Source: Caldisericota bacterium (GTDB lineage Bacteria > Caldisericota > Caldisericia > Caldisericales > Caldisericaceae). From it: a DNA stretch of 47,882 bases. How positions within the stretch are numbered: the stretch's first letter is position 1; every line of letters starts with the position of its first letter. The notes beneath the pieces are model-generated. The model saw nothing but the letters and a program-made list of their open reading frames with translations. It was not told where the DNA came from and did not search any database. Positions 1 through 47,882 of the stretch are shown here, in pieces. Where the stretch lies: positions 1 through 47,882 of the forward strand of contig JAUXIC010000004.1 of NCBI GenBank assembly GCA_030621215.1, written 5' to 3'. The position numbers and the translations under genes are program-made.

Positions 1-1
1 A

Positions 2-1141
2 CAGCGCCTGCAGGCGGAGATACTTGCAAAGATACAGCTCTCTCTTGCCTCACAAACTACCTTAGAAGAAGTTCTGGATGAAATACTATCTCAGATGAAA
101 ATGTTTGTTCCGTCCACAAGAGCAAATATTGCAATGTTAGAAGGCAGCAACATCCGTATGGCAAAGTGGATGAAAAAAATAGAGCCACTAAAAATAAAAA
201 CAGTAGATAATGTACATCCCGCCAATAAATTTAAAACAAACATCCACATTCTAAAAACAAAGAAACCGCTTATTATTTACGATACTAAGAAATCTCCGCT
301 CTGGATAAAAACAGATATAAACAAAGACACCCGTTCATATCTCGGTGTGCCTATTATTCTTAAAAATACTGTCCGCGGCTTTATCCAGTTCGCCAGCACA
401 AAACCAGGAAACTTTTCTAACAAAGATGTAAAAAAGCTGGCACCGCTTGTTAATGCAGCAGCTATTGCAATTGAAAAAGCTCGTTTACTTGAAGATGCAC
501 GCAAAGAGGTTAAACAAAGAGAAAAAGCAGAGAAAAATGTAAAAGAAAGTTATAAGAAACTCCAAAAAACTATGCAAGGCACGATTTTCACTCTCGCTAA
601 CATTGTTGAAATGAAAGACCCATACACTGCAGGACATCAACAACACGTAGCTCAGCTTTCTGAAATAATTGCAAAAGAGATGAGACTCTCAAAAAAGCGA
701 ATCGAAACCCTAAAAACTGCTGCCTTGTTACATGATATTGGTAAAATTAACATTCCTTCAGAAATATTAACCAAACCAACTAAATTGCTTCCAATCGAAT
801 TTTCGTTAATTAAAGAGCATCCTTTGAATAGTTATGAAATGCTTAAAAATATAGAATTCCCCGGACCTGTCAAAGAAATTGTGCTTCAGCACCATGAAAA
901 AATGGATGGCTCGGGCTACCCTAACGGACTTAAAGAAAATGAAATTGTGCTTGAAGCAAGAATACTTGCAGTAGCTAACGTAGTAGAAGCAATGAGTTCT
1001 CACAGGCCTTACAGGCCAGCGCTTGGCATCGATAAAGCACTGAAAGAAATAGAAAAGAATAAAGGTATTCTTTATGATACAAAGGTTGTTGGTGCCTGCG
1101 TAAAATTATTCAAGGAGAAACGCTTTAAATTTAAAGAGTAA
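2..1141 (+). CDS. GAF + HD-GYP domain protein (partial, 5' end outside window)
   Basis: Frame of ORF 95..1141 stays open upstream to base 2 (QRLQAEILAKIQLSLASQTTLEEVLDEILSQ...). HD-GYP motifs: HDIGKINIP, HHEKMDGSGYP. Confidence 0.85.
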   Translation, partial: QRLQAEILAKIQLSLASQTTLEEVLDEILSQMKMFVPSTRANIAMLEGSNIRMAKWMKKIEPLKIKTVDNVHPANKFKTNIHILKTKKPLIIYDTKKSPLWIKTDINKDTRSYLGVPIILKNTVRGFIQFASTKPGNFSNKDVKKLAPLVNAAAIAIEKARLLEDARKEVKQREKAEKNVKESYKKLQKTMQGTIFTLANIVEMKDPYTAGHQQHVAQLSEIIAKEMRLSKKRIETLKTAALLHDIGKINIPSEILTKPTKLLPIEFSLIKEHPLNSYEMLKNIEFPGPVKEIVLQHHEKMDGSGYPNGLKENEIVLEARILAVANVVEAMSSHRPYRPALGIDKALKEIEKNKGILYDTKVVGACVKLFKEKRFKFKE

Positions 1142-1485
1142 AAATTTATATCTCCCGTACAGACAAATTTCTGATTTTCAATGATTTTAAATTCAGTGCA
1201 CATAATCCACTTTTAATCTTTCATTGGAATAAATTGAAAGCCGTACCTTGAAATGGCAATAAATGCATACGTTTTAACGTACTTCCCGTTTTAAACACTC
1301 TAATTACAGTCATTCCAGGCAAAATAAAAATGATGCGCCTTATAAATAACTATTCAAAGATTTGCAGTACAAGAAAATTGTACTCTTTTCCCTTTTCCGT
1401 CATTTTTTGCTATACTGATTTTAAGATTATGTCTAACCTAGGGGGTTTGGAACATATACATCAAATTCTAAGGAGGGGAAAAGAA

Positions 1486-2388
1486 ATGAACCAAGAATTC
1501 AAATCAAAGAACCTTAAAAACATCGGGATTGAAGTTGAGATACCTGAAAGTTATGACTTTCTTGAAACAGAGTCTCTCGATGCAATAACAGAATCCATTA
1601 AAAATTATCCGAAAGCATTGAAAATGTTTGAAATGCTTATCACAGATCCAGAAGTCAGGGCAGATTGGGATCTTTCTAATTTTATTACTGTTAAAAAGCT
1701 AAAATACAATGACCACGGAGAAGTACATGCAAAAATTGTATGTGCATCCGCCCTTAAAATGCTGGACCTTTTACTTGAAAGGAACATAATACCCGATTTC
1801 GTACAAGAGGGGGGCGGTGATAATGATGACGACCATTTGATAATATTGTCAGCAGCGCTCCTTCATGACATTGGAAATCAGATATACAGAAAAGATCACC
1901 CCCTGCACAGCTCTTATCTTGCTATACCCATACTTGACAGGCTTCTTCCCAAAATTTACGATGACCTTGAACATAAAACCGAAATAAGAGGATTTATCCT
2001 GAATGCTATATACTCTCATAGTGCAGAAGTCCCGGATTACACGATTGAAGCAGCACTTGTTGGGATTGGAGATGGAACGGATATGACAAAGGGAAGGGGA
2101 AGGATGGCGTATGACCTGGGCAGTCTCAGCATTCATGTCGTTTCTGCTTTATCCATTGAAAGAGTTTTGATATTGAGAGGAGAGGAAAAACCCATTGAAT
2201 TGATTGTTGAAATGTCAAATTCATCAGGCATATTCCAGATTCAGGAAATTCTTGGAGAAAAAATCATTGGCGGTCCTCTTGAAGATTACATCTCTTTGAA
2301 AGCAAACCTTGTACCGGGAGATACAGATTATGACAAAAGGATTGTCAGGGCAATAACATTAAAAGGCCACAAGTTTGTTGGAAACTAA
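1486..2388 (+). CDS. HD-domain phosphohydrolase
   Basis: ATG at 1486 preceded by AGGAGGGG; contains AALLHDIGNQIYRKDHP. The ORF-track start at 1330 is probably too far upstream. Confidence 0.75.
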   Translation: MNQEFKSKNLKNIGIEVEIPESYDFLETESLDAITESIKNYPKALKMFEMLITDPEVRADWDLSNFITVKKLKYNDHGEVHAKIVCASALKMLDLLLERNIIPDFVQEGGGDNDDDHLIILSAALLHDIGNQIYRKDHPLHSSYLAIPILDRLLPKIYDDLEHKTEIRGFILNAIYSHSAEVPDYTIEAALVGIGDGTDMTKGRGRMAYDLGSLSIHVVSALSIERVLILRGEEKPIELIVEMSNSSGIFQIQEILGEKIIGGPLEDYISLKANLVPGDTDYDKRIVRAITLKGHKFVGN

Positions 2389-2421
2389 AAAAGCAACCTA
2401 ACTAATTCTTCTTAAAAGTTT

Positions 2422-2464
2422 ATTCTACTTCACACTGGTGCCAGGCACCAGTGTGAAGTAGAAT
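2422..2464. repeat. 43-nt perfect inverted repeat (21-bp arms, 1-nt centre) with GGTGCC-A-GGCACC core
   Basis: ATTCTACTTCACACTGGTGCC A GGCACCAGTGTGAAGTAGAAT, between convergent ORFs. Confidence 0.9.
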
Positions 2465-2490
2465 CTTTATTGTTCCTGATGCTTATTATT

Positions 2491-2970
2491 CTAAACTTTG
2501 CCAAATAGTTCTGAGAAGAGACTTCTTGCGTTTCTTATATCCCCGGAAAAATTAAACTGAAGTTTGGCAGTTGGCATAACAATCAAAAGACTGTGAGGAT
2601 TTTGTTGCTCAAAACCGTCCTCGTCTCTATAACGCCTTCCCTCTCTCAATTGTGTCTTGACCACTGTGCTTGGTTCAATTACAAAAGTTCCCGGTGTTTC
2701 TTTTAGAATATCCTCAGGCAACATATCAAGGTATCTCTTGTAAAACGTTGTCATAGTGCTTGCAGATGAAAGAAACTGCTTAAATCTCCCCCTGCCTTCC
2801 TGTTTTGTTTCTTCAGCACGTTCTCGAGCCTCTTTTTTATAGATATCCTTTGAAAACTTTGCAACGATAACCCTGTTGTTTGTTACAACAAGATTACAGC
2901 TCTCAGACTTAAATAACCCCTTTTTTAACCCTGCATTTGGAATAACTCCCAGTACTTTTTCTTCCTCCAT
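2491..2970 (-). CDS. Uncharacterised protein, possibly PH-like fold
   Basis: 159-aa ORF; LVVTNNRVIVAKF-type start; no clear family recognised. Confidence 0.55.
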   Translation of the reverse strand: MEEEKVLGVIPNAGLKKGLFKSESCNLVVTNNRVIVAKFSKDIYKKEARERAEETKQEGRGRFKQFLSSASTMTTFYKRYLDMLPEDILKETPGTFVIEPSTVVKTQLREGRRYRDEDGFEQQNPHSLLIVMPTAKLQFNFSGDIRNARSLFSELFGKV

Positions 2971-3118
2971 ATTGTTTTCTCCTTTGCTGTTAAAATTTAC
3001 TTCTTTTTAAATTATAATAGCAAGAAAGTTATTTACAAATCCAGAGCATTTTTTCTAAAATAGTGTATAATTTTAGCAAAGGGAAGAGAAATGTAATTAT
3101 GCTTCTGAGGGAGGTAAA

Positions 3119-3916
3119 ATGAAAAGATTCGCAAAATACATTATCGCGTTTCTTGTTATAATTTTACTTTATACCTTTTGTGTTGAGCCAAATATTATTT
3201 TTATAGACAAAAAAACCATTGAGTCCGAAAAAATACCTGTTTCTTTTGATAAAATGAAAATTGTCCAGATCTCTGACCTTCATATAAAAAGATTTGGAAT
3301 AAGAGAAAGGGAAGTTCTGTTTTTTCTAAAAATAATCAAGCCAGATTTATTAATTATAACTGGTGATTTTTATGAAAAAGAAGAGAATCTAAAATTCGTG
3401 AATGAATTCCTTGACAGACTTGACTATGAAACATATGCAACTCTTGGAAACTGGGATTACTGGGCAGGTGATACAGAACCACTGATTCGCTCTCTTAAAA
3501 ATCATCGAATAGATGTTTTAATGAATGAAAACAGAGTATTATCCAGGGGAAAGGATTCTATAAATATTGTTGGGGTCAGTGATCCTTACACAGGGCATGA
3601 TAATATTAACAAAGCAATATTTGAATTAGACACAGATAACTTCACAATCCTTATAGCGCATGCACCAGATATAACCCTTCGTTTGAGGCAAGAAAATTTT
3701 GATTTAATAATCTGTGGCCATACTCATGGAGGACAGGTAAACATTCCATTTATAAACCCTTTCTGGGTGCCAAGCAAAACAGATTTTGTAAAAGGTATGT
3801 ATGAAACAAAATGGGGAAAACTCTATATAAACAGGGGAATTGGAACCTCGGGGATTCCTGCCCGCTTCCTGTGCCCTCCGGAGATAACCGTATTCACTTT
3901 AAGAAGTAAAAAATAG
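3119..3916 (+). CDS. Membrane-anchored metallophosphoesterase (YkuE-like)
   Basis: N-terminal TM; QISDLHIKRFG, TGDFY, LGNWDYW, ICGHTHGGQ motifs; RBS GAGGGAGG. Confidence 0.85.
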   Translation: MKRFAKYIIAFLVIILLYTFCVEPNIIFIDKKTIESEKIPVSFDKMKIVQISDLHIKRFGIREREVLFFLKIIKPDLLIITGDFYEKEENLKFVNEFLDRLDYETYATLGNWDYWAGDTEPLIRSLKNHRIDVLMNENRVLSRGKDSINIVGVSDPYTGHDNINKAIFELDTDNFTILIAHAPDITLRLRQENFDLIICGHTHGGQVNIPFINPFWVPSKTDFVKGMYETKWGKLYINRGIGTSGIPARFLCPPEITVFTLRSKK

Positions 3917-4067
3917 CACTAAGTTATTTATATTTTAATTTGGATTAATAAGCAGTTAGCACTTTTTCGCAGAACAAAAATGTCAGTAAATTTTGATGGC
4001 TTTCTTGCTTGATGCCCGATAACAGTAACTTCTAAGCTAATTGTGAGAGAAAAAACATTACTCGTTC

Positions 4068-4097
4068 TTGACAGAAATTACAAAAATATTATAGAAT
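4068..4097 (+). promoter_or_regulatory. Sigma70-type promoter for small ORF-symporter unit
   Basis: TTGACA (4068-4073), 18 nt, TAGAAT (4092-4097). Confidence 0.55.
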
Positions 4098-4130
4098 GTG
4101 TAAATACATATATATCAAAATGGCAATGAA

Positions 4131-4310
4131 ATGAAAAATATTAACGCAAAAGGAAAAGAGTTTTTGGCTGTGTATCTCATTGCAGTTGCATTAGATTTTA
4201 CTGTGCCGTTTCTTTTACCTCCTAAAATGACAGGAGCTTATTTCTTCTGGATAATTCTCGCTATCCTCACAATTCTTTATGGCATCTTTTCAATGGGCAG
4301 GCAAATATGA
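4131..4310 (+). CDS. Small two-TM membrane protein (YhdT/DUF997-like symporter partner)
   Basis: 59 aa MKNINAKGKEFLAVYLIAVALDFTVPFLLPPKMTGAYFFWIILAILTILYGIFSMGRQI; stop overlaps symporter start as ATGA. Absent from supplied ORF track (minimum 60 aa). Confidence 0.75.
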   Translation: MKNINAKGKEFLAVYLIAVALDFTVPFLLPPKMTGAYFFWIILAILTILYGIFSMGRQI

Positions 4311-5734
4311 AAACTTCGTTTGTGGTTTTTGTTTTTGCCGTCTGGTTCGCAATGGGCTGCCTGATTTCATATTATGCAAAGAAAAAAAGAGGAAAAGGTA
4401 TCGCAGAATATTTTATAGCAAATAGAAAACTGGGCGGTTTTGTCGCTGCAATGACATACAGTGCGACAACATACAGCGCATTTATGATGGTAGGACTTGT
4501 AGGTATGGCATACGCAGTAGGTGTCAGTGCAATGGGTTTTGAATTGACATATCTCATAAGCACAGTGCTTCTTCTTACTTACTTTGCACCAAAATTTTGG
4601 GCTATGGGGAAACAATACAATTGTATCACACCGACGGAACTGCTAAGCAAAAGATATAAAAGCAATTTACTAGGAATTATCGTCACAGTTTTTGCTTTGA
4701 TTATGCTTGTTCCTTACATGTCTGTGCAATTTACGGGGATAGGTTATCTGCTTCAAGGTTTAGCTGGAATACCATATATTGTCGGCATCACAATTGCTCT
4801 AATCGTAATCATTACATATACATTCTGGGGAGGCATGAGGTCTGTCGCATGGACAGATGCATTGCAGGGTGTTATCATGATCATAGCGTCCATAGTACTG
4901 CTTTTTTATGTAGTACTGTCTGGATTCGGGAGTTTTGGAAATTTCTTTGGAACCTTACAAAACAGCCACCCCGAACTGCTTTCTGCAAAAAATATGTCAT
5001 ACCAGAAATTCATCGGCCTTTCAATTCCCTGGATGTTCTTCGCATTGACAAACCCGCAGGTATCCCAGAGAATGTTTTTGCCAAAGGATAAAAAGAGTTT
5101 AAAAAATATGGTAATGGGGTTTTCTATTTTTGGCCTTATATATACATTTATCGTGGTAAACCTTGGTCTTGCAGCAAAATGCATGTTTCCAAACATCTTA
5201 AAGACAGACACAGTTACTATGGAGATTCTAAATCATGTGCCAACTACTCTTGGCCTCATTGTGTTTATCAGCATTGTCGCTGCTTCCGTATCAACAGTTG
5301 ACTCCATTATCCTGTCATTAAGCTCTATGTGTACAGTAGATATCTTTGCCAAGATTCCTAAGGCCAATAAAGAAAAACAGCTGCCATTCGGTGTATTGAT
5401 GGTTCCAACAATTGCTATCCTTGCATTCATATTTGCAGTAGGAAGGTTTGGTGCGATAGTTGAACTTTCCGTGATGTCATCTGCAGGCCTTCTTGCAACT
5501 GCACCAGCTTATATTGGCATATTCTGGAAAAGAGCGACAAAAATAGGTGCTATCACAAGCATCCTTGCCGGAGGAACAACTGTCGTGATTTTATACTCTA
5601 CCAAATATTTTCCTCTCGGCATGTGGCCCGGTGTATGGTGTGCTATTATATCAACTTTGACATTTATACTGGTAAGTCTGGGAACGGATAGATCTAAACA
5701 ACAATTCAAAAAGGAAGTACGGGAAAATAAATAA
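4307..5734 (+). CDS. Sodium:solute symporter family (SSF) transporter
   Basis: 475 aa, multi-TM; FWGGMRSVAWTDALQGVIM and SIVAASVSTVDSIILSLSSM typical of SSF. Confidence 0.9.
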   Translation: MKTSFVVFVFAVWFAMGCLISYYAKKKRGKGIAEYFIANRKLGGFVAAMTYSATTYSAFMMVGLVGMAYAVGVSAMGFELTYLISTVLLLTYFAPKFWAMGKQYNCITPTELLSKRYKSNLLGIIVTVFALIMLVPYMSVQFTGIGYLLQGLAGIPYIVGITIALIVIITYTFWGGMRSVAWTDALQGVIMIIASIVLLFYVVLSGFGSFGNFFGTLQNSHPELLSAKNMSYQKFIGLSIPWMFFALTNPQVSQRMFLPKDKKSLKNMVMGFSIFGLIYTFIVVNLGLAAKCMFPNILKTDTVTMEILNHVPTTLGLIVFISIVAASVSTVDSIILSLSSMCTVDIFAKIPKANKEKQLPFGVLMVPTIAILAFIFAVGRFGAIVELSVMSSAGLLATAPAYIGIFWKRATKIGAITSILAGGTTVVILYSTKYFPLGMWPGVWCAIISTLTFILVSLGTDRSKQQFKKEVRENK

Positions 5735-6232
5735 TAAGGAAAGAAGGAAGGCAATATTAAACCTGCTTCAAAATAAAGTACCTGTTATGTCCGGCGCAGA
5801 GATCGCCAGAATAATGGAAGTTACAAGACAAATAATTATAAAAGATATTGCCCCGCTGCGTGCTGCAAGATATAAAATAAACGCAACTCCAAAAGGATAT
5901 GCAATGCAAAAAGAGAGAGGAATTAAGGCTGTCTTTGCTGTAAAACATACAAAAAATCAATAGAGAAAGAACTGCAAATAATTGCACAAAACAGAGGAAG
6001 AATTTTAGACGTTATAGCAAAGCACCCCCTTTACAGAGAGATAAAGGATAATCTAAATATAGAAACAATTGGAGATATCAGGCGTTTCCTTGCTAAAATG
6101 GAAACTGCCCATGCAAAACCACTTCTTACTCTGTCTAACGGAATACCCCTCCACACAGTAGAAGCAGATTCAAAAGAAACGTTAGAAAAAATTAAAAATG
6201 CATTAAAAGAAAAAGGTTTTCTTAATCTCTAA
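5727..6232 (+). pseudogene. niaR: NiaR-type (HTH + 3H domain) nicotinate-responsive repressor, disrupted
   Basis: Frame 1: NKERRKAILNLLQNKVPVMSGAEIARIMEVTRQIIIKDIAPLRAARYKINATPKGYAMQKERGIKAVFAVKHTKNQ*. The -1 frame continues: SIEKELQIIAQNRGRILDVIAKHPLYREI...LSNGIPLHTVEADSKE...GFLNL*. Frame break at an A6 run; no in-frame ATG/GTG/TTG at the expected start (ATA at 5727). Confidence 0.75.
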
Positions 6233-6249
6233 AAAAATGATTTTTCCTC

Positions 6250-6277
6250 TTGACAGCCAAATAAACCATAGTATACT
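6250..6277 (+). promoter_or_regulatory. Sigma70-type promoter of feo operon
   Basis: TTGACA (6250-6255), 16 nt, TATACT (6272-6277). Confidence 0.75.
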
Positions 6278-6284
6278 TCAAAAG

Positions 6285-6298
6285 TTAGGTTAACCTAA
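6285..6298. promoter_or_regulatory. DtxR/IdeR-type operator
   Basis: Perfect palindrome TTAGGTTAACCTAA at predicted transcription start; resembles the IdeR/DtxR TTAGGTTAG half-site; operon encodes a DtxR-family protein. Confidence 0.8.
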
Positions 6299-6316
6299 TA
6301 AATAGGAGAAAAAAAT

Positions 6317-6610
6317 ATGGGCAAAAAGGTGACTTTAATACATCTAAATCCTGGAGACAAAGCTAAAGTAATAGGTTTTTCGACAGATCATGAACGATTT
6401 AAAAATCATGGGGTAGGACCCTGGCATAAAAGAAAACACGGAATGGGAATGGGGCTTGCAAGAAGACTTCAGGAAATGGGTCTTATCCCCGGCAGTATAA
6501 TAGAGGTAATAAGGAATATGCCTACAGGGCCTGTAGAAATATCTGTTATGGGCACACGCCTTGCAATTGGAAGAAATATTGCTTCACGTATATATGTAGA
6601 AAAAATATGA
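6317..6610 (+). CDS. feoA: FeoA with His/Gly-rich insertion
   Basis: RRLQEMGLIPGSIIEVI...GTRLAIGRNIASRIYV; insertion DHERFKNHGVGPWHKRKHGMGMG. Confidence 0.85.
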   Translation: MGKKVTLIHLNPGDKAKVIGFSTDHERFKNHGVGPWHKRKHGMGMGLARRLQEMGLIPGSIIEVIRNMPTGPVEISVMGTRLAIGRNIASRIYVEKI

Positions 6611-8538
6611 ATAAGAAGTTATACACAATTGCACTTGCAGGTAATGCAAATGTAGGAAAAAGTGTAATATTTAACCAATTAACCGGGGGCAACCAAATCA
6701 TAGGAAACTGGCCCGGCAAAACAGTGGAAAAAGCTGAAGGCCATATCGAACAGGAGGGAACAAAAATCCACGTTATTGATCTTCCGGGTATCTATTCTCT
6801 CTCAACATATTCTGAAGAAGAAATTGTTTCTCGTGAATTTATTGCAAAAGAAAAGCCAGATGCCGTAATAAATGTAGTGGATGCCTCAAGCCTTGAAAGG
6901 AATTTATTTTTTACCCTCCAGCTTGTTGAACTGGAATCCCCGCTTATTGTTGCATTAAACCAGTATGACATTATGGAAAACAAAGGGTTAAGCATTGACT
7001 TTGAAATGCTTTCCAGCCTGCTTGGCGTACCAGTAGTTCCAACTATTGCAGTACGCAACAAGGGACTGAAAGAACTTTTTGAAAAATCAAAAGAAGTCAT
7101 CAAAAATACGAAGAAGGTAAAACCCATTTTATATGGAAGGGAAGTAGAGGAAAAAATCAACATCCTTACCTCAACAATAGAAAAGGAAATAGATACCTTT
7201 TACCCTCCACGCTTTATAGCAATAAAACTGCTTGAAAATGACACCTCAATAAAAACGATGGTAAAAAATCCTGATATTATTGCACTTGCAGAAAAACTTA
7301 AAAAAGAACTCACCAAAATACACGGCGAGTCACCAGAAACAGTAATTATTTCCGAGCGGTATACAATAGCATCACGCATCGCAGAACAAGTAACAAAGAA
7401 AAAAGGCAAGACAAAAATAAATATCGGGGACAGTATAGATAAAATTGCTCTGAATAAAATAACGGGATACATTTTGCTGCTCGGACTCGTACTCTTAATC
7501 TTCTACGGGGTATTTAAATTTGGAAGTTATTTTTCAGAGTTGCTCAGTGCCTCTTTTGAATTACTCAAACCAATCTTCATACAACTGCCACTCCCTCCTC
7601 TTGTAAACAGATTACTCTGGAATGGCCTTATGATAGGAATTATTGCTGGGGTAGCCATTGTACTGCCATATATTGCGCCTTTTTACTTAATTCTTGCACT
7701 CCTTGAAGATAGCGGCTATCTAGCACGCATTGCATTTCTCACAGACAATATAATGCATAAATTAGGGCTGCATGGAAAAGCATTTATACCGCTTATCGAA
7801 GGGTTTGGATGTACTGTACCGGCAGTACTTGGAACACGCATTATGGAAAGAGACAGAGATAGATTTATTGCCGCGATCCTTGCCACACTTGTGCCCTGTT
7901 CTGCAAGAACTGTCATCTTATTGGGACTTGTTGCCGCATTTTTAGGCCCTGTTTACGCAATAATAATATACGCTTTAACTTTTATATTAATGTACATTCT
8001 GGGAAGATTATTAAACAGATACATAAAAGGTTCTCCAACAGGATTGGTTATGGAAATGCCTCTTTACAAAAAACCAGTCCCAAAAATTATCCTGAGGCAA
8101 ACCTGGGTAAGATTAAAAGATTTTGTTTACTTCGCATTTCCCATCATCATAGCGGCAAATATAGTAATGGAAGTACTTACTGAACTAAACTGGATTGTTC
8201 CCATTGCAAACTTTTTTAAGCCCGTTATGACAAACTGGTTAGGTCTTCCACCGCTTGCCGGAATTACATTTCTGTTTGGTATTTTGCGAAAAGAACTCAC
8301 ACTCATCATGTTATCCACTCTATACCACACGGCAAATTTTGCAGAAATACTTACCCCGAGACAAATATTCATATTTGGTTTCGTCACAATGATTTATATC
8401 CCCTGTGTTGCAACAATTGCTGTCTTTAAAAGAGAATTCGGATGGAAAAGGGCAACAGTGGTAGCAATTGGCGAGTTTCTTGGTGCAATTGTTCTCGGCG
8501 GCATTTTAAACCAGGTTTTGAGGATATTTATGCCATGA
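6607..8538 (+). CDS. feoB: Ferrous iron transport protein B
   Basis: G1 GNANVGKS, DLPGIYSLSTYSEEE; PLIEGFGCTVPAVLGTR, CSARTVILLG motifs; ATGA overlap with feoA. Confidence 0.97.
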   Translation: MNKKLYTIALAGNANVGKSVIFNQLTGGNQIIGNWPGKTVEKAEGHIEQEGTKIHVIDLPGIYSLSTYSEEEIVSREFIAKEKPDAVINVVDASSLERNLFFTLQLVELESPLIVALNQYDIMENKGLSIDFEMLSSLLGVPVVPTIAVRNKGLKELFEKSKEVIKNTKKVKPILYGREVEEKINILTSTIEKEIDTFYPPRFIAIKLLENDTSIKTMVKNPDIIALAEKLKKELTKIHGESPETVIISERYTIASRIAEQVTKKKGKTKINIGDSIDKIALNKITGYILLLGLVLLIFYGVFKFGSYFSELLSASFELLKPIFIQLPLPPLVNRLLWNGLMIGIIAGVAIVLPYIAPFYLILALLEDSGYLARIAFLTDNIMHKLGLHGKAFIPLIEGFGCTVPAVLGTRIMERDRDRFIAAILATLVPCSARTVILLGLVAAFLGPVYAIIIYALTFILMYILGRLLNRYIKGSPTGLVMEMPLYKKPVPKIILRQTWVRLKDFVYFAFPIIIAANIVMEVLTELNWIVPIANFFKPVMTNWLGLPPLAGITFLFGILRKELTLIMLSTLYHTANFAEILTPRQIFIFGFVTMIYIPCVATIAVFKREFGWKRATVVAIGEFLGAIVLGGILNQVLRIFMP

Positions 8539-8909
8539 AACCCACCAAAAGCATAGAAGATTATTTAAAAGCAATTTATATACTTTCCCTAAAAGAAAAA
8601 GATGTAAGAATGAAGGATATAGCACAACTTGTCTCAGTAAAACTCCCTTCAGCAACTGAAGCCATTAATAAATTAATCAAAAATGGTTATGCCAAGCATT
8701 CGCCATACAGCGATGTTACATTAACTAAAAAGGGAGAAAAAATTGGGAAAGAAATATGGAACAAACACCAGATTCTTTACAAATTCCTGAAAGAAGTTCT
8801 TGGCATTTCACAAGATAAAGCTTTTAGAGAAGCATGTCTCATAGAGCATTTCATCTCCGACGAAACAAGAGAAAAATTAAAAAAGTTCATCGAAAAAACT
8901 TTATCTTAA
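8535..8909 (+). CDS. DtxR-family metal-dependent regulator (short, 124 aa)
   Basis: MKPTKSIEDYLKAIYILSLKEKDVRMKDIAQLVSVKLPSATEAINKL; ATGA overlap with feoB stop; lacks SH3-like C-terminal domain. Confidence 0.85.
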   Translation: MKPTKSIEDYLKAIYILSLKEKDVRMKDIAQLVSVKLPSATEAINKLIKNGYAKHSPYSDVTLTKKGEKIGKEIWNKHQILYKFLKEVLGISQDKAFREACLIEHFISDETREKLKKFIEKTLS

Positions 8910-8995
8910 CTTTAAAAACCTTTCATTCATTTATTTACACACCTTCCACTTATTTTATATATTGCTAAAATTATAAAAATAGATTAAAATAAATC

Positions 8996-9535
8996 ATGCT
9001 AAATAAAATAGGAGTAATTTCAGACCTGCACGGTTCTTTAAAAGATACAAAAAATGTGCTAGAGATACTTGAAGGCGTCACAGATCTTTTAATATGCGCA
9101 GGGGATATATTATATCAAGGGCCACAAAACCGTATCCCTAAAAACTACAACCCGGAGAAAGTTGCAGAACTAATTAATAAGTTCCCAAAAAGAATTATTT
9201 TTGCAAGAGGAAACTGCGACGCAGAAGTAGATCAGATGCTTATTAAATACCCCATATTGCAGGATATTTCCTTTGTATCAATAGAAAAAGTACATATCGC
9301 TGTAACGCATGGACATAAAATACCAAACAGCAATTTTAATCAATTTGGCAAGAACAATAAAATTAACATACTCGTCACAGGGCATACACATATTCCTCTT
9401 ATAGAAAGCTTTGCCTGGGGAATACACTTAAACCCGGGTTCTATTGCATTGCCAAAAAACGGATTTAACAAAAGTTATGCTATAATCAACATAGAAAACG
9501 GCAAATTTAATGCCGAAATAAAGGAGATAAAATGA
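8996..9535 (+). CDS. YfcE/MJ0936-family phosphodiesterase
   Basis: GVISDLHGSLKDT, GNCD, VTHGHK, VTGHTHIP, LNPGS motifs. Confidence 0.85.
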   Translation: MLNKIGVISDLHGSLKDTKNVLEILEGVTDLLICAGDILYQGPQNRIPKNYNPEKVAELINKFPKRIIFARGNCDAEVDQMLIKYPILQDISFVSIEKVHIAVTHGHKIPNSNFNQFGKNNKINILVTGHTHIPLIESFAWGIHLNPGSIALPKNGFNKSYAIINIENGKFNAEIKEIK

Positions 9536-10293
9536 TTATTACAATAGCAAATCAAAAAGGCGGCGTTGGTAAAACAACAACCTCAATTAACCTTAGTTCA
9601 GGACTTGCAAGAGAAGGATTTAAAACACTTCTTTTGGATTGCGATCCACAGTGTAACAGCACCTCTGCATTTTTTTCTTCAGAAGACACACAAAATTCCA
9701 TCTTCTCCCTCTTTTTAAAAAGCGACATTGAAGGAGAGGCGCTTATAAGGGAGACAAAAGTGCCTAATTTATTTTCCATCCCTTCATCTATTCACCTCGC
9801 CAAAGTAGAAAGAAGTCTTACGGCAGAAATTGATGCACCACTAAAACTAAAAAAGAGTCTAAACAAGTTTGAAAAGAATTTTAATTTTATCATCATTGAT
9901 ACCCCTCCTTCATTGGGACTTCTTACAGTAAATGCATTAATTGCATCAGACAATGTATTGATCCCAATTACGCCATCTCCATGGTCCATAGAAGGTGTGC
10001 AGGATTTCATGGACACATTCAAAAGCGTAAAAGAAACATTCAACGAAAAACTCAAATTATTGGGTGTGCTAATCACCATGTACGATCCAAGAACTCTTCT
10101 TGCCAAAGAATCCCTGGAGCAGATAAAAAACATATTTGGCACACTTCTTTTCAATGAAATCATTCACCGCAATGTTCGGCTTGAAGAAAGCCCCGCCTAC
10201 AAAGAGGATATTTTTTCGTTTGCCCCGTCATCAACAGGAGCAGAATCATACAAAAAAATAGTAAAGGAGGTAATTAGCCGTGCCAAAGAATAA
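9532..10293 (+). CDS. parA: Chromosome-partitioning ATPase ParA/Soj
   Basis: IANQKGGVGKTTTSINLSSGLA, DCDPQCNST, IIDTPPSLGLLTVNAL. Confidence 0.95.
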   Translation: MIITIANQKGGVGKTTTSINLSSGLAREGFKTLLLDCDPQCNSTSAFFSSEDTQNSIFSLFLKSDIEGEALIRETKVPNLFSIPSSIHLAKVERSLTAEIDAPLKLKKSLNKFEKNFNFIIIDTPPSLGLLTVNALIASDNVLIPITPSPWSIEGVQDFMDTFKSVKETFNEKLKLLGVLITMYDPRTLLAKESLEQIKNIFGTLLFNEIIHRNVRLEESPAYKEDIFSFAPSSTGAESYKKIVKEVISRAKE

Positions 10294-11200
10294 AAGAGGA
10301 TTGCCAAATAATTTTCAAGTCCGCTACACAAGCAACTACATAGAAGAGCTTTCGAATGAAAAAATCCTCTCAAGAGTGATGGATATCGAAACAAGTAAAA
10401 TAAAACCTGACGCTGAACAACCAAGAAAACTTTTTAATAAAGATTCCCTGAAAGAACTTGCTAGCAGTATAAAAGAAAAAGGGGTACTCGAGCCGATACT
10501 TGTATATAAAAACAATGGCCAGTACACTATCATTTCCGGAGAAAGACGATGGAAGGCATCTATTTTAGCGGGGAAGAAAACAGTTCCCGTCATAGAGTTA
10601 AAGCCTTCAGACAAAAGAGAAATACGAGAAATTCAGATTATAGAAAATCTTCAACGCGAAGACATCACTCCTATTGAACGGGCAAAAGTTATTAATGAAT
10701 ATCTTTCCCCGTTTGCAGAAGGAAAGAAAATAAAAACATTGCTAATAAATTACAGGATGAAAAGAAATACGCCAAAAAAATTTGCGCACACAGTGAGCGC
10801 ACTCTGCAAAATGACAGGAAAAAACCCGATTACATTTGTAAGATGGCTTTCACTTCTTGAACTCCCGGAAGATCTTCAAAGAAAGGTAGACAGTCCAAAC
10901 TCGCCTATTACATCACGTCACATTGAACATCTACTGAAATTAGAAGATTTTCAAACAATGAGAAGGGTAGCACAACTCATAGAAAAAGAAAAGCTCAGCT
11001 CTGAAGAAACAAAAAATATAATAACCGGAATCGAGAAAAAAAGCAAAAGAGACCCTTTATACATCGTTTTCAAAAAAATAGAAAGTCTATCAAAGAAAAA
11101 ACTAAACAAGTGGGATAAAAAGGAAAAAACAAAAATTAAAAAAGACCTGACCCAATTAAAGAAGTTGATTGAAGAACTTCTGGAAAAATTAGAAGGATAA
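10280..11200 (+). CDS. parB: ParB/Spo0J partition protein (divergent HTH region)
   Basis: ISGERRWKASILAGKKTVPVI and IIENLQREDITPIERA ParB boxes. Confidence 0.9.
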   Translation: MPKNKRGLPNNFQVRYTSNYIEELSNEKILSRVMDIETSKIKPDAEQPRKLFNKDSLKELASSIKEKGVLEPILVYKNNGQYTIISGERRWKASILAGKKTVPVIELKPSDKREIREIQIIENLQREDITPIERAKVINEYLSPFAEGKKIKTLLINYRMKRNTPKKFAHTVSALCKMTGKNPITFVRWLSLLELPEDLQRKVDSPNSPITSRHIEHLLKLEDFQTMRRVAQLIEKEKLSSEETKNIITGIEKKSKRDPLYIVFKKIESLSKKKLNKWDKKEKTKIKKDLTQLKKLIEELLEKLEG

Positions 11201-11210
11201 TTCGTAGCAA

Positions 11211-11798
11211 TTAATCAATCTCATTAAAAAGTAGCTTAGAGAGATGCGTTATGTCTTTCACACGTGTAAAATTTCCTTTGAGTGGCACTTCTCCTACAAT
11301 AATCATAGAAATTTCTGACAGGTTTGCTGACTCTACATCATAACTGCTATCGCCTACAAAAATAACTTCATTTTCATTTAAGCCGAACTCTTTTAAAATA
11401 TAAAGGATTGCAGCATTCCCAGGCTTTGTCATCCCCATTTCACGGGTAATTACCATGTCAAACTCTATTCCGTACTTTCTTATAATGTAACGAACATTCC
11501 GTAAAAGATTATTTGTCAGAAGAACTCTTTTTATTCCCCTTCTTTTAAGCTCATTAAGCAGCTCTTGTACCCCGTCTTTTAGCTTGCCTTTTCTGGTTGT
11601 TTCCTCTTCAATTGTTTTTAGCATATGCATCTTTTTTTCTTTTGCCTTTTCAGGCAACTTTTCTATGTAGGAAAGAATCCCCTCCCCCTCAGGCACTCCG
11701 AGGGTCTGTTTTATCTTCACCCAATCATATGGCGCATCAAAGAGTGTTCCATCCAAATCAAAAATAATACAACGAATTGCTTTCCTTTTCATACACAT
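11211..11798 (-). CDS. HAD-superfamily hydrolase (phosphoglycolate phosphatase-like)
   Basis: IIFDLDGTLFDA, LLTNN, KPGNAAILYILKEF, VGDSSYDVESA. Confidence 0.85.
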   Translation of the reverse strand: MCMKRKAIRCIIFDLDGTLFDAPYDWVKIKQTLGVPEGEGILSYIEKLPEKAKEKKMHMLKTIEEETTRKGKLKDGVQELLNELKRRGIKRVLLTNNLLRNVRYIIRKYGIEFDMVITREMGMTKPGNAAILYILKEFGLNENEVIFVGDSSYDVESANLSEISMIIVGEVPLKGNFTRVKDITHLSKLLFNEID

Positions 11799-11810
11799 AA
11801 TTTTAACAGA

Positions 11811-11838
11811 TTGACAGAAAAATAGAAAGCAGTAGAAT
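11811..11838 (+). promoter_or_regulatory. Sigma70-type promoter for GerMN lipoprotein
   Basis: TTGACA, 16 nt, TAGAAT. Confidence 0.6.
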
Positions 11839-11858
11839 TTTAATGGAGGATGTAATAA

Positions 11859-12632
11859 ATGAAAAAAATTGTTGCATTAATCTTTAGTGTGTTTGTTTTA
11901 TTTTTAACGCTCCAGGGTTGCAAAACTGAACAGAAAAACCTCATACTAAATAATGCATCAGTTAATGAAAACGGCACTGTGTATGTCGAAGGAAAAGCAA
12001 TAACATTTGAAGGAACTGTCAATATAGAAGTGACTGACAATGAAGGGAACATTTGTTTCGCTGGTTTTACAACTACAGATGCTAAAGAGCCATCCGAATA
12101 CGGCACATTCAAAAAAGATATAGTTCTGTCTCTCTTCCCCCAATCAGATCAGATTACATTAAAATGTTTTCTTATCTCGGCAAAAGACGGCACAATTACA
12201 GAAAAAGAAGAAAAAACCCTTTCCTACAAAATAGAATATCAATTAGCAAATATCTATCTTCCAAACAGTGTAAAAAACCCCGAAATGCTGGATTGCAAAA
12301 AAGTATACCCGGTTGAGAGAAGAATAAAAAGGGGAAGTGAAACCCCAGCTATTGACGCACTGCAATTCCTGACCAACGGGCCAACTGAAAAAGAAAAGGA
12401 ATTAGGATACCTGGACCCGCTAATCCCACAAAACATAAACATAAATTACGTAAAAACGGAAGGTGAAAGCGTAGTTGTGGATTTTGGAGAAGAATTTCTC
12501 AGTATAACTGGTGGCTCGTGCAAAGTACAAGCTATACACGCCGAGATAGAACAAACAGTAAAACAATTTTACCCGGATTACAATATAATCATCTCAGCCA
12601 ATGGAAACAGGGAGGAAGTGTTACAGCCTTAA
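11859..12632 (+). CDS. Lipoprotein with Gmad2-like and GerMN domains
   Basis: Lipobox LQGC; Gmad2-like N half; GerMN-like C half (IDALQFLTNGPTEKEKELGYLDPLI...VVVDFGEEFL). Confidence 0.7.
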   Translation: MKKIVALIFSVFVLFLTLQGCKTEQKNLILNNASVNENGTVYVEGKAITFEGTVNIEVTDNEGNICFAGFTTTDAKEPSEYGTFKKDIVLSLFPQSDQITLKCFLISAKDGTITEKEEKTLSYKIEYQLANIYLPNSVKNPEMLDCKKVYPVERRIKRGSETPAIDALQFLTNGPTEKEKELGYLDPLIPQNININYVKTEGESVVVDFGEEFLSITGGSCKVQAIHAEIEQTVKQFYPDYNIIISANGNREEVLQP

Positions 12633-12633
12633 A

Positions 12634-12649
12634 TGTTCCATGTGGAACA
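12634..12649. promoter_or_regulatory. parS-like site
   Basis: TGTTCCA-TG-TGGAACA versus consensus TGTTNCACGTGAAACA; intergenic between convergent genes, 1.4 kb from parB. Confidence 0.65.
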
Positions 12650-12671
12650 AAAAAAGTATTCTCATGTAAAC

Positions 12672-13952
12672 TTACAGCCAGATTGTATAATCTTCCTTTG
12701 GGGGTTCGATATCTTTTTTAGTTCTCTCTTTTATTTCGCCCAATGAGTCAAGAAAAAGCCCAGACCTAAATTTTGGTTCAAACCAGGTAGATTTTGGAGG
12801 CATAATAAAACCATTATCAGCAACTGCAGTAATTTCAGATACAGTTATTGGGAAAAGTGAAAATGAAACGGCCCAACCATTCTTTTGTACTTTTTCTTCT
12901 AATGCTTCTGTTCCTTCCTTTCCACTTGCAAAATCAATCCGCCCGTTATCTCTCTCATCCAGTATGCCAAGAATAGATCGAAAAACATATTTGCTGAGCA
13001 AAGACACATCTAATGATTCCAGAGGATTCAGATTAACAACATATTCGTTTTTTATTGTAAGCATATACCAATTTCCTCCAAGAAACATACCAAAAAGATG
13101 TTTTCTGTCAGGTTTAAATGCAGTTTTGCCAATTTTTTTCACATAGAAATACTGATTTATTTTATGTAAAAATCCGTCTTCCGACAATCCGTTGAGATCC
13201 TTTATGGCCCTGTTATATTCCATAACGTATACATTGTTATGCGGCACAGCAGCCCCAAGAAAAAAACCGGACAGTAATATCCCATATTTCTTAAATACAC
13301 TGCAAGTAGCAAGCACTCTGTGATTTCCGTCTGCCACATAAAGAACGGGGACATCTAAAAATAAAGACTGTATCTCTTCTATAACAGTTTTTTTTGAAAC
13401 TGAATGAACAGTGTGCCTTACCCCGTCCTCAGTAATAAAATCGTATTCCGGAGATTCTTTCTTTATTCTGTCCACAACCTCTCTTATCGACTCCTTTTCT
13501 CTGTACATTAAAAAGGAAGGGCCCGCCTGAATGTTCATGTATTCAATCCATCTTATTCTGTCATTAAGTTCTTTGTACTTAGTTTTCTCTGTTCCTTTTA
13601 TAATCCCTTTCTCATAATCATCGCAAGAAAAGAGACCCACAATCCCGCTTTGCACATGTTCGCCGATACTTTCAGTATAAATATAAAAATGGGGAGTTTT
13701 TTCCTGCACAAAAATCCTCCCCTCCAAGAATTCATCCAAAGCGTGCTTTGCTTCGCGAAACATGGCACTTTTTGAGGTATTATAAAAAGGCACATTAACC
13801 TCTGGTTTAAGAACTTTTAAAAAAGATAATGGATTGTTCCTCAAAATTTGCTTTGCGCCTTTCAAAGAAACTGAATCGTAAGGCGGTGCTACCACAGCGC
13901 CAGCAAATCGACTTACAGGTCTAAGCGGTTTAAAAGGTTTTATTATGACCAT
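12672..13952 (-). CDS. DUF1015-family protein
   Basis: Start IKPFKPLRPVSRFAGAVVAPPYDSVS and VLYVADGNHRVLAT characteristic of DUF1015. Confidence 0.85.
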   Translation of the reverse strand: MVIIKPFKPLRPVSRFAGAVVAPPYDSVSLKGAKQILRNNPLSFLKVLKPEVNVPFYNTSKSAMFREAKHALDEFLEGRIFVQEKTPHFYIYTESIGEHVQSGIVGLFSCDDYEKGIIKGTEKTKYKELNDRIRWIEYMNIQAGPSFLMYREKESIREVVDRIKKESPEYDFITEDGVRHTVHSVSKKTVIEEIQSLFLDVPVLYVADGNHRVLATCSVFKKYGILLSGFFLGAAVPHNNVYVMEYNRAIKDLNGLSEDGFLHKINQYFYVKKIGKTAFKPDRKHLFGMFLGGNWYMLTIKNEYVVNLNPLESLDVSLLSKYVFRSILGILDERDNGRIDFASGKEGTEALEEKVQKNGWAVSFSLFPITVSEITAVADNGFIMPPKSTWFEPKFRSGLFLDSLGEIKERTKKDIEPPKEDYTIWL

Positions 13953-13974
13953 GTGTTACCTCCATTCGAAAAAG

Positions 13975-14001
13975 GGGCATGCGGTATTATTCCACATGCC
14001 C
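13975..14001 (-). terminator. Intrinsic terminator after trpB2-like gene
   Basis: Minus strand GGGCATGTGG-aataata-CCGCATGCCC followed by CTTTTTC. Confidence 0.65.
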
Positions 14002-14008
14002 GCTAATT

Positions 14009-15346
14009 TTAAATCTCCGGAAGATTTTTTATTGCTCTTTCGATCTCCTCTTCGGGATATTCGTAATCACGCATCTCTCCATTAAAATATGCATCGTATG
14101 CTGCAAGGTCAAAATGTCCGTGACCGGAGAAGTTAAATACAATTATATCCTCTTCTGTCGCCTTTTTTGCTTCTTCAACCACCGCTTTTATCGCATGGTT
14201 CGTCTCAGGCGCTGGAAGAATCCCTTCCGTTCTTGCGAAAAGAATACCTGCCTTAAAGACCTCCTTCTGATAATATGACTGAGCTTCTATCATATTATGC
14301 TTTAAAAGCAAACTGAGAATGGGGGAATCGCCATGGTACCTCAGCCCTCCGGCATGAATAGCAGGAGGAACAAATGAGCTGCCAAGCGTGAACATTTTAA
14401 AAAGAGGGGTAACCTTGCCAGTATCACCATAATCATAACGATATTTTCCTTTCGTAAATGTAGGACAGGCCTTTGGCTCAACTGCAATAAAACGAATATT
14501 TTCTCCATTAAGTTTCCTTGGAAGAAATGGCAACATAAATCCCCCAAAGTTACTCCCACCCCCAACGCATCCTATCAAAATCGTGGGCTTTACATCTTCT
14601 TTGTTAAGCTGCTTTTCTGTTTCAAGCCCTATAATAGTCTGGTGAAGCAATGCATGGTTGGCCACGCTCCCTATTGCATACTTCGTATCGCTATGAGTTG
14701 CTGCATCCTCCACCGCCTCGGATATTGCGATACCCAGACTGCCAGAAGTACCGGGAAACTCTTCTCGTATCTTTCTCCCAATCTGTGTCATATCCGTCGG
14801 GGATGGGTAACACTTCCCGCCCCATGCTTCCATAAGAAACTTCCTGTACGGCTTCTGCTCATAGCTTACCTTCACCATATAAACTTTAACTTCCATACCA
14901 AACTGGGCTCCGGCAAATGAAAGTGCAGACCCCCATTGCCCCGCACCTGTTTCAGTAACAAGCTTTTTTATACCCTCTCTCTTATTATAGTATGCCTGCG
15001 CAAGCGCAGTATTTGGTTTATGGGATCCTGGAGGCGAAACAGACTCATTTTTGTAAAATATCTTTGCCCTTGCACCGATTGCCTTTTCAAAATTTTCAGC
15101 GCGTACAAGAGGAGTTGGGCGCCACATTGCATAAGCTTCCAACAACTCTTCTGGAATGTCAATAAAACGCTTATCAGACATTTCCTGATTCACGCATTCT
15201 CTTGAAAAAATCTGCTCAAGCTGTTCTGGCTTTACTGGCTGCTTAGTTTCGGGATTGAGAGGGGCTGGCAGAAGCTCGGGAAGGTCAGGCAATGCATTGT
15301 ACCACCTTTTTGGTAGTTCATTTTCATTTAATAACACTTTCTTCAT
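14009..15346 (-). CDS. TrpB2-type tryptophan synthase beta-like PLP enzyme
   Basis: [73 protein letters not shown]. Confidence 0.92.
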
Positions 15347-15376
15347 TTCTTTCCTCCTTATCTAAATTTTTAAAAC

Positions 15377-15403
15377 AAAAAAGCCTCGTTTCCGAGGCCT
15401 TTT
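15377..15403 (-). terminator. Attenuator terminator in trpB2 leader
   Basis: Minus strand AAAAGGCCTCGgaaaCGAGGCTTTTTTG, 30 nt upstream of trpB2 start. Confidence 0.85.
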
Positions 15404-15432
15404 AAACAAATTATAGTTATGTCGTGTGCGGG

Positions 15433-15534
15433 CTAAGCAGTATCCAAATAAACCCCGGAAGATTGTATGTTTTCGAGGCACCACCACATCCAGTTAAAAA
15501 AATTCTTAAACCTGCTTACCCTTATTTTTTCCAT
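15433..15534 (-). CDS. Putative Trp leader peptide MEKIRVSRFKNFFNWMWWCLENIQSSGVYLDTA
   Basis: 33-aa ORF inside the trpB2 leader with TGG ATG TGG TGG cluster, followed by mutually exclusive RNA stems and a terminator. Confidence 0.75.
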   Translation of the reverse strand: MEKIRVSRFKNFFNWMWWCLENIQSSGVYLDTA

Positions 15535-15543
15535 TTGATAAAC

Positions 15544-15571
15544 ATTTTAATAAAAAAAATTCGTTTGTCAA
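15544..15571 (-). promoter_or_regulatory. Sigma70-type promoter of trpB2 leader
   Basis: Minus strand TTGACA (15571-15566), 16 nt, TAAAAT (15549-15544). Confidence 0.65.
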
Positions 15572-15601
15572 GAAAAATCTCTATAACCTTTTTAAAAAAA
15601 T

Positions 15602-15627
15602 AGAGCCCGCTATAAAAGCCGGGCTCT
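15602..15627 (-). terminator. Intrinsic terminator of aminotransferase gene
   Basis: Minus strand AGAGCCCG-gcttttatag-CGGGCTCT then ATTTTTTT. Confidence 0.85.
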
Positions 15628-15650
15628 GCACTGCACTTTATCTACATTTT

Positions 15651-16955
15651 TTACTTTGTTACTGTTTCAATTGCTCTATCAAGTACATCCAATCCTTCGT
15701 TTAACTGCTCGTCAGTAATCACAAGAGGAATAAGGAAGCGAATAACGTTGCCACGAATCCCTGCTCCTGCAAGAATTAATCCATTTTTCATCGCTTCCTG
15801 GATAACCGCCTTTGCAGTGTCATTATCTGGCTCCCACGTATCTCTGTCTTTAATAAACTCTATTGCCCTGAGTGCGCCAATACCTCTTGTTTCACCTATT
15901 GATGGATATTTTTCCTTTATTTCATTAAATCTCTTTTTAATGATATCTCCAAGGTATAATGCCCTCTCCAGCAAATGCTCCTCCTCAATAATATTTATCA
16001 CCTCAATCCCTGCCCTGCAAGATAGTGGATTTCCGCCGAATGTGCTTCCAATAGAGCTCCCCGGCAAACTGTCAAAATACTTTTTATTTCCCACAACTGC
16101 AGAGAGTGGGAGTCCTGCTGCGATAGATTTGCCTAAAGAAATGAGGTCCGGAACAACATTCCAATTCTCTATAGCAAAAAACTTTCCTGATCTTCCATAT
16201 CCAGTCTGCACTTCGTCTGCAATAAGCATAATGCCATACTTTTCAGTTACCCGCCGTATTTCTTCTAAGAACCCTTCGGGCGGAATATTGAAACCACCCT
16301 CTCCCTGAATCGGCTCAATGACCACTGCTGCAATATTTTCTGGATATACATGTTCTTTCAGAATTTGCTCAAAATCACTGCTTTTAAGTTTATTCAAATG
16401 TGGGTTTGGAAAAGGTAACCTGTAAACCTCTGACGCAAAGGGCCCATAAATGTACTTGTATGGCATTGCCTTGTGCGTCATTGTCATTGTTAGAAGAGTT
16501 CTGCCATGGAAAGCATAATCAAACACAACAATTCCTTTTCTCTTTGTTACGCCTTTGGCAATCTTTACTGCATTTTCAACAGCTTCTGCGCCACTATTAA
16601 AGAATCCGACCTGCTTTTCAAAATCTCCCGGGGCTCGCTCTGCAATCATTTTTGCAAGAGTTGCAAACGATTCATACGGTACTGCTGTGAAATCAGTGTG
16701 AAGATATTTTTCCGCCTGTTCTTTAACAGCACTTACAACTTTTTCAGGTGTATGGCCAACAACAAGACATCCCCATCCACCAGTAAAATCGATAAATTTA
16801 TTGCCGTCTACATCCTCTACAACAGCCCCGTGACCCCCATTCGCATAAAATGGCGCCAGAGAACCCATCGGAGAAGCAACATATTTTGCTCTTTTCTCTT
16901 CAATAATTCTGCTCTTTGGACCTGGAATTTCAGTTTTGATTAAAATGCTGCCCAT
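15651..16955 (-). CDS. Class III aminotransferase (4-aminobutyrate aminotransferase-like)
   Basis: GFFNSGAEAVENAVKIAK, FDYAFHGRTLLTMTMT, MLIADEVQTGYGRSGKFFA, SLGKSIAAGLPLSAV, STFGGNPLSCRAG. Confidence 0.9.
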   Translation of the reverse strand: MGSILIKTEIPGPKSRIIEEKRAKYVASPMGSLAPFYANGGHGAVVEDVDGNKFIDFTGGWGCLVVGHTPEKVVSAVKEQAEKYLHTDFTAVPYESFATLAKMIAERAPGDFEKQVGFFNSGAEAVENAVKIAKGVTKRKGIVVFDYAFHGRTLLTMTMTHKAMPYKYIYGPFASEVYRLPFPNPHLNKLKSSDFEQILKEHVYPENIAAVVIEPIQGEGGFNIPPEGFLEEIRRVTEKYGIMLIADEVQTGYGRSGKFFAIENWNVVPDLISLGKSIAAGLPLSAVVGNKKYFDSLPGSSIGSTFGGNPLSCRAGIEVINIIEEEHLLERALYLGDIIKKRFNEIKEKYPSIGETRGIGALRAIEFIKDRDTWEPDNDTAKAVIQEAMKNGLILAGAGIRGNVIRFLIPLVITDEQLNEGLDVLDRAIETVTK

Positions 16956-17134
16956 TTTTCATCTCCTTTTCTATTCTTTTTTAAATCAAATTCCACTCCA
17001 AGATTATCAAAAGGCATAATAAAGTCAACACCTATACAAAATTTTTTAAAATATAGCTATTTCCACAATGCACTGATAATGCTTGGAAAAAATAGCATTT
17101 CTTATTACAATTTACCGGGAAAGAGAGGCACAAA

Positions 17135-18049
17135 ATGGAAATAAAAAAAATGGATGACATAGTAAAAATATTAGAAGGAAAACCTAAAAAAAGGGTAGCA
17201 ATAGCACTCGGGGAAGACGCCCACAGCTTGCAAGCAGCCGAAAGAGGTATAAAAGAAGGACTATTTAATGTAATAAACTTTGCAAGAAAAACCAAAGTGG
17301 AAGAAATAGCACAAAAGAATAATATTGATACATCTCTTATGGAAATTGTTAATGTAGAAGACGATGACAAAGCAATAAAACTTGCTGTTAAAGCTGTGAG
17401 AGAAGAAAGAGCAAATATTTTAATGAAGGGAATTGTAAGTTCTTCAAAATATCTTAAGGGAATATTAAATAAGGAATACGGGCTTTTACCAGAGGGGGGA
17501 TTGCTTTCCAATGCAGCCTTCATTGAAGTTTCCACTTACCACAAACTTCTTATTGTGTCTGATCCTGGAGTTCTTATTAAACCAACTTTAGAGATGAAGA
17601 TTCAACAGATCAAATACTGCGTGGATGTTGCAATAAAAATCGGAATAAAAAACCCGAAAGTTGCTATACTTTCCGCAGTAGAAACAGTAAATCCAAAAAT
17701 GGAATCCACTATAGATGCTGCAATTATCACACAGATGAACAGACGCGGGCAGATTAAAAACTGCACCATTGACGGACCATTGGCAATGGATCTTGCCGTA
17801 TCGAAAGAAGCAGCTGAAATAAAAAAGGTAGATTCTAAAGTTGCAGGAGACGCAGACATCCTCATATTCCCAAATATAGAAACAGGAAATGTCTTCTATA
17901 AATGTGCTACAAAGCTCCTTAATGCAAAAACGGCTGCTGTTCTGCTTGGAACAACAGCACCCTGCATTCTGCCGTCCAGGGGAGATACTACAGAAATAAA
18001 ATTCTATTCGCTAATCGTTGCTTCAGCAATGGCTGGAGGGAATAGATGA
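17135..18049 (+). CDS. ptb: Phosphate butyryltransferase-like
   Basis: 304 aa PTA/PTB fold (LMKGIVSSSKYLKGILNKEYGL, AAFIEVSTYHKLLIVSDPGVLIKP); overlaps butyrate kinase by ATGA. Confidence 0.85.
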   Translation: MEIKKMDDIVKILEGKPKKRVAIALGEDAHSLQAAERGIKEGLFNVINFARKTKVEEIAQKNNIDTSLMEIVNVEDDDKAIKLAVKAVREERANILMKGIVSSSKYLKGILNKEYGLLPEGGLLSNAAFIEVSTYHKLLIVSDPGVLIKPTLEMKIQQIKYCVDVAIKIGIKNPKVAILSAVETVNPKMESTIDAAIITQMNRRGQIKNCTIDGPLAMDLAVSKEAAEIKKVDSKVAGDADILIFPNIETGNVFYKCATKLLNAKTAAVLLGTTAPCILPSRGDTTEIKFYSLIVASAMAGGNR

Positions 18050-19110
18050 AAATTCTTGTCATAAATCCGGGCTCTACATCCACAAAAATAAGTATTTTTG
18101 AGGATAAAAAAGAAGTTTATAAAGAAAAACTCGATCACCAAAAAGAAGAAATTGCCAAATTTCCTCGTATACCAGACCAGTTTGAATTCAGAAAACAAAT
18201 TGTTTTAAATGCACTCAAAAAAGCTGGATTCAGCTTAAATGATTTTGATGCAATTGGTGGAAGAGGAGGAAATACTCACCCCCTTGAATCCGGCACATAC
18301 AGGGTCAATGAAAAAATGATTGAAGACCTTATGGGCTTGCAATACGGTGAACATGCATCAAACCTTGGAGCCCCGCTTGCATATACCCTCGCAAATGAAG
18401 CAGGAATCCCTGCATTTACCGTTGACCCCGTTATTGTAGACGAAATGCAGCCTGTTGCGAAAGTTACCGGACTTAAGGACATTGAAAGAAAAGCAAAGGA
18501 TCATCCATTAAATCAGAAAGCAGCGGCAAGAGAAACAGCAAAGAAATTGGGTATCACATATGACGAAGGCAATTTTATTATAGCACACTTAGGCGGCGGT
18601 ATATCCGTTGCTTCACACAAAAAGGGGAGAATAATCGATGTAAACGATGCTTTAAACGGCGACGGGCCATTTTCGCCAGAGCGTGCAGGAGACCTTCCGA
18701 ACATTGCTGTTGTTGATATGTGCTTCTCAGGAAAATATACAAAAGAAGAAATCAAAAAATTCCTTGCAGGGAAAGGCGGGCTCGTTTCTCACCTTGGGAC
18801 AAATTCATTAATAAAAGTGGAAAAGATGATTGCAGATGGCGACAAATACGCAAAACTGGTATTTGATGCCATGGTCTACCAGATTGCAAAAGAAATAGGA
18901 AAAAACGCCGCAGCAATGAAGGGAGAAGTAGATGCAATTGTTCTAACGGGCGGCCTGGCTCATTCAGAAAATCTTACAAAAGGTATAAAAGAATATGTAA
19001 CCTTTATTGCTCCTCTGTTTGTCTATCCAGGTGAGCATGAAATGGAAGCAATCGCGCGAGGCGTAAGAAGAGTGTTGGAGGGTAAAGAAAAAGCAAAAGA
19101 ATACAGTTAG
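18046..19110 (+). CDS. buk: Butyrate kinase-like
   Basis: LVINPGSTSTKISIFEDKKEVY, IAHLGGGISVASHKKGRIIDVNDALNGDGPFSPERAG. Confidence 0.93.
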   Translation: MKILVINPGSTSTKISIFEDKKEVYKEKLDHQKEEIAKFPRIPDQFEFRKQIVLNALKKAGFSLNDFDAIGGRGGNTHPLESGTYRVNEKMIEDLMGLQYGEHASNLGAPLAYTLANEAGIPAFTVDPVIVDEMQPVAKVTGLKDIERKAKDHPLNQKAAARETAKKLGITYDEGNFIIAHLGGGISVASHKKGRIIDVNDALNGDGPFSPERAGDLPNIAVVDMCFSGKYTKEEIKKFLAGKGGLVSHLGTNSLIKVEKMIADGDKYAKLVFDAMVYQIAKEIGKNAAAMKGEVDAIVLTGGLAHSENLTKGIKEYVTFIAPLFVYPGEHEMEAIARGVRRVLEGKEKAKEYS

Positions 19111-19113
19111 ATA

Positions 19114-19467
19114 TTACATACTGCGGGTTGCAATAAGGTTTATCCCCGTCCCTACAATATTTTCAATGATTGTATCATACATCTTTACAGGTGCATTAAC
19201 TTCAATTTTTGCAATATCTTCCATTATTTTAGGAATGAGCCTCTTGGGAATAGGTTTGTCGGTGCGCACGGGAAGCATGTTAAATTCTGCTCCTTTTATT
19301 CTTACAGTTGTTGTAAGCACGCGCAGGGGTTCTTTCAGTTCCTGAATAACAAACTCTTTACCTCGCGCGCATCTGCTTCCATCCAGTGCAATTATTCCGC
19401 CATTTTCTTCTTCGACATCAATCTCACAACCTAAAGGACATATGACACATGTAAAGTGCTTTATCAT
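19114..19467 (-). CDS. DUF1667 protein
   Basis: FTCVICPLGCEIDVE...GSRCARGKEFVIQELKEPLRVLTTTVRI; follows the oxidoreductase gene. Confidence 0.85.
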   Translation of the reverse strand: MIKHFTCVICPLGCEIDVEEENGGIIALDGSRCARGKEFVIQELKEPLRVLTTTVRIKGAEFNMLPVRTDKPIPKRLIPKIMEDIAKIEVNAPVKMYDTIIENIVGTGINLIATRSM

Positions 19468-20705
19468 TCCTCCACCTCTTTTATGGAAACGGTAATGTCG
19501 CCTTTTACGGATAAAAGTTTATCCTTAAGTACCTTAATCCTTATCATCTCATTTGGCCGGGCATATAATCTCTTCATCCTTATGTTCAGCGGTTTTACCT
19601 CGATATTGACAGGTTTCTCTACCCATTTGCCAGCACGGAGAAATATAATAAGGTCGTCTCTGTATGAATACCTTTGAGGAAAAAGTATTCCCACATTTTT
19701 GCCAGGAAATATATTAATAAATTTTTTGTTTTCCTTGTTTTCTTTTGCAAACTCTGCAGCATTTTTGCCTGCAATTACCCCTGTTTCAGCAACGTAATCG
19801 ACAAGGTCAAACACAACAGATACATTGCCGGAAGAAAAAATGCCTGGAACTGATGTTTCCATTATTTCCGTTGTGACGGGCCCCTTTGTGTTAGAAGAAA
19901 TTTTAATACTGGCTTCTTTTGAAAGCTCATTTTCAGGGATAAGCCCCACTGATAAAAGAAGTGTGTCGCATTTAATAAATTCTTCTGTTCCCTCTATCGG
20001 CTGCATCTTGCCGTCTACCTTTGCAACAACAACGCCGGTAACCCTGTCCTTTCCTTCTATCTCTATTACAGTATGCGAAAGATAAAGCGGAATATCGAAA
20101 TCGTTTAAGCATTGTACAATATTTCTTTTAAGGCCGCCGGGGTGATTCATAATCTCATACACACCTTTTACTTTTGCTCCCTCGAGTGTAAGCCGCCTTG
20201 CCATAATAAGCCCTATATCCCCGGATCCAAGAATAACTACTTCCTTCCCGGGCAAATATCCATCAATATTAATAAATCGCTGCGCCACGCCAGCAGTATA
20301 TATGCCTGCGGGACGAGTACCGGGAATGACAATATTACCTCTGGCGCGCTCGCGGCATCCCATTGCAAGAACAATACTTTTTGATTCTATGTTAAACACC
20401 CCATACTTGGAATTTACAGCAGTAATTGTACGGTCATTTGAAAGATGAATTGCCATAGTGTCAAGCATATAATCAACACCCTCTTTATTGATATCATCTA
20501 TTAACCGTTCTGCATACTCCGGGCCTGTAAGATCTTTTTTAAATAGTTCCAGGCCAAAACCATTATGAATACATTGTTTTAATATTCCGCCCAGCTCATC
20601 TTCTCTCTCAAGTATCAACACTTTTTTTGCACCGTTTCTTTTTGCAAAAAGAGCAGAAACAAGTCCTCCAGGGCCTCCTCCAATTACTGTTACATCAGCT
20701 TTCAA
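19464..20705 (-). CDS. FAD/NAD(P)-dependent oxidoreductase
   Basis: VIGGGPGGLVSALFAKRNGAKKVLILERE; GCRERARGN; adjacent to DUF1667. Confidence 0.88.
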   Translation of the reverse strand: MKADVTVIGGGPGGLVSALFAKRNGAKKVLILEREDELGGILKQCIHNGFGLELFKKDLTGPEYAERLIDDINKEGVDYMLDTMAIHLSNDRTITAVNSKYGVFNIESKSIVLAMGCRERARGNIVIPGTRPAGIYTAGVAQRFINIDGYLPGKEVVILGSGDIGLIMARRLTLEGAKVKGVYEIMNHPGGLKRNIVQCLNDFDIPLYLSHTVIEIEGKDRVTGVVVAKVDGKMQPIEGTEEFIKCDTLLLSVGLIPENELSKEASIKISSNTKGPVTTEIMETSVPGIFSSGNVSVVFDLVDYVAETGVIAGKNAAEFAKENKENKKFINIFPGKNVGILFPQRYSYRDDLIIFLRAGKWVEKPVNIEVKPLNIRMKRLYARPNEMIRIKVLKDKLLSVKGDITVSIKEVEE

Positions 20706-20727
20706 TACACTGCCTCCTCATCTAACA

Positions 20728-22596
20728 TTAAGTATTTTTATTATACAATAAATCGCTCAATTTCGTTAAGTTTAATGAAAGCAATTTTTCTTTTTTGGGA
20801 AGCCCTGTTTCAGAATCAACAGAACGAAGCTTGTAAAACTCTTCGAGTTGTTCGTCTGCATTGGGGGCAAAACCTGCTGTGGGGCCTTCTTTAAGCGGAG
20901 TAACAATTTTTGCTGGTAGTTTATCGTCTTTTGCACGCATCCCGAACAGATGAGAAATACCTCTCTTTAAAAACCAAATCTTTTCGCCTTTCTCTAAAAT
21001 ATCCTCTATTGTAAAGTCAAAACCAGTAACAACATTAAAAATGTTTACTATCTCTGTAGCGTTAAGCACGCTACCACCAAGAATGCACCAAATAGCAGAA
21101 TTGTGGAAGAACATCCCAAAATCATTCGCCTTCGCTGCAAGGGCTGCCTTGCTCTCATTACTTAAAGGGTCACCAAAGTCTGCAAGTTCAGGAATTTCCG
21201 GAAAATATGCAAATCCAGCAGTTGCAGGATACACAAGAGAAGATACATGGCATCCGCCCCTTACTGAAGTTGCATATCCTATTGCAAGTCCAAAATTCCC
21301 TCTGGGGTCATGCATGGGTACTTCAAGTCCTTTCACTGTAGTAAGAAATTCTTTGCCTTTTCCAAGTTTTTCTGCAATTTTTTTACTTCCTTCGGCAAGA
21401 AGTGCTCCCATACCTTCCTTTGTAGGGATTTTCTTTACAAGCTCAAGCACAGCTTCTTTATTGCCCCATTCAAGGTTTACTCCATCAACATCATCTTTCG
21501 TAATAAAACCATGATCATAAAGATCCATAAGGAAAGCAATAGTACTTCCTGCAGTAATTGTGTCAAATCCCATTTTGTTGGCAAAATCATTAACTTTCGA
21601 AATAAATTTTAAATCATCAATAAGAAGCATTGTGCCAAATGCACAAACTGTCTCATATTCAGGACCAGGTCCTTTTTCAATACTGTAAGGTCCATCGTTA
21701 ACTTCTACGATACGCTTGCAGGCAACAGGACAATTATAGCAAGTATCTATCCCTCTCTGGATTGTTTCCTTGTAAGGAGATGGTCCCAAATGTTCTGCCT
21801 TATCCCATTCTCCAAGTCCCCAGTTTTTTATGGGCACATCACCCATCTGAATACCAAGATCAAATGAAGAGTTTGTACCTGATTCCCTTAAAGAGAGAAC
21901 GGTGATACTTTCCCGATAATATGGCAATATTTCCTTAAGTATTCCATCAAGTCTCTCTGGGTCAGCTACTTCAACGGGTTCTTCGCCTTCTACAACAATC
22001 GCTTTTAAATTTTTACTTCCCATTACAGCACCCATCCCCGCTCTTCCTGAAAGATGCCCCTTCCTGTTCACGATAGATGCATACAATACAAGATTTTCTC
22101 CAGCAGGCCCTATGGCAAGTATTTCTCCATTTTTTCCAAGATTTTCCTTTAACGCATCTTCCGTTTTATATGTATCCATACCCCAGTAATTTGATGCGTC
22201 TCTTATCTCAATCTTATCAGGCGTAATGTATAAATATACGGGGATATCGCTTTTCCCTGTCACAACAATGCCGTCATAACCTGCAAATTTTAGCTTTGCT
22301 GCAAAATAACCGCCGCTGTTTGACTCCCCCCAGATGCCAGTAAGCGGAGAAAGTGCAGATACGGTAAATCGTGAAGTAGAAGGTACTTTTGTGCCAGCAA
22401 GAGGGCCGGTCATAAATATTAAAGGATTGTCAGGAGAAAACGGAGTTAAATCTGGCTTGTAATGGTCAATAAAAATCTTCGCTGCGATGCCAGAACCGCC
22501 AATATATTCCTTAGCAAGTTCTTCTGAGAGAGGTACATTATGTACCTCTCCATCTGTTAAATTAACAGATACAATTTTACCTTTATATCCTTTCAT
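20728..22596 (-). CDS. Aldehyde ferredoxin oxidoreductase family (tungstopterin)
   Basis: MKGYKGKIVSVNLTDGEV...YIGGSGIAAKI, GPLAGTKVPSTSRF, CYNCPVACKRIVE. Confidence 0.93.
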   Translation of the reverse strand: MKGYKGKIVSVNLTDGEVHNVPLSEELAKEYIGGSGIAAKIFIDHYKPDLTPFSPDNPLIFMTGPLAGTKVPSTSRFTVSALSPLTGIWGESNSGGYFAAKLKFAGYDGIVVTGKSDIPVYLYITPDKIEIRDASNYWGMDTYKTEDALKENLGKNGEILAIGPAGENLVLYASIVNRKGHLSGRAGMGAVMGSKNLKAIVVEGEEPVEVADPERLDGILKEILPYYRESITVLSLRESGTNSSFDLGIQMGDVPIKNWGLGEWDKAEHLGPSPYKETIQRGIDTCYNCPVACKRIVEVNDGPYSIEKGPGPEYETVCAFGTMLLIDDLKFISKVNDFANKMGFDTITAGSTIAFLMDLYDHGFITKDDVDGVNLEWGNKEAVLELVKKIPTKEGMGALLAEGSKKIAEKLGKGKEFLTTVKGLEVPMHDPRGNFGLAIGYATSVRGGCHVSSLVYPATAGFAYFPEIPELADFGDPLSNESKAALAAKANDFGMFFHNSAIWCILGGSVLNATEIVNIFNVVTGFDFTIEDILEKGEKIWFLKRGISHLFGMRAKDDKLPAKIVTPLKEGPTAGFAPNADEQLEEFYKLRSVDSETGLPKKEKLLSLNLTKLSDLLYNKNT

Positions 22597-22600
22597 TCTC

Positions 22601-23014
22601 TTATTCTACAAGGTCCTCATGGCCTGTTTCTTTCAGATAATCTTTATACATCTGATATGTTGGTTTCAGAGCGGGAAGAAAAGCAAGAATCTTTGGCACA
22701 GGCCCACGTACAACCATCTGCCTTCTCGTAATTGCCATCGTAAGATTAAGTTTGCCAAGCCAGAATTTATGAGCAATATCTGCTTTCATATCCATATCAA
22801 CTTCTGGTACTTTTTCCCCGTCGTTTATGGTAACAACAAGATCTTTTCCGCTGCTCATATCAAGCGTTAGAGAGAGATCCGGTTCTCTATAATTAAATCG
22901 TATAACAAGCTTTGATTTAACGAAATTTGGTGCAATTGTTTCGTCACTTGCAAGTTTGTTGAAAAAACCAACCAAAACATTTTTTAATTCTTCAGAATCC
23001 TTAAATACTGCCAT
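22601..23014 (-). CDS. SCP2-like sterol/lipid-carrier domain protein
   Basis: 137 aa; VTINDGEKVPEVDMDMKADIAHKFWLGKLNLTMAITRRQMVVRGPVPKILAFLPALKP is SCP2-like. Confidence 0.65.
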   Translation of the reverse strand: MAVFKDSEELKNVLVGFFNKLASDETIAPNFVKSKLVIRFNYREPDLSLTLDMSSGKDLVVTINDGEKVPEVDMDMKADIAHKFWLGKLNLTMAITRRQMVVRGPVPKILAFLPALKPTYQMYKDYLKETGHEDLVE

Positions 23015-23029
23015 TTTAAGCCTCCTTTA

Positions 23030-24208
23030 TTAAAATGCATTTTTTAGAATTTCTAAAACACCTTCCTCGGTTTCCTCTCTTGGATTGTATATAGAAGTAC
23101 CGTCAATAAGTGTCTTCTCAATTATCTCATGGAAATCTTTTTCGCTTACACCTACTTCACTTAACTTTGTTGGGAGTCCTGCTACTTCTTTAAGTTTCTC
23201 TTTAAGAGATTTTATATACTGAATTGCTCTTCTTCCATTCTCAAGAGGAGAAAGGTTCTCTTCATATACTCCAAAGATCTTTGCAATTTTGGAAAAACGC
23301 TCTTCACGCACTGGAAGATTATACTCCATGCCAAAGGGGAGTACAATTGCGTTTGCAACACCATGAGGTATCCTGAGTAATCCACCTAAAGAATGGGCAA
23401 TTCCATGCACCACACCACATTCGGAATGAGAAAATGCTGCACCTGCAATTGTTGCCCCTAACATCATCCATCCCCTCTCTTCAACATCTTCGCCATTTTT
23501 ACACACATTGACAAGATGGGACACAATAATGCGCATTGCCTCTTCTGCATACATATCTGAAAGAGGCGTTGCATCTACATCGACAAATGCTTCAATCGCA
23601 TGCGTAAGAGCATCCATCCCCGTAGCTGCTGTAATTTTAGGGGGAAGAGTTTTCGTCATATTCGGGTCAAGCACTGCAAGTGAAGCAGGGAGAAATCTGT
23701 CTATAAACTCCATTTTCATGTGTGTTTCTTCATTATAAATTACCGCAGCTGTTGTTACTTCACTTCCCGTGCCGGCAGTCGTTGGTACTACAATTAATGG
23801 TTTTAACGGATGGGTAAGAGTTTGCGCACCTGAATGGTCCTTTATAAGATCACCGCCTGCACCTGCCACAATATTTGCACCCTTCACGCTATCAATTACA
23901 CTTCCTCCACCAATCGCAATGAAGCCGTCACAGCTATTTTTTTTGTAGAGTTCCGCAATTTTATTTACAACACTTACTGAAGAATCCTGTGGAACTTCAT
24001 TAAAAATACCACCAACCTCAACACCATTCTCCTTAAGGCCATTTACAACATAATTCACAAGTCCCAATTTCTCAACTACTTTATCCGTCACGATAAGCGG
24101 CTTTCCTACACCCATCTCTTCCAACTCTACACTAAAATCGGAAGCTACTCCCTCACCAAAGATAATCTTCGTAGGTACATGAAACTGAAAGAATTCCGGT
24201 AATCCCAT
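23030..24208 (-). CDS. Iron-containing alcohol dehydrogenase
   Basis: FIAIGGGSVIDSVKGANI, PTTAGTGSEVTTAAVI, GMDALTHAIEAFV, VVHGIAHSLGGLLRIPHGVANAI. Confidence 0.93.
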   Translation of the reverse strand: MGLPEFFQFHVPTKIIFGEGVASDFSVELEEMGVGKPLIVTDKVVEKLGLVNYVVNGLKENGVEVGGIFNEVPQDSSVSVVNKIAELYKKNSCDGFIAIGGGSVIDSVKGANIVAGAGGDLIKDHSGAQTLTHPLKPLIVVPTTAGTGSEVTTAAVIYNEETHMKMEFIDRFLPASLAVLDPNMTKTLPPKITAATGMDALTHAIEAFVDVDATPLSDMYAEEAMRIIVSHLVNVCKNGEDVEERGWMMLGATIAGAAFSHSECGVVHGIAHSLGGLLRIPHGVANAIVLPFGMEYNLPVREERFSKIAKIFGVYEENLSPLENGRRAIQYIKSLKEKLKEVAGLPTKLSEVGVSEKDFHEIIEKTLIDGTSIYNPREETEEGVLEILKNAF

Positions 24209-24209
24209 G

Positions 24210-25766
24210 TCACCCTCCTTTCTTTTTATATTGCCTTGTAATATCGTGTATTTTGTGATACAATCCTTTCAACGATGGATAAATATTTTTATATACTTCA
24301 TTAAACAATCTGCTGTATATTTCTACATTCTTTGGGTTGGGAATAAATTTCTCTTCAGGCCTGACCATATTTTCTACTGCTGTTTCAAAGCTTTCATATA
24401 TACCCAGAGCAATAGCTGCATCCATTGCAGCACCAAGGGCAGAAAGGTGCGGTGTGTGTATTCTCCTTGCAGGAAGATTAAACACATCGGCAGTAATCTG
24501 CATTATCTCATCGCTTTCGGAGCCTCCCCCGCCAACACGCAATTCTTTAATATTTGCTCCTGAATATTTTTGCATAATTTCCATGAGCCGCTTTAACTCG
24601 TAAGCAATCCCTTCGATGATAGCCCTATAAATATGCACCCGCGTATGGTTACCAGAAAATCCTATAATTGCACCTTTTGAGGACGGATCAAATGCAAATG
24701 GCGACCAATAAGGTTGAAGAATTAATCCATCTGAACCCGGAGGAATTTCACTCATCTCTTTATCAAGCAAATTCTCAGGTGAAATACCCATTTTTTCTGC
24801 CTGTTCTTCTTCGTTCTTTGCAAATTCTTTTCTGAACCAGGATACCATCCAGTATCCTCTCCCTACAAATCCTTCAAGAGCCCATTTGTCAGACACAGCA
24901 CTACCCCATGTAAAAAAATCCATCCTGGGGTGCGTTACATATTTTTTGCTGAATATCTCAATCACTGCTGCTGTACCATAGCTTACCTCTGCAATATCAC
25001 AACCTATGCCGCCTGCCCCAAGCAGTTCTGATTGCTTGTCTCCCGCACCAATAATGATAGGAAGTCCTTCTTTTACTCCAAACTCTTTTGCCCCTGTTTT
25101 TGACACGTGCCCTGCAATATCTGTAGGAGAAACAAGATCTGGAAGTTTTTTTCTTTCGACTCCAAATACCTTATAAACAAGCGGATTTTTGTGCCAGGCA
25201 AGCTGTTTTAAGTCTATTGGAAAAAGTCCTACGATCATTGAAGAACAATCTTTAAATTCCCCTGTAAGAGCATGGAATATGTAGGATGAAACTGTAAGAA
25301 ACTTATAAGTTTTTTTGTAATTTTCTGGCTCGTGTTTGCGAAGCCAGTTAAACTTTGACCGTCTTTGATATTCCTTAAGCAGTTCTTCCATTCCTGCTAT
25401 CTTTATAAATAATCTTCCCATTCCACCCGGAAGGGATAAACCATCCGTCTTCCTTTCATCAAGCCAGGTAATCGCGGGACGAATTACTTTACCATTTTTA
25501 CCAATAGGGATAATAGTGCTTCTATGCGTTGTGATAGAAAGAGCAACAAAATCACCTTCTGGCACACCGGAATCTTTTACTACTTTCTTTGTCACCTCTT
25601 TTACAATTGATAAATATTGTTCTGCATCTTGTTCAGCAAAATCAGGCCGCAGAGAAAAATACGGCGTTACGGAGTGCATCCCTTTAGATATTTCATTTCC
25701 TTTTTCATCAAATACAAATGCCTTAATGTTTTGAGTGCCTCCATCAATCACGATAAAATATTTCAT
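24210..25766 (-). CDS. FGGY-family carbohydrate kinase
   Basis: MKYFIVIDGGTQNIKAFVFDEKG; ITWLDERKTDG; IIGAGDKQSELLGAGG; start trimmed from 25829 to 25766. Confidence 0.85.
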   Translation of the reverse strand: MKYFIVIDGGTQNIKAFVFDEKGNEISKGMHSVTPYFSLRPDFAEQDAEQYLSIVKEVTKKVVKDSGVPEGDFVALSITTHRSTIIPIGKNGKVIRPAITWLDERKTDGLSLPGGMGRLFIKIAGMEELLKEYQRRSKFNWLRKHEPENYKKTYKFLTVSSYIFHALTGEFKDCSSMIVGLFPIDLKQLAWHKNPLVYKVFGVERKKLPDLVSPTDIAGHVSKTGAKEFGVKEGLPIIIGAGDKQSELLGAGGIGCDIAEVSYGTAAVIEIFSKKYVTHPRMDFFTWGSAVSDKWALEGFVGRGYWMVSWFRKEFAKNEEEQAEKMGISPENLLDKEMSEIPPGSDGLILQPYWSPFAFDPSSKGAIIGFSGNHTRVHIYRAIIEGIAYELKRLMEIMQKYSGANIKELRVGGGGSESDEIMQITADVFNLPARRIHTPHLSALGAAMDAAIALGIYESFETAVENMVRPEEKFIPNPKNVEIYSRLFNEVYKNIYPSLKGLYHKIHDITRQYKKKGG

Positions 25767-27493
25767 TTCTCCCCCTTTTTTGTTTTTCCATTCAGAATAA
25801 ATGATTTTCCTCCATTTTTTGTAATACATTCCTCATTTAATCCTTTTTCCTGCTCTATTATAGCCATCACCCTTGGTAAGCAAAAACCCCCCTGACATCT
25901 TCCCATACCTGTCCGTGTCCTCCTTTTTATCGCATCGACGCTTTCTACTGAAATATCGTCGTGCAATACATTAACAATTTCTTTCTCGCTTACATGCTCA
26001 CACCTGCAAATAATATGGCCATACAGAGAATCCTCTTTGATACGTGCGGTAATCTCGCTTTCGTCCATTTCAGAAAATGGCTTAAATCTTTTCCTTACAG
26101 GATTAAATTCGGTTTTTACGTCAGGACTTACTTCATTCCTCACAATTTCATACACCCTCTCAGCTATAGCAGGTGCAGAGGCAAGACCGGGAGATTGTAT
26201 GCCAGCAACATGGATCAAGCCTTTTATTTTTTGTGACGACTCGATAATAAAATCTTCCCTGAACGTTGCAGCTCTTGCACCTGCAAAATATGTAATAATT
26301 TTATCCTTACCTGCCTTGGGGTATTCTGGTTTAAGTCGCGAAAGAATAGGTGCAAATTTATCAAGAAGTTCGTTTACGTCTCTAAAAGTTGTTGCCGTAT
26401 CCTCTCTGTCTTCTACTTCACAGGCAGTAGGGCCAAGTTGAAGATTGCCATCAATTGTAGGAATAAAGCCACCACCTTTTGAATGTGGGTTTCTATTTTC
26501 CCGCATACTGAAACTGCCAAGTACCGTTTCCATAGGTTGGTATGTTTTATCAAAAATAATCGTTGCTCCCCTTCTGGGGTGAATTGTAAAAAACCTATCC
26601 CCTGCAAATTCAGCAATCTTATCGGCATATAAACCAGCGGCATTAATCAAGCAATGCGTTTTGATGGTACCCTGCGTCGTTTCCACTGCTTTGATGCAGC
26701 TATTTTCTGTATATACAGAAGTAACAGAGGTTTCAAGAAATAATTTCACTCCATTGCTTATGGCATTTTCCATATAAGCAATGGTTAATTCAAATGGCGA
26801 TATAATACCAGTATTCCATACAAGCAGGCCCTTTTTTATATGCGGTGCAAGCCCGGGTTCTACTCTATCCAGTTCTTCTCTATTTAAAATCTTTGGCGAG
26901 GGGTCCTTATGCCACTTGACTAAACTATGAAGTGCAAAAACCATTAACTCTTCCTTCAAATTCTCAGCAACGATAAGTGTCCCTATCCTCTTAAACGGAA
27001 CGTCAAGTTCAGCTGCGACTTTATCGTACATTGCATTTCCTTTATAATTCATCTCCCACTTTAACGTGCCGCGCTTTGTTAGAAATGCAGGATGAATCAT
27101 GCCATTACTATGTGCAGTCTGGTCAACGCCAACATCGCTGTGCCTCTCCAGCACAGCTATACTTAAATTAAATTTGGATAATTCTCTTGCAATTGCTGCG
27201 CCTATCACGCCTGCTCCAACAATGACTACATCAAACTCCATTCCATTAAACTTGTCTAAAACTTTTTCAGGGAATATAATTTTCTTTTCTGAAGGGTAAT
27301 GTAAATTTGAAACAACTCCTCTCAATTTATCAAAAGAAGCGGCAATAAAACCAGCTTTAAGTGTTTTATTATATGAAGAAACAGTTCCATCTAAATAAAC
27401 AACATTATCAATGATTTTTACCTCTACCTTCTCTTTGGTCTCTTTGAAAATTCTGTGAATAATTTCTTTAGAAATCTTATTATTCAAGTGCAT
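25763..27493 (-). CDS. BON-like + FAD-dependent GlpA-like dehydrogenase + BFD-type [2Fe-2S] fusion
   Basis: N-terminal VYLDGTVSSYNKTLKAGFIAASFDKLRGVVSNL; FDVVIVGAGVIGAAIARELSKF; C-terminal CRCEHVSEKEIV...GRCQGGFC. Confidence 0.85.
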   Translation of the reverse strand: MHLNNKISKEIIHRIFKETKEKVEVKIIDNVVYLDGTVSSYNKTLKAGFIAASFDKLRGVVSNLHYPSEKKIIFPEKVLDKFNGMEFDVVIVGAGVIGAAIARELSKFNLSIAVLERHSDVGVDQTAHSNGMIHPAFLTKRGTLKWEMNYKGNAMYDKVAAELDVPFKRIGTLIVAENLKEELMVFALHSLVKWHKDPSPKILNREELDRVEPGLAPHIKKGLLVWNTGIISPFELTIAYMENAISNGVKLFLETSVTSVYTENSCIKAVETTQGTIKTHCLINAAGLYADKIAEFAGDRFFTIHPRRGATIIFDKTYQPMETVLGSFSMRENRNPHSKGGGFIPTIDGNLQLGPTACEVEDREDTATTFRDVNELLDKFAPILSRLKPEYPKAGKDKIITYFAGARAATFREDFIIESSQKIKGLIHVAGIQSPGLASAPAIAERVYEIVRNEVSPDVKTEFNPVRKRFKPFSEMDESEITARIKEDSLYGHIICRCEHVSEKEIVNVLHDDISVESVDAIKRRTRTGMGRCQGGFCLPRVMAIIEQEKGLNEECITKNGGKSFILNGKTKKGEK

Positions 27494-28538
27494 CTCCTAT
27501 AATTTCCATGATATCTTTCATTTGAAGAGATTTTAATACATCTTTACAGGTAGGGCAGGCAGAAACATAATCTAGCGCCTTTGTTTCTTTAAGTTCATTT
27601 TCTCTCATGTTCTTTATTGCATTACGCGTATTTCTATCGCCAACTTTTGTTTTTCCACCACAACAATGTGCATCCTTCCCAGCATAAGCCGTCTCACGCA
27701 GAGAGTATCCAATCTTTTTTAAAATTGTTCTCGGTGTTTCTAATATATCAAGGTCTTTTGCAAGAATGCATGGATCATGATATGTAATGGATTTATTTTC
27801 AACTTTTTTAAGCGATAGCTTACCCTCGTCAATGAGCTCTTTTGCAAACGTTAAAGTGTGCACAATGTCAATCTCTATATTTACTCCGGCTTCTATGTAA
27901 TGTTTCTTCATCATTTTAATGCATGTCGGGCAATTCGTTATGATTCGCTTTACGCCTTTTCCTTTAATGAGCTTCTCCATTTGCTCTGCTTTTTCCTTAA
28001 ACCCGTCCATATCTCCCGCAAAATAGAGCGGCGCACCGCAACAAATATCACCGCCGCCAAACTCCTTTACATCTACATCTGCTTTGTCCAAAATTTTCCC
28101 GGTTGCAGAAAGAATATTCTTGTCATTAAAAGTATTACAGGAGACAAAAAACCCTATCTCTCCTTCTCCCTTATCGATCGTTTCCCTTTTGCCGCTTGGA
28201 TTGCCAAACTTGTCAAAATTCTCAAGCACATCGCTTACAAGAGAAGGCACAAAATCTTTCTTAAATGCAATGCCACGCTCCTCTATAATAAAATCTCTCA
28301 GATCAAAATCGTCATACTGGCAATTTACAACGCAACTTCCACAAAGAGCACACTGGAATACAGTATCAAAAAAACCATCTTCGTCCTGCAATAAATTTTT
28401 CTTTCCGTAAAGTATAAGGCGCGCTTTTTTCTGTGGAGTAAACGTTTCACTGCCTGTTGCAAGATAAACAGGGCAGCTAAATTTGCACATATTTGGGCAC
28501 ATTGAACAATCTATTAGTCTATTTAACTGTTTTTCCAT
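27480..28538 (-). CDS. CCG-domain (Fe-S)-binding protein, GlpC/HdrD-like
   Basis: CSMCPNMCKFSCPVY, CALCGSCVVNCQ, CCGAPLYFAGD, DAHCCGGKTKVGDRN; ATG 28538 has GGAGGG upstream. Confidence 0.88.
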   Translation of the reverse strand: MEKQLNRLIDCSMCPNMCKFSCPVYLATGSETFTPQKKARLILYGKKNLLQDEDGFFDTVFQCALCGSCVVNCQYDDFDLRDFIIEERGIAFKKDFVPSLVSDVLENFDKFGNPSGKRETIDKGEGEIGFFVSCNTFNDKNILSATGKILDKADVDVKEFGGGDICCGAPLYFAGDMDGFKEKAEQMEKLIKGKGVKRIITNCPTCIKMMKKHYIEAGVNIEIDIVHTLTFAKELIDEGKLSLKKVENKSITYHDPCILAKDLDILETPRTILKKIGYSLRETAYAGKDAHCCGGKTKVGDRNTRNAIKNMRENELKETKALDYVSACPTCKDVLKSLQMKDIMEIIGDALE

Positions 28539-30096
28539 CTTTTCCCTCCACAAGTTTGCCGGGATTAAAAATATGGTCTTTATCTACTGCGTTTATCACA
28601 TCTTTCATCATTTTTTCGCCTGCAATGCCAAACTCTTTTTGCATGAATGGCTTTCGTAAAAAACCTATCCCGTGATGGTGGCTTATCGAACCGTTATGGC
28701 GCAGTGTCGCTTCCATCGCAGCTGACCACGTATCCTCATAATATTTTAACTGGTCTTTTGGAAACCCTGCAAACGTAATATACAAACAGGCTGATTCAGG
28801 ATAAAAGTGAGAATAGTGGCCAGAAACGGACACCGCCCCTTTTATACCTGACATAGACTCGATGATATCGTTATAGAGTGCAGGAGCATCTTTGAACAAA
28901 GACACTACCTCAATTGTGTCTACAATCCCTCCGTTTCGTAGTATTATAGGCCCCAGGTGCACATCAAACCGTTTATCAAGCCATATGTCAACGGGTTTCT
29001 CACCTACAGAGATGCCGTTGTATTTTTCTGCCTTTCTTTTAATTACTCTGTCTTCCAGGAATACAAAATCTTCATCCCCTTCGGAAATAAAAATTACTGC
29101 GACTTTGCCTGCAAGCTTTTCCATTCCCTCAAAACCTATTTTATTCTTTGATTCATTTAATATGTTTAAAACTTTTGGAGAAACTTTTCCAGTCAAAATT
29201 TTGCCTGCAACACCAAAAGCTTGCTGATATTTACTGCGCGTGGACACGACACCAAAGTAACGCTCGGTCTCGTCCTTATCAAAAATCCTTACCACAGCAG
29301 GCTTTGCGTCTGTCTGAACAACTTCTCTTACCATATCAAGTGCTGTTTCAACAGAATCAAACGCAAAACAGTTTTTAATAACTTTTTCAGGTATTTTATG
29401 TACAGAAAGATATACCTCCGTAATAATGCCCATTGTACCTTCAGAGCCAAGAAAAAGATGCTTTAAAGAAGGCCCTGTAGATTTTCTTGATACTGGCTTT
29501 ATGCGAAGAATCTCTCCGTCAGGCAACACTGCTGTAAGTCCCAGCACCATATCTTCAATCTTTCCGTATTTTGTAGAAAACTGCCCCGCAGCACGCGTTG
29601 AGACCCAGCCTCCAACGGTGGAACAAGAAATGGATTGTGGTATGTTGCCGGACGAATAGCCCTTATAATTCAATTCTTTCTCTAAATTTGTGCCGATAAT
29701 GCCAGATTCAAATACAGCAACTCGGGAAATTTCATCAAGAGAAATAAATTTATTCATTCGCTGCGTATTCAATATAATACTTCCATTAAACGGGATTGCC
29801 GCACCAAGTACGCCTGAACCTCCACCAAATGGAGTAATCTGCACATGATATTTATTTGCAAGTATTACAACTTTTTGAACCTCTTCTGTATTTTTTGGGG
29901 AAACCACAGCGGACGGGATAGCAGGAACTTCACCAAACTGGGTTTTATAGACACCGTAAAGCCAATAATCCACGCTGTATGAGATAAGGTCTCTTTCATC
30001 TTCTGAAACATATTTTTCACCTACAATACGCTTCACTTCTTTAATAAATTCATAAGAAATGTTTTTACCTTTTGATAAAAAACTCTTTACCTTCAA
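28519..30096 (-). CDS. FAD-linked oxidase of alkyldihydroxyacetonephosphate synthase (AGPS)-like type
   Basis: PFGGGSGVLGA FAD-binding motif; GGWVSTRAAGQFSTKYGKIEDMVLG; NGSISHHHGIGFLRKPF (HHH motif). Confidence 0.8.
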   Translation of the reverse strand: MKVKSFLSKGKNISYEFIKEVKRIVGEKYVSEDERDLISYSVDYWLYGVYKTQFGEVPAIPSAVVSPKNTEEVQKVVILANKYHVQITPFGGGSGVLGAAIPFNGSIILNTQRMNKFISLDEISRVAVFESGIIGTNLEKELNYKGYSSGNIPQSISCSTVGGWVSTRAAGQFSTKYGKIEDMVLGLTAVLPDGEILRIKPVSRKSTGPSLKHLFLGSEGTMGIITEVYLSVHKIPEKVIKNCFAFDSVETALDMVREVVQTDAKPAVVRIFDKDETERYFGVVSTRSKYQQAFGVAGKILTGKVSPKVLNILNESKNKIGFEGMEKLAGKVAVIFISEGDEDFVFLEDRVIKRKAEKYNGISVGEKPVDIWLDKRFDVHLGPIILRNGGIVDTIEVVSLFKDAPALYNDIIESMSGIKGAVSVSGHYSHFYPESACLYITFAGFPKDQLKYYEDTWSAAMEATLRHNGSISHHHGIGFLRKPFMQKEFGIAGEKMMKDVINAVDKDHIFNPGKLVEGKDGKTVK

Positions 30097-30797
30097 ATCC
30101 TCACCTCACTTTTAAATGAATATAAATCAGCCCTTGCACTAAAAATAAGGTAATAAATTGGTTTATTATAGCTAAACCATGTACGGTTAATGCTGAGCAT
30201 TGGGGTTTCTTTTTTTAGCGAAAGAAGCTCCATCTCTTCCTTTTCAGCGATTCTGGAAGAAATTCCCTGATTAATCCGCGTCACCGGAATCTTACATTTA
30301 TGCACAATAAGCTGGTAATAAGACCCTTTAAAATTATATTTGTTCAAACAATCCAACAAATCAACTGGAAAATAAGAATCTTCAACTGCAAAAGGTTGTT
30401 CATCAGCAAAACGTATTCGCCTTGTGTATAGAACTTTGTCTGTTTTCAGCGTTTCTATCACTACCTTTGGCGGATGATTTAGAATCTTTTTGTTGATAAG
30501 TTTATCTCCAGGTTTTACCCCCCTTGCTTCAAGCTCTATAGTAAAGCTCGCCATAGGTTCTATCGGGTCTATGGGATATTTCCGTACAACAAATGCTCCC
30601 ACTCCTTGCTTTTTATGTATATATCCAAGCCGTTCAAGTTCTATCACTGCTCTTCTTGCCGTTTCTCTGCCAACTTTAAACTCATCTATTAGATTTCGTT
30701 CGGAAGGAAGAAGGGTGTCTAAATTGTATTTTCCTTCTTCTATTCTTCTCACAAGCTCGTTCCGCAACTTAATATAAAGTGGTATTCCATCTTTCAT
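30093..30797 (-). CDS. GntR-family regulator with UTRA-type C-terminal domain
   Basis: IPLYIKLRNELVRRIEEGKYNLDTLLPSERNLIDEFKVGRETARRAVIELERLGYIHKKQGVGAFV; ATG 30797 with GGAGAG upstream. Confidence 0.9.
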   Translation of the reverse strand: MKDGIPLYIKLRNELVRRIEEGKYNLDTLLPSERNLIDEFKVGRETARRAVIELERLGYIHKKQGVGAFVVRKYPIDPIEPMASFTIELEARGVKPGDKLINKKILNHPPKVVIETLKTDKVLYTRRIRFADEQPFAVEDSYFPVDLLDCLNKYNFKGSYYQLIVHKCKIPVTRINQGISSRIAEKEEMELLSLKKETPMLSINRTWFSYNKPIYYLIFSARADLYSFKSEVRI

Positions 30798-30809
30798 TTT
30801 TTTCTCTCC

Positions 30810-30827
30810 TATGCGGATATCCGTATA
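30810..30827. promoter_or_regulatory. Putative GntR operator
   Basis: Palindrome TATGCGGAT|ATCCGTATA (8/9 matched pairs) over the predicted start site of the gntR operon. Confidence 0.6.
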
Positions 30828-30828
30828 A

Positions 30829-30856
30829 GTTATAATATAAAAAAACAATATTGCAA
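30829..30856 (-). promoter_or_regulatory. Promoter of GntR-led operon
   Basis: Minus strand TTGCAA, 16 nt, TATAAC. Confidence 0.5.
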
Positions 30857-30886
30857 ATTAATGTTGCTTTTACAGAAAATAAAAAA

Positions 30887-30907
30887 GACTGAATTTTACA
30901 TTCAGCC
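30887..30907 (-). terminator. Intrinsic terminator of the ABC/Xdh operon
   Basis: Minus strand GGCTGAATgtaaaATTCAGTC followed by TTTTTTATT. Confidence 0.75.
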
Positions 30908-30937
30908 CTGATCTTCTTTTAAACTAGTTTACTGCTA

Positions 30938-31873
30938 TTATTCTCTTCTGTACGGTTTAAGAAGTGCCGATGGATATGATGCATTCCTCGCTGTACAGAT
31001 AAGAACTATGATTGTAAGAACATACGGCATCATTAAGAAATACTGGAAAGGAATATTTATGGCAGTTCCCTGCAATCTCAATCCTATTGCATCGACGCCA
31101 CCAAATAGAAGTGCTCCCCAAAACACTCTTGAGGGGATCCAGTTAGCAAAGATGACCAATGCTATAGCAACCCATCCTCTTCCCGCAACAATGTCAAATA
31201 TAAACATATTGAATTGTGCAAGAGTGAAGAATGCACCACTCATACCCATCAATGCTCCTCCTATCATAAGAGCAATATAACGCATTTTATATACATCTAC
31301 TCCAACTGCGTCTGCAGCTTCTGGATTTTCGCCTACTGACCGCAAAGACAAACCAAATGAGGTTTTAAAGAAAAGATATCCAGATACGATAACAAGTATA
31401 ACCGCAATATACGTCAAAGCGTACTGGTCAAACAGAATAGGGCCTAAAAATGGTATTTTCCATAACCCGGGGATTTTCAAAGTATCAAATGCTTTAATAG
31501 TTGCAGGAATCGTTGGAGAGCCAATCACTGCTCTGTACACATAGTAAGCAAGGCCACTTGCAAAAATTGTAATGCCTAATCCAGAAACATGCTGGTTTAA
31601 CCCTAATGTTACAGAAAGAAACGCCATAAGCAATCCAAATAAAAAACCAGAAAAGGTTGCAGCGAATACGCCAAACCATAAACTGTGCGTAAAATAAGTA
31701 GTAACAAAACCTGCTAACGCACCAAATATCATAATACCTTCAATTCCAAGATTAAGGATCCCGGAACGTTCAGAGAAAGCTTCCCCAAGCGTTGCAAGTA
31801 CCAGAGGAGTTGCCATTCTTATGGTAGACGCAAAAAATCCTACCAGAAATGATGTTGTAAAGAAATTGTTCAT
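30938..31873 (-). CDS. ABC permease, BMP/nucleoside-type
   Basis: LGEAFSERSGILNLGIEGIMIFGALAGF typical of YufQ/NupQ-type permeases. Confidence 0.88.
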   Translation of the reverse strand: MNNFFTTSFLVGFFASTIRMATPLVLATLGEAFSERSGILNLGIEGIMIFGALAGFVTTYFTHSLWFGVFAATFSGFLFGLLMAFLSVTLGLNQHVSGLGITIFASGLAYYVYRAVIGSPTIPATIKAFDTLKIPGLWKIPFLGPILFDQYALTYIAVILVIVSGYLFFKTSFGLSLRSVGENPEAADAVGVDVYKMRYIALMIGGALMGMSGAFFTLAQFNMFIFDIVAGRGWVAIALVIFANWIPSRVFWGALLFGGVDAIGLRLQGTAINIPFQYFLMMPYVLTIIVLICTARNASYPSALLKPYRRE

Positions 31874-32940
31874 TTTCCCCTCCTGATACTTATTTTATAT
31901 TCAAATAAAAGCAACATCGCAAGCATGACAATCAGGGTTATCCCCTGGATTACATCTGCAATATACGGTGGTATACCCACGCTTCTACTCATCATTTGAG
32001 CTCCCGTAATAATAACAGAAAAATATAGAGCCGCAAATAACACGCCAAAGGGGTTAAGTCCTCCAAGCATGGCAATAACTATACCGCTGTATCCGTAACC
32101 AGGAGAAAGGTTGTGAATAAGATGATAGTGTACTCCAGCAACTTCGCTAACGCCCGCAAGCCCTGCTACTCCGCCACTTAGAACTGAAGCAATAATAATA
32201 GTTTTTAGTGTGTTAATGCCAAGAAAATTGGCAGCTTTAGGATTTGATCCTGTTGCCCTGATCTCAAATCCAAGTTTTGTCTTTTTAACAATAAAATACG
32301 TCACAAAAACTACGGCAACAGCAATTAAAAAACCAATATGCACCCGCGAGCGGGGCACCAATTGAATAAGCTGTGCATTTTCTGCAATATTAACAGACTC
32401 TGGATACAGCGACACTGGATGTCTCCAAGGGCCTTCTAAAATTGCGCTAACAAAATATATCATAATATAATTAAAAAGAAGCGTGGTAACGACATCATCT
32501 ACTTTAAACCTGGCTTTAAGATAAGCAGGAATAAAAGACCATACTCCACCACCCACAAACCCTGCAACAATTACCAGTAAAACATAAAAAACCGGGGAGA
32601 GATTAAAATTTTGTATGCCAACCCATGTAGCAAGCAGTGCGCCTGCATAAAGCTGCCCCTCTGCACCAATGTTCCAGTATTTTGCAAGAAATGCAATCGA
32701 CACAGCAATACCAGTCAAAATAAGCGGAGTTGCCTTAACAAGCATTTCTAAAAATGCAAACTTCGTTCCAAGCCCTCCATAGAAAAGATAATAAAAAGCT
32801 GTAAACGGATTTTTGCCAAGGATCAACAAAAAAATAGAAGAAATTGCAAGAGATATAATTACCGCCATAATTGGCATTAATATCCTAAACCACCATGGAG
32901 GAGGTATTCTTTTCTCCAACTTAAAGCTAATTAGGCTCAT
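31870..32940 (-). CDS. ABC permease, BMP/nucleoside-type
   Basis: LTGIAVSIAFLAKYWNIGAEGQLYAGALLATW, RATGSNPKAANFLGI. Confidence 0.88.
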   Translation of the reverse strand: MSLISFKLEKRIPPPWWFRILMPIMAVIISLAISSIFLLILGKNPFTAFYYLFYGGLGTKFAFLEMLVKATPLILTGIAVSIAFLAKYWNIGAEGQLYAGALLATWVGIQNFNLSPVFYVLLVIVAGFVGGGVWSFIPAYLKARFKVDDVVTTLLFNYIMIYFVSAILEGPWRHPVSLYPESVNIAENAQLIQLVPRSRVHIGFLIAVAVVFVTYFIVKKTKLGFEIRATGSNPKAANFLGINTLKTIIIASVLSGGVAGLAGVSEVAGVHYHLIHNLSPGYGYSGIVIAMLGGLNPFGVLFAALYFSVIITGAQMMSRSVGIPPYIADVIQGITLIVMLAMLLLFEYKISIRRGK

Positions 32941-34465
32941 GGAAACCTCCCATTCTTGTCCCTGTCATCATTAACCCAAGTTCATCTATAGTAACATCTT
33001 TCCTGTCTAGTATTCCCATAACTTCTCCTTCATACATCACAAGAATTCTATCACTCAGCATTAGTATTTCATCAAGATCTTCAGATATAAGAAGAATCCC
33101 GACACCATTTGCCCTCGCGCTGAGTAGCTTAGTGTGTATATATTCTGCAGCCCCTACGTCCAATCCCCGTATCGGCTGGGATGCTATTATAAACTCAGGA
33201 TTTCTTGAAAGCATTCTTGCAAGTATCACTTTTTGCAAATTACCACCAGAAAGTGTTCTTGTTATCGTATAAATGCTAGGAGTTTTAATATCATATTCTT
33301 TTACCATTTTTTCTGCAAAATCTTTAACTGAAGAATAATTTATCAAAATCCCGTTTGATAATGGTTTCTTATCGTACGATTCAACAATAAGATTTTCGAA
33401 TATTGGAAGATCTAATATAAGCCCTTCTTCCATTCTATCTTCTGGAACTCTTCCTATCCCGAGGTTGATGATCTCTTTCGGTTTTTTGGTTGTTATTTCT
33501 TTTCCCTTAAAAACAATTCGACCGTCTGTGCTTTCTCTTACTCCACAAAGAACGTCTTCTAGCTCACGCTGCCCATTGCCGGATACACCTGCTATTCCAA
33601 GAATTTCTTCGCTTCTCACCTCAAATGATATTCCCTTTAACGCCTCTATCCCTTTATCATTAAGAGCATGCAAGTTCTGCACTACCAGGAGCGGTTCTCC
33701 TCTTTCTGACATTTCCTCTTTCTCAATAATTTCCAACACTTCTCTTCCAACCATTATTCTTGCAAGCTCTTTCTTGGTTGTATCTTTTTTGTTTTTCTCT
33801 CCTGCAAGGGTGCCATTTCTTAAAATAACGATTCTATCGCTTATCTCCATAACTTCGCCTAATTTATGCGAAATAAAAACAATGCTTTTCCCTTCTTTTG
33901 TTAATAATCTCAACGTATCAAACAGGTTTTCCGCTTCTTGTGGGGTTAAAACTGCAGTAGGTTCATCCATTATAAGCACATCAATATTCCGATAAAGTGC
34001 TTTTATAATCTCTACCCGCTGCTTTTCTCCTACGGATAACTGCCAGATTTTTGCATCTGGATTAACCTCAAGCCCATACTTTTTTGATAGTGATATAAGG
34101 TCTTTTTTTGCTGACTCAAGATCAATTTCTATGCCCTTTGCAGGAGGCAATCCCAATATAACATTCTCTGTTACGGTGAATGATTTTACTAAAGTAAAGT
34201 GCTGATGTACCATGCCTATTCCAAGGGATATCGCATCTTTTGGAGATTTTATATCAACCTTTTTGCCTTTTACATAGATTTCGCCGCTATCCATAGAATA
34301 CATCCCATACAAAATTTTCATCAGAGTTGTTTTGCCAGCACCGTTTTCTCCAAGAAGAGTTACTACTTCACCTTTACAGATATCAAAATTAATATCATTA
34401 TTTGCAACCGTATGTAAAAAGGTTTTTCTAATATTTTGCATCTCCACAACTTTTTCCATGTCCAC
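32927..34465 (-). CDS. ABC ATPase with two NBDs (YufO/NupO-like)
   Basis: LLGENGAGKTTLMKILYG, LSVGEKQRVEIIKALYR, second NBD LSGGNLQKVILARMLSR. Confidence 0.92.
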   Translation of the reverse strand: MDMEKVVEMQNIRKTFLHTVANNDINFDICKGEVVTLLGENGAGKTTLMKILYGMYSMDSGEIYVKGKKVDIKSPKDAISLGIGMVHQHFTLVKSFTVTENVILGLPPAKGIEIDLESAKKDLISLSKKYGLEVNPDAKIWQLSVGEKQRVEIIKALYRNIDVLIMDEPTAVLTPQEAENLFDTLRLLTKEGKSIVFISHKLGEVMEISDRIVILRNGTLAGEKNKKDTTKKELARIMVGREVLEIIEKEEMSERGEPLLVVQNLHALNDKGIEALKGISFEVRSEEILGIAGVSGNGQRELEDVLCGVRESTDGRIVFKGKEITTKKPKEIINLGIGRVPEDRMEEGLILDLPIFENLIVESYDKKPLSNGILINYSSVKDFAEKMVKEYDIKTPSIYTITRTLSGGNLQKVILARMLSRNPEFIIASQPIRGLDVGAAEYIHTKLLSARANGVGILLISEDLDEILMLSDRILVMYEGEVMGILDRKDVTIDELGLMMTGTRMGGFHEPN

Positions 34466-34479
34466 CTCACGCTAATAAC

Positions 34480-34511
34480 AATTGAGCACAGGAAATTTCC
34501 TGTGCTCAATT
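34480..34511. repeat. 32-bp perfect palindrome between binding-protein and ATPase genes
   Basis: AATTGAGCACAGGAAA|TTTCCTGTGCTCAATT. Confidence 0.9.
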
Positions 34512-34532
34512 AGTTGATCAATTAATTATTAC

Positions 34533-35546
34533 TTAGTCTCCCTTTGGAGTTGATTCATCTACTGAAACTCTAAATGTTCCATTTAGAATTTCCTGCTCTC
34601 TGTTTCTAACCATTTCGATAATATCTGCGGGAAGTGTGTCTTCAAAACCATAGAAAGGAGCAAGATAAGCGCCACCTTTACCCATCATTGACCAATCTTT
34701 AAGATCCTGGGCCTGATAAGCTCCGAGTTTAATAGACTCTACTAGATACTTAACAGTCGGGTACATATTCCAGATAGGGCCGGTAACTACTACGTCAGGA
34801 GCAAGTAAATTTTGATCCTGCATATTGCCAAAAGCATAAACGCCTCTCTCTTTGCATGCATCAATAACGCCATATCTTTCTGCATAAAGAACATCTGCTC
34901 CTGCATCTATCTGTGCCATTGCAGCTTCTTTTGCTTTTGGCGGATCAAACCAGCATCCGATAAATGAAACTTTTACCTTAACATCTGGATTTACTTCTTT
35001 TGCGCCTTCTATAAATGCATTTACAATTCTGTTTACTTCAGGAACAGGGATGCCGCCCACAACACCAAGAATGTTGGTCTTTGTAAGTTTACCTGCAATC
35101 ATGCCTGAAAGGTATGCCGGCTCATGAATCCAGTCATCAAATACTGAGAAATTTGGTTCGGCAAGTCCACCGCCGGAACCAAACGCAAAAGCGATTTCCG
35201 GATAATCTTTAGCTACCCTTCTTACAGCGTCTTCAGCGCCAAAAGCATCGCCCATAATAAGGTCGAAGCCTTTGTCTGCGTACTCTCTTACTACTCTTTC
35301 AAAATCTGATGAACTTATGTTTTCTGCCCATTCATAATCAACATCAAGTTCTGCTCTTGCCTTTAAAAGCGCTTCATGTATACAACCATCCCATGGTTCT
35401 TCAATAGGCGTTGCAAAAATAGCAGCGACTTTTAATTTTCCTTCTTCTGGTTCTTCCGCAGGTGTTTCTTTTGGCGCACAGCCAACAACTACAAGTGTAA
35501 ATACCATAAATAATACTAAACTCAACAAAATACTTTTTCTTCTCAT
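34533..35546 (-). CDS. BMP-family (PnrA-like) substrate-binding lipoprotein
   Basis: Lipobox VVGCAPKE; FDLIMGDAFGAEDAVRRVAKDYPEIAFAFG; VVGGIPVPEVNRIVNAFIEGA. Confidence 0.9.
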   Translation of the reverse strand: MRRKSILLSLVLFMVFTLVVVGCAPKETPAEEPEEGKLKVAAIFATPIEEPWDGCIHEALLKARAELDVDYEWAENISSSDFERVVREYADKGFDLIMGDAFGAEDAVRRVAKDYPEIAFAFGSGGGLAEPNFSVFDDWIHEPAYLSGMIAGKLTKTNILGVVGGIPVPEVNRIVNAFIEGAKEVNPDVKVKVSFIGCWFDPPKAKEAAMAQIDAGADVLYAERYGVIDACKERGVYAFGNMQDQNLLAPDVVVTGPIWNMYPTVKYLVESIKLGAYQAQDLKDWSMMGKGGAYLAPFYGFEDTLPADIIEMVRNREQEILNGTFRVSVDESTPKGD

Positions 35547-35581
35547 GCTTATTCTCCTTTTTTTTTTATTTTACTTCTGAC

Positions 35582-36814
35582 CTAAATAAGATACTTTTCA
35601 CGGTCAACAAGCTTACCGTGGCTTATCACATATAGAGGCTCATCGTGATTACGTATTGCCTCTCTCACACTGTTTTCCCTTAGCACGACAAGATTCGCCT
35701 GTGCTCCTTCTTTTAGCTCAAAATTCTTTAGCCCAATCGACTTTGCTGCATCAACAGTAACCATATCGTACAGTTTCTCCATATCTCCGCGAGAAGTCAT
35801 CCACAGTATGTGAGAAGAAAGAAATACTACTTCTAACAGATTGTTTCTGCCATACGGATAGTATGCATCTGATATGTCGTCTTGTCCAAGAACTACAAGC
35901 ACTCCAGCTTCAAGAAGCTCTCTTACGCGGGCATGTAAAGGACCTGTATGAGGATCACTTACAACTCCCATCTCTGCCTTTTTCAAAAGAGCAATGACCT
36001 TCTGTAAATAAGGACCTGGATACATCGCCATCGCCCTTGCATGGTGAGCAAGACTCCTTCCCAAACGATTTTCTTGAATTGTTTTCACAGCAAGCATTTC
36101 TAACGTCCTGAGGCCCGGATCCCCTGCATCATCTACAAGCATAGAAATATCCTTATCATATTTGTTGGCAATTTCAAACATTGCATCAATATGAGCCTGC
36201 TCGTCTTCTTCGGTAAACTCTATCCACGGTATTCCGCCGACTACATCTGCTCCCATTTTTATTGCCTCTTCAACAAGTTCTTTTGCCCCAGCTTCTCTAA
36301 CAACTCCGTCCTGCGGGAACGCAACAATTTGCAGTTCCACTACATCTTTAAACTCTTCCTTTGCCTTAAGCAACGCCTTAACACCTTCAAGTTTAGCTTT
36401 GATGTCTACGTCCGCAAATGCTCTGATATGGGTTACTCCGTTCAATGCGGCAAGCTTCATTGATCGTCTCACATTTTTGGTAATCCACTCCTCCTCATAC
36501 TTCTCCTTAATTCTGGAAGCCAGCTCGATAGCATTCATTGCCTTACCCATACCTGCTTCATGGTAATCTTTAAGTGCCTCTTCATCCATCATCTCAAGGG
36601 TATACACTTTACACAGGTGAAGGTGTGTATTTACAAACGATTCTGTTGCCAGCTTCCCACCTGCATCAATTTCCTTTTCACCCTCTCCGCTCAAATTCTC
36701 TCCTATACTTGTTATTATGCCTTCTTTAATGCCAATATCTACAAGTGTTTCAGAGCGTCCTCTTGTGCATACATTTCGTACTACAAGATCAAATTCTTTT
36801 ACTCCGCCTTCCAT
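35582..36814 (-). CDS. Cytosine deaminase-like amidohydrolase
   Basis: FVNTHLHL, AFPQDGV, SLAHHARAM, GQDDISDAYYPYGRNNLLEV. Confidence 0.8.
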   Translation of the reverse strand: MEGGVKEFDLVVRNVCTRGRSETLVDIGIKEGIITSIGENLSGEGEKEIDAGGKLATESFVNTHLHLCKVYTLEMMDEEALKDYHEAGMGKAMNAIELASRIKEKYEEEWITKNVRRSMKLAALNGVTHIRAFADVDIKAKLEGVKALLKAKEEFKDVVELQIVAFPQDGVVREAGAKELVEEAIKMGADVVGGIPWIEFTEEDEQAHIDAMFEIANKYDKDISMLVDDAGDPGLRTLEMLAVKTIQENRLGRSLAHHARAMAMYPGPYLQKVIALLKKAEMGVVSDPHTGPLHARVRELLEAGVLVVLGQDDISDAYYPYGRNNLLEVVFLSSHILWMTSRGDMEKLYDMVTVDAAKSIGLKNFELKEGAQANLVVLRENSVREAIRNHDEPLYVISHGKLVDREKYLI

Positions 36815-36838
36815 TAAATTATTTCTCCTCCTTTCTTT

Positions 36839-37369
36839 TTATTCCTTTATATATTCTCTTGCAAGTTTTGCTGCTCTTTCAAAATCTTTTTTATCCTGCT
36901 TTGAATAACTTTCAGTTTTTTGTACAAGTTTTGCAGCAGTAAAAATAGATTCGTATCCCGTACACCTGCAAAGATGTTTACTAAGAACCTCTTTTATCCT
37001 GTCATCGGAAGCATCAGGCTCTTTGCTAAATAAAGCGTATAATTCCATAACAATGCCCGGCGTGCAAAATCCACACTGCACTGCATTTGCGTCCACAAAT
37101 GCCTGCTGGATGGGATGGAGTTTTTTCCCTTCCGTCAATCCCTCTATTGTAAGAATATCTGCTCCTTCAAGTGTTTTAAACAAAACTTTACAGCTTCTGA
37201 CAGCTTCTCCATTTATAACTACCGTGCAAGCACCACAAGCCCCATAGCCGCAGCCAAACTTTGTTCCCATAAGACCAATCCTGTCTCTTAGAACATAAAG
37301 AAGTGTATCACCTTCTTCAAAATAAATTGTTTCTTTTTTCCCGTTCAGCATAAGTGTGATATTTTTCAT
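36839..37369 (-). CDS. [2Fe-2S] small subunit of molybdenum hydroxylase (CoxS/XdhC-type)
   Basis: KFGCGYGACGACTVVINGEAVRSC; VQCGFCTPGIVM; LCRCTGYESI. Confidence 0.93.
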   Translation of the reverse strand: MKNITLMLNGKKETIYFEEGDTLLYVLRDRIGLMGTKFGCGYGACGACTVVINGEAVRSCKVLFKTLEGADILTIEGLTEGKKLHPIQQAFVDANAVQCGFCTPGIVMELYALFSKEPDASDDRIKEVLSKHLCRCTGYESIFTAAKLVQKTESYSKQDKKDFERAAKLAREYIKE

Positions 37370-39705
37370 TACCGCGCCTCCGTGTCCCCACCAATTACAG
37401 CTTTGATTTTATCTGGTGTAACTGGAATTTCGTAAAAATCATAACCAATAGCATCGTAGATTGCATTCAATATGGCAGGAGCTACTCCTACCATTGGATG
37501 TTCTCCTATTCCCCGTGCCCCAAATGGCCCTATTTCATCATGGGTTTCTACAAACTCTATCGTTTGTTTTCCTGGCATATCGTAAATTGTTGGTAGTTTA
37601 TACTGCAGCAAATTGGCATTAATTAATTTTCCGTTTTTATCAAATTTTATCTCTTCCATAAGAGTCTCACCAATGCTCATAACAACACCGCCTACAACCT
37701 GCCCCCTGGCATTGGATGGATTTATTACTCTCCCTATGTCAATAGATGTAGCAAAGTTATCAATAATAACCTTGCCAGTTTTCTTTTCAATTCTGAGCTC
37801 GCACCCTTGAACACCCATCGTATAGCTCACGCCTGTCCTCCCCATTCCCGTTTCCGGATCTGGATTTTGAGCGCCTGGCAACCTGAAATCACTTGACACT
37901 TGAACAACATCACCGATTGTTGTTCCGTCTTTCATAATATAACCACGGCAAATTCTGCTTACAAGAACTTTTACATCTGGATAGGATCTGTCATAAACAT
38001 AATTGCCATCATATTCAAGCACGTTGACATCTCTGTGCAACACTAAAGCCGCATTTTTCTTTAACATCTCGATTGCCTTATTTGCAGCCTTTATTATAGC
38101 GTTACCTCCCTGGAATGTAAACATAGACCCTACCGTTTGCCACTCCCACGGCGAAAATTGTGTATCAATCTCATTATAAACTCTGACTTTTTCCAGTGGC
38201 ATTTTTAATGCTTCTGCAGTAATCTGTCTTACAAGGACAAAGAGCCCTTGCCCAACATCAGCGCCAGACATATTAACGGAAACACTTCCATCAACATTAA
38301 ATTTTATATGACATCCTTTAGCCGCAAATGTTGGAGCCTTTGGAGATTTAATCAGACCGGCAATACCTCTTCCATAGTAATAATTTTCATCTTCTTCTGG
38401 CCTTTCTTTGGAAAATATCGCTCTTTCCACATTATCAATACATTTATACAGGTCTCCGTCACTCTTCTTCATCGTTTCCCCAACAACATTTGATTTACCT
38501 ACGGAAAGAAAATTTTTCTTTCTGACATCAGTTGGAGACATATCTAGTTCCCGGGCAACAATATCCACAAGACGCTCAAGAGCAAATTGTATTTCAGGAT
38601 GCCCATAGGCGCGCAACGCTCCAACTGGTGGAGTATTTGTATAAACAGAGTATCCAGTTACGTCAGCATTAGAAAACTCGTAAACTCCGCCTGCGGATTG
38701 TGTTGCAACGATTAATACATTTGATCCTGTATCTGCGTATGCCCCTGTAGATAAGTACAGTTTTGCTTCCATTGCAGTAAATGTGCCGTCTTTCTTTGCC
38801 CCAATTTTCATTTTTGTTCTTATGCCCCGCCCTAAAAACGTACTTGTAAAATCTTCCTGCCTTGAGACTCTCAATTTTATTGGGTGTCCCGGGACAAAGC
38901 TTGCAATATATGCAATAAGCGGACCTAACGAAGGGTCAGATTTATAACCAAAACATCCTCCTATATATGGCATATGAACCCTTACATCGCTTATAGGAAG
39001 ATCAAATAAATTTGCAACTTCCTCTCTCACAGCAAAAGCTCCGACGTTGGATGTCCAGATTTCAATTGTATCATCCATTCTAAAGAGAGCTATTGCGCCA
39101 TGCACTTCAATAGCTGCTGACGACATAAGCGGGAAATTAAATTCTCTTTCTACTACAACATCTGCCTCTTTAAATCCTTTGACAGCGTCGCCCTTTTTTA
39201 TCCTGTAATGTACTGCAATGTTTGTTTTTGGTATTGGCTCGTAAAGAGGAGAAACATGAAAATATTCATCACTATTTTCGTGTATAAGATATGCGTTCTC
39301 TTTGATTGCTTCCATTGCATCTGTGCATACCGGAAACGGTTCATACTCAACTCTTATTTTTTTAAGCGCATCTCGCGCGTGTTTTTCAGTATCGGCTACG
39401 ACTGCTGCCAACGCATCGCCAATATGGCGAACTTTATCCACAACCATAGGCATCATATCTTTTATACAATCACCATAATGCTTTTCCCATCCCTTACCCG
39501 TTATAACTTTGTACACGCCGGGCATTTTCTCGGCCTCTACTGTATCAATAGACAAAATCTTGGCATGGGCATACTTTGGACGTAATATTTGAGCATAGAG
39601 CATCCCGGGAAGTTTGATATCATCAATGAATATAGCCTCTCCAGTTACCCTCTCTAAGACATCAGGACGATATTGAACATCTTTACCAATGTGTTTAAAA
39701 CCCAT
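37369..39705 (-). CDS. Molybdopterin-binding large subunit of xanthine dehydrogenase family
   Basis: VTGEAIFIDDIKLPGMLYAQILRPKYAHAKI; GGCFGYKSD; LRAYGHPEIQFALE; PFGARGIGEHPM. Confidence 0.92.
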   Translation of the reverse strand: MGFKHIGKDVQYRPDVLERVTGEAIFIDDIKLPGMLYAQILRPKYAHAKILSIDTVEAEKMPGVYKVITGKGWEKHYGDCIKDMMPMVVDKVRHIGDALAAVVADTEKHARDALKKIRVEYEPFPVCTDAMEAIKENAYLIHENSDEYFHVSPLYEPIPKTNIAVHYRIKKGDAVKGFKEADVVVEREFNFPLMSSAAIEVHGAIALFRMDDTIEIWTSNVGAFAVREEVANLFDLPISDVRVHMPYIGGCFGYKSDPSLGPLIAYIASFVPGHPIKLRVSRQEDFTSTFLGRGIRTKMKIGAKKDGTFTAMEAKLYLSTGAYADTGSNVLIVATQSAGGVYEFSNADVTGYSVYTNTPPVGALRAYGHPEIQFALERLVDIVARELDMSPTDVRKKNFLSVGKSNVVGETMKKSDGDLYKCIDNVERAIFSKERPEEDENYYYGRGIAGLIKSPKAPTFAAKGCHIKFNVDGSVSVNMSGADVGQGLFVLVRQITAEALKMPLEKVRVYNEIDTQFSPWEWQTVGSMFTFQGGNAIIKAANKAIEMLKKNAALVLHRDVNVLEYDGNYVYDRSYPDVKVLVSRICRGYIMKDGTTIGDVVQVSSDFRLPGAQNPDPETGMGRTGVSYTMGVQGCELRIEKKTGKVIIDNFATSIDIGRVINPSNARGQVVGGVVMSIGETLMEEIKFDKNGKLINANLLQYKLPTIYDMPGKQTIEFVETHDEIGPFGARGIGEHPMVGVAPAILNAIYDAIGYDFYEIPVTPDKIKAVIGGDTEAR

Positions 39706-39750
39706 TTAGTCAACCCTCCCTGAATCATTTTGCTTTTTAAGTATAAAATC

Positions 39751-39779
39751 ATTATATATAAAAAAAATTGCGTAGTCAA
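39751..39779 (-). promoter_or_regulatory. Promoter of Xdh-amidohydrolase-ABC operon
   Basis: Minus strand TTGACT, 17 nt, TATAAT. Confidence 0.7.
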
Positions 39780-39908
39780 GAAATTTAATTACACGCTTTT
39801 TATGGGATTAAAGAAACAGAGTAATAGCGCTAAATAAAAAGCACCTATTTATTTCAGTTAGAAAGTTTGTATAAAACCCATTGTAAAAACCAGATTTAGC
39901 AAATACTA

Positions 39909-41255
39909 CTATTTACCTATGCAAAAACGTGAAAAAATTGTATCAAGAATTTCCGTTGAGACTTCCTCTCCTGTGAGTATTCCCAATAAAGTAATTGTTT
40001 CTTTTAGCTCTTCGGAAACAAGCTCGTCTCCGCCTGAGCCCACAAGCTCTTTTGCCTTTTCAAGATGCCTGACTGCATCTTCTAAGCAGTTCTTTTCTCT
40101 CTCTGTTGTGATAAGAGAAGACTCTATCTCCTGAGGAAGGATTTTATTATAGATTATCTGCTCAAGAACCTCAATGCCTTTTTTCTTAAGCGCAGAAATT
40201 TGGATAATGTCTTCATTATTGAATAAATTTTTAAGCTCTTTTATTGTGAGTTTCGCCGGGAGGTCTGTTTTATTTAGCACAATAATACGATCCTTTCCAT
40301 CTGTAAGTTTGGCAAATTTTCTATCTTCTGCTGTAAGCATTTCGCTTGCATCAAACATAAAAAGTATAATATCTCCCTCTCGAATTGCTTTTACGCTTCT
40401 TTCTTTCCCTAAAGCCTCAATAACGTCTTTAGTTTCTCTTACTCCTGCCGTATCAATAAGCCGGACAGGAATACCAAAAAAATCTATCATCTCCTCTACC
40501 GTATCCCTTGTTGTACCTGGAATTTCGCTGACAATAGCCCTGTCAAATTTCAGAAGAGCATTAAGCAGTGTAGATTTTCCTACATTTGCCCTTCCTGCAA
40601 TCACAACCTTTACTCCTCCTTCTATCCTTTTTCCTGCTTTATATGTTGAAAGAAGTGATTTAACAAGATTAAGAACACCGTTGATCTGTTTCTCAAGTTC
40701 GTCAGCATTTAATGTTTCAACATCAAAGGGAAAATCTATTGCCCCTTCTATGGCTGAGATAGTATAAAGCAATCTCTTTTTTATTTCGAATATTTTATCG
40801 CTTATTCCGCCGAAAAGTCTGCCTGATGCAACCCCTAATGCCTTCTCTGTTTTTGCTTCAATCAATTCAATTATTGCTTCGGCTTCAATAAGATCCAGCT
40901 TTCCATTAAGAAAAGCACGCTTTGTAAATTCTCCTCTTTCCGCAAGACGTGCACCAAGTTGAATGAGGACCTTAACGACGAGCTCAAGATTCTTCACTCC
41001 GCCATGCATCTGAAGTTCAAAAACATCCTCCCCCGTGTAGGAATGCGGAGCCTTGAAATAAATGGCAATGCCTGTATCGATACGCTCTTTCGTATCCGGA
41101 TTAAAAATATACCCGGAATAAACTGTTCTAGGTTTTTCGACAGCTGCAGAGAAAACTTTCTGCCCTATAAAAAAAGTGGTGGGGCCTGAAAGCCTCACCA
41201 CTCCTATTCCGCCGAAACCTTTTGGCGTAGAAATTGCTACAATTGTATCATTCAC
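39909..41255 (-). CDS. mnmE: tRNA modification GTPase MnmE
   Basis: DTIVAISTPKGFGGIGVVRLSG; GRANVGKSTLLNALL; C-terminal CIGK. Confidence 0.96.
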   Translation of the reverse strand: MNDTIVAISTPKGFGGIGVVRLSGPTTFFIGQKVFSAAVEKPRTVYSGYIFNPDTKERIDTGIAIYFKAPHSYTGEDVFELQMHGGVKNLELVVKVLIQLGARLAERGEFTKRAFLNGKLDLIEAEAIIELIEAKTEKALGVASGRLFGGISDKIFEIKKRLLYTISAIEGAIDFPFDVETLNADELEKQINGVLNLVKSLLSTYKAGKRIEGGVKVVIAGRANVGKSTLLNALLKFDRAIVSEIPGTTRDTVEEMIDFFGIPVRLIDTAGVRETKDVIEALGKERSVKAIREGDIILFMFDASEMLTAEDRKFAKLTDGKDRIIVLNKTDLPAKLTIKELKNLFNNEDIIQISALKKKGIEVLEQIIYNKILPQEIESSLITTEREKNCLEDAVRHLEKAKELVGSGGDELVSEELKETITLLGILTGEEVSTEILDTIFSRFCIGK

Positions 41256-41701
41256 TTTTTTAAATCAACTACAACATACCTTCTTGGCTCTCTCCCGTCA
41301 CTATGCGTCCAAATGTTAGGGTAGTTATGCAGAGCCATATGGACAATCTTTCTGGCAGAGGCAGACATTGGTTTAAGAGAAACGGGTTCCTTTAATCTCT
41401 TTGCACGTAGTGCTGCATTTAAGGCAAGCGTCTTAAGCATTTCTATCTGCCTTAACTTGTACCCGTTAATATCTACCATAACCATTGGAAAATCTCTATC
41501 CTCTTTGTGTACATATATATTCAATATGTACTGAAAAGAACGCAAAACAATCCCCTCTTTCCCTATAAAGAGCCCTGGGTTAGAAAGCCCTTCTATGTTG
41601 ACATAGTAGCTTCCATATTTTTTTTCTATAACAACGGATGGATTTTCCTCTGCCGCCCTAAAAAAACTTTCAATAAAATTGGTTATTTCTCTTTCTCCCA
41701 T
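41252..41701 (-). CDS. khpB: Jag/KhpB KH-R3H RNA-binding protein (no Jag_N)
   Basis: LFIGKEGIVLRSFQYILN; KPMSASARKIVHMALHNYPNIWTHSDGREPRRYVVV. Confidence 0.88.
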   Translation of the reverse strand: MGEREITNFIESFFRAAEENPSVVIEKKYGSYYVNIEGLSNPGLFIGKEGIVLRSFQYILNIYVHKEDRDFPMVMVDINGYKLRQIEMLKTLALNAALRAKRLKEPVSLKPMSASARKIVHMALHNYPNIWTHSDGREPRRYVVVDLKK

Positions 41702-41702
41702 A

Positions 41703-42824
41703 TTATTTTCCTTTTTTGTCTTTTTTAGGAATTTCCTGTATTACTTTTGAAAGATGCTTCAAAATATATAACTGTTCTCCCGCCTGAACAAATGAGAATG
41801 TAATCCAGTAAAGAAGCAGTGATGGAGCCCACTTAATTGACCATACTGCAAAAATAACCGGCAGGAAATACATCATCATTTTTGTGTTCTGGTCCTGTAC
41901 CTGCCCTGGCATTTGTGAAGTTTTGCTCTGGACAAACATAGAGATAAGAACAAGTGCCGACATAATATAAAATGGGTCAGGGGTATTTAAATTACCAAGC
42001 CACAGAAAACGTTCAAGGTTAAACGGTGCATAATTAGTAAGCGAGCCGAATAAAACAAGGAGCAGCGGCCACTGCACAAGCAGCGGTAAACAACCCCCAA
42101 ACATGCTCACATTATGCTCTTTATAAAGCTTCATTGTTTCCTTGTTTGCTGTCTGCGGATCATTTTTATATTTCTTTTGAATCTTTTTAATTTCAGGCTG
42201 AAGTTTTGTCATTCCTGCGGTGGATTTGAACTGTTTTTTTGTTAACGGGTGTGTAAAAATCTTAAGCAAGAGTGTAACAAGAATAATGGCGAGTCCATAG
42301 TTGGGAATAAATCTGTGTATAAATTCAATGATATCCCTCATAGCCTTATAAAATTTATTTGGAACAACAAGATCGATAATCCCGTTCTTTGTAGTTGTTT
42401 GTAGCGCGCCGTTATCATCCTTATAACTCATCTGAACTGTCACCGGATATGCTCTCGTGTTAATATAATCGTAAGAAGTAATTGTAAATGTAGCTGTTAC
42501 CGACTTCCCGGATTCAATAATAGCAGTTTTGGCTATCTCTTTTACGTCAACTTCTCTCGTCCCTTTCCATAATTTAAATGGCGATAAGTCAGAACGGTTG
42601 TCAATTGAAATAAGTTTTACTTTCACATCAGAAATAAAATCAGTTGTATTGTTCGTAATGCGGACTGAAAGAGGAACATTCTCCATAGGCCTTCCTCTTC
42701 CTGCAATCTGTACAACCACGCCAGATTCAGTCACATCCGGAAAACTTACTCCTCCAGCACATCCTGTAATAAAAATTGAAAACATAAGCATTCCAATTAA
42801 AATTAAAAGCAACTTCTTTTTCAT
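41703..42824 (-). CDS. yidC: Membrane protein insertase YidC
   Basis: LVTLLLKIFTHPLTKKQFKSTAGMTKLQPEIKKIQKKYKNDPQ. Confidence 0.93.
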   Translation of the reverse strand: MKKKLLLILIGMLMFSIFITGCAGGVSFPDVTESGVVVQIAGRGRPMENVPLSVRITNNTTDFISDVKVKLISIDNRSDLSPFKLWKGTREVDVKEIAKTAIIESGKSVTATFTITSYDYINTRAYPVTVQMSYKDDNGALQTTTKNGIIDLVVPNKFYKAMRDIIEFIHRFIPNYGLAIILVTLLLKIFTHPLTKKQFKSTAGMTKLQPEIKKIQKKYKNDPQTANKETMKLYKEHNVSMFGGCLPLLVQWPLLLVLFGSLTNYAPFNLERFLWLGNLNTPDPFYIMSALVLISMFVQSKTSQMPGQVQDQNTKMMMYFLPVIFAVWSIKWAPSLLLYWITFSFVQAGEQLYILKHLSKVIQEIPKKDKKGK

Positions 42825-42833
42825 ATATCCTCC

Positions 42834-43043
42834 TTACGGGATAGGATCATTTCCTCCTGGGAAAAAAGGATTACATCGCAAAACCCTTTTTACCGCGAGC
42901 CATCCGCCCTTCTTTACTCCATATTTTCCAACTGCCTGAATTGCATACTCAGAACAAGTCGGAGTAAAACGACATGTCGGCGGTTTTAACGGGGAAATAT
43001 AACGTCTATAAAATTTAAGAACGGAGAGCAAAAAAGTTTTCAT
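42834..43043 (-). CDS. yidD: Membrane protein insertion efficiency factor YidD
   Basis: [32 protein letters not shown]. Confidence 0.95.
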
Positions 43044-43363
43044 TCCTTACACTCCTTTCTTAAAATCCCTGACAAATCTATTAAAACATTCTGCATTTTA
43101 ACAGTTGTTATATTTTTCTTTGCAATAATAACATAACTTCTATCCTTCAATAGTTTATCCTCAATTTTTAAAAACGCTTCTCTCATTAATCGTTTCGCCC
43201 TGTTCCGCTCTACAGCATTCCCCACTTTTTTAGATGCAATAAATCCGACTTTCCCTTGTGTTCTATCCGAAACAAACACAACAACAAAATGCCCAAAATA
43301 TTTCCTTGAGTTTTCCAGTACGCCCTTAAACTCTTTTCCTCTAAGCCTTTCCCACAATTTCAC
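43040..43363 (-). CDS. rnpA: Ribonuclease P protein component
   Basis: [28 protein letters not shown] start at 43363. Confidence 0.93.
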
Positions 43364-43364
43364 T

Positions 43365-43499
43365 CTATACTGAAAGCTTTGTTCTGTCTTTCGCTCTTCT
43401 TCGGCTCAAAATCCTTCTACCGCCAGGGGATTTCATTCTTGCCCTGAATCCAAAATGCCTGGCACGCTTCTTATTATGCGGTTTATAGTTTATTCTCAT
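43365..43499 (-). CDS. rpmH: 50S ribosomal protein L34
   Basis: 44 aa [54 protein letters not shown]; not in supplied ORF track. Confidence 0.95.
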
Positions 43500-43527
43500 A
43501 AAAAACCTCCTTAAAATTTCACATCTT

Positions 43528-43555
43528 ACTATATCAAAACTTTAATAATAGTCAA
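43528..43555 (-). promoter_or_regulatory. rpmH promoter
   Basis: Minus strand TTGACT, 16 nt, TATAGT. Confidence 0.65.
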
Positions 43556-43561
43556 CTATCT

Positions 43562-44131
43562 TTACTCCGGCTTAGTCTCCTTCAGATTGCAAACAGGGCA
43601 AAGTGGACCCTCGCCTTTAAACAAAGCGCCACATTTCTTGCATGCCTTATATCCCAACTGCTTTTTTAACTTCTCATTTTTTTTATAAAATGTAAGTAGT
43701 TCCAGATATTTTTCCTTAAGCCCGTTCTCAACTTTTAATCTGTCCGCTACAGATTTTACCCAATCAATATCGCTCTGTGTAAGTTTTATGTCTTCATAAA
43801 AAAGATATTCATCTTCTTTGGCTCTTCCCTTTGTCTTCTTTTGTATTTGTGATACTAATTTAAATTTAATGTTTTTGACTGGTGAATCTGTGATGCTTTC
43901 GTTAATCTTCTTTAGTATGTCCGCCTTCATAAATGTAAGTTCCCGCATAAATAAAGGACTTACCACTCCTATAAAAATTGTATTCTCTTTATAAAAAATA
44001 GGTGTCGTATAGTTGGCAAGTTTTTCACCTACAATCTCGTCCCACTTTAAAAGCGCAAGATTTCCTTTAATTTTGACATAAATTTGTTTTTTTTGAAGAA
44101 CGCTGTCTAAAATATATTTAAGTGTATTCAT
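43562..44131 (-). CDS. DUF721/DciA-like protein with C-terminal zinc ribbon
   Basis: LLKWDEIVGEKLANYTTPIFYKENTIFIGVVSPLFMRELTFMKADILKKIN; CKKCGALFKGEGPLCPVC; next to recF. Confidence 0.78.
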   Translation of the reverse strand: MNTLKYILDSVLQKKQIYVKIKGNLALLKWDEIVGEKLANYTTPIFYKENTIFIGVVSPLFMRELTFMKADILKKINESITDSPVKNIKFKLVSQIQKKTKGRAKEDEYLFYEDIKLTQSDIDWVKSVADRLKVENGLKEKYLELLTFYKKNEKLKKQLGYKACKKCGALFKGEGPLCPVCNLKETKPE

Positions 44132-45165
44132 AATGAAATAATTTTTGCTTTGTCTAGTACGTTCTTAGGAATAATATTTAAGTTCAAGGTTGTTAAAAAT
44201 ATCTGCCCGCCTTCTGTCATTTTTAAAACATTTTCGCGGCGTGTTTCATCGAGATCAGAAAAAAAATCATCCATTAGAAGTATGGGCATTTCGCCTCTTT
44301 TCCCCATAATGGATTCTTTTTCTGCAAAACGCATTGCAAATGCTACACTATATGCCTCCCCTAAAGAACTAAACTCTCTCGCCTGGATGCCATCCATTAA
44401 AATTTCCAATTCATCAAGGTGTGGACCAAAAAGTGTGCGTTTCCTTTGTATTTCTGCGTTTTCTATTCCATTCTTTGCTAGTTTCCCGACTGGAGAGGAA
44501 TCATAAATAAACTCCATTTTTACATTTTTATTAGAAATTTTATAAAGGTTTTTTTGCACAACGTCATTAAGTAAGGAAATGACTTCTCTTCTCTTTTGCT
44601 GTATGATCTCTCCAACGGGGATAATCTTATCAGATAAAACAGAAAGAAGTTCTTTGGATGCATTTATACTTTTAAGCAAAGCGTTTCTTTGATGCAAAAG
44701 AGCGTAATAATTTGATAATTCGGAATAGTATGAGGGGTCCGTAAAAATTAACCAGTGATTCAAAAAGTTTCTCCTTTTTTCAGGACCGCCTTTTATAATA
44801 TCCACTACTTTATAATTTAGAAAAATTACAGGAAGCGTTCCTATAATTTCAAAAAATCCTTTTGCTTTTTTGTGGTTTAACTGTATTTCTTTTTTTCCGT
44901 TTCCAATTAAAATATCAATATTTTTTTTCCTTAAACTATCCTGAAAAATAAGGGAGACAAAAAAATACTGTTTATCAAAACTTACGCAGTTTAACAGATG
45001 GGTAGTAATAAAAGATTTTCCTGAAGATGTTAAATATATCGCCTCAAGTATTGTTGTTTTCCCAGTACTGTTTTTACCGGTAATAATATTATAAAAAGGA
45101 GAAAAATTAAATTCGTTTTTTTTGAACGCTCTAAAATTCTCAATATGTAGAGAACTAATTTCCAT
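44128..45165 (-). CDS. recF: DNA replication/repair protein RecF
   Basis: LHIENFRAFKKNEF; ITGKNSTGKTTILEAIYL; LLMDDFFSDLDETRRENVL. Confidence 0.92.
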   Translation of the reverse strand: MEISSLHIENFRAFKKNEFNFSPFYNIITGKNSTGKTTILEAIYLTSSGKSFITTHLLNCVSFDKQYFFVSLIFQDSLRKKNIDILIGNGKKEIQLNHKKAKGFFEIIGTLPVIFLNYKVVDIIKGGPEKRRNFLNHWLIFTDPSYYSELSNYYALLHQRNALLKSINASKELLSVLSDKIIPVGEIIQQKRREVISLLNDVVQKNLYKISNKNVKMEFIYDSSPVGKLAKNGIENAEIQRKRTLFGPHLDELEILMDGIQAREFSSLGEAYSVAFAMRFAEKESIMGKRGEMPILLMDDFFSDLDETRRENVLKMTEGGQIFLTTLNLNIIPKNVLDKAKIISL

Positions 45166-46289
45166 TAAATTGTTGTAGTTTTCTTCTGCGGCATAATAAT
45201 ATAAATATATGAATCATCGCCTTTCCCTTTAATTTTAATTGGGTGTAAAGGGCTGTTCATTTCAAATACCACTATATCATCATTTATATGGGTTATACCG
45301 TTAATTAACTTTTCTCCATGAAGTATTAAAGAAAGCTCTGCAGTTCCTTCAAATTTAACACTCTCTTTTCCTTCACTTATTTCAGGCAGCACAGCCTCTA
45401 TATTCAGGTTGCCAGCTGAAAATGTTAGAACGATTTTCTTTGTACTACTCCTTGCAAGTACTTCTACCCGGTCTAAAGCAGGTAAGAGTTCATCCTTTCG
45501 CACTTCTGCACGAAAATCACTTTCTTTGGGAATAATAATTTCATAAGGGGGAAATGAGCCGTTAATAAGTAAGGATATAATATTAATATTAGGTGCATTA
45601 AAGGAAATTTGGTTTTTGTTAGATATAATCTCAATCGTTTCTTCCTTTACTTCAACTTTATCTAAAATATCCAATGCTTTCCAGGGAATAATAAATGATT
45701 TCTCTTCTATACCCTCAACAGGGAAGTTGCTAAACGCAAGACATGTGCTATCAGTGCCTACAAACCTAAGGTTATTATCTTTAGCGTCAAATAGTATTCC
45801 TTTAAATTCTTTTCTGCTTTCTTCTCTTTTAGAGGTAGCAAATATTGTATTTACAGTAAGTTTTTTTAGTATTTTCATAGGAATAGTTATCTTTATTTTC
45901 TCCTCAATTTCAGGTAGAAGAGCAAATGCGTTTGCATTAAAGCAGTTAAATTTATACTCAGAGGTTTCCTGCTTTATTATTCCTTTATTGCTACTAACTA
46001 AAATTTCTGTCTGTTCTTCATTATTAAACTTTGAAATTATTTCTCTCAGTAAAGAGAATGGTAATACTGTTTCTTTGGGCTCGTCAGGTTCAATTTCTAC
46101 GTTCGCATCTACTGTATTTTTAATTCCTTGTTCAAGATTCGTGGCAACAAAGGTAATGCTTGTATCGTTAGCCCTTATCAATACGTTACTTAAAATAGGG
46201 TCTATAGATTTAGGAGAAATTACTTTTCCTACATTATTTAAAGCTGTCAAAAAATCTCTGTTTGGTAATTTTATTTTCATTTTATCCAC
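45165..46289 (-). CDS. dnaN: DNA polymerase III beta subunit
   Basis: 374 aa; position between dnaA and recF; NRDFLTALNNVGKVIS; C-terminal HPIKIKGKGDDSYIYIIMPQ. Confidence 0.93.
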   Translation of the reverse strand: MDKMKIKLPNRDFLTALNNVGKVISPKSIDPILSNVLIRANDTSITFVATNLEQGIKNTVDANVEIEPDEPKETVLPFSLLREIISKFNNEEQTEILVSSNKGIIKQETSEYKFNCFNANAFALLPEIEEKIKITIPMKILKKLTVNTIFATSKREESRKEFKGILFDAKDNNLRFVGTDSTCLAFSNFPVEGIEEKSFIIPWKALDILDKVEVKEETIEIISNKNQISFNAPNINIISLLINGSFPPYEIIIPKESDFRAEVRKDELLPALDRVEVLARSSTKKIVLTFSAGNLNIEAVLPEISEGKESVKFEGTAELSLILHGEKLINGITHINDDIVVFEMNSPLHPIKIKGKGDDSYIYIIMPQKKTTTI

Positions 46290-46331
46290 CCCTTTATTTT
46301 TATTATATTATTTTTAATATTTTAAATATCA

Positions 46332-46499
46332 TAATAGTAATAATAAGGTACTGCGTTATGTGTAAATGTTCACTCCATGTAGGTTTTTATTAAAAAAAAC
46401 TGTTTATATTTCTGTTGGTAAGGTTTAAAGTTTTCAACACTATCAACAGCATTAAATTTATCCACAGGAAAAATTATCTTTTCCATATAGTTTTCCACA
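46332..46499. other. Candidate oriC with DnaA boxes and DnaA-trio-like repeats
   Basis: TTATCCACA (46458-46466 +), TTTTCCACA (46491-46499 +), TTTTCAACA (46431-46439 +), ATTTACACA (46367-46359 -); minus-strand trios TTA TTA TTA CTA TTA (46346-46332) followed by AT-rich DNA to ~46295. Confidence 0.75.
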
Positions 46500-46500
46500 G

Positions 46501-47811
46501 TTAATTCCCAGATTTAAGTTTTTTTGTAATGTCTTCTATTAATGCTTTCATTGTCTCTTGCTTTTCAGCTTCCTTTCCTATCTTGGCACAAGCGTGCATT
46601 ACTGTAGTATGGTCTCTTCCACCAAAGGCACCGCCAATTAATGGTAAAGAGGAATCAGTAAGTTGTCTTGCAAGGTACATTGCAATTTGTCTTGGTATTA
46701 CAATATCCTGTGATCTTTTTCTTTCATCTAATGCGTCTTCGGGGGTATTAAAATATTCAGCAACAACTTTTTTAATTCTTTTTATTGTAATAGGTTCGTT
46801 GTTGGTCTGGATTACACCGGATAGTATTTTTGTTGCAAACTCAAGAGTAATCTCTTCATTTGTTAATGATGCAGATGCAACTAACCTGACTAACGCTCCT
46901 TCTAATTCGCGGATATTCGAAAAGATATTCTTAGCCACATAAAAAAGAACGTCATCCGGTATACTAATATTTTCCAGCTCTGCTTTCTTTTTTAAGATTG
47001 CCACCCTTGTTTCAAAATCGGGAGGCTGTATATCAGCCACAAGACCCCACTCAAAACGGGTTAAGAGTCTTTCCTGTAGGGTCGCTATCTCTTTTGGCGG
47101 GCAATCAGATGTGATTACGACTTGTTTACCTGCATCGTGTAATGAATTAAACGTATGGAAAAATTCTTCCTGCGTACGTTCCTTGCCTGCAAGGAATTGA
47201 ATATCATCAATAAGCAATACGTCTACAGAGCGGTACTGTTTATGGAAGCGGTCTATCAGCTGGCTGTTGATACGCGCATTTTGGATAGCATAAATTACTT
47301 CGTTTGTAAATTTTTCTGTGGTGGTGTAAATGATTTTCAAATCACTAAAGTTTCTTAACAGGTAGTGAGAAATTGCCTGTAAAAGATGTGTTTTTCCAAG
47401 GCCTACTCCTCCATATATGTATAAAGGGTTATATGCCGTACCCGGGTTTTTGGCTACAGCTGTAGAGGCTGCATAGGCAAGTTTGTTCCCGCTTCCAACA
47501 ACAAAGTTTTCAAATGAGTAGCGCTTTTTCAGAGTCATGTTATTGATAACAATTTTCTGCGGAGATCCCTTTTCTTTTTCTCTCACAACAATTTCTACCT
47601 GTACATCTTTATTTTTTAGCCCTGAAAGAGTACTTTCAATAAGAGATTTGTATTTTGTTTCCAGCCATTCTTTCACAAATTCCGATGGCGCATTCAGCGT
47701 AACCATGTTAGCTGTTTCTTTTTCGAGTTCAATTTTGCGAAACCATGTTTCAAATGTTGGCACGCTAAGGTGTTCTTTTAATTCGTTTAATGCCTTTTCC
47801 CATACATTCAT
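46501..47811 (-). CDS. dnaA: Chromosomal replication initiator DnaA
   Basis: LYIYGGVGLGKTHLLQAISHYL; VLLIDDIQFLAGKERTQEEFFHTFN; GGRDHTTVMHACAKI. Confidence 0.98.
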   Translation of the reverse strand: MNVWEKALNELKEHLSVPTFETWFRKIELEKETANMVTLNAPSEFVKEWLETKYKSLIESTLSGLKNKDVQVEIVVREKEKGSPQKIVINNMTLKKRYSFENFVVGSGNKLAYAASTAVAKNPGTAYNPLYIYGGVGLGKTHLLQAISHYLLRNFSDLKIIYTTTEKFTNEVIYAIQNARINSQLIDRFHKQYRSVDVLLIDDIQFLAGKERTQEEFFHTFNSLHDAGKQVVITSDCPPKEIATLQERLLTRFEWGLVADIQPPDFETRVAILKKKAELENISIPDDVLFYVAKNIFSNIRELEGALVRLVASASLTNEEITLEFATKILSGVIQTNNEPITIKRIKKVVAEYFNTPEDALDERKRSQDIVIPRQIAMYLARQLTDSSLPLIGGAFGGRDHTTVMHACAKIGKEAEKQETMKALIEDITKKLKSGN

Positions 47812-47882
47812 ATATATTTCACCTCTTTAATTTACATTTTATTATACAGGTAAGTTGGAAAAAATAAACATCCAAAAATTTT

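Follow-up and report, generated by a model that had tools for sequence, protein, structure and literature searches.

The window analysed here, a stretch of 47,882 nucleotides from a Caldisericota bacterium (contig 44 of a Caldiserica genome of 1.17 Mb, 94% complete), contains an operon in which a flavoprotein related to AGPS is encoded with a CCG Fe-S protein, an FGGY kinase and a GlpA-like oxidoreductase. We tentatively propose that the cassette is a widespread prokaryotic module for the anaerobic breakdown or salvage of 1-O-alkylglycerols, in which ether-lipid synthesis would run backwards; this ether-cleavage role is the best supported of the readings weighed. With slightly more reserve, the cassette may represent a new oxygen-independent pathway of glycerol-ether cleavage, present in several bacterial phyla and many archaea, including Asgard, in which the AGPS relative works in reverse beside an alkylglycerol kinase.

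The gene for the flavoprotein is an intact open reading frame of 525 codons read from 30096 to 28519, the start codon standing behind GAGGTGAGG (Table 1). Its product contains the Pfam domains FAD_binding_4 and FAD-oxidase_C, and no second FAD-oxidase_C protein was found in the 94%-complete genome; copies with 92% identity occur in near relatives named Caldiserica bacterium. A single-sequence search of the PDB returned Dictyostelium and guinea-pig AGPS at E values of 4.6e-65 and 1.3e-57, respectively, compared with 4.5e-35 for LctD and 1.7e-31 for glycolate oxidase, and a profile search gave 356 and 328 bits for AGPS and at most 206 bits for D-lactate dehydrogenase. In a Foldseek search with an AlphaFold2 model built from 40 relatives (pLDDT 85.8, pTM 0.86), the first 36 PDB matches were all AGPS, ahead of mouse LDHD, and the model superimposes on guinea-pig AGPS (4bby) with a TM score of about 0.80. 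A maximum-likelihood tree of 72 rows separates all AGPS-type sequences from GlcD/LDH with support of 99/96. Within the AGPS-type sequences, eukaryotic AGPS and bacterial AGPS of ~570 aa constitute a canonical clade (16 rows, 100/100), while the window protein groups with archaeal and Dehalococcoidia sequences (96/92) in a clade that is sister to it. The archaeal homologues sampled lie in this latter, kinase-linked clade. By sequence, fold, tree and active-site residues the protein is thus AGPS-like, and is not GlcD.

Table 1. Coordinates of the operon genes and of the residues and sites discussed in the text.
Feature	Positions	Strand	Basis
GntR/UTRA regulator, first gene of the unit; ATG at 30797, longest ORF from 30848	30093..30797	minus	Pfam
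AGPS-like FAD_binding_4/FAD-oxidase_C flavoprotein, 525 aa, TTG start	28519..30096	minus	Pfam, PDB, model, tree
Arg270, equivalent to AGPS R419; Glu in GlcD/LDH rows	29287..29289	minus	alignment
Gly382, at the AGPS R515 position; canonical Y-x-R-[DE] absent	28951..28953	minus	alignment
Tyr439, equivalent to AGPS Y578; His in GlcD/LDH rows	28780..28782	minus	alignment
HHH motif, residues 473-475, equivalent to guinea-pig AGPS H615-H617	28672..28680	minus	alignment
GlpC/HdrB-like Fe-S protein, 4Fe-4S dicluster and two complete CCG motifs	27480..28538	minus	Pfam, cysteine motifs
GlpA-like FAD oxidoreductase, DAO and BFD [2Fe-2S] domains, type 2 G3P oxidase-like	25763..27493	minus	Pfam/NCBIfam
FGGY kinase; likely ATG at 25766, longest ORF from 25829	24210..25766	minus	Pfam/NCBIfam
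Kinase R-S pair at GlpK Arg83-Glu84 (Arg kept, Glu replaced by Ser)	25518..25523	minus	alignment
Iron-containing alcohol dehydrogenase (Fe-ADH); proposed to convert alcohol to aldehyde	23030..24208	minus	Pfam/NCBIfam
SCP2-domain protein; proposed lipid carrier	22601..23014	minus	Pfam E 4.7e-05, above cut-off
Aldehyde:ferredoxin oxidoreductase family (AOR); proposed to convert aldehyde to acid	20728..22596	minus	Pfam/NCBIfam
FAD/NAD pyridine nucleotide-disulfide oxidoreductase, travels with GlpA and DUF1667	19464..20705	minus	own sequence, co-occurrence
DUF1667-type small protein, travels with GlpA	19114..19467	minus	co-occurrence; Thermotoga gene order
Terminator-like hairpin between upstream ABC-transporter genes and the GntR unit	30885..30909	minus	consensus match alone

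The equivalents of R419, Y578 and H615-H617 are invariant in all 25 cassette rows, whereas the 18 GlcD/LDH rows uniformly contain Glu, His and [GA]-E-H at the corresponding sites; H617 is the one member of the set common to both groups. Alignment at Y578 and R419 was anchored by the PDB mutants 4bca (Y578F) and 4bc7 (R419H). None of the 25 cassette rows contains the Y-x-R-[DE] motif. Its arginine, R515, which we take to be a substrate-binding residue of AGPS (UniProt O00116), is present in the guinea-pig and Dictyostelium enzymes and in 9 of 10 bacterial canonical rows, and its absence means that binding of the DHAP-phosphate moiety by the AGPS-like protein is not assured. R376, an invariant arginine of GlcD/LDH, is retained in the cassette protein. 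Comparison with AGPS/ADPS (EC 2.5.1.26; PDB 2uuu, 4bby) therefore reveals a shared fold, FAD domain and catalytic residues, but identity of only ~30%, a sister position in the tree and the loss of R515; the protein is not a canonical AGPS. The initial annotation had described the product as AGPS-like rather than GlcD, and quoted two peptides, GGWVSTRAAGQFSTKYGKIEDMVLG (residues 162-186) and NGSISHHHGIGFLRKPF (residues 468-484), both of which are present in the translation. That view is borne out by fold, profile, tree and active-site residues, the protein falling outside the GlcD/LDH clades and its HHH motif aligning with guinea-pig 615-617. The accompanying idea, that this is AGPS itself turned to redox coupling, is not supported in that form, since the protein belongs to a clade sister to that of eukaryotic and bacterial AGPS and lacks R515.

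Two further groups of AGPS-type sequences were observed. A deep clade (L128, L161, L129 and L131) displays NDHH, NEHH or NHHH in place of SHHH, with some members adjoining CCG and GlpD-type genes, and possibly represents another activity within the superfamily. Two loci from the same class as the window, in other genomes of the phylum (L009 and L012), encode a canonical-type AGPS of 577 aa, with the sequence SHHHGIG, that adjoins an FGGY kinase.

The operon is a minus-strand run in the order GntR, AGPS-like, CCG Fe-S, GlpA-like, FGGY, Fe-ADH, SCP2, AOR, pyridine-nucleotide oxidoreductase and DUF1667-type, the last product being one that we take to be DUF1667-type from the Thermotoga gene order. 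The CCG gene lies directly downstream of the AGPS-like gene and probably starts at the ATG at 28538, with a GGAGG inside the AGPS-like gene, so that the two genes overlap by 20 nt. The most likely start of the kinase similarly gives a 4-nt overlap with the GlpA stop. A perfect palindrome, CGGATATCCG (30814-30823, minus strand), is located just upstream of the likely GntR ATG and is a possible autoregulatory operator of this regulator. Further upstream, a separate minus-strand unit (30938-39705) encodes xanthine-dehydrogenase-like large and small subunits, a cytosine-deaminase-like amidohydrolase and a BMP-type ABC transporter. This unit is conserved next to the cassette in other Caldiserica loci, and in L157 the AGPS-CCG pair adjoins a transporter similar to the nucleoside-type ABC transporter of the window. 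The nucleoside-type transporter, amidohydrolase and xanthine-dehydrogenase-like genes were set aside as operon members because the GntR gene and the terminator-like hairpin, a type of site equally frequent in shuffled sequence, lie between them and the cassette.

A genome scan returned 80 loci, distributed over Caldiserica, Chloroflexota, Thermoplasmatota, Bathyarchaeota, Lokiarchaeota, Brockarchaeota, Njordarchaeota, Archaeoglobi and a few Proteobacteria and Myxococcota; most of the carriers found are archaea. The arrangement common to Caldiserica, Dehalococcoidia, Lokiarchaeota, Thermoplasmatota, Bathyarchaeota, Brockarchaeota and Archaeoglobi consists of the AGPS-like gene followed by genes for a CCG Fe-S protein and an FGGY kinase, to which a gene for a glycerol-3-phosphate dehydrogenase is often added. 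In the 44 loci with at least 6.5 kb downstream, the FGGY kinase is always present, CCG occurs in 41 and GlpA in 15. The kinases are of GlpK, XylB and other FGGY types, and the dehydrogenase is represented, depending on the locus, by non-homologous stand-ins: GlpA-like proteins, GpsA (in some Archaeoglobi) or GlpD-type DAO+DAO_C oxidases (in several bacterial loci, one of which, L165, combines GlpD, AGPS and FGGY with a FadR-type regulator). No GlpA was found next to the Lokiarchaeal and Archaeoglobal cassettes. A lipase-like α/β-hydrolase family recurs in 29 loci, while Fe-ADH, SCP2 and AOR were seen with the cassette in Caldiserica only. In two bacterial genomes (L159 and L165) a DUF362 gene is located between AGPS and the FGGY kinase.

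The CCG protein of the window is of the GlpC/GlcF/HdrB type, with a 4Fe-4S dicluster and two CX(n)CCGX(n)CXXC motifs. Its gene immediately follows the AGPS-like gene in 71 of the 75 loci with room for it, and 26 of the 41 CCG-bearing loci with long flanks lack GlpA. In L091, moreover, a GlpA-PyrRedox-DUF1667-FGGY block stands ahead of the AGPS-CCG pair. These data indicate that CCG belongs with the AGPS-like gene and that its product is a probable partner of the AGPS-like protein. The AGPS/CCG pairing pointed out in the initial annotation is therefore stronger than first seen; that annotation overlooked the FGGY kinase with its altered glycerol pocket, the G3P dehydrogenase and the Fe-ADH/SCP2/AOR group, which are more telling partners.

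The specificity of GlpK resides in Arg83, Glu84, Tyr135, Asp245 and Phe270, the first four of which hydrogen-bond glycerol while Phe270 packs against it (PMC3245297; also PMC2680290). The window kinase departs from this signature, containing R, S, Y, D and G at the five positions; Tyr135 is apparently kept and the differences are limited to Glu84, Gln246 and Phe270. It scores 181 and 162 bits against the NCBIfam GlpK models, under the cut-offs of 590 and 498. In the AGPS-linked kinases the Glu84 position is occupied by Ser, Ala, Gly, Thr, Gln or Leu, changes at Tyr135 and Phe270 are usual, and Arg83 and Asp245 are retained; Thermoplasmatota kinases scoring above an NCBIfam GlpK cut-off belong to the altered set as well. 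Two Lokiarchaeal kinases (L062 and L073), which still have Glu at the Glu84 position, are the sole exceptions seen, and the linked kinases of Afipia and L161 are other FGGY types. As a control, glycerol kinases were collected from whole genomes of two of the cassette phyla, and Glu84 and Tyr135 are both present in 48 of the 49 classed as unlinked. The remaining kinase turned out to be AGPS-linked (an AGPS-CCG-GlpA-kinase run on the extended contig), giving an unlinked count of 48/48 at a linkage radius of 1.5 kb, beyond which an AGPS gene would escape notice. Of the nine altered Thermoplasmatota kinases, seven were confirmed beside AGPS, and contig ends cut off the remaining two. The kinase tree places the altered GlpK-type sequences both in an archaeal clade and in a Myxococcota clade that is nested among the controls, showing that GlpK-type kinases were recruited on at least two occasions, each with the residue loss. 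A sign test on the tree yields 1-2 independent pairs, and with so few events no significance is claimed for the residue loss. Since the linked kinases have lost Glu84 while unlinked enzymes keep it together with Tyr135, the substrate of the cassette kinase is probably a substituted glycerol.

In the proposed pathway the FGGY kinase, with its opened glycerol pocket, would phosphorylate a 1-O-alkylglycerol at O3, and the GlpA-like protein (elsewhere GlpD or an NAD-type GpsA) would oxidise the sn-2 hydroxyl of the alkyl-G3P to give 1-O-alkyl-DHAP. The AGPS-like flavoprotein would then form a flavin N5 adduct with the DHAP carbon, freeing the fatty alcohol, and hydrolysis of the adduct would release DHAP; the CCG protein may take electrons from, or reset, the flavin. 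In Caldiserica Fe-ADH and AOR would convert the alcohol via the aldehyde to the acid, with SCP2 carrying the lipid. The route from alkylglycerol through alkyl-G3P and alkyl-DHAP to DHAP and alcohol would thus be the last steps of ether-lipid synthesis reversed. The data establish the family and fold of the flavoprotein, the active-site residues that it has kept and lost, the conservation of the cassette, the AGPS-CCG pairing and the loss of glycerol-binding residues from linked kinases, whereas the substrate, the direction, each reaction and the transfer of electrons to CCG are inferred. No acyl-CoA dehydrogenase was found in the 94%-complete genome of the organism, which suggests that there the released chain is reused or excreted rather than β-oxidised.

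Taken together, the kinase, the G3P dehydrogenase and the Fe-ADH/SCP2/AOR partners point to glycerol-ether catabolism. This interpretation is supported by the AGPS catalytic residues, conserved throughout the cassette members and replaced in every GlcD/LDH row, by the constant association of the AGPS-like gene with FGGY, usually with a G3P dehydrogenase for which non-homologous proteins stand in, and by the loss from linked kinases of glycerol residues kept in unlinked GlpKs. The lipase-like hydrolases, the FadR-type regulator of L165 and the presence of Fe-ADH, SCP2 and AOR within the Caldiserica run also count in its favour. Against it stand the lack of R515, the absence of GlpA at Lokiarchaeal and Archaeoglobal cassettes, the sighting of Fe-ADH, SCP2 and AOR in Caldiserica alone, the missing acyl-CoA dehydrogenase of the organism, the apparent retention of Tyr135 in the window kinase and the possibility that FGGY kinases outside the GlpK type never carried Glu84. 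The CCG protein presents a further difficulty. AGPS chemistry is redox-neutral, proceeding via a flavin N5 adduct, and a dedicated CCG partner is therefore not required by the scheme; either CCG resets an occasionally reduced flavin, or the AGPS-like enzyme performs a net oxidation.

This poor fit keeps alive a reading that we consider rather unlikely, in which the AGPS-like and CCG proteins form a GlcDF-type dehydrogenase that oxidises a phosphorylated glycerol or sugar derivative made by the kinase, passing electrons to CCG, and no ether bond is involved. Glycolate and lactate dehydrogenases typically combine an FAD-oxidase_C protein with a CCG protein, and the cassette shares with GlcDF and LctD-type systems the encoding of an FAD_binding_4/FAD-oxidase_C protein next to a CCG Fe-S protein. 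The constancy of the CCG neighbour, with or without GlpA, and the retention of R376 in a protein that has lost R515 are likewise in keeping with such a dehydrogenase. However, every member has the AGPS set in place of the Glu, His and Glu that GlcD/LDH carry at the R419, Y578 and H616 positions and that include their metal-site E and H, the cassette proteins form a separate clade, and the CCG neighbour is missing from loci of other clades in which AGPS lies beside FGGY (L098, L100, L159 and L165). An ordinary GlcD or D-lactate dehydrogenase with a chance HHH motif is so improbable as to be negligible: although glcD is the best NCBIfam match of the protein, at 183.5 bits it is under the cut-off of 567.9, and the identity is refuted by the tree and rejected also by the fold search and the invariant AGPS residues.

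Canonical ether-lipid synthesis, in which acyl-DHAP and a fatty alcohol would be joined into alkyl-DHAP and the kinase and GlpA would supply DHAP, appears improbable. Archaeal lipids are not known to be built from acyl-DHAP, and the predominance of archaea among the carriers consequently disfavours a synthetic role. The closest characterised homologues are indeed AGPS enzymes, and Myxococcus xanthus AGPS provides a precedent by participating in alkenyl-ether synthesis (PMC11868695). Nevertheless, the window protein lies outside the AGPS clade and lacks the R515 motif, the linked kinases show changes in the residues that bind glycerol, and a Pfam scan of the operon genes detected no acyltransferase or alkyl-DHAP reductase, the cassette protein being found instead with a kinase and, usually, CCG. 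Salvage only, in which alkylglycerols are trimmed, the chain is reused in membranes, DHAP enters glycolysis and the chain gives no energy, would differ from the ether-cleavage pathway in purpose alone and is quite improbable as the sole role; the genome, without acyl-CoA dehydrogenase, encodes one PlsC-type acyltransferase, which speaks for salvage, but AOR would also yield reduced ferredoxin, and hence energy. The view of the locus as a simple GlpK-GlpABC glycerol operon with AGPS as a passenger is weakened by the loss of glycerol ligands from linked, and not unlinked, kinases and by the occurrence of CCG with AGPS in the absence of GlpA. The cassette does resemble the GlpK-GlpA(B)C system of anaerobic glycerol catabolism in its dehydrogenase module (Thermotoga-type GlpA, PyrRedox and DUF1667) and, in Thermoplasmatota, in a related kinase, but it differs in the additional AGPS-like/CCG pair and in the loss of Glu84, Tyr135 and Phe270 from the kinase.

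Ether lipids are abundant in anoxic sediment, and to our knowledge there is no enzyme known for the O2-free breakdown of glycerol ethers. The only known alkylglycerol-degrading enzyme is described as AGMO, an O2-dependent monooxygenase (PMC7911779). The cassette would act on the same substrate class as AGMO, which is unrelated and depends on O2 and tetrahydrobiopterin. Neither an anaerobic alkylglycerol pathway nor the AGPS-like/CCG/FGGY cassette was found described in the open literature searched, a scope that covers few subscription papers. The cassette thus offers a specific candidate for ether cleavage without oxygen that can be put to the test. A metagenome survey has counted prokaryotic AGPS homologues as ether-lipid genes (PMC11868695), and the lipid-synthesis enzymes attributed to LUCA include AGPS (PMC11383801); the present data caution against assigning such homologues to ether-lipid synthesis. 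If the ether-cleavage proposal is correct, the pathway could serve to recycle the ether-linked lipids of anoxic sediments, and genes annotated 'AGPS' in archaea, or placed as such in LUCA reconstructions, may stand for degradation and not for synthesis.
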